51,673 nt of DNA from Candidatus Hydrogenedentota bacterium. Lineage in GTDB: Bacteria > Hydrogenedentota > Hydrogenedentia > Hydrogenedentales > CAITNO01. The DNA lies in contig JAAYBR010000083.1 of NCBI GenBank assembly GCA_012730045.1, forward strand, positions 1 to 51,673. The letters are read 5' to 3'. Every line of letters starts with the position of its first letter. Within the stretch, counting starts at the first letter, position 1. The notes below the pieces were generated by a model that saw only the letters and a program-made list of their open reading frames with translations, ran no database searches and had not been told where the DNA came from. Made by a program: the position numbers and the translations under genes. Shown in pieces: positions 1 to 51,673 of this stretch.

Positions 1-7
1 CCCGCAT

Positions 8-37
8 TTGCGCCCTGACAGAAAAAAGCGGTATACT
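8..37 (+). promoter_or_regulatory. Candidate sigma-70 promoter for tRNA-His
   Basis: A -35-like TTGCGC (8-13) lies 18 nt ahead of a good -10 TATACT (32-37). The tRNA-His begins 17 nt after the -10, which fits a short 5' leader removed by RNase P. The -35 match is weak. Confidence 0.5.
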
Positions 38-53
38 TGGGCGTCGTTTTTGT

Positions 54-130
54 GCCGGGGTAGCTCAGTTGGTCAGAGCGCTGGATTGTGGATCCAGAGG
101 TCCTGGGTTCAACCCCCAGCCCCGGTACCA
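54..130 (+). tRNA. tRNA-His (GTG), CCA encoded, A73 and no G-1
   Basis: The complete cloverleaf can be read directly. The acceptor is GCCGGGG/CCCCGGT with a G1-U72 wobble. The D stem is GCTC/GAGC, the anticodon stem CTGGA/TCCAG with loop TTGTGGA (anticodon GTG), and the T stem CTGGG/CCCAG with loop TTCAACC. The CCA is encoded at 128-130. T8-A9 fixes the start of the acceptor, so the base before position 1 is T53 and the discriminator is A127. Most bacterial tRNA-His have G-1 paired to C73; here the pair would be U-1:A73. It sits between a promoter and an intrinsic terminator as a single-gene unit. Confidence 0.95.
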
Positions 131-141
131 TCAGCAACTTC

Positions 142-176
142 AAGACGCGCAACGTGTTGCGCGTCTTTTCTTTTTT
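142..176 (+). terminator. Intrinsic terminator of tRNA-His
   Basis: GACGCGCAAC (144-153) pairs with GTTGCGCGTC (156-165) and is followed by a T-rich run with a single C interruption (to 176). It begins 11 nt after the tRNA CCA, so it ends that transcript. Confidence 0.9.
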
Positions 177-231
177 GGAACGCCATTCACCGGACTTCAG
201 AGGCCGCCCGGGCATTCCCTTTCAGAAAGGC

Positions 232-1464
232 TCACCGGCTCTCCGGCACCGTCTCCTCGTGCTCCGTGCTGACGGCGCAGTCGCGGTCATCGAAGAGGTT
301 GACGTAGTATGCCGTGACGCCTTCGGGCAGGGTGGCCTCCACCGCACCCCGGTCGGCATGCACGGTGGCGGGGATGCTTTCCCAGAGTCGGTCCTGCCAT
401 TTGCCCCGGGCCTTGGTGTAGGTCAGCTCGGCGCGCGACACGGGCGTCTCCGCGGCGTAGGTGACCCAGATGGAACTGTCATCGCGGCTTTGTGCGGTTA
501 TTTTGGGGAGGGGTTTCCCCCCGTTCAGCAGGCTCTCCGCGAAGACCCGGATTTCCTCGGGATTCTCGCCGGCGCCGCCGTGCCCGTGGGGCATGCGGAT
601 GCGGACGCACAGATGCCGGGGGCCCTGCGGCAGGCGGTAGGACTTCTGCAGGGAGCCCATGGGGTAGGCGAAGTCGTTGGTGCCCGTCACCCAGAGGAGA
701 GGCATGCGCGCGCGGCCCAGATAGACGGAGGGGTCCCACAGGCCGAGCCAGCGCCCGGCCTTTTCCGGACCCATGCCCGCGAAGGCGTCCAACCACGCGG
801 AGTCCTCGCCGAGAAAGCCGCACCCGTACACGGGAACGGCGAGCTTGAAGCGGGGGTCCACCCCGGCGGTGATGCAGGTGAGATAGCCGCCCCAGGAAAT
901 GCCGGTGACGCCGGTGCGGTCGGCGTCCACCTCCGGATACGAGCGGATCAGGGAATGCGCGAGAACAACATCCGCCACGGCATGATAAGACCACTGCTCC
1001 TCCGGCGCGGCCCCGGCGTGCTCGAAGTCCCCCCAGCCCGCCGGACCGCCGTCGGGATGGCGCTCCCAGTCGCTGTATTTGCCCTTCGGCACGCAGCCGC
1101 AGGTGTCCATGGCGATGGCGGCATAGCCGCGCCCGGTCCACAGGCGCACCCACTCGGCGAAGGCCGTGCCCCCGCCGCCGTGGACCAGCACCATGGCCGG
1201 ATATTTCGTCCCCTCTTTGCCCTCAGGCACGCCGTACCAGGCGAAGACCCGGGTGGGCTTTCCGTTGAACGGCAGGCCGTCATAGAACAGCGCGCGCACC
1301 CCTTTTTCGTCAAATCCGGGGGCGGGGTATTCCTTCGGCGCCTGCGACAGGGTGTCCAGATTCCACGGCATGACCGGCGGGTCCGCCGCCCCAGCCATGC
1401 CGCACACGGTGAACAGTGCCAGGGCCATCGCCAGAGACCGAAGCGGTTTGGGGGTCGTTTTCAT
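232..1464 (-). CDS. Secreted alpha/beta hydrolase (acetyl-xylan-esterase or peptidase-like fold)
   Basis: A 410-residue protein with a Sec-type signal peptide (MKTTPKP followed by a hydrophobic stretch ending in GMAGAA). The alpha/beta-hydrolase features are an oxyanion-type HGGGG near residues 95-99, a nucleophile elbow GISWGG with Ser190, a likely acid Asp264 in GTNDF and a His near 293-295 in PHGH. The fold is common to acetyl xylan esterases, dienelactone hydrolases and S9-type peptidases, and the sequence alone does not fix the substrate. I prefer the ATG at 1464 because AAAGG lies 9 nt upstream; an in-frame ATG three codons earlier has no properly spaced site. It lies 37 nt downstream of the GH2-type gene on the same strand, so it is probably co-transcribed and removes acyl groups from the same glycan. 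Confidence 0.85.
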   Translation of the reverse strand: MKTTPKPLRSLAMALALFTVCGMAGAADPPVMPWNLDTLSQAPKEYPAPGFDEKGVRALFYDGLPFNGKPTRVFAWYGVPEGKEGTKYPAMVLVHGGGGTAFAEWVRLWTGRGYAAIAMDTCGCVPKGKYSDWERHPDGGPAGWGDFEHAGAAPEEQWSYHAVADVVLAHSLIRSYPEVDADRTGVTGISWGGYLTCITAGVDPRFKLAVPVYGCGFLGEDSAWLDAFAGMGPEKAGRWLGLWDPSVYLGRARMPLLWVTGTNDFAYPMGSLQKSYRLPQGPRHLCVRIRMPHGHGGAGENPEEIRVFAESLLNGGKPLPKITAQSRDDSSIWVTYAAETPVSRAELTYTKARGKWQDRLWESIPATVHADRGAVEATLPEGVTAYYVNLFDDRDCAVSTEHEETVPESR

Positions 1465-1501
1465 GTTCCTCATCCTTTCACCGTCGTCATTCCGCGGCCA
1501 T

Positions 1502-4495
1502 TCAGTATCCGAGGGCTTTCAGTGTCGCGTCAAAATCCTGGGGGAGCGGCGCCGCGGGTTGTCCGGCCGTCTGCGCGGCCTGGGTGACCATGTTGAGCAG
1601 CAGGCGGTCCGCCGCCGGATGCCGGTCCAGGTTGTCGAGCACGTTGAAGGTGTTCAGGAGAAGGGTTCCCTCCCCGAAGGCGTAGGCGCCGAGCATGACC
1701 CCGGCGGCGAAACCGTCGGGACGGCTGGAATGGCAGACGGCGAAGGCCGCCGCCGCCGTGTCGTCCGGCGCGTCCTGCCCCTCAAAGAAGAGGTTCGTGA
1801 TGACGGGACCGTAGTAGTCCCAGTCCATGACGCCCTTCGGGGCCAGCCCGTCAAACAGCGGGTGCTTCTTCGCCACGCATTCCTTGTGGTAGAGCCAGTC
1901 GGAGAAGGCGGTCAGGCCGCCCCTGTTCTTCAGGGGAAGCCGCCCCACCGGGTCGTCCCCCTTCTTGAAGACGGCGGGGGACAGGAAGACGGCCGTATCG
2001 CCCCGGGCCACGCGCCGCAGGAGCGCCGTCCACGCGCCGTCGTCGCCCTTCCAGTCGCCGACCAGCACCGCCTGCCGCGTGTCCTCGGGGGCCGCCTCCA
2101 GCGGGACCGATTCCACGCCCCGGGCCTTGAGCCAGTCCGTGACGGCGGGCGAAAGCCCCGCAACGGCGACCGTGACCGGCCGGGCGGCCTGCGGCGGGTC
2201 GGACAGATGGAAGGTCAGGCGCCCGCCCGCCGGCGCGCCGCCGCGCTCCAGGGTGGCCGCAAAGGTGTACTCCCCGGCGGGGCCGGGCAGCGTGATGTCA
2301 CCCTCAAACACGGGCACGGCGAGCGGCCCGTCCGCGCCGTCGGCAGGCTCGGGGATGACCACGTCCCGCCGCTCCTCCCAGGCGACGCCGTCCGGACCCA
2401 CCACGCGCAGGAGCGCCGGATAGCTGCCCGGCGCGAGGGCGTCCTCGGTGGCAAGCACCGCCTCCAGTTTGAACGGACGGCCCGTGTAGGCGTGCATCGG
2501 CGCGGCGAAGAGGCACCAGCGCAGGGGCGACCAGCCGTCCTGCAGGGCGTCCATGATGCCCGGCTTGAACTCGCGCCAGAAGGTCCACAGCCCCTCGCCC
2601 GTGTATCCGTGGTCGAGGAGGCCGGTCAGGTTGTAGCCGCAGATGTTCGGATTGGACCGGATCAGGTTGAACCCGAGCAGCCGCTGGCGGCAGTGCAGTC
2701 GCTGGCTGTCGCGGAGCATCTCCTCCGGGAAGGCGTACACCCCCTCCATGCCGAGGCGTTTCCACTCCTCCGCCAGCCGCTCCTCCGTCCGCTTGAAGAA
2801 CTTGAAGTCGTCCCATTCCGGGTTGGCTCCGTGCTGCTCGTAGTACCGCAGCTCCCGGACGGCGTTCATGAGGCTGCCGATGCCGTATTCCGAGAGGAAG
2901 ACCGGTTTCCCGTCCTTGCCCAGGCTGCGGATGCCCGCCTCGATGGCCGGGGTGTGCGGGGTGGAGGGATAGACATGCGCGTCGCCCGCGCCCTCGAAAT
3001 ACCCGCCCCATGGGCCGTTCTTCGCGGTCCCCGTGTAGTCGGGGCCCTCCACGCCCCACACATGCTCCCACGCCGCGCCGCCGGGGTTGGACACGGAGCC
3101 AATCATGTATTGCCCGTCCCAGCGGCCGCTCTGGAACAGCACCAGCCGGGTGTCGTCCAGCGAACGGAGGAGGCCGAGGCTGGCGGCGGCGTGCTGGACC
3201 ACGGGGCCGTTGCCCATCTCATTCAGCAGCCCGAACAGGACCACCGACGGGTGGTTGCGGTCGCGCAGGACCATCTCGCGCAGGTTGGCGTCGAAGCGCT
3301 CCGCCATCTTGGGGGAGTCCGCGAGCAGCCACGAGGCCAGGTTCTCCTCGTACACTAGGAGGCCGATCTCGTCGCAGAGGTCCAGCTGGTAGGGGTGCGC
3401 GATGCCCGCGATGAACCGGACCATGTTGAACCCGCAGGACTTCGCATAGATCAGGTCCTTGCGGAGCAGGTCGGGGGCGGAGTCGGGGGGCAGGACGGCT
3501 CCGAAGGGGCAGTGGTTGCCCGTGTGCGAACTCTTCAGGAAGACCCGTTTGCCGTTCAGGCGGAAGAACCCCTTCTCCACGCGGAAATCCCGGAATCCGA
3601 ACCGGGTGAACTGCTCGTGCGCCTGCGCCTCCTTTCCCGCCGGGACAGCCCGCGTGGTCAGGCGGTACAGGAAGGGGTTGTCCAGCTGCCACAGCCGGTG
3701 ATGCTCCACCGCGATTTCGGACTCAAGCTGGCTGGTTCCCGGCGGCACCTCCTTGCGGAGGGCCAGGGACGCGACCGGCTGGCTGGCCAGGGCCGGGGAG
3801 ACGGTGAACTGGAACGCGCAGTCCACGGGGGCGGCGCCGGCGTTGACCACGGTGGTCTGCACGCGCACCCGGCCGGTCTTCCAGTCCGGGCGGACAAAGA
3901 CGTCGTCCACCCGGACGGCGGGCACCCAGAACACCTCCACCGGCTCCGTGATCCCGCCGCTGTTGTAGGACCCGCCCACGCTGATGCCCGCCGCCGCCTT
4001 GTTGCGGTGCGGGGTCTCGGCGAGCACGACGCCGTCAATGGGCTCCGCCGTGGGGTTCAGCACCCGGACCGACAGCCGGTTTGTGTCCGCCCTCACCGCC
4101 TCGGTGATGTCCAGGGTGAAGGGGGTCTCACCGCCCTCATGGGTGTCGTTCAGCCAGACCTCCGCGAGGTAGTCCACGGCGTGGAAACGCATCAGGCACC
4201 GCCCCCCCTCATACGGGTTTTGCGGCGGCGTGAACTCACGCCAGTACCATGCGACGCCATGGTATCCGGGCAGCGCCTCCTGGAGGATGCCGGGCACGCG
4301 CACGGGCTTGGCCTCCGGACGGGCGGCGGTCCACCAGGACTCCGCCCGGCCCGTGTTGCCCGGGTCCGCGGCGACCACCCAGCCGCCCTCCAGGGATAGC
4401 AGCGTGGTGGGAACGCCCTGGGCGCCCGCCCCCACAGAGACTCCCGCCACCGTGGCAACCGCAAGAAGAACCCCCGCAACTCCGAGACCGCGCAT
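1502..4495 (-). CDS. Secreted GH2-family glycosidase with C-terminal amidotransferase-like domain
   Basis: A 997-residue protein with a signal peptide (residues 1-26). Residues about 60-190 form a jelly-roll sugar-binding domain (YWREF, DYLAEVWLND), then an immunoglobulin-like domain, then a TIM barrel from about 310. The GH2 acid/base is Glu426 in LLNEMGN and the nucleophile Glu536 in LSEYGIG. The residues after about 780 (VLVGDW, a Rossmann-like segment, then GEGTLLLNTFN) resemble the glutamine-amidotransferase-like domain seen in some beta-galactosidases; this is inference. Beta-galactosidase, beta-mannosidase and beta-glucuronidase activities all remain possible. It is the first gene of a leftward unit with the alpha/beta hydrolase, divergent from an NPCBM-GH36 gene. 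Confidence 0.88.
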   Translation of the reverse strand: MRGLGVAGVLLAVATVAGVSVGAGAQGVPTTLLSLEGGWVVAADPGNTGRAESWWTAARPEAKPVRVPGILQEALPGYHGVAWYWREFTPPQNPYEGGRCLMRFHAVDYLAEVWLNDTHEGGETPFTLDITEAVRADTNRLSVRVLNPTAEPIDGVVLAETPHRNKAAAGISVGGSYNSGGITEPVEVFWVPAVRVDDVFVRPDWKTGRVRVQTTVVNAGAAPVDCAFQFTVSPALASQPVASLALRKEVPPGTSQLESEIAVEHHRLWQLDNPFLYRLTTRAVPAGKEAQAHEQFTRFGFRDFRVEKGFFRLNGKRVFLKSSHTGNHCPFGAVLPPDSAPDLLRKDLIYAKSCGFNMVRFIAGIAHPYQLDLCDEIGLLVYEENLASWLLADSPKMAERFDANLREMVLRDRNHPSVVLFGLLNEMGNGPVVQHAAASLGLLRSLDDTRLVLFQSGRWDGQYMIGSVSNPGGAAWEHVWGVEGPDYTGTAKNGPWGGYFEGAGDAHVYPSTPHTPAIEAGIRSLGKDGKPVFLSEYGIGSLMNAVRELRYYEQHGANPEWDDFKFFKRTEERLAEEWKRLGMEGVYAFPEEMLRDSQRLHCRQRLLGFNLIRSNPNICGYNLTGLLDHGYTGEGLWTFWREFKPGIMDALQDGWSPLRWCLFAAPMHAYTGRPFKLEAVLATEDALAPGSYPALLRVVGPDGVAWEERRDVVIPEPADGADGPLAVPVFEGDITLPGPAGEYTFAATLERGGAPAGGRLTFHLSDPPQAARPVTVAVAGLSPAVTDWLKARGVESVPLEAAPEDTRQAVLVGDWKGDDGAWTALLRRVARGDTAVFLSPAVFKKGDDPVGRLPLKNRGGLTAFSDWLYHKECVAKKHPLFDGLAPKGVMDWDYYGPVITNLFFEGQDAPDDTAAAAFAVCHSSRPDGFAAGVMLGAYAFGEGTLLLNTFNVLDNLDRHPAADRLLLNMVTQAAQTAGQPAAPLPQDFDATLKALGY

Positions 4496-4578
4496 GGTGT
4501 CACCCTCCGATGTCCGGCACGCTTCCGGCCCGGTTCCCCGCGGAAGGACAGGCGTCCCGGGGCCGGACCGAGACTGTC

Positions 4579-4607
4579 ATGGTATACCCGCGTCCCCGCC
4601 ATGGCAA
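4579..4607 (-). promoter_or_regulatory. Candidate promoter for the GH2/hydrolase unit
   Basis: On the minus strand TTGCCA (4602-4607) is separated by 17 nt from TACCAT (4579-4584). An overlapping TATACC at 15-nt spacing is an alternative -10. The start codon is 84 nt downstream. Confidence 0.4.
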
Positions 4608-4616
4608 CTTTCGGCG

Positions 4617-4625
4617 TGCTATGAT
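4617..4625 (+). promoter_or_regulatory. Extended -10 promoter for the first GH36 gene
   Basis: TGC-TATGAT forms an extended -10 element. No convincing -35 is seen. The expected transcript start near 4632 leaves about 25 nt before the ATG at 4657. It is back-to-back with the GH2 promoter. Confidence 0.5.
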
Positions 4626-4656
4626 GGCGCAGGGACGACCCCAGGGAGAGAACGCC

Positions 4657-7137
4657 ATGCTGTCCATTTTCGCCGCCGTGATGGTGGCCGCCAGTTTCGG
4701 AGCCGGGGACGAGGGGGACCTGAACGCCGCCTGGGCGGCGCGGGCCTTTTCGGACAACGCGGACCGCCTGTCCCCCGGCCGGGTGGCTGTCCTATACGAG
4801 GACAGCGTCGGGGAGACGAAGTTCGGCGTGAACTCGGTGGGGAAGCCGCTGCGGCTGGGGGAGAAGACCTTCGCGCACGGCGTCGGGGTGAACGCCCGCT
4901 CCGTGCTGCGGGTTCTGCTCCCCGGTCCGGGACGGATGTTCCGCGCCGGGGTCGGTCTGGACCGCAATGTGGACGGATCCCCCGCCTCGGTGCGTTTCCG
5001 TGTGGAGGCGGGCGGACGCGTTCTCTTCGAGACCGACGTCCTCCGGCCGGACAGCGCGCCGGTGCCGGTGGAGGCGCCCCTGGGAGGCGCAACGGCCCTT
5101 GATCTGATCGTGGACAACGGGGGCGACACCCGGTCCTTCGATCAGGCCGACTGGGCGGACGCGCGGGTGCTGCTGGAGGACGGGAAGGAGGTCTATCTGG
5201 ACGACCTCGCCCGGGGCGACGCCCCCGCCGTGGTGTGGCCCTTCTCCTTCGTCTACGGGGGCCGGCCGTCTTCTCAACTGCTTCCCTCCTGGACCCGCCG
5301 GGCGGAAGTTGCAGACGTGGAGGGCGGACAGCGGCGCACGGTCACCTTCACCGATCCGGAGACGGGGCTGGAAGTGCGCGCCGTGGCCACGGTTTTTGCG
5401 GACACGCCGGGCGTGGACTGGACCGTGTACTTCACCAACACGGGGACGGCCGACACGCCGGTCCTGGAACAGGTGCGCGCGCTGGACGCGGCGTTCCCTC
5501 TCGCGCAGGGTTCCCCGGCGATGTTCCACAGTCTGCGCAGCACCTGCGGCGTGGACGACTGGCAGCCGTTCAGCGAGGCTCTGCCCGCGGGCCAGCGGCG
5601 GGCCTTCGCGCCCACGGCAGGCCGCTCCTCCCTCGGGGCCTGCCCGTTCTTCGACGTCCAATGGGCGGGCGGCGGCGCAACGGTGGGCATCGGGTGGACC
5701 GGCCAGTGGGCCGCCGCCGTGGAGAACCGGGACGGCACGGTCGCCCTCCAGGCCGGGATGCAGACCATGCACCTGTCCCTGAAACCCGGCGAGACCGTCC
5801 GGACACCGCGCATCCTGATGATGCAGTGGTCCGGCGACGACGTGGAGCGCGCGCACAATCTCTGGCGCGGCACCATGCTCCGCCACATCACGCCGCGGGT
5901 CCGGGGGGAGGTGGTCGTTCCCCCGATCGCCCATCTGACCACGGCGTTCTATGAGATGGACAAGGCGACCGAGGCCGACGCGCTGTCGCATCTGGACGCC
6001 TGCAAGGACCTGGGCTTCGAGTGCTACTGGCACGACGCGTACTACGGGCGAGACGACTTCCCCACGGTGGGCAACTATGTCCTTCCCGTGGCGCGCGGAT
6101 TCAACAGCACGCGGTATCCGAACCAGATGAGGGTCATCGCCGAGGCCGTCCACCGTTCGGGACTCGACTTCCTGATGTGGTTCGAGCCCGAGCGCATCTG
6201 TCCGGGCACGCTGATGGCGCTGGAGCACCCTGACTGGGTGGTCCTGCCCGACGGCGGCGGCTGGGGCATGTTCAACCTCGCCGTACCGGAGGCGCGGCGG
6301 CACATCACGGACTACGTCAACGGCCTGATTGACGCCTACGGCCTGAAATGGGTCCGCATTGACAACGCCGTGCAGTACACCCCCCTGTGGGCGAAACTCG
6401 ACGCCGCCGCCGGACCGGACCGGGTCGGCCTGGCGGAAATCCGCTATGTCGAGGGCCTGTACCGGTGGTGGGACGACCTGCGCGCCGCGCACCCGGACCT
6501 CGCCGTGGACAATTGCGCCTCCGGCGGCGGACGGATTGACTTGGAACTGTGCGCCCGCGCCCTGCCCCTGTGGCGGACCGACGCCACCATTGCGCCCCTC
6601 ATGCGCGGGGACTCCCTCCAGGCGGCGCTGCAGAACCAGGTCATGACCGCCGGACTCAGCCGCTATGTCCCGTTCAACGTGAGCGGGCAGATGGGCGCCG
6701 ATCCCTACAGCTTCCGCAGCGGGTTCAACGGGGGCATCTCGTTCTGCGAGGATGTGCGTCCCGCCGGATATCCCCGCGAAACGCTGCGCGCCGCTATTGC
6801 CGAGGGCAAGCGCATCCGGAAGTATTTCTTCGGGAATCAATACGCCCTCACAGACATCACCACCAGCCCCAAGGACTGGTGCGTTCTCCAGTACCACCGG
6901 CCCGCCGAGGGGGACGGGATGATCCTGGCTTTCCGGCGGCCCGCCTCCCCCTACACGGGATTCACCTGCGCGCTCCAGGAGATGGACGATGCGGCGGACT
7001 ACGAGGTGACCGTTTCGCCGGGATATACGCAGGGCCCCGCCACGGTCATGAAGGGGTCTGCGCTGCGCGCGCTCGTGATCCCGACCAGCGCGGCCCCGGA
7101 ATCCGTGCTCGTCGAATACCGGCGGCTTTCCAAGTAG
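4657..7137 (+). CDS. NPCBM-GH36 alpha-galactosidase-like enzyme (paralog 1)
   Basis: An 826-residue protein with an N-terminal signal-like segment (MLSIFAAVMVAASFG). Residues about 35-180 match an NPCBM carbohydrate-binding module (FAHGVGVNARS, FRAGVGLDRN, DQADWADARV). A GH36/GH-D-type TIM barrel follows (LMWFEPERI, GLKWVRIDNA, NCASGGGRIDLEL, LWRTDA). By family analogy the nucleophile is Asp569 in RIDNA and the acid/base Asp642 in WRTD. Alpha-galactosidase is the default assignment; alpha-N-acetylgalactosaminidase or a related exo-activity is possible. The start at 4657 is chosen for GGGAGAG at the right distance; longer in-frame starts upstream run through the promoter. It shares its architecture and several blocks (RYVEGLYR, DNCASGG) with the protein at 16215-18713. 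Confidence 0.9.
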   Translation: MLSIFAAVMVAASFGAGDEGDLNAAWAARAFSDNADRLSPGRVAVLYEDSVGETKFGVNSVGKPLRLGEKTFAHGVGVNARSVLRVLLPGPGRMFRAGVGLDRNVDGSPASVRFRVEAGGRVLFETDVLRPDSAPVPVEAPLGGATALDLIVDNGGDTRSFDQADWADARVLLEDGKEVYLDDLARGDAPAVVWPFSFVYGGRPSSQLLPSWTRRAEVADVEGGQRRTVTFTDPETGLEVRAVATVFADTPGVDWTVYFTNTGTADTPVLEQVRALDAAFPLAQGSPAMFHSLRSTCGVDDWQPFSEALPAGQRRAFAPTAGRSSLGACPFFDVQWAGGGATVGIGWTGQWAAAVENRDGTVALQAGMQTMHLSLKPGETVRTPRILMMQWSGDDVERAHNLWRGTMLRHITPRVRGEVVVPPIAHLTTAFYEMDKATEADALSHLDACKDLGFECYWHDAYYGRDDFPTVGNYVLPVARGFNSTRYPNQMRVIAEAVHRSGLDFLMWFEPERICPGTLMALEHPDWVVLPDGGGWGMFNLAVPEARRHITDYVNGLIDAYGLKWVRIDNAVQYTPLWAKLDAAAGPDRVGLAEIRYVEGLYRWWDDLRAAHPDLAVDNCASGGGRIDLELCARALPLWRTDATIAPLMRGDSLQAALQNQVMTAGLSRYVPFNVSGQMGADPYSFRSGFNGGISFCEDVRPAGYPRETLRAAIAEGKRIRKYFFGNQYALTDITTSPKDWCVLQYHRPAEGDGMILAFRRPASPYTGFTCALQEMDDAADYEVTVSPGYTQGPATVMKGSALRALVIPTSAAPESVLVEYRRLSK

Positions 7138-7145
7138 CCAAAATA

Positions 7146-7188
7146 ATACCCGGGTAATATTGACTTCTGAATATTGCCCGGGTATAAT
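7146..7188 (+). promoter_or_regulatory. Consensus sigma-70 promoter inside a 16-bp inverted repeat
   Basis: TTGACT (7160-7165), a 17-nt spacer and TATAAT (7183-7188) make one of the strongest promoters in the window. It is overlaid by arms ATACCCGGGTAATATT (7146-7161) and AATATTGCCCGGGTAT (7170-7185), complementary at 15 of 16 positions. Each arm contains a CCCGGG core. The left arm overlaps the -35 and the right arm overlaps the spacer and -10, as expected of a repressor operator. The downstream gene starts at 7263. Confidence 0.8.
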
Positions 7189-7262
7189 TGTCTCCACCTG
7201 GTCCTCTCCCGCCGAACCGATGTCCGGGACGGCACACACGGCCAAGGATAAGGAGTACCCTC

Positions 7263-7865
7263 ATGACGACAGAAAACACCTACACCGCCTTCGCGGGGGA
7301 CCGGCAAATCGCCGCCGGGGACGTTCGTGCCCTGCTGGCCGGGGCCAAGGCGCACTTGGACTCGGGCGGGGACGCTCTGCTGATCTTCGAGGACCAGACG
7401 GGGATTCAGATAGACTTCGATTTCCGGGGAACCCTGGACGACGTGCTGGCGCGGCTGGCGCGCCATCCCCACTTCACCCCCGCCCCCGCGCCGCCGGTCG
7501 CGGAACGGACCGGTCCCGGGCGGCCGAACCTCGGGGTGGTCAGCCGCGAGGTGACGCTGCTGCCGCGCCACTGGGAATGGCTGGAGGCGCAGAAGGGGGG
7601 GATTTCGGCCACCCTGCGCCGGCTGGTGGACGAGGCCCGCAAACAGGGCGCGGGGGGCGAACGGGCATCCAGGGCCTGGGACGCGGCGGGAAAGTTCATG
7701 TGGACCATGGCGGGGAACCTGCCGGAGTTCGAGGAGGCGTCGCGCGCCCTGTACGCGAAGGACCTGCCGCGTCTGGAAGCGTTCGCAAAGGACTGGCCTG
7801 GGGATATCCGGACCCATCTGCTGCGGCTCACCGCCGTCGCGGCGGGGCTGGAGGCCCAGGCGTAG
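7263..7865 (+). CDS. DUF2239-family protein
   Basis: A 200-residue soluble protein. The N-terminal half (TYTAFAGDRQIAAGD, ALLIFEDQTGIQIDFDFRG) and the segment PGRPNLGVVSREVTLLPRHWEWLEAQKGGISATLRRLVDEAR match the DUF2239 pattern as I remember it. The latter resembles a ribbon-helix-helix-like stretch seen at the end of DNA-binding proteins, but the function is unknown. AAGGAG lies 9 nt ahead of the ATG. The gene stands alone under the dyad promoter at 7146-7188, so autoregulation is plausible. It is convergent with the GH99-like gene and separated from it by three bases. Confidence 0.75.
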   Translation: MTTENTYTAFAGDRQIAAGDVRALLAGAKAHLDSGGDALLIFEDQTGIQIDFDFRGTLDDVLARLARHPHFTPAPAPPVAERTGPGRPNLGVVSREVTLLPRHWEWLEAQKGGISATLRRLVDEARKQGAGGERASRAWDAAGKFMWTMAGNLPEFEEASRALYAKDLPRLEAFAKDWPGDIRTHLLRLTAVAAGLEAQA

Positions 7866-7868
7866 GCC

Positions 7869-8993
7869 CTATCGGTGTGCGGCGTCCGGGCGAAGCACCT
7901 CTTTCAGCGCGTCCAGACGGGCCGTCCCCTCCTTCAGCGTGGGGCAAAGCCAGCCGCCCTCGTCGAACTCGTTCCAGGCATAGACCAGCACGGTCTGCGC
8001 GCGTGCGGTGTCCGGATGGTCGCGGCACCATTGCAGCGCCTTTCCGACATGCGCCGCCAACTCCTTCGGCGCGGGCGCCCCGTAATACTGCTCGATGTCT
8101 CCGCCCTTGACCCAGGGCACGGGCGTCTCCACGCGGGGCCGCATGTCCCACCCTGCCGTGGCGAGGGGCACCGTGTCGCGGCCCGGGGCCGCGAAGGCAT
8201 CCCACCAGCGCTCCGTGTGGGCGGCGAGGTCCGCATAGGGGGCGGCCTTCGCGCCGGCGCTGGAGGCGTAGGCGCCGAGGGCGTCCAAGCCCAGGGTTTC
8301 CGCCTGTTTCGCCAGCGCGTCCGGCGACCAGCCCTGGGCGACGATGTAGGGCGTCTTCAGGCCCGTCTCCAGCGTGGCGGCACGCAGCCGGTCAAAGGCC
8401 GCGCGGGCCTCCTCCCATGTCTCAAAGCGGCCCGGGCCGACAAGGTCGTCCACGCTGTACAGATAAACGAGGGGCCGTCCGTCCAGCACGGTCAGGTAGG
8501 ACTTTTCCCGGAAGAGGGCGAGATAGCGGCGGACTTTTCCCTGCCAGGCGGCCGCGCCGCCGCCGCCTTCCCAACCCCCTTGCAGGTTGAGGCAGAAGCG
8601 GACCTTGTCTTTGTGCGCGCTGGACAGGTAGAGCCGGAGCCCGCCGCTCAGGGCGTTGTCCTCGGGGTAGATGACGAAGGCCCAGTAGTCCAGTCCCGCG
8701 GCGTGGGCGTATTCGATCTCCCGGTCCATGATTTCCTGCGTGTCGCCCCGCGCCTCGACGGCGTTCTCCCCGGTCACTTTCCCGAAAAAGGGAAGCCGGT
8801 AATGCCACCGGGCGGGGGCCAGGGTCTTCTCCACGGTGAGCCCGACATTGGACGCGGGGCCGTGCCAGGCGTCCCATCGGATCGCGCCCACCGTGGGCCG
8901 CGCCGCGGGCGGCTGCGCCGCGGCGGGAAAGGATACCGTCCATCCCGCCATGACAAGGGCGCCAAAGACCTTCAGCATTCCCCGCCGTTTCAT
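7869..8993 (-). CDS. Secreted GH99/WbsX-like protein
   Basis: A 374-residue protein starting MKRRGMLKVFGALVMAG, a signal peptide with a twin-arginine-like pair. The mature part (IRWDAWHGP, HYRLPFFGKV, MDREIEYAHAAGLDYWAFVIYP, LVYAWNEFDEGGW) looks like a TIM-barrel protein related to the GH99-like/WbsX group, with the C-terminal WNEFDEGG block typical of that group. Endo-mannosidase-type activity is suggested by family only. Its ATG overlaps the stop codon of the short ORF upstream as ATGA, so it was probably translated by coupling. It could now depend on the remnant for ribosome loading. Confidence 0.65.
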   Translation of the reverse strand: MKRRGMLKVFGALVMAGWTVSFPAAAQPPAARPTVGAIRWDAWHGPASNVGLTVEKTLAPARWHYRLPFFGKVTGENAVEARGDTQEIMDREIEYAHAAGLDYWAFVIYPEDNALSGGLRLYLSSAHKDKVRFCLNLQGGWEGGGGAAAWQGKVRRYLALFREKSYLTVLDGRPLVYLYSVDDLVGPGRFETWEEARAAFDRLRAATLETGLKTPYIVAQGWSPDALAKQAETLGLDALGAYASSAGAKAAPYADLAAHTERWWDAFAAPGRDTVPLATAGWDMRPRVETPVPWVKGGDIEQYYGAPAPKELAAHVGKALQWCRDHPDTARAQTVLVYAWNEFDEGGWLCPTLKEGTARLDALKEVLRPDAAHR

Positions 8994-9235
8994 GGGGAAC
9001 CCTCCCCGGCGTCCGCCAGCACCCCGCGGAAACCCACGTTGAAGCCCCCCTGCCAGGGCGCGTAGCCGATGCGGCCGCCGGGGAGGTAGCAGGCATCGTA
9101 GTTGTCCACATCGGGCTCGTCGCCCGGCGTGACCTGGCGCAGGCCGGCACCGTCGGTCCGCATCTCCCAAATCTGCGACCGGTTGTGCGTTCCGGGCATG
9201 GAGAAGAGCAGGCGGGCACTGCGGCGAAGTGTCAT
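8990..9235 (-). pseudogene. Remnant of a gene upstream of the GH99-like gene
   Basis: An 81-codon reading frame. Its first 50 residues (RLLFSMPGTHNRSQIWEMRTDGAGLRQVTPG then DACYLPGGRI) look like TolB/PD40-type propeller repeats found in very large secreted proteins. The last residues (GGFNVGFRGVLADAG) look like the C-terminal end of a formylglycine-generating-enzyme-type domain (NxGFR). The two pieces join abruptly at GRIGYAP. An internal deletion with loss of the 5' part is the simplest reading. A weak GGAA site precedes the ATG, so a short peptide could still be made. The stop overlaps the next start as ATGA. Confidence 0.55.
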
Positions 9236-9321
9236 GGCGGATTTCCGTCTGGGTTTGGGCGCGTTGTCATTATGGCCGCGGGGCGGCCGCCGCCGCAATA
9301 CGCGGGCGGACACCCTGAACG

Positions 9322-9383
9322 CCGGATAAGGCGTCGTGAGAACCGAAGCCGAGGCGGGAACGAGGTTGCTTCAGGCGCTGCGC
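9322..9383 (+). repeat. Dispersed repeat family 1, copy 1
   Basis: The stretch starting CCGGATAAGGCG and running through GTGAGAACCGAAGCC, GGGAACGAGGTTGCTTC is related to copies at 18734-18817 and 51430-51507. All three start CCGGAYAAG, carry GTGAGAACC or GTGAGAGCC at the same offset and end in GCTTC-rich sequence. It lies in the gap 9236-9822. Confidence 0.65.
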
Positions 9384-9388
9384 GCCTT

Positions 9389-9458
9389 CGCAATGACGTT
9401 CATTTCCGCGGTCATTGCGAGGAGGCCGCCCCGGCCGACGCGGCAATCTCTTGTCGGA
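9389..9458 (+). repeat. 70-bp dispersed repeat family 2, copy A
   Basis: It begins with CGCAATGAC (9389-9397), inverted as GTCATTGCG (9411-9419), then continues AGGAGGCCGCCCCGG to TTGTCGGA. A second copy at 18973-19042 has the same length and matches 63 of 70 positions by eye. GTCATTGCGAGGAGG-type repeats are, from memory, common in intergenic DNA of environmental bacteria. Between 9459 and 9596 I see nothing else. Confidence 0.8.
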
Positions 9459-9596
9459 AAGGCCCAAGCCCTCCGCATCTCATGGGTGAGCGAACACCCA
9501 TGACGGTGCCGCCGCTGTCAGCGCGAATCCACACGGCGAGCTTTCCCTCGAATACCTCCACGACCGTTTCTTATCCGGCCGGGCCGCGGACGCCGA

Positions 9597-9626
9597 TTGA
9601 TTTTCGCCCCCGGAAATCACTAGAAT
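9597..9626 (+). promoter_or_regulatory. Candidate prfC promoter
   Basis: TTGATT (9597-9602), an 18-nt spacer and TAGAAT (9621-9626). It would give a leader of about 190 nt before prfC. I see no strong hairpin or riboswitch in the leader. Confidence 0.35.
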
Positions 9627-9822
9627 TCGCCGGACGGGAGAACGCGCGGCGTTCGTGTTGTTCCGCGCGGGGGCTTCCCGCACCGCTTTGACGCCGCAAC
9701 CGGCCTTCTTCTCCTTCTCGCCAACTTCAGCCTCCGCGTCTTCTTCGGGAATGACCCCCTGTGCCGTTTCGCCCCGCTGACGGCGCGCACGGCGCGGAGA
9801 ACAGCCTTTTGGAATCCAGTGC

Positions 9823-11454
9823 ATGACAGAACAGACCCTGCTTTCCGCCGAGATTTCGCGGCGGCGCACCTTTGCGATCATTTCACACCCTGACGCGGGC
9901 AAGACGACGCTGACGGAGAAGTTTCTGCTTTACGGCGGCGCGGTGAACATGGCGGGGTCGGTCACCGCGCGCAGGCAGGAGCGGGCCACCACGTCGGACT
10001 GGCTGGAGCTGGAGCGGAAGCGGGGGATCTCGGTCAGCTCCACAGTGCTCCAATTCGACTACCGGGGCTTTCGGATCAACCTGCTGGACACGCCGGGCCA
10101 CCAGGACTTCTCGGATGACACCTACCGCGTGCTGGCCGCGGTGGACGCGGTGATCATGGTCATAGACGCGGGAAAGGGCATCGAGGCGCAGACCCTGAAG
10201 CTCTTTGACGTTTGCAGGCGCCGGGGCGTTCCCATTTTCACCTTCATGAACAAGCTGGACCGGCCGGCGCGCGATCCCCTGGAACTGCTGGACGAGCTGG
10301 CGAATGTCCTCCAGCTTTCGGCGTATCCAGTCAACTGGCCGCTGGGGTCGGGGGAGCGCTTCAAGGGGGTCTGGGACCGGCGGACCATGCAGGCGCACCT
10401 GTTCGAGCGGACGGCCGGCGGGGCCTTTCGCGCGCCCGTGTCCGCGGGCGGGTTGACGGATCCAGAAATCCGCGGACGCCTGGACGAGCAAACGTACCGG
10501 CAGGTGTGCGAGGAGGTCGAGCTCCTGGCGGCCGCCGGGGCGGCGTACACTCCCCGCGACCCGGGCGCGGCCAACACGACCCCGGTGTATTTCGGCAGCG
10601 CGGTCAACAATTTCGGCATCGAACTCCTGCTAGACGGCTTCCTGGAGCACGCGCCGCCGCCCGCCCCCCGGAACAGCCGGTCGGGGGAGGTCGTCTCCCC
10701 GGAGGACCCTTCCTTTTCCGGGTTTGTTTTCAAGATACAGGCGAACATGGTTCCGCAGCACCGGGACCGCATCGCCTTTGTGCGGGTGGTATCCGGCAGG
10801 TTCTCCCGAAACATGATCGTGACCCATGCGCGCACGGGGGAGAAGGTGCGCCTCTCCAATGCGAGCCGAATATTCGGCGCGGAGCGCGAAACGGTGGACG
10901 AGGCCTATCCGGGCGATGTGGTCGGCATCGTCGGCCGGGACAGTTTCGCCATCGGGGACACCCTCACCGAGGATCCGTCGGTGGTGTTTGACGAAATCCC
11001 GGTCTTCGCCCCCGAGTGTTTCTCCTACATCGAAAACCTCCACCCCGCCGAGGCGAAACGGTTTCGCGGCGGTTTCGAGCAGCTGCTGCAGGAGGGGGTC
11101 GCCCAGTCCTTTTCCCTTCCGGACCTGACCGGAAGAACCCGGCTGCTCGGCGCGGCGGGACCGCTTCAGTTTGAGGTCATGCAATACCGTCTTGAGAGCG
11201 AGTACGGGGCGCGCACGCGCTGCTCCGAGGCCCCGTGGAAACTGGCCGCCTGGCTGCGGCCCGGCGACGCCGGGGAGAAAATGCTCCTCCCTTCGGGCGC
11301 ACAGCGGGCCCTTGACCGCTCGGACCGCCCGGTGCTCCTGTTCGCGAACGAGTGGACCATGCGGTACTTCCAGGAGAAGAACCCCGACATTGCACTGAGC
11401 CGCTATCCGTACGACGGCCCGGTGCCGCTAAAAAGTGCCACCGCTCCCAATTAA
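9823..11454 (+). CDS. prfC: Peptide chain release factor 3
   Basis: A 543-residue translational GTPase that recycles release factors 1 and 2 after termination. The G1 loop SHPDAGKTT (21-29) is the RF3-type variant, G3 DTPGH is at 89-93 and G4 NKLD at 143-146. RF3-specific surroundings are ARRQERATTSDWLELERKRGISV and QDFSDDTYR. Length is slightly above the E. coli protein (about 530). The N-terminal methionine at 9823 gives the family-typical short lead before the G domain; the ribosome site (GGAA) is weak. It stands alone, convergent with the oxidoreductase gene 36 nt away. prfC is patchily distributed among bacteria. Confidence 0.97.
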   Translation: MTEQTLLSAEISRRRTFAIISHPDAGKTTLTEKFLLYGGAVNMAGSVTARRQERATTSDWLELERKRGISVSSTVLQFDYRGFRINLLDTPGHQDFSDDTYRVLAAVDAVIMVIDAGKGIEAQTLKLFDVCRRRGVPIFTFMNKLDRPARDPLELLDELANVLQLSAYPVNWPLGSGERFKGVWDRRTMQAHLFERTAGGAFRAPVSAGGLTDPEIRGRLDEQTYRQVCEEVELLAAAGAAYTPRDPGAANTTPVYFGSAVNNFGIELLLDGFLEHAPPPAPRNSRSGEVVSPEDPSFSGFVFKIQANMVPQHRDRIAFVRVVSGRFSRNMIVTHARTGEKVRLSNASRIFGAERETVDEAYPGDVVGIVGRDSFAIGDTLTEDPSVVFDEIPVFAPECFSYIENLHPAEAKRFRGGFEQLLQEGVAQSFSLPDLTGRTRLLGAAGPLQFEVMQYRLESEYGARTRCSEAPWKLAAWLRPGDAGEKMLLPSGAQRALDRSDRPVLLFANEWTMRYFQEKNPDIALSRYPYDGPVPLKSATAPN

Positions 11455-11490
11455 CCAGCCCCACTCCGTCGAATCAGGAGGGGGCGCCCC

Positions 11491-12954
11491 TCACCCGGAG
11501 AGGCTCCAGCCCTCCCGGAACGTGGGGTGCAGGAGGCGGCTTGCCTCCGGCGCGTTGACGAACTCCATCTTTTCGGGGTCCCACCGGAGTTTCGCGTCGG
11601 CGCGGATGGCCGCAATGCCCAGGGTGACAATCTCGGTCAGGGGGCCGCTGTAGTCGAAGTTGGCCGCCGCAGGCTCGCCGCCCCGGCAGGCCAGCACAAA
11701 CTCACGGTAATGGCCGGGCGAGCGTTTTAGGGTCTGGGGCGGGCGCGTGTAGGCGTCCATGCGCGCCTTCGGGAGCAGTTGCGGGTCGCTGCCGTAGCAC
11801 CCGCACATGAGCTTGCCCTTGTCGCCGATGAACAGCACGCCGCCGTCCCCGTCGCCCATGGGGCGGCCCGGCTCCAGCTCGTCCGGACGCGGCGGCATGA
11901 GCCCGCCGTCATGCCAGGTCAGCACCAGGGGCGGCATGCCCTCCCGCGCGGGAAAGGTCCAGCGGACACTGGCCGCCGCCGTGGTGGTCTCGGGATGCAA
12001 CCGGCCCTTGGCGTATTCCATGGCGTGGGGGGTCGCCTTGGACGGCAGCCGCACGGAGCTGGCCTCGACCGTTTCCGGACTGCCCAGTTTCAGGGCCCAC
12101 ACCACGGGGTCGAGAATGTGGCAGCCCATGTCGCCCAGGGCGCCGGAGCCGAAATCCCACCAGCCGCGCCAGATGAAGGGCAGATAGGCGGGATGGTAGG
12201 GGCGGTATGGCGCCGGGCCGATCCAGCCCTCCCAGTCGAGTCCCGGCGGAACCGGCGGCGTGTCCTCGGGACGGTCAATGCCGTGGGGCCACCAGCCGCC
12301 GGGGCGGTTGGTCCAGGCGTGCACCTCGCGGACCTCGCCGATCGCGCCGTCCCAGATCCACTCGCAGACGAGGCGGATGTCCTCCTTCGCGTGGCCCCAG
12401 TTGCCCATCTGCGTGGCGACCTTGGCGTCCCGCGCGGCCTGGGTCATGGCGCGCACCTCGGCCACGGAGTGGGCCAGCGGCTTCTCGCAGAAGACATGCT
12501 TCCCCTTCCGCATGGCGGCGAGGGCCGCGACGGCGTGCACGTGGTCCGGGACGGTGATCACCACCGCGTCAATGTCCTCGCGCTCGTCCAGCATCTGCCG
12601 GAAGTCCGTGTACGCCGCGCAGCCGTCCTCCGGCCGGCCCGTGTGGCCGTAATAGTCGTTCGCCATGCGGCGGCCCGGCTCGCGGCCGGCGATGCCGCGC
12701 CCGATGTAGTTTCCCTCCTCGTTCACGTCGCACACCGCCACCACCCGCGCGTCCGGATCCTGCAGAAACACCTCAAGATTGTAGATGCCCTGCCACCCCA
12801 CCCCAATGAGGGCCACGTTGAGCTTCTCATTCGCCGGGGTCTTGCCCTGCGCCCGCGCGCCGCGGGGCAGGGCGGAGAACGCGGCCAGCGCCGCAGCCCC
12901 CCGCAAAAAGGTCCGGCGCGACGGCCTGCCCGCTGACTGCCCCGTGGACGACAT
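11491..12954 (-). CDS. Tat-exported Gfo/Idh/MocA-family oxidoreductase
   Basis: A 487-residue protein with a twin-arginine signal SRRTFLRGAAALAAFSALP. The NAD(P)-binding loop is GVGWQG (51-56), the catalytic-type EKP is at 157-159, and GDMGCHI (274-280) contributes the substrate-site His. Tat-exported members of this family with WWPHGIDRPEDTPPVP-like segments are abundant in PVC-type bacteria and their substrates are mostly unknown. I use the ATG at 12954, with GGAAGAG close upstream; a longer reading frame extends 39 codons into an Arg-rich unlikely N-terminus. It is divergent from the sugar isomerase at 13206, sharing a back-to-back promoter region, so both probably act in one sugar or cyclitol pathway. 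Confidence 0.9.
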   Translation of the reverse strand: MSSTGQSAGRPSRRTFLRGAAALAAFSALPRGARAQGKTPANEKLNVALIGVGWQGIYNLEVFLQDPDARVVAVCDVNEEGNYIGRGIAGREPGRRMANDYYGHTGRPEDGCAAYTDFRQMLDEREDIDAVVITVPDHVHAVAALAAMRKGKHVFCEKPLAHSVAEVRAMTQAARDAKVATQMGNWGHAKEDIRLVCEWIWDGAIGEVREVHAWTNRPGGWWPHGIDRPEDTPPVPPGLDWEGWIGPAPYRPYHPAYLPFIWRGWWDFGSGALGDMGCHILDPVVWALKLGSPETVEASSVRLPSKATPHAMEYAKGRLHPETTTAAASVRWTFPAREGMPPLVLTWHDGGLMPPRPDELEPGRPMGDGDGGVLFIGDKGKLMCGCYGSDPQLLPKARMDAYTRPPQTLKRSPGHYREFVLACRGGEPAAANFDYSGPLTEIVTLGIAAIRADAKLRWDPEKMEFVNAPEASRLLHPTFREGWSLSG

Positions 12955-13069
12955 CCCGACTCTTCCCGCTCCGTTCACCGCATTGCCCTCCCCGCCGGCC
13001 GCCTTGCGGACTCTCCGCGCGCGCCGTCGGTTCCGTGTGTTAAAGAAACCTGTCCGAAACGCCGGGGTC

Positions 13070-13099
13070 ATTAGAGCACCGGGCCGTCCCTGACTTCAA
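13070..13099 (-). promoter_or_regulatory. Promoter for the Gfo/Idh/MocA gene
   Basis: On the minus strand TTGAAG (13094-13099), an 18-nt spacer and TCTAAT (13070-13075). The leader to the ATG at 12954 would be about 110 nt. Confidence 0.5.
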
Positions 13100-13114
13100 C
13101 CCCCGGGGCGGACT

Positions 13115-13144
13115 TTGCAGCCGCCGCGGGCCGTGCGGTAGCAT
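13115..13144 (+). promoter_or_regulatory. Promoter for the sugar isomerase gene
   Basis: TTGCAG (13115-13120), an 18-nt spacer and TAGCAT (13139-13144). Its -35 is 15 nt from the -35 of the divergent promoter, so a single bound regulator could control both. Confidence 0.5.
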
Positions 13145-13205
13145 GACCGGGGTTTTGCGCCGTCCGGCGCGGGACCATGGAGCCAAAAACACGGGAGTGG
13201 CAGGC

Positions 13206-14165
13206 ATGAACACATCACGTCGGGGGTTTCTGGCGGGGGCGGCGACGGCGGGGCTGGCGGCGGCGGCGTTGTCCGCGCGGGCGCAGGACGCCCCCGCGAA
13301 GCGGTGGAAGTGCGGGCTGGGGCTGAACGGGTTCTCTTCGTCCGCGGACACCTTCAAGAAGAACTACCCGATCTGGGAAGTGATGGACTTCGCGGCCAAG
13401 GCCGGATTTGACGGCATCGAGCTGGTGGACGGGTGGCCCATGGGCGGGTATCCCGGGCCCGACGAGGCGGGGCGCATCGCGGCCCTGCGCCGGATGTATG
13501 AGCAGTACGGCCTGCAGGTGTACAGCATGCAGACCGGCGGCGGGGACGCCCACGCGGCGGACGCCGACCGGCGCAAGGCGTGGCTGGCGCGCTTCCGCGA
13601 CGACCTGCGGCTCTGCAGGGCCTTGGGCGGAGATTTCCTCGGCGTGTGGCCCGGCGGCGGCCTGGAGGGCAACCGGAACGTGGACCAGGCGATTGACCGG
13701 CTCGCCGGGAGCTACCGCGAGGCGGCCAAAATCTGCGCCGACGAGGGCACGTTCTTTTCCTTCGAGGTCGAGCCGCCGTTCATCTTCAACACGCAGGACC
13801 ACCTCCAGCGGATCCTCGCGGCGGTGGACCACCCCGCCTGCAGGACCAACTACGACCCCAGCCACTTTGACCTCATGTCGGGAAGCAGGGGGAAGCCCGA
13901 GGAGATGCTGCGCGCCGTGGGCGTGCAGCACATCGGCCACATTCACCTCACCGACAGCGACGGCACCATCTTCGGCGTCACGTCCAAACACCTCCCCTGC
14001 GGCGAGGGCCACTGTGACATCGCCGCCTCCCTCGATGCCCTGTGGGAGGGCGGCTACTCCGGCTGGGTCATGATAGACGGCTGGATGATTGAGGACGTCT
14101 ACCGCGCCGCCACCAAGGGCAAAGAGGCCATAGACGCCGCCCTTAAGCGCCACGGCGCGGTGTAG
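13206..14165 (+). CDS. Tat-exported sugar phosphate isomerase/epimerase-type TIM-barrel protein
   Basis: A 319-residue protein with the Tat signal MNTSRRGFLAGAATAG. The mature domain has the AP-endonuclease-2/xylose-isomerase-like barrel pattern: GFDGIELVDGWP, FFSFEVEPPF, TNYDPSHFDLMSG, GHIHLTDSDG and GEGHCDIAASLDAL. The Glu, Asp and His residues in these blocks are the expected metal ligands. Such proteins (IolE/IolI-like) isomerise or epimerise keto sugars or inosose and often pair with Gfo/Idh/MocA dehydrogenases, as here. The substrate cannot be read from sequence. Confidence 0.87.
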   Translation: MNTSRRGFLAGAATAGLAAAALSARAQDAPAKRWKCGLGLNGFSSSADTFKKNYPIWEVMDFAAKAGFDGIELVDGWPMGGYPGPDEAGRIAALRRMYEQYGLQVYSMQTGGGDAHAADADRRKAWLARFRDDLRLCRALGGDFLGVWPGGGLEGNRNVDQAIDRLAGSYREAAKICADEGTFFSFEVEPPFIFNTQDHLQRILAAVDHPACRTNYDPSHFDLMSGSRGKPEEMLRAVGVQHIGHIHLTDSDGTIFGVTSKHLPCGEGHCDIAASLDALWEGGYSGWVMIDGWMIEDVYRAATKGKEAIDAALKRHGAV

Positions 14166-14187
14166 TCCCAGGTCCGAACGGGGAGAT

Positions 14188-14244
14188 TTGCCATTTCTCG
14201 CCGGGAATGGTATACTTATTCCACTTATAATGAGTGGGATAAGT
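14188..14244 (+). promoter_or_regulatory. Promoter plus operator-like inverted repeat of the nucleotidyltransferase cassette
   Basis: TTGCCA (14188-14193), a 17-nt spacer and TATACT (14211-14216). Directly at the transcript start lie arms ACTTATTCCACT (14214-14225) and AGTGGGATAAGT (14233-14244), complementary at 11 of 12 positions (12 of 12 as RNA, with a G-U pair), around a TATAATG loop. The central TATAAT could be an additional -10. The repeat ends one base before the ATG, so a bound protein or folded RNA would block both transcription and translation. Confidence 0.75.
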
Positions 14245-14245
14245 T

Positions 14246-14845
14246 ATGAATCGGGGTTTGGACAGCCAACAACTGGATGCCGCGTTCCGGATAATGAACG
14301 GGCTGCTCGTGCGGTCTGAAGCGCCACCGGTGCATCTTGTGGTGTGCGGCGGGGCCGCCCTTATTGCAGCCGGATTGATTGCCCGCACAACCCGCGATGT
14401 GGACATTGTGGCGCTGCTGGAGGACGGCCGTCTGGCAAGCCCATCCCCTCTGCCGCCCCATCTGCTGCTCGCCGCGGAGCAAACCGCCGAGGCGCTTCAG
14501 CTGCCAAAGGACTGGATCAACAACGCCCCCAGCCGAAACAAAGGGGGCCTGTTTCAAATGGGCCTGCCGGAAGGACTTCAGGAACGCCTTCTCCCCCGAA
14601 ATTACGGCGCCTGTCTGACAGCGCACTTCATCGGAAGACTCGACCAGATTCATTTCAAACTGTATGCCGCAGTGGAGCGGGGCGGATATCACACGGCCGA
14701 TCTGCTGGCGCTGGGCCCGACGGACACGGAACTGGCGCAGGCCGCGCAGTGGGCGCTCGGACAGGATGTTTCCCGGGAGTTTCGCCAACTTCTGCGGCAA
14801 CTGTTGGAAACCCTTGGAAATGACGGAATCGCTGCGACAATTTAG
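14246..14845 (+). CDS. AbiEii-like/DUF6036-type nucleotidyltransferase
   Basis: A 199-residue protein with a minimal nucleotidyltransferase core. GG (35-36) in VCGGAALIAAG is followed by TTRDVDIVA, with Asp51 and Asp53 as the metal pair. The C-terminal part HFKLYAAVERGGYHTADLLAL, with Lys138 and Asp152, matches the conserved second block of AbiEii/DUF6036-type proteins. AbiEii is the toxin of type IV toxin-antitoxin and phage-abortive systems; toxicity here is inference. No strong ribosome site precedes the ATG, which abuts the inverted repeat. The 3' end overlaps the next gene by 26 nt, so the two are translated together. Confidence 0.75.
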   Translation: MNRGLDSQQLDAAFRIMNGLLVRSEAPPVHLVVCGGAALIAAGLIARTTRDVDIVALLEDGRLASPSPLPPHLLLAAEQTAEALQLPKDWINNAPSRNKGGLFQMGLPEGLQERLLPRNYGACLTAHFIGRLDQIHFKLYAAVERGGYHTADLLALGPTDTELAQAAQWALGQDVSREFRQLLRQLLETLGNDGIAATI

Positions 14846-15830
14846 AGACGGCTTTCTGGACCTCCTGCTGGACTTTCTTTGGCGGGAATGGACCGCCCTC
14901 GGGGTTGCCGGACAACCCTCCCGGCCGGTCCGCCATGCGGTGGACCCCGAGGCCCTTTTTCTGTTCACCTGCGCCCTGGGCCTCCATGACCAGCGCCTGT
15001 TTGACGAGATGCTGGACTGGATGACGGTAAACGGCCGGTTTCTTAACATCCAGCGTCTAAGGAATCTGATCCGGAGCGGGGAGCCATGCGGCGGCCCGGT
15101 GGTTCCCGCAGTGGCCGATTGGATGGCCCGGTGGGAACACTCCCCGCGGTGGAGGCCGCTTGCGGGACCAACACGGCGGGCGGGCGGAAACACGCCCCTC
15201 TTCCTCCTGCCCGACGGACGCCCCCTCCCGGTGACCGGGGACAGGGACCCCGTTTTTCTCTCACACGGACTGGAACGAAACGCCGTGGTGCTCCGCAGAC
15301 TCTCCGGAGCGTTTCACGCGGACGCGCCGTCCTGCCTCCTTCTCAGGTTAAGGGCGCTGTTCGGCGTGGGCGCCCGTGCCGACGCGCTGGCGTATCTGGT
15401 GCTTTCCGGCGGCGGCCACCCGAGGGAGATTGCCCGCGAATTGCGCTACTCGCAGAAGGCCGTTCACGACGTGCTGGCGGACTTGGCCTGTTCGGGCGCC
15501 ATCCACTCAGCGAGGGCCGGCCGTGAACGGACCTACCGCATCAGTGCGGCGGCGCTTCCCCTTCTCGCGGGCGGGGCACCCCCCGCCGGATGGGTCAACT
15601 GGCCCGCCTTTCTTTCCATCGTGGGGACGGCGTGGGAAAAGGTGGAGGAACTGCGGAACGCCGGACTCGACCCGGAGATGGAGGCGGCGGAACTCACCCT
15701 TGCGTTGCGGCCCGTGATGCGTCGCCTGGTGGGCCTGTCCGGGATGCCGCCTCTCCAGCCTGTGGAGACGCTGGACGGCATTGCGCTGGCGGCCGTGTTG
15801 CAGGAGGCGCTTCGCAAGCTTGCCGCCTAG
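14820..15830 (+). CDS. Winged-helix DNA-binding partner of the nucleotidyltransferase
   Basis: A 336-residue protein of unknown family. Residues about 184-245 (GVGARADALAYLVLSGGGHPREIARELRY then QKAVHDVLADLACSG, wing RERTYRIS) form a clear winged helix-turn-helix. The first 180 residues are helical and include RQFRDGFLDLLLDFLWREW and ALFLFTCALGLHDQRLFDEMLDWM. The ATG at 14820 lies within the end of the preceding gene and is preceded by TTGGAA. By context it is a candidate antitoxin or autorepressor that binds the inverted repeat at 14214-14244. Its gene is downstream of the nucleotidyltransferase, the reverse of abiEi-abiEii order. Confidence 0.7.
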   Translation: MTESLRQFRDGFLDLLLDFLWREWTALGVAGQPSRPVRHAVDPEALFLFTCALGLHDQRLFDEMLDWMTVNGRFLNIQRLRNLIRSGEPCGGPVVPAVADWMARWEHSPRWRPLAGPTRRAGGNTPLFLLPDGRPLPVTGDRDPVFLSHGLERNAVVLRRLSGAFHADAPSCLLLRLRALFGVGARADALAYLVLSGGGHPREIARELRYSQKAVHDVLADLACSGAIHSARAGRERTYRISAAALPLLAGGAPPAGWVNWPAFLSIVGTAWEKVEELRNAGLDPEMEAAELTLALRPVMRRLVGLSGMPPLQPVETLDGIALAAVLQEALRKLAA

Positions 15831-15873
15831 CATGGCCATGACCATCCCATGGGGGCTCCCCGCCCCACACATG

Positions 15874-15909
15874 CAAAAAAAAGGCACTCACGGTTTCCCG
15901 TAAGTGCCT
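15874..15909 (-). terminator. Intrinsic terminator of initiator tRNA
   Basis: Arms AGGCACTCACGG and CCGTAAGTGCCT (15882-15909) form a hairpin with one mismatch. On the minus strand it is followed by a run of T (A run at 15875-15882 on the plus strand). Confidence 0.85.
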
Positions 15910-15919
15910 GCGGCGTCTT

Positions 15920-15996
<77 letters not shown>

Positions 15997-16008
15997 TCGC
16001 TAAGAGTC

Positions 16009-16038
16009 ACTATACCACCCAGCGGGGGGAAAGGTCAA
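16009..16038 (-). promoter_or_regulatory. Promoter of initiator tRNA
   Basis: On the minus strand TTGACC (16033-16038), an 18-nt spacer and TATAGT (16009-16014), 12 nt before the tRNA 5' end. Confidence 0.8.
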
Positions 16039-16175
16039 ATGAATGCCGCCGCACATCAGGGAAGGGCGCGTTCGCACAGTTCGTGCAACCCTCGCTCCAA
16101 GAGCCGGGGGAGAGGGCGGGGCCGGTGCCGGGCGAAGCGGTGCCGGGGTTGCGCCTTTCTTGCGGGCGGGTGGGG

Positions 16176-16181
16176 TAGAAT
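16176..16181 (+). promoter_or_regulatory. Candidate -10 for the second GH36 gene
   Basis: TAGAAT preceded by a G-rich spacer; no clear -35. It is 34 nt ahead of the ATG at 16215. Confidence 0.35.
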
Positions 16182-16214
16182 GGCGCAGTCTTCAACCCTT
16201 GGGAGGTTTCGGCC

Positions 16215-18713
16215 ATGTTTCTTGCGATTGCGTCCCTGCTCTGCTGCGCCCCGGCCGGGGCGGTTCTCGACATTCCCCAGACGCCTGTTCAGGACGCCGT
16301 GATGGCGTCGGCGGCGGAAAGCGCGTCCCTGCTGGACTGGGCCGACCGCGCTTTCGGGAACCCGTCCGGCGTCGGGTCCGGTCTGGAACTCACGCTGCGC
16401 CGTCAGGACCACAGCGTCCTCCACGTCAACCGGTCGTGCATCGAGACGCCCCTGCGGATCGGCGGGCGCGCCTTTGACCACGGGCTGGGCACCCACTCCA
16501 ACAGCGAGATCGCCGTTCGGCTGCCGGACGGCGCGCAACGGTTCCGCGCCTTTTGCGGCGTGGACAACAACGATGACACGGGCGGCAAGCGTGGGAGCGT
16601 GGTGTGCTCCGTCGAGGTGGACGGGAAGGAGTGTTTCCGGAGCGATGTGCTGCGGGGCGGGGACGAGCCCGCCCACGTGGACGTCGAAATCCCCGCGGGG
16701 GCGAGCGAACTGGTTCTGAAGGTGGACGGCACGGACGACGGGCCGGCCTGCGACCAGACGGACTGGGCGGACGCCGAAATCCTGTTCGCGGACGGAACCG
16801 CGCGGCGGCTGGACGAGGGACAGTCGGACACCCTGCTGGGGGTGAACGGGCCGCCGTTTTCGTTTGTCTATGGCGGGGCGTCCTCGGACAGTCTCCTGTC
16901 CGGGTGGCAGCGCGTGTCGGAGCGGAAGGACACGGACGCGGGCCCGGCGTACGCGGCAACCTGGACTGACCCCGCCACGGGGCTCCGCGTGGCGGCGGAG
17001 GCCCGCGTGTTCGCCCCCTACGCGGCGGCGGAGTGGCTGCTGACCTTCACCAACACGGGCAGCGCCGACACGCCCATCCTGGAGAGCATCCAGGCCCTGG
17101 ACGTGGCGCTGCGCTCCGGATACGCGAAGAACCCTCTGCTTCTCCACCGGAACAGCGGCGACTCGTGCGACGACCGGAGTTTCCTCGAAAGCGTCGAGAC
17201 GGTGGCGGCGGGGAGGGCCTTCCGCATGGCGCCCGTGGGCGGGCGCCCGTCGAACCAGGCCTTCCCCTTCTTCCGTGTGCAGTACGGCGCGGAGCAGGTG
17301 GTGGCGGCGGTGGGCTGGTCGGGGCAGTGGGCGGCGTCGGTGGAGCGGTCGGGGGAGGGCCCCGCGCGGCTGCGCGCCGGGATGGAGGAGACCCACTTCA
17401 CGCTGCACCCCGGCGAGTCGGTGCGCTCGCCGCGCATCCTCCTGATGCCGGGGGGCGCCGACACATGGGCACTGCAGAACCGCTTCCGCCGCCTGATGCT
17501 CTTCGAGTATGTCCCGAAGGCGGACGGGCGTCCCGTGGCGCTGCCCGCGGCGCTCCAGTGCTTTGACCGGTATGTGTGGACCCGCGACGACTGGGCCACC
17601 GAGGCGGGGCAGCTCGCCGCCGCGCGCTTCGCCAAGTCCGCCGGGTTCGACACGCTCTGGCTCGACGCCGCGTGGTTCGAGGGGGGCTTTCCGAACGGCG
17701 TGGGGAACTGGTACTACAAGCCGAAGGCCTTCCCGAACGGCCTCAAGCCCGTCGGTGACCTCTGCGACGAATTGGGCCTGAAATTCGTGGTGTGGTTCGA
17801 GCCGGAGCGCGTGGCCAAGGGGTCGGAAATCGCGCGCGAACACCCGGACTATGTCTTCGGCGGGGGAGAGGGCGGCCTGTTCCGCCTGGACCTGCCCGAG
17901 GCCCGGGAGTGGCTGACGGAGCTGCTCTCCCGGCGCATCGCGGAGTCGGGCATTGACATCTACCGCAACGACTTCAACATTGACCCGCTGGATTATTGGC
18001 GGCGGAACGACGCGCCGGACCGGCGCGGCATCACGGAGATCCGGTATGTGGAGGGCCTGTACCGCATGTGGGACGACCTGCGGGCGCGGCATCCGGGGCT
18101 GATGATAGACAACTGCGCCAGCGGCGGCCGCCGCATTGACCTGGAGCTGTGCATGCGCTCCATCCCCTTCTGGCGCAGCGACACGAACTGCTCGCCCAGC
18201 CACTGCGACTGGAACCAGGCGCAGACGCTGGGGATGTGCCCCTATGTCCCGTTGAACATGGCCTGCGCCTGGCAGCCCGACGCCTATGAGATGCGCAGCG
18301 CGGGCACCGCCGGTATCATCTGCCAGTGGCACTACATGGACGAAAGCTTCCCCCTGGAGGAGGGCCGGAAGGCCCTCGCGGAGGTGATGGAAAACCGCCC
18401 CTACTGGTACGGTGACCTCTATCCCGTCGCGGGGTTCTCCCCGGACGAGGGGCACTGGAGCGCCTTCCAGTTCCACCGGCCCGACCTTGATGCGGGGCTC
18501 GTGCTGGTCTTCCGCCGCGCCAAGTCGGCCTACACCGGGCTGGCGGCGGGCCTGCGCGGCGTGCGCCCCGACAGATCCTACGAGGTCACGTTCATTGACG
18601 GGGACCACGGACGCACGGAAAAAACCATGACGGGCGCGGAGTTGGGCGACGCGGAACTGCGCCTGCCGAAAGCGCGCGGCAGCCTCATCGTGCGGTACCG
18701 CGCCGCCGGGTGA
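16215..18713 (+). CDS. NPCBM-GH36 alpha-galactosidase-like enzyme (paralog 2)
   Basis: An 832-residue protein with a short signal peptide (MFLAIASLLCCAPAGA). The NPCBM module spans about 35-200 (FDHGLGTHSNSEIAV, FRAFCGVDNND, DQTDWADAEIL). The GH36/GH-D barrel has VVWFEPERV, DIYRNDFNIDPL with nucleophile Asp586, NCASGGRRIDLEL, and WRSDT with acid/base Asp656. GGGAGG lies 9 nt before the ATG. The nucleophile context NDFN is the classic GH-D form, unlike the RIDNA of paralog 1, so the two probably differ in substrate. It is transcribed alone after the initiator tRNA locus, away from other sugar genes. Confidence 0.9.
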   Translation: MFLAIASLLCCAPAGAVLDIPQTPVQDAVMASAAESASLLDWADRAFGNPSGVGSGLELTLRRQDHSVLHVNRSCIETPLRIGGRAFDHGLGTHSNSEIAVRLPDGAQRFRAFCGVDNNDDTGGKRGSVVCSVEVDGKECFRSDVLRGGDEPAHVDVEIPAGASELVLKVDGTDDGPACDQTDWADAEILFADGTARRLDEGQSDTLLGVNGPPFSFVYGGASSDSLLSGWQRVSERKDTDAGPAYAATWTDPATGLRVAAEARVFAPYAAAEWLLTFTNTGSADTPILESIQALDVALRSGYAKNPLLLHRNSGDSCDDRSFLESVETVAAGRAFRMAPVGGRPSNQAFPFFRVQYGAEQVVAAVGWSGQWAASVERSGEGPARLRAGMEETHFTLHPGESVRSPRILLMPGGADTWALQNRFRRLMLFEYVPKADGRPVALPAALQCFDRYVWTRDDWATEAGQLAAARFAKSAGFDTLWLDAAWFEGGFPNGVGNWYYKPKAFPNGLKPVGDLCDELGLKFVVWFEPERVAKGSEIAREHPDYVFGGGEGGLFRLDLPEAREWLTELLSRRIAESGIDIYRNDFNIDPLDYWRRNDAPDRRGITEIRYVEGLYRMWDDLRARHPGLMIDNCASGGRRIDLELCMRSIPFWRSDTNCSPSHCDWNQAQTLGMCPYVPLNMACAWQPDAYEMRSAGTAGIICQWHYMDESFPLEEGRKALAEVMENRPYWYGDLYPVAGFSPDEGHWSAFQFHRPDLDAGLVLVFRRAKSAYTGLAAGLRGVRPDRSYEVTFIDGDHGRTEKTMTGAELGDAELRLPKARGSLIVRYRAAG

Positions 18714-18733
18714 TCCTCGGGCAAGTCCTGGTC

Positions 18734-18817
18734 GCCGGACAAGGCACGGTGAGAGCCGAAGCCGAAGCGGGAATGAGATTGCTTCAGTCGCTTCGCTCTT
18801 TGCTAATGAAGCAAGTC
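18734..18817 (+). repeat. Dispersed repeat family 1, copy 2
   Basis: GCCGGACAAGGCACG followed by GTGAGAGCCGAAGCC, GGGAATGAGATTGCTTC and a TCGCTTCGCT / GCTAATGAAGC tail. It is related to 9322-9383 and 51430-51507. It occupies the first part of the 18714-19166 gap. Confidence 0.65.
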
Positions 18818-18832
18818 GGCGAGAACGCCCGC

Positions 18833-18912
18833 AAAGTAGACGCGCCATCTTGGCGCGTTCTTTGAGCCAACGAAAACCCCAGGAACGCGGCAGGATGCCG
18901 CGTCTACGCTTT
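18833..18912. repeat. Inverted repeat with palindromic arms
   Basis: The left arm runs from AAAGTAGACGCG (18833) to GGCGCGTTC (18860); the right arm from GGAACGCGG (18882) to CGCGTCTACGCTTT (18912). The arms match at nearly every position apart from a 2-nt indel and a few substitutions. Each arm is itself a hairpin. No T tract follows, so this is not a standard terminator. Confidence 0.7.
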
Positions 18913-18972
18913 CGGCCCTCCCGCAGCCCTCACTTCATAGGCAGAATTCCCGCCCCCGGGCGGTCAGGGGCT

Positions 18973-19042
18973 CGCAATGACATCTGTTTTTGCGGTCATT
19001 GCGAGGAGGCCGCCCCGGCCGACGCGGCAATCCCTTGTCGGA
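18973..19042 (+). repeat. 70-bp dispersed repeat family 2, copy B
   Basis: Same order as copy A at 9389-9458: CGCAATGAC, its inverse GTCATTGCG, then AGGAGGCCGCCCCGG to TTGTCGGA. Six of the seven differences from copy A fall in the loop between the inverted arms. Confidence 0.8.
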
Positions 19043-19116
19043 ATGCCTCCGCAACCACTTGTGACCCGGCGACTCGCGGCGAATCTTTTCTGTGGCGGAC
19101 GGGGTTGGCAATGCCC

Positions 19117-19122
19117 TATGAT
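19117..19122 (+). promoter_or_regulatory. Candidate -10 for the EEP-family gene
   Basis: TATGAT, 44 nt before the ATG at 19167, with no recognisable -35. Confidence 0.3.
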
Positions 19123-19166
19123 GTCCCTGCGGCGGGACGGGCCGCGAACGCCATGGAGAGGGTCCG

Positions 19167-20108
19167 ATGGCCAACGGAAAGTGGTACACGCGGTGGTGGT
19201 TTGTCGCGCCCGTCCTGGTGCTGGTCCTGCTGGCCGGCACCGCGCTTCTGCGCATGGGCGGCATCGAGGTTGTGGAGAACGGGGCGGCGCTGAGGGCCCC
19301 CGGGGAGGGGCCCGCGGAGTTCACCATCCTCACGTACAACGTGCAGGCGCGGCCGTGGTTCGACGACGCGCGCCACAAGTTCAAATACATCTCGCCGCTG
19401 ACCAACCGCTTCGACATCTGCGCCTTCCAGGAGTGCTTCAAACAGCACAGCCTGCTCTGGGCGGCGGCGGAGCACCCGGTCAAGGTCTACCACAGCGCCC
19501 TGCGCAACCCCTTCAAGATTGTGGGTTCCGGGCTGGGCATCCTCGGGAAGTTCCCCCTCGTCGCCACGGATGAGATCCGATACGCCGACGCCGGCGAGTT
19601 CCAGAACTGGCCCGCCTCCAAAGGCGTGCTCATGGCCCGGTTCAACGTCAACGGCATGATGCTCGACGTCTACACAACCCACATCGCCGCGGGGCGCAAG
19701 CCGGCCTCCCGCCGGGCCAAGCCCGCCCAGACGGCGGAGATCGTGGAGTTTGTCCGCCGCGCCTCGCCGCCGGAGAACGCCGTCATTCTGCTGGGCGACT
19801 TCAACATGCGGCCCAGCCGCGGCCCCGAGGACAAGGAGGCCAACAAGGACAACCCCAAGGTGTTCGCCTTTGACCGCATGCGGGACGCTCTGGGCCTGCG
19901 CGACGCGTCCGACGAGGTCAACGGCCCCACGGGCAGGGAGATAGACCGCATTCTCTTCCGGCCGGGGAAGGGGCACGCGATGACCCCTCTCACTTGGCAG
20001 CAGGACGATCCCGCATTTGTCGACCCCGAAGGGAAACCCCTCAGCGACCACGCGCCGGTGTTTGTGAAGTTCAGAATGGAAACGGCGCCCGCTTCCGCGG
20101 GTGTGTGA
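19167..20108 (+). CDS. Membrane-anchored endonuclease/exonuclease/phosphatase-family hydrolase
   Basis: A 313-residue protein with one N-terminal membrane segment (about residues 11-29) and an extracytoplasmic EEP domain. The catalytic set is visible: Asn58 in TYNVQ, Glu89 in FQEC, His172 in TTHIAAG, Asp211 and Asn213 in GDFNM, IDRI, and Asp294-His295 in SDHAPV. The fold covers sphingomyelinase-like phosphodiesterases, nucleases and inositol phosphatases; the QAR and FQEC contexts do not decide among these. A GGAGAG site precedes the ATG. The GH32-type gene begins 39 nt downstream on the same strand, so the two may share a transcript. Confidence 0.85.
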   Translation: MANGKWYTRWWFVAPVLVLVLLAGTALLRMGGIEVVENGAALRAPGEGPAEFTILTYNVQARPWFDDARHKFKYISPLTNRFDICAFQECFKQHSLLWAAAEHPVKVYHSALRNPFKIVGSGLGILGKFPLVATDEIRYADAGEFQNWPASKGVLMARFNVNGMMLDVYTTHIAAGRKPASRRAKPAQTAEIVEFVRRASPPENAVILLGDFNMRPSRGPEDKEANKDNPKVFAFDRMRDALGLRDASDEVNGPTGREIDRILFRPGKGHAMTPLTWQQDDPAFVDPEGKPLSDHAPVFVKFRMETAPASAGV

Positions 20109-20146
20109 CGGTTGCCCCTGGTGTCCATCACGAATCGGAGGTTTAC

Positions 20147-21730
20147 ATGCGCTCGTTGTCACGTCGTTCCCTGGCCGCCGGAGCGGTTTCGTTGAGCCTG
20201 GTCGCGGTGTTCCTGGCCGGGGGGGCGGCGTTCCGGTCCGCGTGCGCGGCGCCGGAGGGCGGGAACCGGGACCAGGCGGTCCGGACCCACCGCGCGGCGC
20301 TGCTGGCGGACCCCCAGCGGCCGGCGTACCACTTCACCGCGCCGGAGGGGAACTGCATGCCCTTCGACCCGAACGGGGCCATCCAGTGGAAGGGGCGCTA
20401 CCACCTCTGTTACATCTTTCAGGACGAGCGCGGCCACTGCTGGGGCCATGCGTCGAGCGCGGACCTGGTCCACTGGCGTTTCCATCCGCCCGCGCTGTTC
20501 CCCGCGCCGGGGGATGTGGACCGGGGCATCTTCAGCGGCAACTGCTTCGTGAACCTGAAGGGCGAGCCGACGATGCTCTACCACGGCGTGGACGCCGGGA
20601 ACTGCATCGCCACGAGCACGGACAACGATCTGGCGCGGTGGACCAAGCTCCCCTCAAACCCCATCATCCCGAATCCCAAGGAGGGGACGCCGGAGCACGG
20701 AAAATACTCCTCCTGGGACCCCCACGGCTGGGTGGAGGGTGACACCTATTACGCCATCTTCGGCGGGACGCCCGGCGCGGGCACGGCCGCCACGCTCTTT
20801 AAGGCGAAGGCGCTGGACGACTGGTCCTATGTCGGCCCGTTCCTGGCGAACGACATGCCGGGCATCGCGCCGGACGATGACATCTCCTGCCCGGACTTCT
20901 TCGAGATCGGCGGGAAGCACATGCTCCTGTGCATCAGCCACAAGCGCGGCGCGCGGTACTACCTCGGCGAATGGAAAGACGAGCAGTTCCATCCGGATTT
21001 CCACGCCTGGCTCAACTGGCCGGGCGGCACCTTCTTCGCCCCGGAGAGCCTGCTGGACGACCGGGGCCGCCGCATTTTCTGGGCGTGGGTGCTGGACTGG
21101 CGGCCCGGCATGGAGCCGCCCGCGTCCGGATGGAGCGGCACCATGAGCCTGCCCCGCCACCTCTGGATGGGGGACGACGGGCGCCTGCGCATGGCCCCGG
21201 TGGCCGAACTCGAAACGTTGCGCGCGAATCCGCGCCGGCTGGAAAACATCGCCCTGAAGGCGGGGGAGGAGCTCGCGCTGGACGCCGTCCGCGGGGACTG
21301 CCTGGAGCTGGCGCTGACCATCCGCCCCGGCGCGGGCGGCTCTGTCGGCGTGAAGGTGCGCCGGTCGCCGGACGGTCAGGAGGAGACCCCGGTCATCTAC
21401 GACGCGGCGGCGGGCACGCTCCGCGTGGAGCTGGCGAAATCCTCGGCGCGGCCCTATCTCCAGCACTTGGAGTTCATCATGGGCGGGCCGAACGGCCCGG
21501 TGACAAAACAGGAGGCCCCGCTGTCCCTTCCGGCGGGCGAGCCCCTCCGGCTGCGCATCTTCCTCGACCGGTCCATCGTGGAGGTCTTTGCGAACGACCT
21601 CCAGGCCCTCACCCAGCGCATAGACCCGTCGCGTCCGGATAGCCTCGGCGTGAGCCTCTTTGCCGCCGGCGCCGACGCGCAGGTGGAGGCGGTGGAGGCC
21701 TGGGACATGTCCCCCGCGAACCCCTGGTGA
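20147..21730 (+). CDS. GH32-fold secreted protein lacking the usual acid/base Glu
   Basis: A 527-residue protein with a Tat-like or Sec signal (SRRSLAAGAVSLSLVAVFLAGG). The five-bladed GH32 domain has nucleophile Asp74 in FDPNG and the stabilising Asp191 in WDPHG (the RDP motif). A C-terminal beta-sandwich follows (FLDRSIVEVFANDLQALTQR is the canonical GH32 C-module block). The EC motif that supplies the acid/base Glu reads SCPDFF, with Ser247 in the Glu position. Either another acid (Asp243-245) substitutes, or the activity is not ordinary fructan hydrolysis. GGAGG precedes the ATG at a good distance. No fructokinase or fructose transporter is nearby. Confidence 0.85.
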   Translation: MRSLSRRSLAAGAVSLSLVAVFLAGGAAFRSACAAPEGGNRDQAVRTHRAALLADPQRPAYHFTAPEGNCMPFDPNGAIQWKGRYHLCYIFQDERGHCWGHASSADLVHWRFHPPALFPAPGDVDRGIFSGNCFVNLKGEPTMLYHGVDAGNCIATSTDNDLARWTKLPSNPIIPNPKEGTPEHGKYSSWDPHGWVEGDTYYAIFGGTPGAGTAATLFKAKALDDWSYVGPFLANDMPGIAPDDDISCPDFFEIGGKHMLLCISHKRGARYYLGEWKDEQFHPDFHAWLNWPGGTFFAPESLLDDRGRRIFWAWVLDWRPGMEPPASGWSGTMSLPRHLWMGDDGRLRMAPVAELETLRANPRRLENIALKAGEELALDAVRGDCLELALTIRPGAGGSVGVKVRRSPDGQEETPVIYDAAAGTLRVELAKSSARPYLQHLEFIMGGPNGPVTKQEAPLSLPAGEPLRLRIFLDRSIVEVFANDLQALTQRIDPSRPDSLGVSLFAAGADAQVEAVEAWDMSPANPW

Positions 21731-21753
21731 AACGGTGTCCGTCTGCTGAAAGC

Positions 21754-21810
21754 GACCGGTTATCCTTGCAAATCTTCCACGCCGTGGAAGATTTGCATGG
21801 ATAACCGGTC
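21754..21810. repeat. 57-bp near-perfect palindrome between convergent genes
   Basis: Two 28-nt arms flank a single C: GACCGGTTATCC, TTGCAAATCTTCCACG on the left and the exact inverse on the right, except for one T/A position. It lies between the converging GH32 and GH51 genes. It has no flanking T tract on either side, so it is not a classic intrinsic terminator, though it could still end both transcripts or block read-through. Confidence 0.85.
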
Positions 21811-21854
21811 CTGTTCGGACGCGTTCCTGTTTTGATCCCGAAAAACCGGCCCTG

Positions 21855-23816
21855 CTATTCCGCCGCCGCAGGGTACCGGTAGAGCGTGACGCTGTAGGGC
21901 AGGACGCTCAGGGTGCCGGTGAAGGCCCCGCAGTCCACGGGCCGGACGGTGATGGTGTCGGGGTGGTTCTCGTCGTTGTGGGCGTCGGGGTCGTCGTTCT
22001 GGATGGTCCACGCGGCGCCCGCGCCGTCCAGCTTCGCGCCTTTGAGGTCCACCTTAACATCGAGGGGCTTGTCCGTGGTGTTCACCACGGCGAGGGTGAG
22101 GGCCTTCCGGTCCCCGGTCCACGCGGCGGCGACGTCCGCATGGTCCATCTTCTCCTCCACGGCCACGGGGACGGTGCCGAAGTGCTGCCGGTAGAGCACG
22201 AGAACGTGGCCGGTGCTTTCGAAGAAGAGCCCCGTGCGGGTGGTCTTGATGGCCCCGATCACGTTGACGGTCTGCGCGTAGTTCGCCATGTAATAAAGGT
22301 CGCTGTTGCGGAACAGGGCGTGGAGGGCGGCGGCGCAGCCGAGGGCGTCGCGCATGAAGTAGCGCACGCCCAGCTCGCCGTAGACGTTGGGGCCGTACCA
22401 GTAGTTCCACTCGTCGAGGGCCAGCCGGATGTCCTTCCCCTTCAGCGCGCCGATGGATTTCCGGTATCCGCGGTGCTTGCCCGCCAGCTCCTCGATCTGC
22501 CGCACCGCCTCGTTGACATGGTCCGTCACGTCGTCCTTGCGCTGCCAGTACAGGTGCTCGCTGAGGAGCTCCATGTGGTCCGGGCAGTGGGTGAGCATGG
22601 TCTCGCTCCATTTCCCCGCGCTGCCCACACCGACGCATTTCGCCTCCGGCGACACGGCGCGGATGGCCTCCACAAAGGTGTTGTGCTTCTTGACGTACTC
22701 CTCCAGGGGCATGTGGCCGAGCTGCCAGTCGCCGTACATCTCGTTGCCCACGGCCCAGAAGGCGACCTTCCAGGGTTCGGTGCGGCCGTTGGCGGCGCGG
22801 CGCGCGCCCTCCGGCGTGTCCGCCGCCCCGGTGAGGTACTGCACCTCCGCCGTGGCGGAGGCGGCGTCGCCGAGGCCCGTGTTCAGGGCGATGTACGCCT
22901 CCGTGTTGATCAGCTCGCACAGGCGCATGAACTCGTGGATGCCCACGTCGTTGTGCTCGACGCCGGTCCACGCGGGGTTCTTGCGGGGCGGGCGCTTGTC
23001 GCGGTCGCCGATGCCGTCGCGCCAGTCGTAGCCGCTCACAAAGTTGCCGCCCGGCCACCGGTAGACCGGGGAGTTAAGCTCCTTCAGCGCGGCCAGGGTG
23101 TCCGGACGGAACCCGTCCACGTTGTCCGCCGGCATGAGGGACACCGTGCCGATCCGCACCGCGCCCGCGCCGTGGCAGCGGACGGCCAGCCGCGCGTCGT
23201 CGCAGTCCGCTCCGGCGGTCAGGGTGAAGGGGTGCTTCGTGAAGGCGTCCGGCGGGTTCTCCACCGCCGCCACCGCCTCGCCGCCCTCCCACTGGAGGGC
23301 CACCTCGACCTTCGTGACGCCGGGGGCGGCCTTCAGGATGATGTACCCCGTGTAGGCCCTGTCCTTCAGGACGCCGAGGCGGGGGTGGTAGATGCCGCGC
23401 GGCTCCGCCGACCCGTCCAGCGCGATGACCGGGTCATGCTCCCCGACAAAGGGGCTGTCCGCCGCCATGGCCACCGCCTCCGGCGGGCCGATGATCTGCC
23501 AGGGCGAGGCCTTCAGGATTTCATAGGGGACGCCGTCGCCCTCCCACGAGACCTTCTTCCCCTCGTGCATCTCCCAGCCCGGTCCCTTGCCGTCCACGGG
23601 GAAGAAGAACTTTCGGTCCTCCAGCATCTCCGCCCAGATGCCGCCGTAGATGCAGCGGCCCAGATGCTCGATGAACTGGCCGTACACATAGGGGGAGACC
23701 GGCTCGCCGGTCTTGGAGGCGTCAATGCGGGCCTCGGACGGTGCCGCGCACGCGGGCAGCATGCAGCCTCCGGCCAACAGGACGAGCAGCGGGGCGTTTC
23801 TGAGTGCGGTGTGCAT
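21855..23816 (-). CDS. GH51 alpha-L-arabinofuranosidase
   Basis: A 653-residue protein. The hydrophobic signal (LLVLLAGGCMLPACA) allows either lipoprotein processing at Cys18 (weak lipobox AGGC) or signal peptidase I cleavage after ACA. Family blocks are YGQFIEHLGRCIYGGIWAEM, VYRWPGGNFVSGYDWRDGIG, WAVGNEMYG with acid/base Glu359, and LALDEWNYWYG with nucleophile Glu469. A C-terminal beta-sandwich ends in SVTLYRYP. It should release terminal arabinofuranose from arabinan, arabinoxylan or arabinogalactan. An AAGGAGAA site selects the ATG at 23816. It is a single-gene unit convergent with the GH32-type gene. Confidence 0.95.
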   Translation of the reverse strand: MHTALRNAPLLVLLAGGCMLPACAAPSEARIDASKTGEPVSPYVYGQFIEHLGRCIYGGIWAEMLEDRKFFFPVDGKGPGWEMHEGKKVSWEGDGVPYEILKASPWQIIGPPEAVAMAADSPFVGEHDPVIALDGSAEPRGIYHPRLGVLKDRAYTGYIILKAAPGVTKVEVALQWEGGEAVAAVENPPDAFTKHPFTLTAGADCDDARLAVRCHGAGAVRIGTVSLMPADNVDGFRPDTLAALKELNSPVYRWPGGNFVSGYDWRDGIGDRDKRPPRKNPAWTGVEHNDVGIHEFMRLCELINTEAYIALNTGLGDAASATAEVQYLTGAADTPEGARRAANGRTEPWKVAFWAVGNEMYGDWQLGHMPLEEYVKKHNTFVEAIRAVSPEAKCVGVGSAGKWSETMLTHCPDHMELLSEHLYWQRKDDVTDHVNEAVRQIEELAGKHRGYRKSIGALKGKDIRLALDEWNYWYGPNVYGELGVRYFMRDALGCAAALHALFRNSDLYYMANYAQTVNVIGAIKTTRTGLFFESTGHVLVLYRQHFGTVPVAVEEKMDHADVAAAWTGDRKALTLAVVNTTDKPLDVKVDLKGAKLDGAGAAWTIQNDDPDAHNDENHPDTITVRPVDCGAFTGTLSVLPYSVTLYRYPAAAE

Positions 23817-23932
23817 GGCGGGTTCTCCTTGTGGTTCGCCGCCCTTCGGCGGCCGGGTCGGTCGCACCAATCAGCATTGCACATCCGTTGGCCCTTTTTC
23901 CTCCCTGCCGCGGCTCCTAAGGGAGGACTCAT

Positions 23933-24277
23933 CGCAGAGACGCAGAGAACGCGGAGAGGGAGAGAGGATGGGGGGAGAGTACGCGGGCGCTCCGTGCTTG
24001 CCAACGCCGAGTGTCCGGCAGCGCGCGCGAAGCGCGCCTTGGGGTGCGGTAGCTTGCTGCCGCCTTCCAGACCGGGCACCGCGATGGCCCCGTCTTGAAC
24101 AATGAGTTTTTCATCGCGTGTATGCCCGCGCGCGGGCAAGCCCGCGCGAAGAAAGGCGGCAGCAAGCTACCGCACTCCAAGGCGCTTCGCGCTGTGTCGG
24201 CCGGGGCCGGTGCCTGGTTTACGGGGAGTCCTGTGTTCGTCTTTCTCCGCGCTCTCCGCGCCCTCCGCGTCTCTGCG
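23933..24277. repeat. Nested inverted-repeat island (CGCAGAGACGCAGAG type)
   Basis: Outer arms: CGCAGAGACGCAGAG from 23933 and its imperfect inverse ending CGTCTCTGCG at 24277. Inner arms: 24025-24067 (CCTTGGGGTGCGGTAGC, TTGCTGCCGCC) and inverse 24151-24192, differing by a 2-nt indel and two or three substitutions. The centre holds CCCGCGCGCGGGC. No protein of any size can be supported in it. It fills most of the 23817-24364 gap. Confidence 0.75.
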
Positions 24278-24328
24278 TTGAAAATGCCTTCGAGGAATGC
24301 ATCCACACCCCGGACACGGGGGGCGGGG

Positions 24329-24334
24329 TATAAT
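24329..24334 (+). promoter_or_regulatory. -10 element for the AGE-family gene
   Basis: A perfect TATAAT preceded by a G-rich stretch and without a clear -35. It lies 30 nt before the ATG at 24365. Confidence 0.45.
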
Positions 24335-24364
24335 CGCCGAAACGTCAAAATACGGAGGCCGTTT

Positions 24365-25552
24365 ATGGACGCCGCGCGCACTAAGGAACTGATCACCACC
24401 TACCGGGACGGGCTGCTGGGGGACACGGTGCCGTTCTGGATTCCCCGGTGCGCGGACCGGGAGCATGGCGGTTTTTTCACGGCCCTGGACCGGGACGGCA
24501 CGGTGATTGACACGGACAAGGGAATGTGGCAGCAGGGGCGCATCTCGTGGATGCTGGCGACGCTGTACAACACGGTGGAGCGGCGGCCCGAGTGGCTGGA
24601 GTTTGCCCGCCAGGGGATCGAGTTCATTCAGCGCCACGGTTTCGACGACGACGGTCAGATGTTTTTCCAGGTGACGCGCGAGGGCGTCCCCCTGCGCAAG
24701 CGGCGCTATGTGTACTCGGAGGCCTTCGCCGCCATCGCCCACGCGGCCTACGCGAAGGCGTCCGGCGACGGCGACGCTGCGGCGCGCGCCCTCGACCTGT
24801 TCCGCTCCTTCCTGCGCTATGCGAACACACCGGGGCTGCTGCCGCCCAAGGGCGTGCCCGGCTCCCGCCCCGCCAAAGCCATCGGCATCCCCATGATCAC
24901 CATCGGCGTGGCGCAGGTGCTCCGCGACACCCTCGGCGGGGCGGCCTTCTGCACCGGCGAGATTGACCGCTGCATTGAAGAAATCAGAAGCGACTTCCTC
25001 AGCGAGGAGTTCGGCTGCGTCATGGAGACCGTCGGCCCGAACGGCGAGTTCATAGACCATTTCGACGGCCGCACGCTCAACCCGGGCCACGCCATGGAGG
25101 CAGCGTGGTTCATCCTGCACGAGGCCCGCGTCCGCGGCGGCGATGCGGACCTCACGGCCCTCGGCTGCCGCATGCTCGACGCCATGTGGGACCGCGGCTG
25201 GGACCGGGAGTTCGGCGGCATCCTCTACTTCGTGGACGTCAGGGGGCTCCCCGTGCAGGAGTACTGGCACGACATGAAGTTCTGGTGGCCCCACAACGAG
25301 GCCATTATCGCGACCCTGCTGGCCCACCGCCTCACGGGCGATCCCAAATACGCCGAATGGCACCGCCTGGTCCACGACTGGGCGCACCGCCATTTCCCCG
25401 ACCCCGAGCACGGCGAGTGGTACGGCTACCTCCACCGCGACGGCCGGGTGTCCGTCCGCTTGAAGGGCAACCTGTGGAAGGGGCTCTTCCACCTGCCGCG
25501 CATGCAGTGGTACTGTTGGAAACTGCTGGAGTCGGCGACGGCGGATACTTGA
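24365..25552 (+). CDS. AGE-family epimerase/isomerase (N-acylglucosamine 2-epimerase type)
   Basis: A 395-residue cytoplasmic alpha/alpha-barrel protein without signal. Family blocks: GGFFTALDRDG, KGMWQQGRISWMLATLYN, YVYSEAFAAIAHAAYA, HFDGRTLNPGHAMEAAWF, HDMKFWWPHNEAIIA and HRDGRVSVRLKGNLWKGLFHLPRM. The conserved Arg, Glu and two His residues of the active site lie in these. Members interconvert N-acetylglucosamine and N-acetylmannosamine, glucose and mannose, or cellobiose and glucosyl-mannose; the length and PRMQWYCW ending do not settle which. GGAGG precedes the ATG. Confidence 0.92.
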   Translation: MDAARTKELITTYRDGLLGDTVPFWIPRCADREHGGFFTALDRDGTVIDTDKGMWQQGRISWMLATLYNTVERRPEWLEFARQGIEFIQRHGFDDDGQMFFQVTREGVPLRKRRYVYSEAFAAIAHAAYAKASGDGDAAARALDLFRSFLRYANTPGLLPPKGVPGSRPAKAIGIPMITIGVAQVLRDTLGGAAFCTGEIDRCIEEIRSDFLSEEFGCVMETVGPNGEFIDHFDGRTLNPGHAMEAAWFILHEARVRGGDADLTALGCRMLDAMWDRGWDREFGGILYFVDVRGLPVQEYWHDMKFWWPHNEAIIATLLAHRLTGDPKYAEWHRLVHDWAHRHFPDPEHGEWYGYLHRDGRVSVRLKGNLWKGLFHLPRMQWYCWKLLESATADT

Positions 25553-25603
25553 GCCCGCCCCCCCGCGGAAAACGCCCGGGCCGGGCACCGCGTTCGTGAA
25601 AAA

Positions 25604-25612
25604 TGCTAAACT
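25604..25612 (+). promoter_or_regulatory. Extended -10 promoter of the mtlD-E2-MNT-lpd operon
   Basis: TGC-TAAACT followed by a GCGTTTGCG motif. The same arrangement (TGC-TAGACT, then GCGTTTGCG) stands before yhbY at 39524-39532. The expected transcript start lies downstream of the ATG at 25603, which supports the TTG start at 25666. Confidence 0.45.
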
Positions 25613-25665
25613 ACCTGCGTTTGCGCGGCGGACAGACCGCTCCGCCGCCTGGAGATCCCCTCATT

Positions 25666-26844
25666 TTGAAGACAGCAGTACATTTTGGCGCGGGCAACAT
25701 CGGCCGGGGTTTTCTTGGCCAGTTGTATTTTGAGTCCGGGTACCGGACCGTGTTTGTGGACGTGGTGGAGGAGGTGGTGTCCGCCCTCCAGGCACGGAAA
25801 GCCTACCCTGTGGAGATCGTGGAGGAGGAGGTGTCCCGCATCCCCGTGGAGAACGTGGATGCCGTGGACGGGCGCGACCGCGAAGAGGTGGCCGCCGCCG
25901 TGCGCGGCGCGGACATTCTTTCGACGGCGGTGGGGGTGAACGCCCTGCCGCACATCGTGCCCGCGCTGGCCGAGGGGCTGCGGCTGCGGCTGGAAGCGGG
26001 GGCCGCGCCGGTCAATGTGATCATCTGCGAGAACCTGCTGCACGCGGGGCCGTTCCTGCGGGAGAAGGTGCGCGGGCGTCTGCCGGAGGCGCTCCACGCC
26101 GCGCTGGACGCGCAGGTGGGGTTCGTGGAGGCGTCCATCGGCCGCATGGTGCCGGTGATGACGGCGGAAAAGCGCGCCGGGGACCCGTTGCTGGTGTGTG
26201 TGGAGGCGTACTGCGAGCTGCCCGTGGACGGTGAGGCCTTCCGCGGGCCCGTGCCCGAGATCGCGCACATGAAGCCCCTGGCGAATTTTGGCGCCTATGT
26301 CGAGCGCAAGCTGTACGTGCACAACATGACCCACGCGGCGACGGCCTATCTCGGCCATCTGCGCGGGCATGAGTACATCTGGCAGGCCATCCGCGACGGC
26401 GCGGTGCGCGCGCATGTGGAGGCGGCGGCGGAGGAGAGCTGCCAGGCCCTCGCGGCGCGGCAGGGGCTGGATCTGGAGGCCCTGCGGGCACACTACCGGG
26501 ACCTGGTCCGCCGCTACCACAACCGGGGGCTGGCCGACCAGGTGTCCCGCGTGGCGCGGGATCCGGTGCGCAAGCTCGGCCGCGAGGACCGGCTTGTCGG
26601 CGCGGCGCTGCAATGCCTGGAGGCGGGAATCGCCCCCCGGGAAATCGCGTTTGCGGCGGCGGCGGCGGTCCGGTATGATGCCCCGGACGACCCCGGCGCG
26701 CTTCGTGTCCGGGAAATCCACCGACGCGGCGGCGTGGCGGCGGTGCTGGGTGAACTCTGCGGATTGCCGCCCGACAGCCCCCTCGCGGGGCTGATTCAGG
26801 CGGGCGAAACGGCGCTAACACAGGAATTTGGGGTGGCCCGCTGA
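25666..26844 (+). CDS. mtlD: Mannitol-1-phosphate 5-dehydrogenase-like protein (TTG start)
   Basis: A 392-residue NAD-dependent dehydrogenase of the long-chain mannitol dehydrogenase group. Starting at the TTG gives MKTAVHFGAGNIGRGFLG, the exact family N-terminus with the nucleotide-binding GAGNIGRG at residues 8-15. An ATG 63 nt upstream adds a non-homologous tail and lies at the predicted promoter. A GGAG site is present ahead of the TTG. Other family blocks are ICENLLHAG, GFVEASIGRMVP and KLYVHNMTHAATAYLG with the catalytic Lys and His. It would oxidise mannitol-1-phosphate to fructose-6-phosphate or a related sugar-acid reaction. It is the first gene of an operon with E2 and E3, an odd grouping. 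Confidence 0.8.
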   Translation: MKTAVHFGAGNIGRGFLGQLYFESGYRTVFVDVVEEVVSALQARKAYPVEIVEEEVSRIPVENVDAVDGRDREEVAAAVRGADILSTAVGVNALPHIVPALAEGLRLRLEAGAAPVNVIICENLLHAGPFLREKVRGRLPEALHAALDAQVGFVEASIGRMVPVMTAEKRAGDPLLVCVEAYCELPVDGEAFRGPVPEIAHMKPLANFGAYVERKLYVHNMTHAATAYLGHLRGHEYIWQAIRDGAVRAHVEAAAEESCQALAARQGLDLEALRAHYRDLVRRYHNRGLADQVSRVARDPVRKLGREDRLVGAALQCLEAGIAPREIAFAAAAAVRYDAPDDPGALRVREIHRRGGVAAVLGELCGLPPDSPLAGLIQAGETALTQEFGVAR

Positions 26845-26916
26845 CCGGCGCGCGCCGGACGGCCCCACCCCCACAACGGCCCGCCGACAGGCGGGCGAGC
26901 AGGAGTCCGAGGACGC

Positions 26917-28227
26917 ATGCACGAGATACTTCTTCCCAAGATGGGCAACTCCGTCGAGGACGCGGAGATCGTCAAATGGTTCAAGAGCGAGGGCGACACC
27001 GTCCAGGAGGGCGATCCGCTCTTCTCCATCCAGACGGACAAGGCGGAGGTGGAGTGCGAGTGCACGGCGAGCGGCGTGCTCCGGAAAATTCTCGTGCCCG
27101 CGGGCGTTGAGGTGCCCGTGCTGACCGTGGTGGCGCTGGTGGGCGCGGCCGACGAGGCGCTGCCCGAGGGTGTCGGCGGCGCGGCCCCCGCGCCGGTGGC
27201 GGCATCGGCCCCGGCGGCCCAGACCGCCCCCGCAGTTGCGGCTCCCGCGGCGGCCCCCGCGGCGACGGGAACGGCGGACGGCGGGGCCAAGGCCTCCCCG
27301 CGCGCGCGGAAACTGGCGGAGGAGAAGGGGGTGGACCTCGGCGCGGTGGCGGGTTCCGGCCCCGGCGGGCGCGTGCTTTCAGAAGATGTGGCCGCGGCGG
27401 CGGCCGCGCTGGGCTCCGTGAGGGCGACCCCCGTGGCGCGGCGCGTGGCGGAGAACGCGGGTGTGGACCTGCGGGGCGTCTCCGGCACGGGCATCGGCGG
27501 CAAGATCACGAAGGACGATGTCCTTCAGGCGAAGGCGGCCCCTGCGGCGGCCCCGGCCCCGGCGGCGGGCGCGTTGCGCGCCCCCCTCACGCCGATGCGC
27601 CGCATCATCGCCCAGCGCATGTGCGAGAGCAAGTTCGCCGCGCCGCACTACTACGTCACCGTCGAGGTGGACATGCTCGCCGCGAAGCAGTTCCGCGCGG
27701 CCAACAAGGCCTTCAAGGCGTCCTTCAACGACCTGGTGCTCTTCGCGGCGGCCAAGGCCCTGCGGGAGTTTCCGCAGGTCAACGCGCGGTGGTGCGGCGA
27801 CGCCATCGAGCAGGCGCCGGACGTGAACCTGGGCGTGGCCGTGGCGCTTCCGACGGGGCTGATCGTCCCCGTCATCCGGCAGGCGCAGCTCCTGTCGCTG
27901 GAGGGCCTGTGCGCCGCCGCGAAGTCGCTGGCCACCAAGGCGCAGACCGGCAAGTTGCTCCCCGACGACTACACGGGCAACACCTTCACCGTGTCCAATC
28001 TGGGCGCATTCGGCGTGGACCAGTTCACGGCGATCATCAACCAGCCCGACAGCGCCATCCTCGCCGTCGGTCAGATCAAGGACCGGGTGGTCGTCATAGA
28101 CGGCGGCATCCACATCCGGCCGATCATGAAACTGACCCTCTCCAGCGACCACCGCGTCATTGACGGCTCGGTGGCGGCCCAGTTCATGGGCCGGCTCAAG
28201 GCCCTGCTGGAAGAGGGGGCGTTCTAG
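26917..28227 (+). CDS. 2-oxo-acid dehydrogenase E2 acyltransferase with two E3-binding domains
   Basis: A 436-residue E2 core protein. The N-terminal lipoyl domain (1-80) carries the lipoylated Lys42 in IQTDKAE, followed by an Ala-Pro linker (about 85-125). There are two peripheral subunit-binding domains: 125-158 (SPRARKLAEEKGVDLGAVAG, GPGGRV) and 170-203 (TPVARRVAENAGVDLRGVSG, GIGGKI). The catalytic domain from about 220 has SSDHRVIDG, with His412 and Asp416. Most E2 proteins have one E3/E1-binding domain. The acyl group (acetyl, branched-chain or succinyl) cannot be told. No E1 alpha or beta gene is next to it, though the E3 gene follows. Confidence 0.92.
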   Translation: MHEILLPKMGNSVEDAEIVKWFKSEGDTVQEGDPLFSIQTDKAEVECECTASGVLRKILVPAGVEVPVLTVVALVGAADEALPEGVGGAAPAPVAASAPAAQTAPAVAAPAAAPAATGTADGGAKASPRARKLAEEKGVDLGAVAGSGPGGRVLSEDVAAAAAALGSVRATPVARRVAENAGVDLRGVSGTGIGGKITKDDVLQAKAAPAAAPAPAAGALRAPLTPMRRIIAQRMCESKFAAPHYYVTVEVDMLAAKQFRAANKAFKASFNDLVLFAAAKALREFPQVNARWCGDAIEQAPDVNLGVAVALPTGLIVPVIRQAQLLSLEGLCAAAKSLATKAQTGKLLPDDYTGNTFTVSNLGAFGVDQFTAIINQPDSAILAVGQIKDRVVVIDGGIHIRPIMKLTLSSDHRVIDGSVAAQFMGRLKALLEEGAF

Positions 28228-28256
28228 CCCCGCCTGGACTTCGGAATGGACCCGGA

Positions 28257-28595
28257 ATGACAACACTTGATTTGGATCCGTCCGCCCTGGAGTTGGTTCG
28301 TGCCATCCTGCGCGAGCAGGTGCCGGGCATGGAGGTGCGGGCCTTTGGGTCGCGCGTGACGGGGACGTCCCGGCGCATGTCCGACCTGGATTTGGCGTTC
28401 ATGACCAGCGAGCCGATGGACCTTTCCCGGCGCGCGCTGCTCCGCGAGTCGTTCACGGAGTCCGCGCTGCCCATCCGGGTGGACGTGGTGGACTGGGCGG
28501 CGACGGGCGAGACCTTCCGCCGGATCGTTGAAGAGGCGTATGTGGTGGTTCAGGAAGCCGCGCCCGCGGGGCGCGCAACAGGAGAAAGCGCATGA
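28257..28595 (+). CDS. Minimal (MNT/MntA-type) nucleotidyltransferase
   Basis: A 112-residue protein with the minimal nucleotidyltransferase motif: GSRVTGTSRRMSDLDLA, with Gly31-Ser32 and the metal-binding Asp43 and Asp45, plus a third acidic position around Asp76 (VDVVDW). Proteins of this size usually pair with a HEPN protein as a HEPN-MNT toxin-antitoxin module, but no HEPN gene is adjacent. It sits 29 nt after E2 and overlaps the lpd start as ATGA, so it is translated as part of the E2-E3 operon. A role in modifying an operon partner, or an orphan antitoxin, is possible. Confidence 0.8.
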   Translation: MTTLDLDPSALELVRAILREQVPGMEVRAFGSRVTGTSRRMSDLDLAFMTSEPMDLSRRALLRESFTESALPIRVDVVDWAATGETFRRIVEEAYVVVQEAAPAGRATGESA

Positions 28596-29980
28596 AGACC
28601 TACGATGTGGCGGTGATCGGGGCGGGCCCCGGCGGGTATGTGGCGGCCATCCGGGCGGCGCAGCGCGGCGCGAAGGTGATGGTGGCGGAGCGGAAACACC
28701 TGGGCGGCGTGTGCCTCAACGTGGGCTGCATTCCGACCAAGACCCTGATCAACACCGCCAACCTCTACAAGCGCATCCGGCACGCGGAGGAGTTCGGCCT
28801 GCATGTGGACGGCGTCACGCTGGACGTGCCGCGCCTCCTCCAGCGCAAGGAGAAGGTCGTCGGCATCAACACCGGCGGGATCGAGGCGCTCTTCAAGGCC
28901 AACGGCATTGACACCGTGACCGGCGAGGCGTCGCTGCCCGGCCCCGGCCGCGTGGCGGTGAATGGCGTGGAGTACGGCGCGAAAAACATCATCCTCGCCA
29001 CGGGTGGACGTCCGGCGGTGCTGCCGGGGCTGGAGTTTGACGGGAAGACGGTGATCGGGAGCACGGAGGCCCTGCGCCTCGCCGAGGTGCCGGGCCGCGT
29101 GGCGGTGATCGGCGCCGGGGCGCTCGGCGCGGAGTTCGCCTGCATCTGGAACGCCTTCGGCGCGAAGGTCACAATCATCGAGATGATGCCGACGGTCCTG
29201 CCCAAGTGCGACGAGGAGCTTTCCAAGCGCGCGGGGCAGCTCTGGAAGCGCGCCGGCATGGACGTGCGCACGGGAACCAAGGTGGCAAAACTTGAGCGGC
29301 TCGCGCAGGGCGCCAAACTGACCCTCGAGGGCGAGGCCCCCGGCGCCATCGAGGTGGACCTCGTGCTCGTCGGCATCGGGCTCCAGTGCAACAGCGAAAT
29401 CGTGGCCGCGAACCCCGCGCTGGGCATCCAGCTCGGCAAGCGCGGCGGCGTCATCGTGAACGACCGCATGGAGACCGGCGCGCCGGGCGTCTACGCCGTC
29501 GGCGACGTCATTGACCGCACCTGGCTGGCCCACGGCGCGTCCGCCGAGGGCATCGTCGCGGCGACCAACGCCACGGGCGGCAGCAAGAAGGTGGACTACC
29601 GCGTTCTGCCGTCCTGCAACTTCACCTCCCCCGAGGTGGCGTCCGTCGGCCTCACGGAGAAGGAGGCCGCCGCGAAGGGCTTCCAGGTGAAATGCGGGCG
29701 CTTCGCCTTCGCGGGGAACGGCCGCGCGCATGCCCTGGGCGAGACGGACGGCATGGTGAAGATCGTGGGCGACGCCGCCACGGACGAGATTCTGGGCATG
29801 CACATCATGGGGCCCGAGGCGGGCGAGCTGATCGCCCTGGGCGCGCTGGCCATGTCCCTGGAGGCCACGGTGGAGGAGATCGTCCACACGATCCACACCC
29901 ACCCGACGCTGGCCGAGGCCGTGCTGGAGGCCGCGGAGGATTACTACGGCATGGGCATCCACAGCAAGCCCCGGAAGTGA
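28592..29980 (+). CDS. lpdA: Dihydrolipoyl dehydrogenase (E3)
   Basis: A 462-residue FAD flavoprotein that reoxidises dihydrolipoamide on E2 with NAD. Visible features: FAD site GAGPGG (10-15), redox pair Cys41 and Cys46 in GGVCLNVGCIPTK, NAD site VIGAGALGAEF, second FAD block YAVGDVID, and the C-terminal HTHPTLAEAV with the catalytic His-Glu pair. The length is standard. Its ATG overlaps the nucleotidyltransferase stop, with AGGAG ahead. It is the last gene of the operon; the lack of E1 implies E1 is elsewhere. Confidence 0.97.
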   Translation: MKTYDVAVIGAGPGGYVAAIRAAQRGAKVMVAERKHLGGVCLNVGCIPTKTLINTANLYKRIRHAEEFGLHVDGVTLDVPRLLQRKEKVVGINTGGIEALFKANGIDTVTGEASLPGPGRVAVNGVEYGAKNIILATGGRPAVLPGLEFDGKTVIGSTEALRLAEVPGRVAVIGAGALGAEFACIWNAFGAKVTIIEMMPTVLPKCDEELSKRAGQLWKRAGMDVRTGTKVAKLERLAQGAKLTLEGEAPGAIEVDLVLVGIGLQCNSEIVAANPALGIQLGKRGGVIVNDRMETGAPGVYAVGDVIDRTWLAHGASAEGIVAATNATGGSKKVDYRVLPSCNFTSPEVASVGLTEKEAAAKGFQVKCGRFAFAGNGRAHALGETDGMVKIVGDAATDEILGMHIMGPEAGELIALGALAMSLEATVEEIVHTIHTHPTLAEAVLEAAEDYYGMGIHSKPRK

Positions 29981-30031
29981 ATTTCCGGTTTTCGCCGAAA
30001 AAAGAATGTAACAAATCTGTGAACGGTGTGG

Positions 30032-30037
30032 TAAGAT
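30032..30037 (+). promoter_or_regulatory. -10 element for the lipoprotein gene
   Basis: TAAGAT with a weak TAACAA 17 nt upstream (30009-30014). The start codon is at 30110. Confidence 0.4.
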
Positions 30038-30109
30038 TTTCCCCGGTAGGAGACGCGCTCTGCCGTGACTGTGAACCACTAACCCGGGATGCAAACGGAG
30101 GTATCCAAC

Positions 30110-30640
30110 ATGAAGAAACTTGCGGCGGTAGGCTGTGCGTTGATGCTGGCGGTGTCGCTCACGGGGTGTGATCCCCGGGGGGGCGCCGAGCTGGAGGGCG
30201 CTTGGATCGCCAATCTTGCCGAATTTCTCGATATTGACGAGCAGCTGGCGGGGCTCCCGTTTGTCCCCAACCCCGAAGCCAAGGTCATTTTTGACGACGG
30301 GGAGGTGGACGTCCGCATTGACACCGACTTATTCCTCATCGGCTGGTTCATCAAGGGCCAGATTACCGGCACCTACCAGAAAGAGAGGAAGGGGGTCATT
30401 GACACTGTCGCCCTCAATCTGGAGACCTTGAAGGTGCGGCTGTTCTGCATCGGAATCCCCGTTTCGCCGATGAACCTCACGACCGTGGCGGCCTACAAAA
30501 TCATTGAGGACAAGATTTACGTCATTCCCGGATATGACCTGCTGCCGCAGTATCTCAGGGACGGATACGAAAACGGAACGTTCGATGTCCCGTGGCTGGG
30601 GAACGAGGACATTAGGCCGCTGGTGTGGACCCGCAAGTAG
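30110..30640 (+). CDS. Small lipoprotein of unknown family
   Basis: A 176-residue protein with a lipoprotein signal MKKLAAVGCALMLAVSLTGC (Cys20 is the lipidated residue). The mature part is rich in beta-strand-forming sequence (AKVIFDDGEVDVRIDTDLFLIGWFIKGQITGTY, then TTVAAYKIIEDKIYVIPGYDLL) and resembles lipocalin-like or small beta-barrel lipoproteins that report residual activity of a component, but I recognise no family. The ATG at 30110 has GGAGG 8 nt upstream. It has its own promoter and an intrinsic terminator at 30663, so it is a single-gene unit. Confidence 0.8.
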   Translation: MKKLAAVGCALMLAVSLTGCDPRGGAELEGAWIANLAEFLDIDEQLAGLPFVPNPEAKVIFDDGEVDVRIDTDLFLIGWFIKGQITGTYQKERKGVIDTVALNLETLKVRLFCIGIPVSPMNLTTVAAYKIIEDKIYVIPGYDLLPQYLRDGYENGTFDVPWLGNEDIRPLVWTRK

Positions 30641-30662
30641 CGGTCTGAAACTGCTTTTTTGG

Positions 30663-30689
30663 CGCCGCCCGGTCCGCCGGGCGGCGTTT
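30663..30689 (+). terminator. Intrinsic terminator of the lipoprotein gene
   Basis: CGCCGCCCGG and CCGGGCGGCG around TCCG (30663-30686), followed by only three T. Confidence 0.6.
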
Positions 30690-30817
30690 GCTGTCCTGCG
30701 GCGTTTTGCGGGGGCAGCTCTGCATGAAACGGAGGGGGCTTTCCGTATAGGATAGCCGGTGTGCGGACAGGGTCGCGGCATAACCAGAGGATGCTGGAGC
30801 GTTTGGAGATCGAACGG

Positions 30818-32977
30818 ATGGAAGACGGGCCTTCGCAGACACCCCCTGCGGGCGGGGAGCGCGGAGCGGAGGCGGGTGCCTGGCTGGGTGTCCTGCTTGC
30901 GTGCGGGGTGCTCGGCCTGCGTTGGGCGCTGTCAGGCCGCCTGTCCGGGCACCCGTCCCTGGGGGGGGAAACCCCTTTTCTGGCCGCCGGACTGGGGCTG
31001 GTGGTGGGTGCGCGTTTTCTTCCGCGCGCCCGGATGGTTCTTATGGGCGCCGGCCTGGGTCTTCTTCTCTCCTCCTGCCTGTCGGCGGCTTCCCACCTGT
31101 CCGGGGCTGCGCCGGATCCCCGGATGGCCGTTCCCATATTCGCCGCGCTTGCGCTGCTGCTCTACGGCGGCCTGGGCGGCCTGCCGGCGGTGGTCTGCGG
31201 CCTGCTGTGCGTGCTGTCGCCGGCCCTGAACCTGGCGGGCGGCGACGGTGCGGGGTTTGACGCGGGGGCGTCTCTGGGTTTGCTCCTGCTGGCGGGTGCC
31301 GGCGCGCTGGCGGCCCGAAAGCAGCACCAAGCCGCGGCAGGCCTGGCCATGGCGCTCTTCTACGCCGCCTATTGGGGGGGGGTGGCGGAGGGATGGGCCG
31401 CCCTTCTCCCGGGCCGGGGCGGCGGGTGGGAATCGGCCACCCTCACAGCGGGCTTCTTTCTTTTCAGTCTCTCCTTTTCCATCCTTTCCGGTCCCGGGGG
31501 GGCGGCGGCCAAACTGCCGGGATTGGTCAATCTCTGCGCCTATCTTTTTTCCTGTCTGGCGATGTGGAAAGTGACGGGCGGCTTTTCTCCCGGATGGGCG
31601 GCGGGCGGCGCCCTGGCACTGCTGGCGGTTGCCCTGCCTTTCCGGTCTGGCGCCGGCGCCGTGCGGGACGGCGCGGTGGCGGGGGGCTTGCTTGCCCTCG
31701 CGTTCCTTCCCCGGGTGGGGGGGGCGGCCGCCCTGGCCGCCGCGTGTCTCGGCCTGGCGGCGGCCGCGATCTGGAAGGCGAACAGCCTTTCCCTGCGCAG
31801 GACCGAGTCTCTCCTTCTTCTGCTGGTGCTGGTGGCCGGCATGACCCCCGGCGGAAACGCGATGTTCCGGGACGTTCTGCATCTGGACCTTTCCGGCGAG
31901 TGGGCCGCTCTGCTGGCGGTGACCGTGCTGCTGCTGCTGGCGGCCTGGGTGCATGACCGGAACCGGAGGGATTTCGGGGCGTCCCTGCTGGGGGTTCTGT
32001 GCGCCGGGGTGGCGGCTTTTCTCTGGATACACATGATGGTGGCGCGCCACGGGGCGGGGGAGGCGCTTCCCCAGGCGCTTGCGGCGGCCGCGGCGCTGTT
32101 TCTGGGGGCGGGCTGGCTGCTGGGATCCGTCTCCGTATCCGCCGCCGCCATGCTCCCGGTGCTGGCGGCCCATCTGTGCTTTCATGCCTTTGACCGGTCC
32201 GGCGTCCCCCCGGCCGCAGGGGCAACGGGCATGGTGATGGTGACCTTCCTTGCGGCGGCGGCGTGGGAGGATTACCTGCGCCGCCACCGTGCGGCGGCAT
32301 CCTGGGATCTGCTGCTGCTGTGCGCGCTTCCGTGGTGGGGGGGCTTGGCGCTGGCGGCGCCCGCGGCCGCCCCCCATCTGGGGGCGCCGGGCACCCTGGC
32401 CGCCGTCTGCGCTCTCTCCGCGCTTCTTCCGGTCCTTTTCCGGCGCGGCGGACCGGGCATGCGCGCCGCCGCAGGCACCGCAGCCCTGGTGACAGGGCTC
32501 TTGTTTGTGGCGGTGTACGGGGCCGCCGGGCTGGAGGCGGGTCCGCAGCGTGTGGACCCCTGGCCGGGGCTTGTGGTCGCCCTTTCCCTCTATGCGGTGG
32601 CGGGAACTCTGTGGACGCCGGCGGGACGCCTGATGAAAGGTCTCGCGGCCGCGGTCCTCCTGCTGGGCACCGCGGCCCTGGCCACCGCCTTCTTCCCGTT
32701 TCCCCTTGCCGCGGGAGAGCTTGGCGCAGCCTGGTGCATGGCCTTCGGCTTCCTTCTCCTGGGGTGGGCGGCGGGGTCCATCCCGTCCAAAGTGGGGGGC
32801 GTGCTCGTCTTTTCGCTCGCCGCCACGCTGACCCTGTGCCAGCTCGTCCCCGTTTTGCGCGGGGGGGAACCCGCCGTGTTCGCCGTGGTGGCGGGCGGCG
32901 TGCTGCTCCATCCCGGGCTGCGGCGGACGGCGTTTGCCAACGGGCCGGGAGGGCCGGTTCATGCCGCCCCGGGATGA
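30818..32977 (+). CDS. Large polytopic membrane protein of unknown family
   Basis: A 719-residue protein made almost entirely of hydrophobic segments, perhaps 18-22 membrane spans by eye, with short loops and one longer charged loop (HDRNRRDFGA). No catalytic motif is visible. The sequence is rich in Ala, Gly and Leu with no recognisable transporter signature; DUF2339-like multi-span proteins have a comparable layout, which is only a resemblance. The ATG at 30818 has GGAG 8 nt upstream; an ATG at 30761 would add a charged tail with no ribosome site. Its 3' end overlaps the CCA-adding-type gene by 17 nt, implying co-translation. Confidence 0.7.
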   Translation: MEDGPSQTPPAGGERGAEAGAWLGVLLACGVLGLRWALSGRLSGHPSLGGETPFLAAGLGLVVGARFLPRARMVLMGAGLGLLLSSCLSAASHLSGAAPDPRMAVPIFAALALLLYGGLGGLPAVVCGLLCVLSPALNLAGGDGAGFDAGASLGLLLLAGAGALAARKQHQAAAGLAMALFYAAYWGGVAEGWAALLPGRGGGWESATLTAGFFLFSLSFSILSGPGGAAAKLPGLVNLCAYLFSCLAMWKVTGGFSPGWAAGGALALLAVALPFRSGAGAVRDGAVAGGLLALAFLPRVGGAAALAAACLGLAAAAIWKANSLSLRRTESLLLLLVLVAGMTPGGNAMFRDVLHLDLSGEWAALLAVTVLLLLAAWVHDRNRRDFGASLLGVLCAGVAAFLWIHMMVARHGAGEALPQALAAAAALFLGAGWLLGSVSVSAAAMLPVLAAHLCFHAFDRSGVPPAAGATGMVMVTFLAAAAWEDYLRRHRAAASWDLLLLCALPWWGGLALAAPAAAPHLGAPGTLAAVCALSALLPVLFRRGGPGMRAAAGTAALVTGLLFVAVYGAAGLEAGPQRVDPWPGLVVALSLYAVAGTLWTPAGRLMKGLAAAVLLLGTAALATAFFPFPLAAGELGAAWCMAFGFLLLGWAAGSIPSKVGGVLVFSLAATLTLCQLVPVLRGGEPAVFAVVAGGVLLHPGLRRTAFANGPGGPVHAAPG

Positions 32978-34295
32978 CCGGGAACGGGCGGCGGCGGACA
33001 TCTGCGCCCGGCTTGAGCGGGCCGGACACCGGGCCCTGCTGGCCGGGGGGTGCGTCCGCGACCGGATACTCGGGCGGGTTCCCCAAGATTACGACATTGC
33101 CACCTCCGCGCCGGTCCAGGAAATCTTGAGCCTGTTCGACCGGACCTTTCCGGTGGGACTGGCCTTTGGCGTGGTGCTGGTGGTGGAGAACGGGGTGCCG
33201 TATGAAGTGGCCACGTTCCGCAGGGACGGCCGCTACCGGGACGGCCGCCGTCCGGAGTCTGTGAGTCCGGGGGATGAGCGGTCGGACGCCGCGCGCCGCG
33301 ACTTCACGGTGAACGCCCTGTTTCAGGACCCCGTTTCCGGCGAAATCCTGGATTATGCCGGCGGACTTTCCGACCTGCGGGCGGGGGTCATCCGAACGGT
33401 GGGAAATCCAGAACGGCGGTTTGCGGAGGACCGCCTTCGGCTTTTGCGCGCGGTCCGCTTCGCCGCCCAGCTTGGCTTTTCCCTGGAAGGGGAGACGCTG
33501 GCGGCGGTGCGCCGGATGGCCCCGCGCATCCGCGACGGAGTGAGCGCGGAGCGGGTGCGCGGGGAGCTGCTGCGCATGCTGACCTCCGGCGCGGCGGGAC
33601 GGGCGTTCCGTCTGCTGGACGAGACAGGGCTCCTCCGGGAGATTCTTCCCGAGGTTGACGCCCTTAAGGGGGTCGCCCAACCCCCGGAGTTTCATCCGGA
33701 GGGGGATGTGTTCATCCACACGGCCCTGATGCTGGACCGGCTTCCGGCAGGCTGTTCCCCCGTGCTGGCGATGGCCGCCCTGCTGCACGATGCCGGCAAG
33801 CCGGCGACACAGACCTTCGAGGACCGCATCCGGTTCAACTTCCATGAAAAGGAGGGGGCGCGGACGGCGGGGGCGGTGTGCCGGCGCCTGCGGATGACCG
33901 CCGACGAAACCCGGCGGATCGTGTGGCTCGTCGCCCAGCACATGCGCGTGTCGGTGCTCCCCGAAATGCGCGAGGGACGCCGTCGGCTTCTTGTCGCGGA
34001 ACCGGATTTCCCCCTGCTGCTCGAACTGACGGAGCTGGACTGCGCGGCCAGCCACGGCGACATGTCGCGCGTGGCCTGGATTCGGGACTATATTGCCGGG
34101 CTGTCGGAGGGGGTTCAGCCGCCCCCGTGCCCCGTCACGGGGGACGACCTGATCCGGCTGGGCCTGCGCCCGGGCCCGCTCTTCCGCGAGATTCTCGCCG
34201 AGCTGCGCGAGGGGTTTCTGGAGGGGCGGCACGCCTCCCGCGAGGAGGCCCTGGCATGGGTGGCGGAGCGTTACGGCGGGGACGCCCTCCGCTGA
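32961..34295 (+). CDS. cca: CCA tRNA nucleotidyltransferase/poly(A) polymerase-family protein with HD domain
   Basis: A 444-residue class II nucleotidyltransferase. The head has LLAGGCVRD with Gly29-Gly30, and DYDIATSA with Asp43 and Asp45. The ARRDFTVNAL and RRFAEDRLRLLRAVRFAAQLGF blocks are the ribose- and base-selecting motifs. A C-terminal HD domain follows (FIHTALML, LLHDAGKP with His276 and Asp277), present in many CCA enzymes. CCA addition/repair is most likely, although both tRNAs here encode CCA, so it may act in repair; poly(A) polymerase is the alternative. GGGAGG 9 nt upstream selects the ATG at 32961. Confidence 0.88.
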   Translation: MPPRDDRERAAADICARLERAGHRALLAGGCVRDRILGRVPQDYDIATSAPVQEILSLFDRTFPVGLAFGVVLVVENGVPYEVATFRRDGRYRDGRRPESVSPGDERSDAARRDFTVNALFQDPVSGEILDYAGGLSDLRAGVIRTVGNPERRFAEDRLRLLRAVRFAAQLGFSLEGETLAAVRRMAPRIRDGVSAERVRGELLRMLTSGAAGRAFRLLDETGLLREILPEVDALKGVAQPPEFHPEGDVFIHTALMLDRLPAGCSPVLAMAALLHDAGKPATQTFEDRIRFNFHEKEGARTAGAVCRRLRMTADETRRIVWLVAQHMRVSVLPEMREGRRRLLVAEPDFPLLLELTELDCAASHGDMSRVAWIRDYIAGLSEGVQPPPCPVTGDDLIRLGLRPGPLFREILAELREGFLEGRHASREEALAWVAERYGGDALR

Positions 34296-34304
34296 CCCCC
34301 AGGC

Positions 34305-34327
34305 CCGCCCCCGTTTTCCGGGGGCGG
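34305..34327. other. GC-rich hairpin after the CCA gene
   Basis: CCGCCCCCG (34305-34313) and CGGGGGCGG (34319-34327) with a five-base loop. It lacks a T tract in either direction, so it is at best a weak terminator between the CCA gene and mrfA. Confidence 0.5.
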
Positions 34328-34333
34328 CAAATG

Positions 34334-34362
34334 TTGCACCTCCAAACCACTGATGGTATATT
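34334..34362 (+). promoter_or_regulatory. Promoter of mrfA-mrfB
   Basis: TTGCAC (34334-34339), a 17-nt spacer and TATATT (34357-34362), 28 nt ahead of the mrfA ATG. No LexA-type box is evident around it. Confidence 0.65.
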
Positions 34363-34390
34363 CAGTCCACTGGAAAGGCGGCCAGACCTG

Positions 34391-36706
34391 ATGAACGTGG
34401 CGCAAATGATCGAGAAACTGCGGCGGGACGCGGGGTTTTGCGAGCATCTGACGCGGTGGGAGGTGATTCCAGAGACAGCGGGGGATTACCGGGAGTCCCC
34501 GCCGGGGGTGCATCCGAAACTGGCGGAGGGGTATGCCCGCCGGGGCGTCACGCGGCTCTACAGCCACCAGCACGAGGCGGTGTCGGCGGTGATGGCGGGG
34601 GAGAATGTCTGCGTGGTCACGCCGACGGCCTCGGGCAAGACGCTGTGCTACAACCTGCCCGTGCTGAACCGCCTGATGGAAAACCCCAACGCCCGCGCGC
34701 TGTACCTGTTCCCCACCAAGGCGCTGGGGCAGGACCAGGTGCAGGAGCTCACCTCGACGATTGAGGCGCTGGAGGTGAAGATCGGCACGTACACGTTCGA
34801 CGGGGACACGCCTGCCGGCGCGCGCAAGGCGGTGCGCAACGCGGGCCACATCATCGTGACGAACCCCGACATGCTGCACGCGGGCATCCTGCCGCACCAC
34901 ACCATCTGGATTCGCCTCTTCGAGAACCTCGAGTTTGTCGTCATAGACGAGGTGCACCACTACCGGGGCGTTTTCGGCAGCCACCTCGCCAACGTGGTCC
35001 GGCGGCTGAAGCGGATCTGCGCGTTCTACGGGTCCTCGCCGCGGTTCATCTGCTGCAGCGCCACCATCGCCAACCCGAAGGAGATGGCCGAGCGGATCAT
35101 CGAGGCGCCCGTGCGGCTGGTGGACCGCAACGGCGCGCCGCGCGGGGAGAAGCATTTTCTGTTCTTCAACCCGCCGGTGGTGAACCACGAGCTGGGCATC
35201 CGGGCATCCTCGGTGAAGCAGGCGGCGCGCATCGCCGCGGGCCTGCTCTCGCGGGACGTCCAGTCCATTGTCTTCGCCCGCAGCCGCCTGCGCGTGGAGA
35301 TCCTCACCACCTACCTCAAGGAGGCGGTGCGCCGGATGGGCAAGCCCGACGCGCTGGTGCGCGGCTACCGGGGCGGCTACCTCCCGACGGAGCGCCGCGA
35401 GATCGAGCGGGGCCTGCGGGCGGGGGAGGTGATGGCCGTCGTCAGCACGAACGCCCTCGAGCTGGGCATTGACATCGGCGCCCTCGACGCGTGCGTCATG
35501 GCGGGCTACGCCGGCAGTGTGGCGAGCACCTGGCAGCAGTCGGGCCGGGCCGGCCGCCGCAGCGCCGTGTCCCTCGTCGTGCTGGTGGCGTCCAGCGCGC
35601 CCCTCGACCAGTACATCATCGGCCACCCGGAGTACTTCTTCGAGCAGCCCTGCGAGAACGGCACCCTCGACCCCAACAACCTGGTCATCCTCGCCAGCCA
35701 CATCAAGTGCGCGGCGTTTGAGCTCCCCTTTGCGGAGGGCGAGGCCTTCGGCGTGGACGCGGTGTCCACGGCGCACCTGCTGGACTATCTGGCGGAGTGC
35801 CGGGTGCTGCGCAAGGTGCGCGGCAAATGGCACTGGAGCGCCGAGACCTACCCCGCCTCCGACATCAGCCTGCGCACGGCGGCCCCGGGCAACGTGGTGA
35901 TTCTGGACGTGACGGACAACGGCCGGGTCATCGGCGAGGTGGACTATTTTGCCGCGCCGGTGGAGGTCTACCAGAACGCGGTATACCTCCACGAGACGCG
36001 GCAGTACCTGATTGAGTCCCTCGACCTGGAAAACCGGAAGGCCCACGCGCGGCCCGTGGAGGTGGACTATTACACCGACGCGGAGATGAAGGTGGACCTC
36101 AAGGTGCTCGACCGGTTCCGCGAGGAGGAGGCCGGGCCCGCCGCGCGCTGCTCCGGCGAGCTCAGCGTGACCTGGCTGCCCACCATCTACAAGAAGATCA
36201 AGTTCGGCACGCACGAGAATGTGGGCTGGGGGGAGATTCACCTGCCCGAGCAGACCATGCACACCACCGGCTACTGGGTGGAGTTCGACGGGGCGGTGCT
36301 GGAGACTATGGGGCTCCAGAAGGAGGAGATTGGCGGCGGGCTGAACGGGCTGGCCAACGCCCTGCGGCAGGTGGCCCCGGTCTATGTGTTCTGCGACCTG
36401 GGCGACCTTCGGGCGCAGGCCATGCTCCGGGCGCCCGTGTCGGAAAAGCCCACAGTGTTCCTCTACGAGACCTATCCGGGCGGGGTGGGCTTCAGCGACA
36501 AGCTGTACACGCACCACCGGCGGCTGTTCGAGGCCGCCGTCTCCCTGCTCTCCGGGTGCTCCTGCCGGGAGGGGTGCCCCAGCTGCGTGGGGCCCGGCGC
36601 GGAGACGGGGCCCCAGGGCAAACGGACCGCCCTCGCGCTGGCGGGCATGGTGCTTGCGGCGGGCGCGGCGGCGGGTTCGCAGGCGCGGGAAGGGGAAGGC
36701 GCATGA
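34391..36706 (+). CDS. mrfA: MrfA-type (YprA) superfamily 2 helicase with C-terminal zinc-binding domain
   Basis: A 771-residue DEAD/DEAH-type 3'-5' helicase. The Walker A motif is TPTASGKT (Lys83), the DEVH box is 186-189, motif III SATIANP, motif VI QQSGRAGR. The C-terminal DUF1998-type domain ends in a four-Cys cluster, Cys723, 725, 729 and 732, which should bind zinc. In B. subtilis MrfA works with the exonuclease MrfB in UvrABC-independent repair of mitomycin C damage. The next gene is a MrfB homolog that overlaps as ATGA, which strongly supports the assignment. The start at 34391 is 22 nt after the expected transcript start; an upstream in-frame ATG at 34330 lies within the promoter. 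Confidence 0.92.
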   Translation: MNVAQMIEKLRRDAGFCEHLTRWEVIPETAGDYRESPPGVHPKLAEGYARRGVTRLYSHQHEAVSAVMAGENVCVVTPTASGKTLCYNLPVLNRLMENPNARALYLFPTKALGQDQVQELTSTIEALEVKIGTYTFDGDTPAGARKAVRNAGHIIVTNPDMLHAGILPHHTIWIRLFENLEFVVIDEVHHYRGVFGSHLANVVRRLKRICAFYGSSPRFICCSATIANPKEMAERIIEAPVRLVDRNGAPRGEKHFLFFNPPVVNHELGIRASSVKQAARIAAGLLSRDVQSIVFARSRLRVEILTTYLKEAVRRMGKPDALVRGYRGGYLPTERREIERGLRAGEVMAVVSTNALELGIDIGALDACVMAGYAGSVASTWQQSGRAGRRSAVSLVVLVASSAPLDQYIIGHPEYFFEQPCENGTLDPNNLVILASHIKCAAFELPFAEGEAFGVDAVSTAHLLDYLAECRVLRKVRGKWHWSAETYPASDISLRTAAPGNVVILDVTDNGRVIGEVDYFAAPVEVYQNAVYLHETRQYLIESLDLENRKAHARPVEVDYYTDAEMKVDLKVLDRFREEEAGPAARCSGELSVTWLPTIYKKIKFGTHENVGWGEIHLPEQTMHTTGYWVEFDGAVLETMGLQKEEIGGGLNGLANALRQVAPVYVFCDLGDLRAQAMLRAPVSEKPTVFLYETYPGGVGFSDKLYTHHRRLFEAAVSLLSGCSCREGCPSCVGPGAETGPQGKRTALALAGMVLAAGAAAGSQAREGEGA

Positions 36707-38103
36707 CCACGGACAAAGAGGAACTGTTCAGAAAACTCAACCTGACGCGGGCCCGCGACCTGCCCGCGCCGTCCCCCCGCAAGGCGGAGGAGGCCCCGGA
36801 GGACAAGCCCGCATCCGCCCCCGGCACGCTGGAGGAGGAGTCGCGGCGGCGGCTTCAGGAGCGGCTGGGGCTCATGCGCGGCGCGGACTGGACCACCCGG
36901 CGGGAGGAGGAGTGCCGGCGGCTCGCCGACGGGGAGTATGAGGTGGAGAAGGTGCTCGGCGGCGAGATTATCGGCGACGACCAGTCCGCGTTCTTCCTCC
37001 TGCGCCGCGAGTATCCCCCGGAGCATTTTCACGGGGCCTTTTCCCTCGGCGCGGGGCTGGAGAGTCGCGGAGCGCACCTGGCCCTGGCCGCCTGCGACGA
37101 AACCCTGTCCGCCTGCGATCCGCGCGAGGCGGTCTTCATGGACACGGAGACCACCGGGCTGGCGGGCGGCGCGGGGACCGTCGCCTTTCTCGTCGGCATG
37201 GGCTACCATGTGGACGGCATGTTCCGGGTGGACCAGTGCTTCCTGCGCGACTACGACGACGAGCCCGCCCTGCTGGAGTGGATCGCCGGGCTGCTCTCCC
37301 GGTTCAAGACCGTGGTCAGCTTCAACGGGAAGAGCTTTGACCTGCCGCTGCTGCGGACGCGTTTTGTGCAGCACCGGATGCCCTGCCGGTTTGACGCCCT
37401 GGCCCATCTGGACCTGGTGCACGCGGCGCGGCGCTTTTGGAAGCGCCGCCTCAGCGACTGCAGCCTGGGAAACCTCGAGCGCGAGGTGCTTGGCGTCCGC
37501 CGCCACGGTGACGTGCCCAGCCACCTGATTCCCGAGCGCTGGCTGGAGTATCTGCACACCCGCGACGCGCGCCCGCTGGAGGGGGTTTTCTACCACCACC
37601 GCGTGGACATTCTGTCCATGGTCACCCTGCTGGGGGCGCTGTCCAGCCACCTGGACAGGGCCGAGGGGTGTGAATTTGACCACGCGGAGGACCAGTTGTC
37701 CCTGATCCGCCTGCATTTCCGGGAAAAGCGTTACGACCAGGTGCTGGCCGCGGGGGCCGAATGGCTCCAACGCGACGCGCCGCCGCCGCTGCGCCGGGAA
37801 TGCCTGGAGATGCTGTGTCTGGCCGGAAAACGCCGGGGGCGCTGGGAGGAGACCGAGGTCATGCTGGAAAAGTGGCACGGGGAGTTCCCCGCCGATGCGG
37901 CCGGGGCGGCGGAGCTGGCCAAGCACCTGGAACACCGCGCGCGCAACCTCTTGCGCGCGGAGCGGGTCTGCCGGGAGACGCTGGACCTGCTGGAGGGGTC
38001 GCCGCAGGGGGGCGAGTGCGCGGGGACCGGGGAGCTGCGGGGGCGTCTCGCCCGCATCCAGCGCAAACTGGGCGGGGCCTGGGGCCTGACCGCTGAAGAC
38101 TGA
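36703..38103 (+). CDS. mrfB: MrfB-type (YprB) RNase H-like exonuclease
   Basis: A 466-residue protein. The first 80 residues are a charged linker-like N-terminus. The RNase H-fold/DnaQ-like exonuclease domain (about 140-310) has the acidic catalytic set: Asp147 and Glu149 in FMDTETTG, Asp213 in NGKSFDLPLL and Asp302 in HHRVDILSM. The C-terminal third is helical and TPR-like (RRECLEMLCLAGKRRG). MrfB in B. subtilis is a metal-dependent exonuclease recruited by MrfA. Its ATG overlaps the mrfA stop, so the pair is co-translated. Confidence 0.92.
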   Translation: MTTDKEELFRKLNLTRARDLPAPSPRKAEEAPEDKPASAPGTLEEESRRRLQERLGLMRGADWTTRREEECRRLADGEYEVEKVLGGEIIGDDQSAFFLLRREYPPEHFHGAFSLGAGLESRGAHLALAACDETLSACDPREAVFMDTETTGLAGGAGTVAFLVGMGYHVDGMFRVDQCFLRDYDDEPALLEWIAGLLSRFKTVVSFNGKSFDLPLLRTRFVQHRMPCRFDALAHLDLVHAARRFWKRRLSDCSLGNLEREVLGVRRHGDVPSHLIPERWLEYLHTRDARPLEGVFYHHRVDILSMVTLLGALSSHLDRAEGCEFDHAEDQLSLIRLHFREKRYDQVLAAGAEWLQRDAPPPLRRECLEMLCLAGKRRGRWEETEVMLEKWHGEFPADAAGAAELAKHLEHRARNLLRAERVCRETLDLLEGSPQGGECAGTGELRGRLARIQRKLGGAWGLTAED

Positions 38104-38118
38104 GCCAAGGTCGCCGCG

Positions 38119-39417
38119 TCAGCGGAGGAGCCAGGGCAGGATAACGGCCGCCAACACGGCCAGCAGCAGCACCAGTACCAGGATGGACCACGGATTGTAC
38201 TTGGGCGCGGTGCCGGCCGCGGCCGCCGGGGTGTTTGTTGCGAACACCCGGTCCACGGGCTGCCACTCGCCCACATTGTCCGTCCGGCACTTGGCCCCGG
38301 CGGGGAGGGCCGCCTTGGCGACCGCCTTTTCCGCCTCCGCGCGCTCCTCAGTCTCGAAGACCACCTCGCCGTATTCATCGGAGAACTGAAACACGTGGCC
38401 CAGCCCGAAAGTGTCCCGGTAGGCGTGGATGCGGTCCGCGAGGGCCTGGCGCGCCGCGGGGTCCTGGGTGGCCCCATAGAGGCGCTCCAGAAACCGGAGC
38501 CCCTGGGCCGCCTCCTTGTTCCGCCCCAAAATCTCCGCGAGCAGATGGATGACCGAGGGGTCCTCCGCGCCGCCCTTGGCGTAGGCCGACCGTATCTGGG
38601 AGATGGCGAGCGGGAGGTTTTCCAGCGGGGGCGGGGCGTCGAGATAGACTTGCGCCAGTATCCGGTTCGCCGCGTAGTGCTCCGGATGCTGCAGCGCGTG
38701 GATGTTCAGCAGGCGCTCCGCGTCGGCGTATTCCCCCTTCCGGACCATGCGCTCCAGGGAGAGCAGCTCCGGCGTCATGGCCGACGTGCCCTCGACCGCG
38801 CCGGGCTTGGCCGACGACACGACCATCGTCGCGCCGTACACTTCCTCCCGAGCCTCGCAGGTCGCGGTGGAGCCCGGCGCGACCATCATCGGGTCCACCC
38901 TCACCACCATGAAGGCCGTCTGGCCCGCCCGCACCAGGTTGAGCGGCACCTCCCCGGTGCCGATGCGCAGAATGGGCGCCGTGGTCCGCGCGCCGTTCGA
39001 CGACACAATGGTCAGGTCGTCGCCCGTGTGAAAGACGCCCGACCGCACGGTCACCTGCATCTGGCACTCCTCCGTGGAGGCGGGATACACGTTCTGCACC
39101 GTCAGCAGGTTCTGATCGGTGTCCTGGGCCGGGTTGGAAACGGCTTCGCGCAGGCGGGCCTGGGAGATTTCGTCCCGAAGCCTGGCCAGCGTGTCGGCGT
39201 CCACCTTGCCCTCCAGACGCCCCGCGCACTCCTCCGCCTCGTCGGGGCGGCCAAGCTGCGCCAGGCACACCGCGCGGTAGTACGTCACATGGCGGCTGTT
39301 GGGCCGTTCGCGCTCCAAGCCCTCCAGGATGGACAGGCACGCATCGCGGTTTCCGGCCTGAAGTTTCGCCAGCGCATCCTCATAGAGGGAGGAGGCCTCC
39401 TCGTTTGTCATCGCCAT
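38119..39417 (-). CDS. TPR protein with EF-Tu domain II-like barrel and C-terminal membrane anchor
   Basis: A 432-residue cytoplasmic protein anchored at its C-terminus. Residues 1-95 contain TPR-like helices (SLYEDALAKLQAGNRDACLSILEGLERERPN). Residues about 103-174 (LLTVQNVYP, CQMQVTVRSGVFHTGDDLTIV, LNLVRAGQTAFMVVRV) follow the strand order of an EF-Tu/translation-factor domain II barrel. A second TPR-like region follows (SLERMVRKGEYADAERLLNIHALQHPEHY). One membrane helix spans about 410-430. No GTPase domain is present. It stands alone and ends 16 nt from the mrfB stop (convergent). Function unknown; a ribosome- or translation-factor-related scaffold is one inference. Confidence 0.75.
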   Translation of the reverse strand: MAMTNEEASSLYEDALAKLQAGNRDACLSILEGLERERPNSRHVTYYRAVCLAQLGRPDEAEECAGRLEGKVDADTLARLRDEISQARLREAVSNPAQDTDQNLLTVQNVYPASTEECQMQVTVRSGVFHTGDDLTIVSSNGARTTAPILRIGTGEVPLNLVRAGQTAFMVVRVDPMMVAPGSTATCEAREEVYGATMVVSSAKPGAVEGTSAMTPELLSLERMVRKGEYADAERLLNIHALQHPEHYAANRILAQVYLDAPPPLENLPLAISQIRSAYAKGGAEDPSVIHLLAEILGRNKEAAQGLRFLERLYGATQDPAARQALADRIHAYRDTFGLGHVFQFSDEYGEVVFETEERAEAEKAVAKAALPAGAKCRTDNVGEWQPVDRVFATNTPAAAAGTAPKYNPWSILVLVLLLAVLAAVILPWLLR

Positions 39418-39523
39418 GGTCTGTGTCCTTGTTGCCGGGAATGCCCGCGCACCGTTTCATCATACCCGCCGGGGTCCGCCTCCGCCACTTTCCGGGGGCG
39501 GTATGTTCCCCGGGTGTGGCCTG

Positions 39524-39532
39524 TGCTAGACT
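39524..39532 (+). promoter_or_regulatory. Extended -10 promoter of yhbY
   Basis: TGC-TAGACT, followed by GCGTTTGCG as upstream of mtlD. A candidate -10 for the divergent TPR gene, ATCATA on the plus strand (39459-39464, TATGAT on the minus strand), lies nearby. Confidence 0.45.
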
Positions 39533-39577
39533 TCCCGCGTTTGCGGGGACGAAAAACCACCCAAAAGGAATCTATAC

Positions 39578-39913
39578 ATGGACGAATTGACCTCTCTCCA
39601 GCGGAAACACCTCCGCGGACTGGCCCAGGCCCTGGACGCCGTTGTAATCGTCGGCAAGCAGGGTGTGACCGAGAATCTGGTCCGGGCGGTGGCCGCCGCG
39701 CTCGAGGCCCACGAACTGGTTAAGGTCCGGTTCAACGAGTTTAAAGACGAGAAGGCGGCCCTGTCGGAACAAATCCGCGAGGCCACCGGCAGTGTGATTC
39801 CCGGGCGCATCGGGCATGTGGTGCTCTTCTTCCGCAGACACCCCGACCCGGAGAAGCGCCGGATCACCCTGCCCGACGCCCCCAAGCCGCCCAAACGCCC
39901 CCCGGTCATTTGA
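39578..39913 (+). CDS. yhbY: Ribosome-assembly RNA-binding protein YhbY
   Basis: A 111-residue CRS1/CRM-domain protein. The RNA-binding loop GKQG is at residues 26-29, preceded by the conserved LRGLAQALDAVVIVGKQG block and followed by TENLVRAVAAALEAHELVKVRF. It binds the large ribosomal subunit precursor. AAGGA lies 9 nt ahead of the ATG. The protein ends in a Pro- and Lys-rich tail. Its stop codon overlaps the 3' end of the convergent small membrane protein gene by 8 nt. Confidence 0.95.
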   Translation: MDELTSLQRKHLRGLAQALDAVVIVGKQGVTENLVRAVAAALEAHELVKVRFNEFKDEKAALSEQIREATGSVIPGRIGHVVLFFRRHPDPEKRRITLPDAPKPPKRPPVI

Positions 39914-40364
39914 ACCGCTCCACCTGAGTGCCGTTCTTGGTGAACAGCTTGTCTCCGGAAATGTAGACTGTCTCGTCGAGAGACTGGCCGCCAAACTGCC
40001 CTGAGACGTTGAACTTGTCGTAGTCCAACTGCCAGGTGCCCTGCAGGTAATCCACGCCTATCATGGATTTGAGCATGGGATGGTACACGTACAGCACACC
40101 ATTCGGCATGACCGCCACTTTCAGCTTGTACTGGTCCGCCTGAAGCGCCCATTCCGTTCCGACAATGTTGCTGGCGTTAAGGAGCGGCGGTTCGCGCGGT
40201 GTGGTGGCGGCAGCGGGCGCGCCCCCCGGAGCGGCCTGCCCCGCCGCAGGGGCGGTGGCCCCCGCGCCCTGGCGGCTGTTTTTTACCTGCTGCATCACTA
40301 TGGGCAAGCCCAAGAACGCGGCCAGCGCCGCAGCCACCACAATCAAAAATTTGTTGCTGTCCAT
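39906..40364 (-). CDS. Small single-span membrane protein of unknown function
   Basis: A 152-residue protein. One N-terminal membrane helix (FLIVVAAALAAFLGLPIV, residues 6-23) is followed by an Ala/Gly/Pro linker and a globular beta-rich domain of about 90 residues (LLNASNIVGTEWALQADQYKLKVAVMPNGVLYVYHPMLKSMIGVDYLQGTW). The TEWALQ to GTWQLDYDKFNV pattern resembles small lipocalin-like domains that bind the cell surface. I recognise no named family. It has a near-consensus promoter on the minus strand and overlaps yhbY at its 3' end. Confidence 0.8.
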   Translation of the reverse strand: MDSNKFLIVVAAALAAFLGLPIVMQQVKNSRQGAGATAPAAGQAAPGGAPAAATTPREPPLLNASNIVGTEWALQADQYKLKVAVMPNGVLYVYHPMLKSMIGVDYLQGTWQLDYDKFNVSGQFGGQSLDETVYISGDKLFTKNGTQVERFK

Positions 40365-40431
40365 GATGCTCCACCCCCGGTTTGCGTACCTTTTCCCTTT
40401 TCCGCCTGCAATTGCCGATTTTACTGTAAGA

Positions 40432-40460
40432 ATTATAGCATGGACGGCCCCGTTTGCCAA
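40432..40460 (-). promoter_or_regulatory. Near-consensus sigma-70 promoter for the small membrane protein
   Basis: On the minus strand TTGGCA (40455-40460), a 17-nt spacer ending TGC, and TATAAT (40432-40437). It is among the best promoters in the window. Confidence 0.8.
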
Positions 40461-40609
40461 TAATATTCTTTTCGGTGGCCGTCTGGTGTTCTCCGCCTCT
40501 CCGGCAAAGCTTGAAGCGAAGGCCGGGTTTTGCGCAGACTGTGCCCTCGAACCGGCCGGTGCGGCGGGCTGAACGCCGCACCCCATTCCGAAAAAAGGAG
40601 CTCCGCAAA

Positions 40610-43600
40610 ATGAATCTGTCCTTTCTGCCTGTGACGATGATGGCGTTGTCGCTTGGCCTTTCCGCCGCTGCCGCCCCGGCGCCCCATCATCTGCGCTGTG
40701 AATACCGAACCAACCCGCACGGGATCGACACCCTTCAGCCGCGTCTGTCCTGGAACATGGCGGCGGACGGGCGCGGGCAGGCGCAGACGGCCTACCAGGT
40801 GCTGGTGGCCTCCTCCGCCGCACTGCTGGCGGAGGACAAGGGCGACCTGTGGGATTCGGGACAGGTGGCCTCAGACGCCTCCATCCAGATTGAATACGCG
40901 GGCGCGGCCCCCGCGTCGTTCCAGGACTGTTTCTGGAAGGTCCGCGTGTGGGACAAGGGCGGCGCCCCCTCTTCGTGGAGCGAGCCCGCGCACTGGAGCA
41001 TGGGCGCGCTGGAGGAAAAGGACTGGGCCGGGGCAAAGTGGGTCGGCCTGCCCGGCGGGGAGCAGATGTCCGCCGAAGAGACGGATTTCCTGAAGGCCAC
41101 CTGGATCTGGGGGCAGGAGGCGTCCCCGGAGAGCGCCGCCGCCGTCGGCACCCGGTACTTCCGCCTGCCCCTCACCGTGCCGGAGGACCTCCTCAGCGCG
41201 GTCTGCGTGTTCTCCGCCGACAACTCGGCGACCTTCTTCGTGAACGGCGAGAAGATGGGGCAGTGCTCCGACTTCCGCGGCGCGGTGGTGGTGGATGTCA
41301 CCAAGCGCCTCCAGCCCGGCGCCAACACGCTCGCCGTGTCCGTGTCCAACGCGGGCGACGGGCCGAACCCTGCGGGCCTGCTCATTTCCCTGCGGATGGA
41401 GACGGCCTCCGGCGGGATTATCGCGCTGTCCGGCGCGGAGGGCTGGAAGTCCTCGACGACCGGCGGCAAGGACTGGGAGAAGCCCGGTTTCGACGACGGC
41501 GCGTGGGAGGCGGCGAAGGTCATCGGACAGAACGGCATGGGGCCGTGGAACGAGATCAAGCCGTCGGCCTCCCGCGTGCTGCCCGCGCGCATGCTGCGCC
41601 GCGAGTTTGAGGCGAAGCCGGCCCTGCGCCGCGCCGTGGTGGCCTATTCCGGCCTCGGGCTGTCGGAGCTGTACCTCAACGGCGAGAAGGTCGGCGACGA
41701 GGTGCTGTCTCCCGGCTGCACGCAGTACAACAAGCGCGTCTTCTACCTGGTCCACGACGTGACCGACCGGATCACCCCGGGGAAGAACGCCCTCGGCGCG
41801 TGGCTGGGCAACGGCCGCTACTACGCCCCCCGGCTCACGGAGCCCACGAAGACCGACACCTACGGGTTTCCCAAGCTCCTCCTCGCGCTGCGTTTGGAGT
41901 ACGCCGACGGCACCGTGGAGACCGTGTGGTCCGACGCGTCGTGGAAACTGACCGACCAGGGGCCGATCCGCGCGAACAACGAGTACGACGGCGAGACCTA
42001 CGACGCGCGGAGGGAGATGCCCGGCTGGAACGCGCCGGGCTTCGACGACGCCGCGTGGCAGGCCGCGCAGGAGATGGAGGGGCCGACGGGCGTCCTCTCC
42101 GCCCAGATGATGGAGCCGATCCGCGTCGTTGAGACGGTCCACCCCATTTCCGTCAGCAGCCCCAAGCCCGGCATGTACATCTATGACATGGGCCAGAACA
42201 TGGTCGGCTGGGTCCGCATGACCGTCCGCGGCCCGAAGGGGACGACGGTCCGCCAGCGCCACGCCGAGCTGCTCAAGGACGACGGCACGCTGTACCTCGA
42301 CAACATCCGCGGGGCGAAGGTCACCAACGACTACACCCTGAAGGGGGAGGGCGTGGAGGTTTTCGAGCCCCGCTTCACCTACTTCGGGTTCCGCTACCTC
42401 GAGATCACGGGGCATCCCGGCGAGCCGTCGCTGGACGACATTGTCGGCATGGTGGTCCACGACGACGTGGCCCCGGCGGGCACCTTTGCCTGCTCGAACA
42501 AACTGGTGAACCAGATCGAGAAGAACATCCGCTGGGGCGTGCGCGGCAACTACCGCAGCATGCCCACCGACTGCCCCCAGCGCGACGAGCGCCAGGGCTG
42601 GCTCGGCGACCGCTCCGCGGAGTGCCAGGGCGAGACCTACCTCTACGACATCTCCGCCCTCTACGCCAAGTGGGTCTGCGACATGGAGGACGCCCAGCTC
42701 GACACGGGCAGCGTCTCCGACGTGTGCCCCGCCTACTGGCCGCTGTACAACGACAACGTCACCTGGCCCAGCAGCTTCATCATCATCCCCTCCATGCTGC
42801 ACCGCCAGTACGGCGACACGCGCGTCATGGCGCGCCACTACGAGGGCATGAAGAAGTGGATCACCCACATGTCGCAGTACATCAAGGACGGCATCCTGCC
42901 GCGCGACAACTACGGCGACTGGTGCGTGCCCCCGGAGGAGCAGCACCTCATCCACTCCAAGGATCCCGCCCGCAAGACCCCCGGCGACTTCCTCGGCACC
43001 GTCTACTTCATCCACGACCTGAACCTCATGGCCGGGTACGCCCGCCAGATGGGGAAGGACGCCGACGCCGCCGAATTTGACGCCCGCGCCAAGGAGATGA
43101 CGACGGCCTTCAATGACAAATTCCTGGACAGGAAGGAGAAGAAGTACGCCAACGGCACCGAGACCTCCTGCGTCCTGCCGCTGGCCTTCGGCGTCGCGCC
43201 GGAGGACATGCGCCAGCCCCTCTTCGACCGCCTGGTCAACAGCATCATGGTCAAGGGCGGCGGCCACCTCTCCACCGGCCTTGTGGGCGGGCAGTGGCTC
43301 AACCGGGTGCTGACCGACGGCGGCCGGCCCGACGTGTCCTACACCCTTGCCAGCCAGAAGGACTACCCGAGCTGGGGCTACATGGTCGAGAAGAACGCCA
43401 CCACCATCTGGGAGCTGTGGAACGGCGACACCGCCGACCCCGCCATGAACTCTGGCAACCACGTCATGCTCGTCGGCGACCTCAATATCTGGTTCTACGA
43501 GCACGTCGCGGGCATCCGCCCCGCCGCGCCGGGCTTCAAGAAAATCCTGCTCGACCCGGTCATTCTGGACGGGCTCGACTTCGCCGAGGCCTCCCACCGC

Positions 43601-43840
43601 AGCCCCTACGGCCAGATATTCAGCCGCTGGGACAAGAAGGACGGCAAACTGACCTGGCGCGTCACCATCCCCGCGAACACCACCGCCGAGCTGCGCGTGC
43701 CCGCAGCCGACACCGCCAAGGTCACCGAGTCCGGCGCCCCCGTGAAGCAGGCCGCAGGGCTGAGCTTTGTGAAGACCGACAACGGCAAGGCGGTCTTCGA
43801 GGCCGGATCCGGCACCTACGTCTTCGAAATCGCCGGGTAA
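40610..43840 (+). CDS. GH78 alpha-L-rhamnosidase
   Basis: A 1076-residue protein with a signal peptide (MNLSFLPVTMMALSLGLSAAAA). Family layout: an N-terminal fibronectin-like domain (LRCEYRTNPHGIDTLQPRLSW), two beta-sandwich domains (including RYFRLPLTVPEDLLSAVCVFSADN and YIYDMGQNMVGWVRM), then the (alpha/alpha)6 catalytic barrel from about 625. General acid Glu660 lies in CPQRDERQGWLGD and general base Glu935 in TTIWELWNG. It removes terminal rhamnose from pectin rhamnogalacturonan, flavonoids or bacterial polysaccharides. AAAGGAG precedes the ATG at 40610. It is a single gene with an intrinsic terminator at 43865. Confidence 0.96.
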   Translation: MNLSFLPVTMMALSLGLSAAAAPAPHHLRCEYRTNPHGIDTLQPRLSWNMAADGRGQAQTAYQVLVASSAALLAEDKGDLWDSGQVASDASIQIEYAGAAPASFQDCFWKVRVWDKGGAPSSWSEPAHWSMGALEEKDWAGAKWVGLPGGEQMSAEETDFLKATWIWGQEASPESAAAVGTRYFRLPLTVPEDLLSAVCVFSADNSATFFVNGEKMGQCSDFRGAVVVDVTKRLQPGANTLAVSVSNAGDGPNPAGLLISLRMETASGGIIALSGAEGWKSSTTGGKDWEKPGFDDGAWEAAKVIGQNGMGPWNEIKPSASRVLPARMLRREFEAKPALRRAVVAYSGLGLSELYLNGEKVGDEVLSPGCTQYNKRVFYLVHDVTDRITPGKNALGAWLGNGRYYAPRLTEPTKTDTYGFPKLLLALRLEYADGTVETVWSDASWKLTDQGPIRANNEYDGETYDARREMPGWNAPGFDDAAWQAAQEMEGPTGVLSAQMMEPIRVVETVHPISVSSPKPGMYIYDMGQNMVGWVRMTVRGPKGTTVRQRHAELLKDDGTLYLDNIRGAKVTNDYTLKGEGVEVFEPRFTYFGFRYLEITGHPGEPSLDDIVGMVVHDDVAPAGTFACSNKLVNQIEKNIRWGVRGNYRSMPTDCPQRDERQGWLGDRSAECQGETYLYDISALYAKWVCDMEDAQLDTGSVSDVCPAYWPLYNDNVTWPSSFIIIPSMLHRQYGDTRVMARHYEGMKKWITHMSQYIKDGILPRDNYGDWCVPPEEQHLIHSKDPARKTPGDFLGTVYFIHDLNLMAGYARQMGKDADAAEFDARAKEMTTAFNDKFLDRKEKKYANGTETSCVLPLAFGVAPEDMRQPLFDRLVNSIMVKGGGHLSTGLVGGQWLNRVLTDGGRPDVSYTLASQKDYPSWGYMVEKNATTIWELWNGDTADPAMNSGNHVMLVGDLNIWFYEHVAGIRPAAPGFKKILLDPVILDGLDFAEASHRSPYGQIFSRWDKKDGKLTWRVTIPANTTAELRVPAADTAKVTESGAPVKQAAGLSFVKTDNGKAVFEAGSGTYVFEIAG

Positions 43841-43864
43841 CCCGGCCCCCGCAAAGAACACAGG

Positions 43865-43905
43865 CCCCGGCCGCCGGAACGATCTGGCAGCCGGGGTTTT
43901 TCTTT
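43865..43905 (+). terminator. Intrinsic terminator of the rhamnosidase gene
   Basis: CCCCGGC (43865-43871) pairs with GCCGGGG (43890-43896), followed by TTTTTCTTT. The loop is long (18 nt) with a short secondary pairing. Confidence 0.7.
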
Positions 43906-43939
43906 GTTCAGAGGTGCTTGCGGAAAAGGCAATGAGGAT

Positions 43940-44298
43940 TTACCACGAAGGCACGAAGAGCACCAAGAAGACCGGATGTGGCAGGTGAGTGCCGAGGGAA
44001 CTGTTGATCCTTCGTCACTTGTCGCCAAGGCTTTTCCCGGCGGTTGCCATGAGGGAGATGCTCGCGCGGTGTCCGGGTCCCCCCTTGAGGGGGGTGGTTC
44101 GCGGGAGCGAACCGGGGGATGTTCCGGATTGCGGCGCGTCGGCCGGAGAAAAGAACATCCCCCGTCCGCGAAGACGCTGACACCCCCTGAGGGGGGGACC
44201 CAGAGCCGCCGGCCGCCGACCACGGTTGAGAGGGGCCAAGAAGGACGAAATTGAAAAGACACCCTGCCTTCTTTGTGTCCTTTGTGCCTTTGTGGTGA
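43940..44298. repeat. Nested inverted-repeat island (ACCACGAAGGCACGAAG type)
   Basis: Outer arms: 43940-43970 and 44268-44298, 25 of 31 positions complementary by eye. Inner arms: about 44075-44124 (CCCCCCTTGAGGGGGG, then CGGGGGATGTTC) and its imperfect inverse 44153-44200 (GAACATCCCCCG, CCCCCTGAGGGGG). No protein can be supported. It fills nearly all the gap between the rhamnosidase and galK. Confidence 0.75.
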
Positions 44299-44326
44299 AA
44301 AGCATTGTGGTGAAATCCCGGCCCTC

Positions 44327-45493
44327 TTACGCCAGCACCCCCGCCCCGTCCACGGGCTTGGAGAGGATAACCTCGCCGTCGCGGCCGGTGGCGGTTTTGT
44401 ATTGGGCGAGGAGGTCGGCGGCGAAGGCTTCTGCGGCGTTGGCGGCGACGAGGTTGATGGTGCATCCGCCGAAGCCGGCGCCGGTCATGCGGGCGCCGAA
44501 GCATCCTGGCAGGCCGCGGGCGATTTCGGTCATGGCGTTGAGTTCGGCGTTGGTGACCTCGTAGTCGTCGCGCAGGCTGATGTCCGAGGCGGTCATGAGC
44601 TCCCCGAGGCGGGCCATGTCGCCGGCGCGCATGGCGTCGCGGGCGGCGAGGGTGCGGTCGTCCTCGGTGATGACGTGGCGGGCGCGGCGGTAGGCGACAT
44701 CGCCCATGAGCCCCGCGCAGGCGTCCAGCTCGTCCACCGTGTAGTCGCGCAGGTGGGTGCCGGTGGGGTTGGCGCCCTGCTGGAGGGCGCGGACGGCCTC
44801 GCCGCACTCGGCGACGCGCTCGTTGTACTTGGAGCTGGTGAGCCCGCGCGGGCAGGCGGTGTTCGCGATGACGAACACGGCGTCCGGGAAGGCGATGGGG
44901 ACCAGCTCGTACTCAAAGTTGCGGCAGTCGAGGAAGAGCCCGTGGCCCGCCTTCCCGCAGCGCGAGATGAACTGGTCCATGATGCCGGTGCTGAGGCCGA
45001 GGAATAGGTTCTCGACGCGCTGGCCGAGACGGGCGGCGGCGGGGCCCTCCATCGTGAAGCCGCCGAAATGCTCGAACATGCACAGGGCCGCCATCTCCAG
45101 GGCGGCGGAGCTGCTCAGGCCGCATCCGATGGGCACATCGCCCTCCACCACGAGGTCCGCGCCCGTGAGGGGCAGCCCCTCCTTCGCCAGCTCCTCCGCC
45201 ACGCCGACAATGTAGTCCACCCACGGCTCCTCCGCGCTGCGGACGCGGTGGTCGAGGTCGGCGACCGTTTCCCGGTCGAGATTCTCCGCGCGGGCGTGGA
45301 GGGCGCGGTCGTCGCGGCGGCGCGCGGCGATAACCGTCTCCCGCTCGATGGCCATGGGCAGCACGAATCCGTGGTTGTAGTCCGTGTGCTCGCCGATGAT
45401 GTTCACGCGCCCCGGCGCGCGCACCACCACGTCGGGGCTCCCGCCGAACCGATTTTCAAAGGCCTGGACAATGCCCGAACGCGAAATGGTCAT
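44327..45493 (-). CDS. galK: Galactokinase
   Basis: A 388-residue GHMP kinase that phosphorylates galactose at C1. Motif 1 is GRVNIIGEHTDYN (28-40), with the galactokinase-specific GEHTDY. Motif 2 is PIGCGLSSSAALE (121-133), the ATP loop. MDQFIS gives the catalytic Asp. Motif 3 is MTGAGFGGCTI near the C-terminus. The ATG at 45493 has GGGGAG 8 nt upstream and gives the expected start before the signature. It could use galactose released by the GH36 and GH2 enzymes. It lies downstream of hemB on the same strand, but a repeat element separates them. Confidence 0.96.
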   Translation of the reverse strand: MTISRSGIVQAFENRFGGSPDVVVRAPGRVNIIGEHTDYNHGFVLPMAIERETVIAARRRDDRALHARAENLDRETVADLDHRVRSAEEPWVDYIVGVAEELAKEGLPLTGADLVVEGDVPIGCGLSSSAALEMAALCMFEHFGGFTMEGPAAARLGQRVENLFLGLSTGIMDQFISRCGKAGHGLFLDCRNFEYELVPIAFPDAVFVIANTACPRGLTSSKYNERVAECGEAVRALQQGANPTGTHLRDYTVDELDACAGLMGDVAYRRARHVITEDDRTLAARDAMRAGDMARLGELMTASDISLRDDYEVTNAELNAMTEIARGLPGCFGARMTGAGFGGCTINLVAANAAEAFAADLLAQYKTATGRDGEVILSKPVDGAGVLA

Positions 45494-45573
45494 CACCGAA
45501 ACTCCCCGGGCCAAGCCCGCTGTTGTGTGCGCAAAAGGATACCGCAGGAACGACGCCGGAATCACGCCCGGGC

Positions 45574-45674
45574 ACACGGACGAACAAGGACGAACACGGA
45601 CCGCCACGGACTAAGACCCAGCGTGGCAGCGGCCTTGTCCGTGCCTGTCAGTGTCTGTCCGTGCGGGTCCGTGT
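45574..45674. repeat. Inverted-repeat element (ACACGGACGAACA type)
   Basis: Arms 45574-45610 and 45638-45674, each 37 nt, complementary at 28 positions, around a 27-nt centre containing GCGTGGCAGCGGCC. It fills most of the 187-nt gap between galK and hemB. Confidence 0.7.
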
Positions 45675-45680
45675 TCCGGC

Positions 45681-46673
45681 CTAACCCCTAAGCCACCCCG
45701 CCGCGTCCTTCGCCCAGTAGGTCAGGATCATCTGCGCGCCCGCGCGGCGGATGCCGGTGAGCATCTCCAGGGCGGCGCGTTTCTCCTCGATCCATCCGTT
45801 GGCCGCGGCGGCCTTGACCATGGCGTACTCGCCGCTGACGTTGTAGGCGGCGAGGGGGATGTCAAAGGTGTCCGCCGCCGCGCGCAGGATGTCGAGATAG
45901 GGCAGTGCGGGCTTTACCATGACGATGTCCGCGCCCTCGTCCAGGTCCAGGGCGATCTCGCGCAGGGCCTCGCGGGCGTTCGCGGGGTCCATCTGGTACG
46001 AGCGGCGGTCGCCGAACTGCGGCGGCGACTCGGCGGCGTCGCGGAAGGGCCCGTAGAAGGCGGAGGCGAACTTCGCGCTGTACGCCATGACGGGGAGGTC
46101 GGCGAAGCCGTGGGCGTCCAGGGCGTCGCGGATCGCGCCCACGCGGCCGTCCATCATGTCCGACGGGGCCACCATGTCGGCGCCCGCGCGGGCGTGGGCC
46201 AGCGCCTCGCGCGCGAGCAGGGCCACCGTCGCGTCGTTGTCCACGTCCGGGACGCCGTCGCGGTTCGGCCGCACCACGCCGCAGTGGCCGTGGTCCGTGT
46301 ACTCGCAGAGGCACACGTCGGTGATGACGCACAGGTCCGGGCGGGCCGTCTTCACCGCCGCGACGGCGCGGGGGATGATGCCGTCGGGGTCATAGGCCCC
46401 GGACCCCTCCGCGTCCTTGTGGTCGGGGATGCCGAAGAGGATCACCGCCGGGACCCCGAGGTCCGCCAGCGCACGCGCCTCCTCGGCCAGCGTGTCCGGG
46501 CTGAACTGGCACTGGCCGGGCATGGACGCGATGGGGTTGCGCACCCCCGCGCCGGGGCGCACGAAGAGCGGGGCGATCAGGTTGTCCACGGACAGCCGCG
46601 TCTCCCGCGCCATGCGGCGCAGGGTCTCGTTGCGGCGCATGCGCCGGAGCCGGGCGGTCAGATGAAGGTTCAT
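45681..46673 (-). CDS. hemB: Delta-aminolevulinic acid dehydratase (porphobilinogen synthase)
   Basis: A 330-residue enzyme that condenses two 5-aminolevulinate molecules to porphobilinogen in tetrapyrrole synthesis. The Schiff-base lysines are Lys201 in YSAKFASAFYG and Lys254 in VMVKPALPYLD. The Cys-rich zinc site is Cys121, Cys123 and Cys131 in CLCEYTDHGHCG, so this is the zinc-dependent type. Full length. AAGGAGG lies 7 nt before the ATG. It is the third gene of a leftward operon, 49 nt after the UroD-like gene. Confidence 0.97.
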   Translation of the reverse strand: MNLHLTARLRRMRRNETLRRMARETRLSVDNLIAPLFVRPGAGVRNPIASMPGQCQFSPDTLAEEARALADLGVPAVILFGIPDHKDAEGSGAYDPDGIIPRAVAAVKTARPDLCVITDVCLCEYTDHGHCGVVRPNRDGVPDVDNDATVALLAREALAHARAGADMVAPSDMMDGRVGAIRDALDAHGFADLPVMAYSAKFASAFYGPFRDAAESPPQFGDRRSYQMDPANAREALREIALDLDEGADIVMVKPALPYLDILRAAADTFDIPLAAYNVSGEYAMVKAAAANGWIEEKRAALEMLTGIRRAGAQMILTYWAKDAAGWLRG

Positions 46674-46722
46674 GCGTTTTCCTCCTTTTCATGCAGGCGG
46701 CGCCGGGGGAAGGGGAGGCCCG

Positions 46723-47937
46723 TCACCCCCGGACCGCGTCAAGCATCGCCGTGATGTTCTCCGGCGGCACGTTCGCCATGATGTTGTGCACCTGCTGGAA
46801 CACGAAGCCGCCGCCGGGGTTCATGGTTTCCACCTGCGCGCGCACATGGGCGGCCACCGCCTCCGGCGTGCCGTTGGGCAGGATGTCGCGCGTGTCGCAG
46901 CCGCCGCCCCAGAAGGTGAGGTCGCGCCCGAAGTCGCGCTTGAGCCCCGCCGCGTCCATGCCCCGGCAGGAGACCTGCACGGGGTTGATGGCGTCCAGCC
47001 CGGCGTCAATCAGGTCCGGGAGCAGCTCCCGCACCCCGCCGCAGCAGTGCAGCATGATCTTCACGTCGGCGAGCTCCTTCGCCCGCGCCCACATCTGGGC
47101 GTGGCGGGGCTTGAAGTACTCGCGGTACATGTCGGGCGACATCTGCGGGCCGTTCTGCATGCCCAGGTCGTCGCCGAACAGCACGATGTCCACATGGGGC
47201 CCCACGGCGCCGAGGAAGCGCTCCAGGTTCGCCAGATGCAGCTCCACCGTCTTGTCCAGGAACCGGTTCACGCGGTCGGGCTCCGCCGCCAGCATCAGGA
47301 GAAACTGGTCGTTGCGGTAGAGGAACTGGCCCATCTCCAGCAGGTTGCCGCCGAAGAGGCCGATGACGGCGCGGTCCGTGCGCGCGCGCAGGGCCTTTGC
47401 CCCGGCGGCCAGGGTCTCCGCGTCCGGCGCGAGGGGCCCGGGCGGCGAGGCAATGGCCGTCCACATGCATTCGGCCATGGCCTCGGGCAGATGGTCCGGG
47501 TCGTCGCTGTCGAGGAAGGGCCAGTGGGTCTGCTCGAAATACCACGCGCCGTCGGGCATGGCGGCGATGATCCGCCCGGAGGCCGACCGGATCACCCAGC
47601 GGTCCCCGTCGCGCTCCGGCTTGACCCACGCGTTCACGAGGCACGGCGTGCCGTCGGGCAGCACCCACTCCGCCCAGTCCCGGTCGTCCAGGGCGAAGCC
47701 CCGGCCCAGCTCGACGGTGTCCACGCCGAAGCGGTCCAGCACGTCGTCGTCCACCACGGCCAGCTGCTGCACGGGGTCGTAGACCCGCACCGGCCGGGGC
47801 GGCAGGCCCAGATGGGCGCGCAGCTTCGGGTAGGCCATGGCGGCGATGCCCGAGGAGCGGTGTCCGGAAAGGTCCAGCGGCACCGTGTCCGGCTGCCGGT
47901 GGTTCAGCGCCGCCATCACGCGTTCACGCGGGGTCAT
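46723..47937 (-). CDS. UroD-like methyltransferase-fold protein, not HemE
   Basis: A 404-residue TIM-barrel protein of the uroporphyrinogen decarboxylase superfamily (MTPRERVMAALNHRQPDTVPLD is the standard N-terminus). It lacks the HemE block with the MRQAGR arginine, so it is unlikely to be the haem enzyme. His297, Cys299 (in LHCCGGV) and Cys347 (in GGGCDT) match the H-x-C-...-C zinc pattern of the cobalamin-linked methyltransferases MtaA/MtbA. It could move methyl groups to or from a corrinoid protein, or act on O-methyl sugars; no corrinoid protein is adjacent. AAAGGAG precedes the ATG. It sits between GH38 and hemB in one operon. Confidence 0.85.
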   Translation of the reverse strand: MTPRERVMAALNHRQPDTVPLDLSGHRSSGIAAMAYPKLRAHLGLPPRPVRVYDPVQQLAVVDDDVLDRFGVDTVELGRGFALDDRDWAEWVLPDGTPCLVNAWVKPERDGDRWVIRSASGRIIAAMPDGAWYFEQTHWPFLDSDDPDHLPEAMAECMWTAIASPPGPLAPDAETLAAGAKALRARTDRAVIGLFGGNLLEMGQFLYRNDQFLLMLAAEPDRVNRFLDKTVELHLANLERFLGAVGPHVDIVLFGDDLGMQNGPQMSPDMYREYFKPRHAQMWARAKELADVKIMLHCCGGVRELLPDLIDAGLDAINPVQVSCRGMDAAGLKRDFGRDLTFWGGGCDTRDILPNGTPEAVAAHVRAQVETMNPGGGFVFQQVHNIMANVPPENITAMLDAVRG

Positions 47938-47964
47938 GTTCTTTCTCCTTTGATAAGTGCGGGC

Positions 47965-50900
47965 TCAGCGCACAGCGCGCAGGGTGACCACTTCATACGG
48001 CGCGAGGCGCACGGGGCCGTCCAGCGGCTCGCCGGGCGTTTCCGACAGGGTGCTCATTTCAACGCGTTTCGGCCGGGGGCGCCCCCAGTCCACCACCGCC
48101 TCGCAGGCGGTGTCGGACGAATTAAACAGGCGCAGGATGTCCGCCGCGCCGTCGTCGCCGGGTTTCAGCACCGTCGCGACGACGCAGTCCGGGGTGACGC
48201 GCACCCGCGTCTCCGGGGCCTTGGCGCGCTTTGCGGCGGGCACGGCGACCAGCGGCTGGGTGAAGTCCGTGCCGAAGCGCTGGGCGGCGGCGGGGTCGTA
48301 ACCCGTGTGCGGGCGCAGGGCGTAGCGGAAGGTCGTGGGGCCGTCCTGCGACGCCTTGTAGTTCGTCTCCCAGTAGTTGTTCATGACATAGGCGACGAGG
48401 GTGGTGGAGGGCTCCAGCTTCTCGATCCAGCCGGAGACCGTGGGGTCGTTGGTGATTCCGCCCACCTGCACCAGCGGCGTGTCGGCGACGGCCCAGGTGA
48501 CGCCGAGGGTGTCGTTGGACACGTCCACCCACCGCTGCACGGTGAAGTAGTTCTTGCACGCCCCGGCCATCTGGTCCGTCTCGGGACGGGCCACGGCCAG
48601 CGGCAGGTCCATGCGCACCACGCCGTCCGGCACGTTGAACGGGAAGGCCAGATGCACGCCCTCCTTCTCGTAGATGTTCGTCTTGTCCAGCGTGTCCACC
48701 AGCTCCGCGTGGTCGAGGCCGGCCACCAGCCGCACCTCGCGCGTGAGGGAGGCGCAGCCCGGCGCGTCGGACGTGACCAGCAGCGACGCCACCAGCGGCC
48801 CCTTCTCCTTGACCGTGATGGTCGGCGCGCCGTTCCGCTGCGGGTTGTCCGGCTTGCGGCCCGCGACGTAGAGGTAGTCGTTGAGCCCGGGGTACTTCGA
48901 CCGGTCCACCAGCTCCGCGCCGTTCCCGGCGGCCTTCAGACTGGACACCGCGCCCGTGGCCGGGTCAATCTCCACTTCCACCAGCCCGTTCTTCAGGCGG
49001 TTCCTTTGGATATTGGCTGTGGCAAAGCAACCGTTCTTTCCGGCGTCGAAGGTCCATTGCACCGGGCCGGCGTCGCTTGCGGCGGCCTTGGCGAGCACAT
49101 ACTTCGCGCCGCCCGTGGGGGGCACGTCCGCCGCCAAGAAGGCGAGTTCGCCCGTGGAGAGCACCTGGCAGGACACCGGGGTGCCCTTGGCGTCGCGGAC
49201 CTCGATGCTCTTCTCCCGCCAGTCGCCCGGCAGGGTGACCAGTCCGGTGCGGGGCCAGGGGGAGGTGTTGAGCACCATCACGGCGTCGTCTTTGCCTTCC
49301 CTCGCGCGCAGGGGCGCCGTGGCGCGGTCGAGCAGGTCGCGGGAGCGCCGGTCGGCCTCCAGGGCGAAGGCCTGCTTGACGGCCCACTGCCCCTTCACAA
49401 AATCCGCCTCGGGCTCGCTGATGCTGTTGTGGGCGCCCCAGGTGTGCTCGTCGTAGAGGATCACCTCGCGCCACGCCGCCTCGAAGTCCGCCGCCGGGTA
49501 GTCCTCCGGCCGCAGCATGCTCCAGAGCGCCTGCGCCTGCACGATCCGCTCGGCGGCGTCGCGGTTCACCGCCGTCTCGCGGGCGGACGACGCCGCGCCG
49601 TCCTCCCAGTAGGGCGTGAAGTCGCCGGTGACGCGGGGGAGGTCCTTCCCGTAGCGGGCCTCAAAAGCAGCGAAGGCCTCATGCGGCGTGGCGATGACGA
49701 TTTTCGGCGAAACATAGCGGGCGTTCCAGTCGCGGATCATGTCGGGCAGCCCGGGGTCGGGCGGGCCGTTGTCGCCGCCGATGTTGTAGCGCACATGCGT
49801 CATGTCGTAGGGAAAGCCCGCGTCCTGGAGCTCCGTCAGGTAGGCGAGAATCTTCTCCCCGTCGCGCATGGGTCCGGAGTGGTACCAGGAATAGGCCTTG
49901 GCCACCATCCAGCAGAGCACCTCCTCCTTCCCGGAGGGGGAAACCCAGTAGTAGGGCCGGTCGCCCCAGGCCTTCAGGGTGAAGCCGATGCGGTGTCCCG
50001 CGTTCGGCCCGATGGAGAGGTACTTCACGCCGCTCTGGGCGAGCGCCGGCACCAGGCCCCAGGTGTAGCCCGGCACGTCGGAGATCATGGCCGTGTCCAT
50101 GGGCACGCCCGTCTCCCTCGCGAGGCGGCGGGCATAACCCGTCAGTTCGACCAGCTCCTCGGGGCGGCACAGGGCCGTGAGCTGGTTGCCGTAGAGCGCG
50201 TCCAGGCCGATGGACCCCTCTTTAACCGCCGCCAGGAAGGCGTCACGTTTCTCCGGGGTCGCGCGTTTCAGGTAGCTGTCCACGGCCCAGAGCCCCTCGG
50301 GCAGCCACTTGAACCGCGCGCCGTCGGGGTAGTCCTTCGTCTTCCCGATCAGCTCCAGAGCCAGGTCCATGTGGTCCCACTGCTTCTGCTCGACCTCGCT
50401 CTGGAGGTGGGTATAGCCGATGTCCAGATGGGTGTGGTGCATGAGGTACACCGTCCACCGGCGGGCGGGGTTCACCGTGGCCGTCTCCCGCGCCGTCGCG
50501 CCGCCCGCGTGGACCTCCACAGTCACGTCGCGCGGCTGGTCCGCCGCGGGCACTGGCACCTCCAGCGTCTGGAGCCCCTTGACCAGCGGATGCCGAGTCG
50601 CCGGGCCGCCGTCCACGCTCACCTCGGCCTCGCTGGCGTCGCCAAAATGGCGCACGGGCACGCGCAGCATCTGGAACAGGCTTCCTTCGCGCTCCACCAG
50701 CAGCGGCGGGCTGGTGGGGGCCCCAAGCTGCACGAAGGGCATCGTCGCCTTGGCGAGTTTCGCCCCGCGGGGGGCCTCCATCCAGAGGGCGTCATACACG
50801 GCCCAGCTGCTCCCCGCCAGGGGGGTGATGGTCACGGTGTTTTCCCCGGCCCGCAGGGTGGACGCGGGAAAGGTCACGGTGATGCGCGTCTCCTTTCCCT

Positions 50901-51345
50901 TGTCCGAAGCGCCCGACAGGAAAGCGTCCGACCCGGAACCTGGCTCGGTCTTCCGGTCCACCCCCTTGCCGTTCAATTCGACGCGCAGGCGCGGCGGCGC
51001 GTAGTAGTGCGTGTCCGCAAGGTCCAGCACCACGGCGCACTCGCCCTCTGCAGGGGCTTTGCGGAGGTTGAAGAACACGGAGAAGGCGTGGGTCTTGCCT
51101 CCCGCCCAGTTGTCGCCGGGGCCCGGATGCACATAGGGCCAGTCGGCCCCGGGGCGCGAAATGCCCACGCAGTAGACGCCCTCCGCGGTGAAGTTTCCAT
51201 AGCCGCCCGGCGCGAGGGCGAACTCTTTCGCGCTGTCGTCGCTTCTTCCGATCTGCCAGAGGACATTCGGTGCGGCCGGGGCGGGCACGGCCGCCAGCAG
51301 GAGCGCCAGGATCAGCAGGGCGGCGGGCGCGGAAGCGTGCTTCAT
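47965..51345 (-). CDS. GH38 alpha-mannosidase with N-terminal lyase-type carbohydrate-binding domain
   Basis: A 1126-residue protein with a signal peptide (residues 1-24). Residues about 28-190 (NVLWQIGRSDDSAKEFALAPGGYGNF, RLRVELNGKG) match the jelly-roll domain III of polysaccharide lyase family 4, a likely glycan-binding module. The GH38 domain begins near 298 with the zinc-site His306 and Asp308 in HTHLDIGYTH. The nucleophile is Asp423 in MISDVPGYTW, with a further zinc ligand in DEHTWGAHNS. C-terminal beta-sandwiches follow. It should cleave terminal alpha-mannose from glycoprotein or mannan. It is the first gene of the GH38-UroD-like-hemB operon, with 27 and 49 nt gaps. Confidence 0.95.
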   Translation of the reverse strand: MKHASAPAALLILALLLAAVPAPAAPNVLWQIGRSDDSAKEFALAPGGYGNFTAEGVYCVGISRPGADWPYVHPGPGDNWAGGKTHAFSVFFNLRKAPAEGECAVVLDLADTHYYAPPRLRVELNGKGVDRKTEPGSGSDAFLSGASDKGKETRITVTFPASTLRAGENTVTITPLAGSSWAVYDALWMEAPRGAKLAKATMPFVQLGAPTSPPLLVEREGSLFQMLRVPVRHFGDASEAEVSVDGGPATRHPLVKGLQTLEVPVPAADQPRDVTVEVHAGGATARETATVNPARRWTVYLMHHTHLDIGYTHLQSEVEQKQWDHMDLALELIGKTKDYPDGARFKWLPEGLWAVDSYLKRATPEKRDAFLAAVKEGSIGLDALYGNQLTALCRPEELVELTGYARRLARETGVPMDTAMISDVPGYTWGLVPALAQSGVKYLSIGPNAGHRIGFTLKAWGDRPYYWVSPSGKEEVLCWMVAKAYSWYHSGPMRDGEKILAYLTELQDAGFPYDMTHVRYNIGGDNGPPDPGLPDMIRDWNARYVSPKIVIATPHEAFAAFEARYGKDLPRVTGDFTPYWEDGAASSARETAVNRDAAERIVQAQALWSMLRPEDYPAADFEAAWREVILYDEHTWGAHNSISEPEADFVKGQWAVKQAFALEADRRSRDLLDRATAPLRAREGKDDAVMVLNTSPWPRTGLVTLPGDWREKSIEVRDAKGTPVSCQVLSTGELAFLAADVPPTGGAKYVLAKAAASDAGPVQWTFDAGKNGCFATANIQRNRLKNGLVEVEIDPATGAVSSLKAAGNGAELVDRSKYPGLNDYLYVAGRKPDNPQRNGAPTITVKEKGPLVASLLVTSDAPGCASLTREVRLVAGLDHAELVDTLDKTNIYEKEGVHLAFPFNVPDGVVRMDLPLAVARPETDQMAGACKNYFTVQRWVDVSNDTLGVTWAVADTPLVQVGGITNDPTVSGWIEKLEPSTTLVAYVMNNYWETNYKASQDGPTTFRYALRPHTGYDPAAAQRFGTDFTQPLVAVPAAKRAKAPETRVRVTPDCVVATVLKPGDDGAADILRLFNSSDTACEAVVDWGRPRPKRVEMSTLSETPGEPLDGPVRLAPYEVVTLRAVR

Positions 51346-51390
51346 GGACGGAGGTCTCCGTGGGGTTCAGTCAGAGTTCCAAACGGAAAG

Positions 51391-51420
51391 AGAATACCGC
51401 ATCAGGCCGGGCATTCCCAA
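51391..51420 (-). promoter_or_regulatory. Promoter of the GH38-UroD-hemB operon
   Basis: On the minus strand TTGGGA (51415-51420), an 18-nt spacer and TATTCT (51391-51396). The transcript start near 51385 gives a leader of about 40 nt. Confidence 0.5.
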
Positions 51421-51429
51421 CCTCGATTC

Positions 51430-51507
51430 CCGGATAAGACGCTGTGAGAACCGGGGCAGTTCCGGGAACGAGATGGCTTCGCTTCGCTGCTAATGAAGTG
51501 GACGTAT
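51430..51507 (+). repeat. Dispersed repeat family 1, copy 3
   Basis: CCGGATAAGACGCTGTGAG then AACCGGGGCAG, GGGAACGAGATGGCTTC and GCTAATGAAG. It is related to 9322-9383 and 18734-18817. With the next element it fills the 51421-51673 end of the window. Confidence 0.6.
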
Positions 51508-51569
51508 TCTTTCGCGCCCCAAGCTGCCGGTTGCTCTCTGCCACAGGTGGAAATGGCCGAAAGCGAAAG

Positions 51570-51632
51570 TCTTGGGCATCCCGGAGGGATGCAAGACATT
51601 AGCCGGTGGTTGAGCGTCAGCGATACCACCGG
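51570..51632 (+). repeat. Double-hairpin repeat
   Basis: Hairpin 1: GCATCCCGGAGGGATGC (51576-51592). Hairpin 2: CCGGTGGT (51603-51610) and ACCACCGG (51625-51632). The pair is joined by AAGACATTAG. From memory, GCATCCCGGAGGGATGC plus a CCGGTGGT hairpin is a widespread intergenic repeat in PVC-related genomes, but no second copy is in this window. I see no coding region after 51346. Confidence 0.55.
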
Positions 51633-51673
51633 ACAGCAGGCCCCCCTCCCATTTTTTCAAGAACCCCGGCAGG

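Follow-up and report, generated by a model that had tools for sequence, protein, structure and literature searches.

Enzymes of glycoside hydrolase family GH32 are treated as possessing a fixed catalytic triad and acting on fructose, and automatic annotation would label the proteins of the clade described below as sucrose or fructan hydrolases. In AtcwINV1 (structure 2ac1), R148 of the RDP motif and Y279 of the YASK motif are named as the neighbours of the acid/base E203, and the RDP Arg is described as invariant throughout clan GH-J; in the same enzyme Trp47 binds O6' and Asp239 contacts the glucose of sucrose (PMC3360783, excerpts). In BT1760, Gln239, located 18 residues past the acid/base Glu221, fills the hole left by the E221A substitution (PMC6560043, excerpts). 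Other acids have been described in GH117, where His302/Asp320 takes this role, and in GH3 β-N-acetylglucosaminidases of the NagZ type, which use an Asp-His dyad not present in all GH3 enzymes (PMC11574756, excerpts). The β-galactosidase Lac161_ORF10, a GH-J-type propeller that leaves sucrose uncut, shows that such folds can accept other sugars (PMC5342196, excerpts). Within the open-access PMC literature (most subscription papers, CAZy and CDD lie outside this scope), no report of a GH32 clade devoid of the acid/base Glu was found, and the large clade described here is apparently uncharacterised.

The window analysed, a 51,673 nt stretch of a Candidatus Hydrogenedentota bacterium genome (contig JAAYBR010000083.1), carries an ORF at 20147..21730 (+ strand) encoding a 527 aa protein with an ATG start, preceded by a GGAGG ribosome-binding site read from the sequence at 20137..20141 (+). 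The N terminus was judged by eye to be signal-peptide-like, with a twin-arginine-like SRRSLA. A promoter and terminator scan detected no promoter-like site, and terminator-like sites were no more numerous than in shuffles. In Pfam the protein matched only GH32N (PF00251, E = 1.2e-44, model positions 1–307 of 307) and GH32C (PF08244, E = 1e-28), so that both the propeller and the C-terminal β-sandwich are present, and it missed the NCBIfam cut-offs for scrB_fam TIGR01322 (149.9 vs 356.4 bits) and beta-fruc_BfrA NF041092 (138.4 vs 900 bits). An AlphaFold2 model built from 16 sequences (mean pLDDT 84.9, pTM 0.87) had 3sc7 as its closest solved structure in VIA (Z 38.3, rmsd 2.4, 442 residues), tied with 7vco (Z 38.0), 1w2t and 1uyp (both Z 37.5), all of them GH32 enzymes; GH117 was absent among the best 50 structure matches listed. 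The GH32 fold proposed in an earlier sequence-only reading of this DNA was thus recovered by both approaches.

The protein shares with the GH32 β-fructosidases of Thermotoga maritima (1uyp/1w2t), F. perrara (7vco) and AtcwINV1 the two-domain architecture at 23–30% identity, the nucleophile Asp of DPNG, the stabilising Asp of RDP and the FSG and CP strand context. In sequence alignments to 7vco and 1uyp, Asp74 (20366..20368, +) aligned with the nucleophile and Asp191 with the transition-state stabiliser, while Ser247 (20885..20887, +) was found opposite the catalytic Glu (iSCPD vs iECPD). These alignments bear out the sequence-only reading in its placing of Ser at the acid/base site, in its intact DPNG and in its run of Asp243, 244 and 245; its statement that WDP was intact holds for Asp191, but the GH32 motif is RDP, and the Arg is replaced by Trp190 (Trp190-Asp191, 20714..20719, +). 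The RDP Arg and the acid/base Glu, both defining features of GH32 within clan GH-J, are therefore absent from this protein. The Asn preceding DPNG is also altered (MPFDPNG for WMNDPNG), and the segment 21035..21046 (+) runs from Phe297, in place of the Tyr of YAxQ, to Glu300, in place of Gln/Asn. Alignment columns 247, 190 and 297 correspond to E203, R148 and Y279 of AtcwINV1, respectively, and this Arg is the one described as neighbouring the acid/base in that enzyme (PMC3360783, excerpts).

Sixteen relatives with 50–70% identity were collected from public genomes labelled Hydrogenedentota, Armatimonadetes, Omnitrophota, Victivallales/Lentisphaerae, Poribacteria, Verrucomicrobia, Planctomycetota, Dehalococcoidia, Pseudomonadales, Fimbriimonadaceae and Thermoanaerobaculia. 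As the motif [DE]D[IVL]SCPD was present in all 16 of these independently found relatives, a pseudogene, a sequencing error and mere chance were ruled out. A profile of the 16 was run through the genomes of four phylum-level groups and gave matches in 37 of 68 genomes of the window's own phylum (E ≤ 0.001) and, at E ≤ 1e-20, in 23/246, 22/240 and 56/151 genomes of the phyla of L014, L012 and L007, respectively, counts that include ordinary GH32 genes also reached by the profile. The resulting alignment of 139 rows (rows shorter than 300 aa and exact repeats left out; L018, excluded from A1 because the length of its match was not a multiple of three, represented by its open part) had a letter at column 247 in 138 rows, L091 being gapped there. 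Glu was present in 55 of them, none with Asp245. Among the 83 non-Glu rows, Asp245 was found in 80 and His265 in 81, the exceptions being L104, L109 and L155, the last with its Asp shifted by one place and Ala at 245.

A second sample, taken later, covered the phyla of L020 and L015 (matches at E ≤ 1e-15 in 23/199 and 37/201 genomes) and yielded 53 rows. All 31 non-Glu rows, assigned to the clade by residues rather than by tree and including near copies (L180 and L184 being one record), had Asp245 and His265 and were devoid of Arg190 and Tyr297; all 22 Glu rows retained Arg190 and Tyr297, and none had Asp245. Pooling gave 112 clade rows from about nine phyla and 77 ordinary rows. Asp245 (20879..20881, +) was present in 111/112 clade vs 0/77 ordinary rows, and His265 (20939..20941, +) in 112/112 vs 8/77. 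Conversely, Arg190 was retained in none of the clade rows vs 75 of the 77 ordinary ones, and Tyr297 in none vs 74. The nucleophile Asp74 was kept in every clade row with a letter there (111/111), and Asp191 in 111/112, the exception being L192 with Ala. Position 244 was acidic in most clade rows (E 82, D 25). At about 1.0 bit, columns 245, 190, 146, 297 and 247 best told the 69 clade representatives apart from the 44 ordinary ones. By its aligned residues this is a GH32-fold clade that fails two defining catalytic features of the family and carries a consistent set of replacements.

Position 247 itself was variable in the clade (S 52, A 41, M 16, G 2, T 1), which rules out the serine as a functional residue. 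The distinct subfamily suggested in the sequence-only reading is supported by a near-fixed residue set in 112 rows, whose representatives in the trees fall on one branch, but SCPDFF is not its mark; at the level of the alignment the marks are Asp245, His265 and the loss of the RDP Arg and the YAxQ Tyr. Loss of Glu247 outside the clade, with no gain of Asp245/His265, was seen in three rows, L104 (Asp), L109 (Val) and L260 (Ser), so sporadic loss occurs too. L260 (G024 contig 205) reads DSCMEF, keeps the RDP Arg and has an ordinary background; to judge from these residues it represents an independent loss of the acid/base and is perhaps a dead enzyme. As a control, the Pfam model PF00251 was found in 15/249 and 33/68 genomes of two phyla and provided 49 rows from 47 loci, of which 47 had Glu and the others were L229, a known clade member, and L260; since loci were served best Pfam score first, the clade is under-sampled in this control, which is silent on frequency.

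Phylogenetic reconstruction placed the clade on a single branch. A maximum-likelihood tree was built from 114 rows after removal of the columns around 243–248, 264–266 and 299–301, leaving out rows shorter than 400 aa or at least 75% alike; in it, a branch with an SH-aLRT support of 100 set the 69 clade rows apart from the others. A more careful unrooted tree of 47 rows, with the trait columns removed and three long branches and rows at least 52% alike dropped, grouped 18 clade rows on one branch (support 100/100) that was present in 200/200 bootstrap trees. Because the changes occurred jointly on a single branch, they represent one evolutionary event, and the rows are not independent trials; what the clade rows do show, as far as residues go, is near-unfailing retention of the new set since its origin. 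The near-invariance of Asp245 and His265 within the clade likewise means that covariation cannot probe their pairing.

Loss of the acid/base and both its partners, with the nucleophile and stabiliser kept, fits a rebuilt proton-donating side rather than decay. Going by these conserved residues, we put at about even chances the reading that the protein is an exported, probably active glycosidase of GH32 fold in which Asp245 and His265 form a relocated acid/base, and in whose subgroup the −1 sugar is not fructose. The microsite formed by the Glu, the RDP Arg and the YAxQ Tyr would have been replaced as a unit in a single large clade. Asp74 would still attack or act as a base and Asp191 would still bind sugar hydroxyls, while the Asp245/His265 pair, on the +1 side of the pocket, would donate a proton to the leaving group, assisted by Glu300 in the subgroup of this protein. 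The suggestion, made from the sequence, that one of Asp243–245 might substitute for the Glu appears to have been a good guess, given how rarely Asp245 varies.

The topology of the predicted model is compatible with such a pair. Strands 246–254 and 257–264 form a tight hairpin in it, which would return residue 265 beside 246; Asp245, two residues before the Glu site, would lie on the pocket-mouth side, and we infer that the two residues could meet at the leaving-group site, contacting one another and the scissile oxygen. In an alternative register, Asp245 may occupy the place of the Glu with a two-residue bulge before Cys248, and the same reading follows. Asp239 of AtcwINV1 aligned, via the D239A row of 2qqu, to column 264, adjoining His265. 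By spacing rather than alignment, His265 lies 18 residues past Ser247, as Gln239 does past Glu221 in BT1760. Against the pair, Glu300 would serve just as well in the subgroup, and roughly a quarter of the clade lacks it; clade row L155 has its Asp one place away, and the model itself was built from 16 sequences.

The described enzymes closest in strategy differ in detail. GH117 3,6-anhydro-L-galactosidases (PpGH117) likewise have a five-bladed propeller with a His/Asp acid pair, which in our protein is proposed only, and the spacing of Asp245 and His302 in PpGH117 is 57 residues vs 56 between Asp191 and Ser247 here, by residue-number arithmetic (PMC11574756, excerpts); the PpGH117 Asp would then match Asp191. 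However, GH117 belongs to another family and clan (GH-F) and is inverting, and its His302 is followed by the Asp 18 residues later, whereas here the Asp lies two residues before and the His 18 after the place of the Glu. The NagZ fold is unrelated and only the strategy is alike. Lac161_ORF10 differs in being of DUF377 type with KDP, rather than GH32N/GH32C. The ordinary β-fructosidases themselves are set apart by their Glu, Arg and Tyr, by the fixation of Asp245 and His265 in the clade and by the fructose-site Gln90, which is lost in the subgroup of our protein.

Of the alternatives, all of which we consider unlikely, the one that survives best assigns the acid/base role to Glu300 alone: the carboxylate would have shifted to the next blade (APES for YAxQ), and Asp245 and His265 would only bind the +1 sugar. 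Glu300 occurred in 82/112 clade rows, including the 42-row subgroup of this protein (which is partly defined by Glu300), vs 0/55 ordinary rows in the first sample and 0/22 in the second, most ordinary rows having Q, N or K at this column; it also lies three residues past the Tyr that neighbours the acid/base (PMC3360783, excerpts). Nevertheless, position 300 is S, L, T, R, I or A in 30 of the 112 clade rows, L128, L067 and the HAPSAT group among them; these rows too are devoid of Glu247, yet possess His265 and, except for L155, Asp245, which weakens Glu300 as a clade-wide replacement. In the 47-row tree, moreover, Glu300 mapped to an inner branch (support 90/82) and would be later than the loss of Glu247 if the root lies among ordinary rows.

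Ranking just behind in our estimate is a mechanism with no enzyme acid at all, in which activation comes from the substrate, its leaving group being good or acidic, or in which phosphate or another anion takes over from the base. Plant myrosinases have lost the acid/base Glu of GH1 and cut glucosinolates, and some His-dyad GH3 enzymes are phosphorylases. This mechanism leaves unexplained why Asp245 and His265 became fixed upon loss of the Glu, and the export signal speaks against phosphorolysis; the external anion offered by the sequence-only reading as a possible substitute is not needed.

That the protein is a non-catalytic relative, binding sugar without cutting it, we regard as still more doubtful. 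The acid/base, Arg and Tyr were all lost together, and a precedent exists in the defective invertases known in plants (PMC11821009, excerpts). The retention of Asp74 and Asp191 in the counts above, however, makes a dead enzyme unlikely, and the fixation of the new residues across many phyla argues for selection on a working site. Least probable of all is polarisation of the leaving group by a metal ion, rather than its protonation by a donor, with Asp245, His265 and perhaps Glu244/Glu300 as ligands: the invariant Asp and His, the near-invariantly acidic position 244 and the central metal of clan GH-F propellers (PMC9278983, excerpts) would suit it, but no metal-site motif was recognised and the literature covered states no catalytic metal for GH32 enzymes.

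The subgroups of the clade differ in residues that bear on the substrate. In the PF/PY subgroup (42 rows, including this protein), the Asn before the nucleophile is replaced by Phe or Tyr, and column 90 is Ile or Leu in 42/42 rows vs Gln in 75/75 ordinary rows with a letter, a Gln that we take to be the fructose-site Gln of GH32. Trp in the stretch matching the O6'-binding Trp47 of AtcwINV1 was seen in 0/42 of these rows vs 51/77 ordinary ones. With Gln90 lost, the sugar bound by this protein is perhaps not fructose. The HAPSAT subgroup (L031, L150, L152, L198–L200, L210–L213 and others) has Ala or Ser at the acid/base site, His at 297 and Ser or Thr at 300, and retains Gln90 in 23/24 rows and the Asn before the nucleophile in 21/24; judging from these residues, fructose is plausible for this subgroup and less so for our protein.

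A domain scan of 12 full-length relatives revealed a concanavalin-like LamG domain fused to the enzyme in seven, which is in keeping with secreted enzymes that degrade polysaccharides; two carried a 3-keto-disaccharide hydrolase domain. In one of the latter (L012:4540-7404) the clade GH32-fold domain stands behind 3-keto-disaccharide hydrolase and LamG domains, with the same arrangement in one more of the 12.

A bolder version, which we hold only tentatively and consider less probable than the reading above, is that the clade is an uncharacterised major branch of the invertase fold with the acid/base triad dismantled, Asp/His catalysis, a new sugar and possibly an inverting mechanism as in GH-F. 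If this were true, the branch would merit a CAZy family or subfamily of its own and provide a mechanistic link between clans GH-J and GH-F. In any case, the clade is a natural experiment in which a whole acid/base module was exchanged on one branch with the nucleophile kept, and close ordinary relatives across that branch permit swaps both ways. Members occur widely among uncultured bacteria, and many have secreted lectin-like fusions, which makes the actual substrate of the clade a blind spot.

The gene neighbourhood was dropped as a substrate guide: among 17 flanking genes at 10 of 16 relatives' loci (dehydrogenases, amidases, a sugar transporter, a helicase, DUF7133 and others), no shared neighbour was found except recurring concanavalin-like LamG domains. 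Within the window, 21 of the 29 picked ORFs were scanned in Pfam, and no fructokinase or fructose PTS was detected among them. The earlier statement that no fructose genes are nearby stands to that extent, but a mannitol-1-phosphate 5-dehydrogenase-like gene is present (25603-26844, +; 318 bits against a cut-off of 356, just below several curated cut-offs), with an AGE-family epimerase (24095-25552) as its neighbour. An α-L-arabinofuranosidase-like gene on the opposite strand (21855-23870) adjoins the GH32-fold gene, making an arabinofuranoside or other furanoside no more than a reasonable first guess at the substrate. A few kb away, a Gfo/Idh/MocA protein resembling the BT_2158 family of glycoside 3-dehydrogenases is encoded (11491-13071, −; 427 bits, cut-off 750), and together with the hydrolase fusion it provides a weak lead towards 3-keto sugars. 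The codon bias of the ORF at 14664-15830 (+, 388 aa) is gene-like, and nothing in Pfam or NCBIfam matched it. Other glycosidases are also present within the window, and an architecture of NPCBM plus melibiase occurs twice, in separate proteins encoded at 4249-7137 (+) and 16215-18713 (+).
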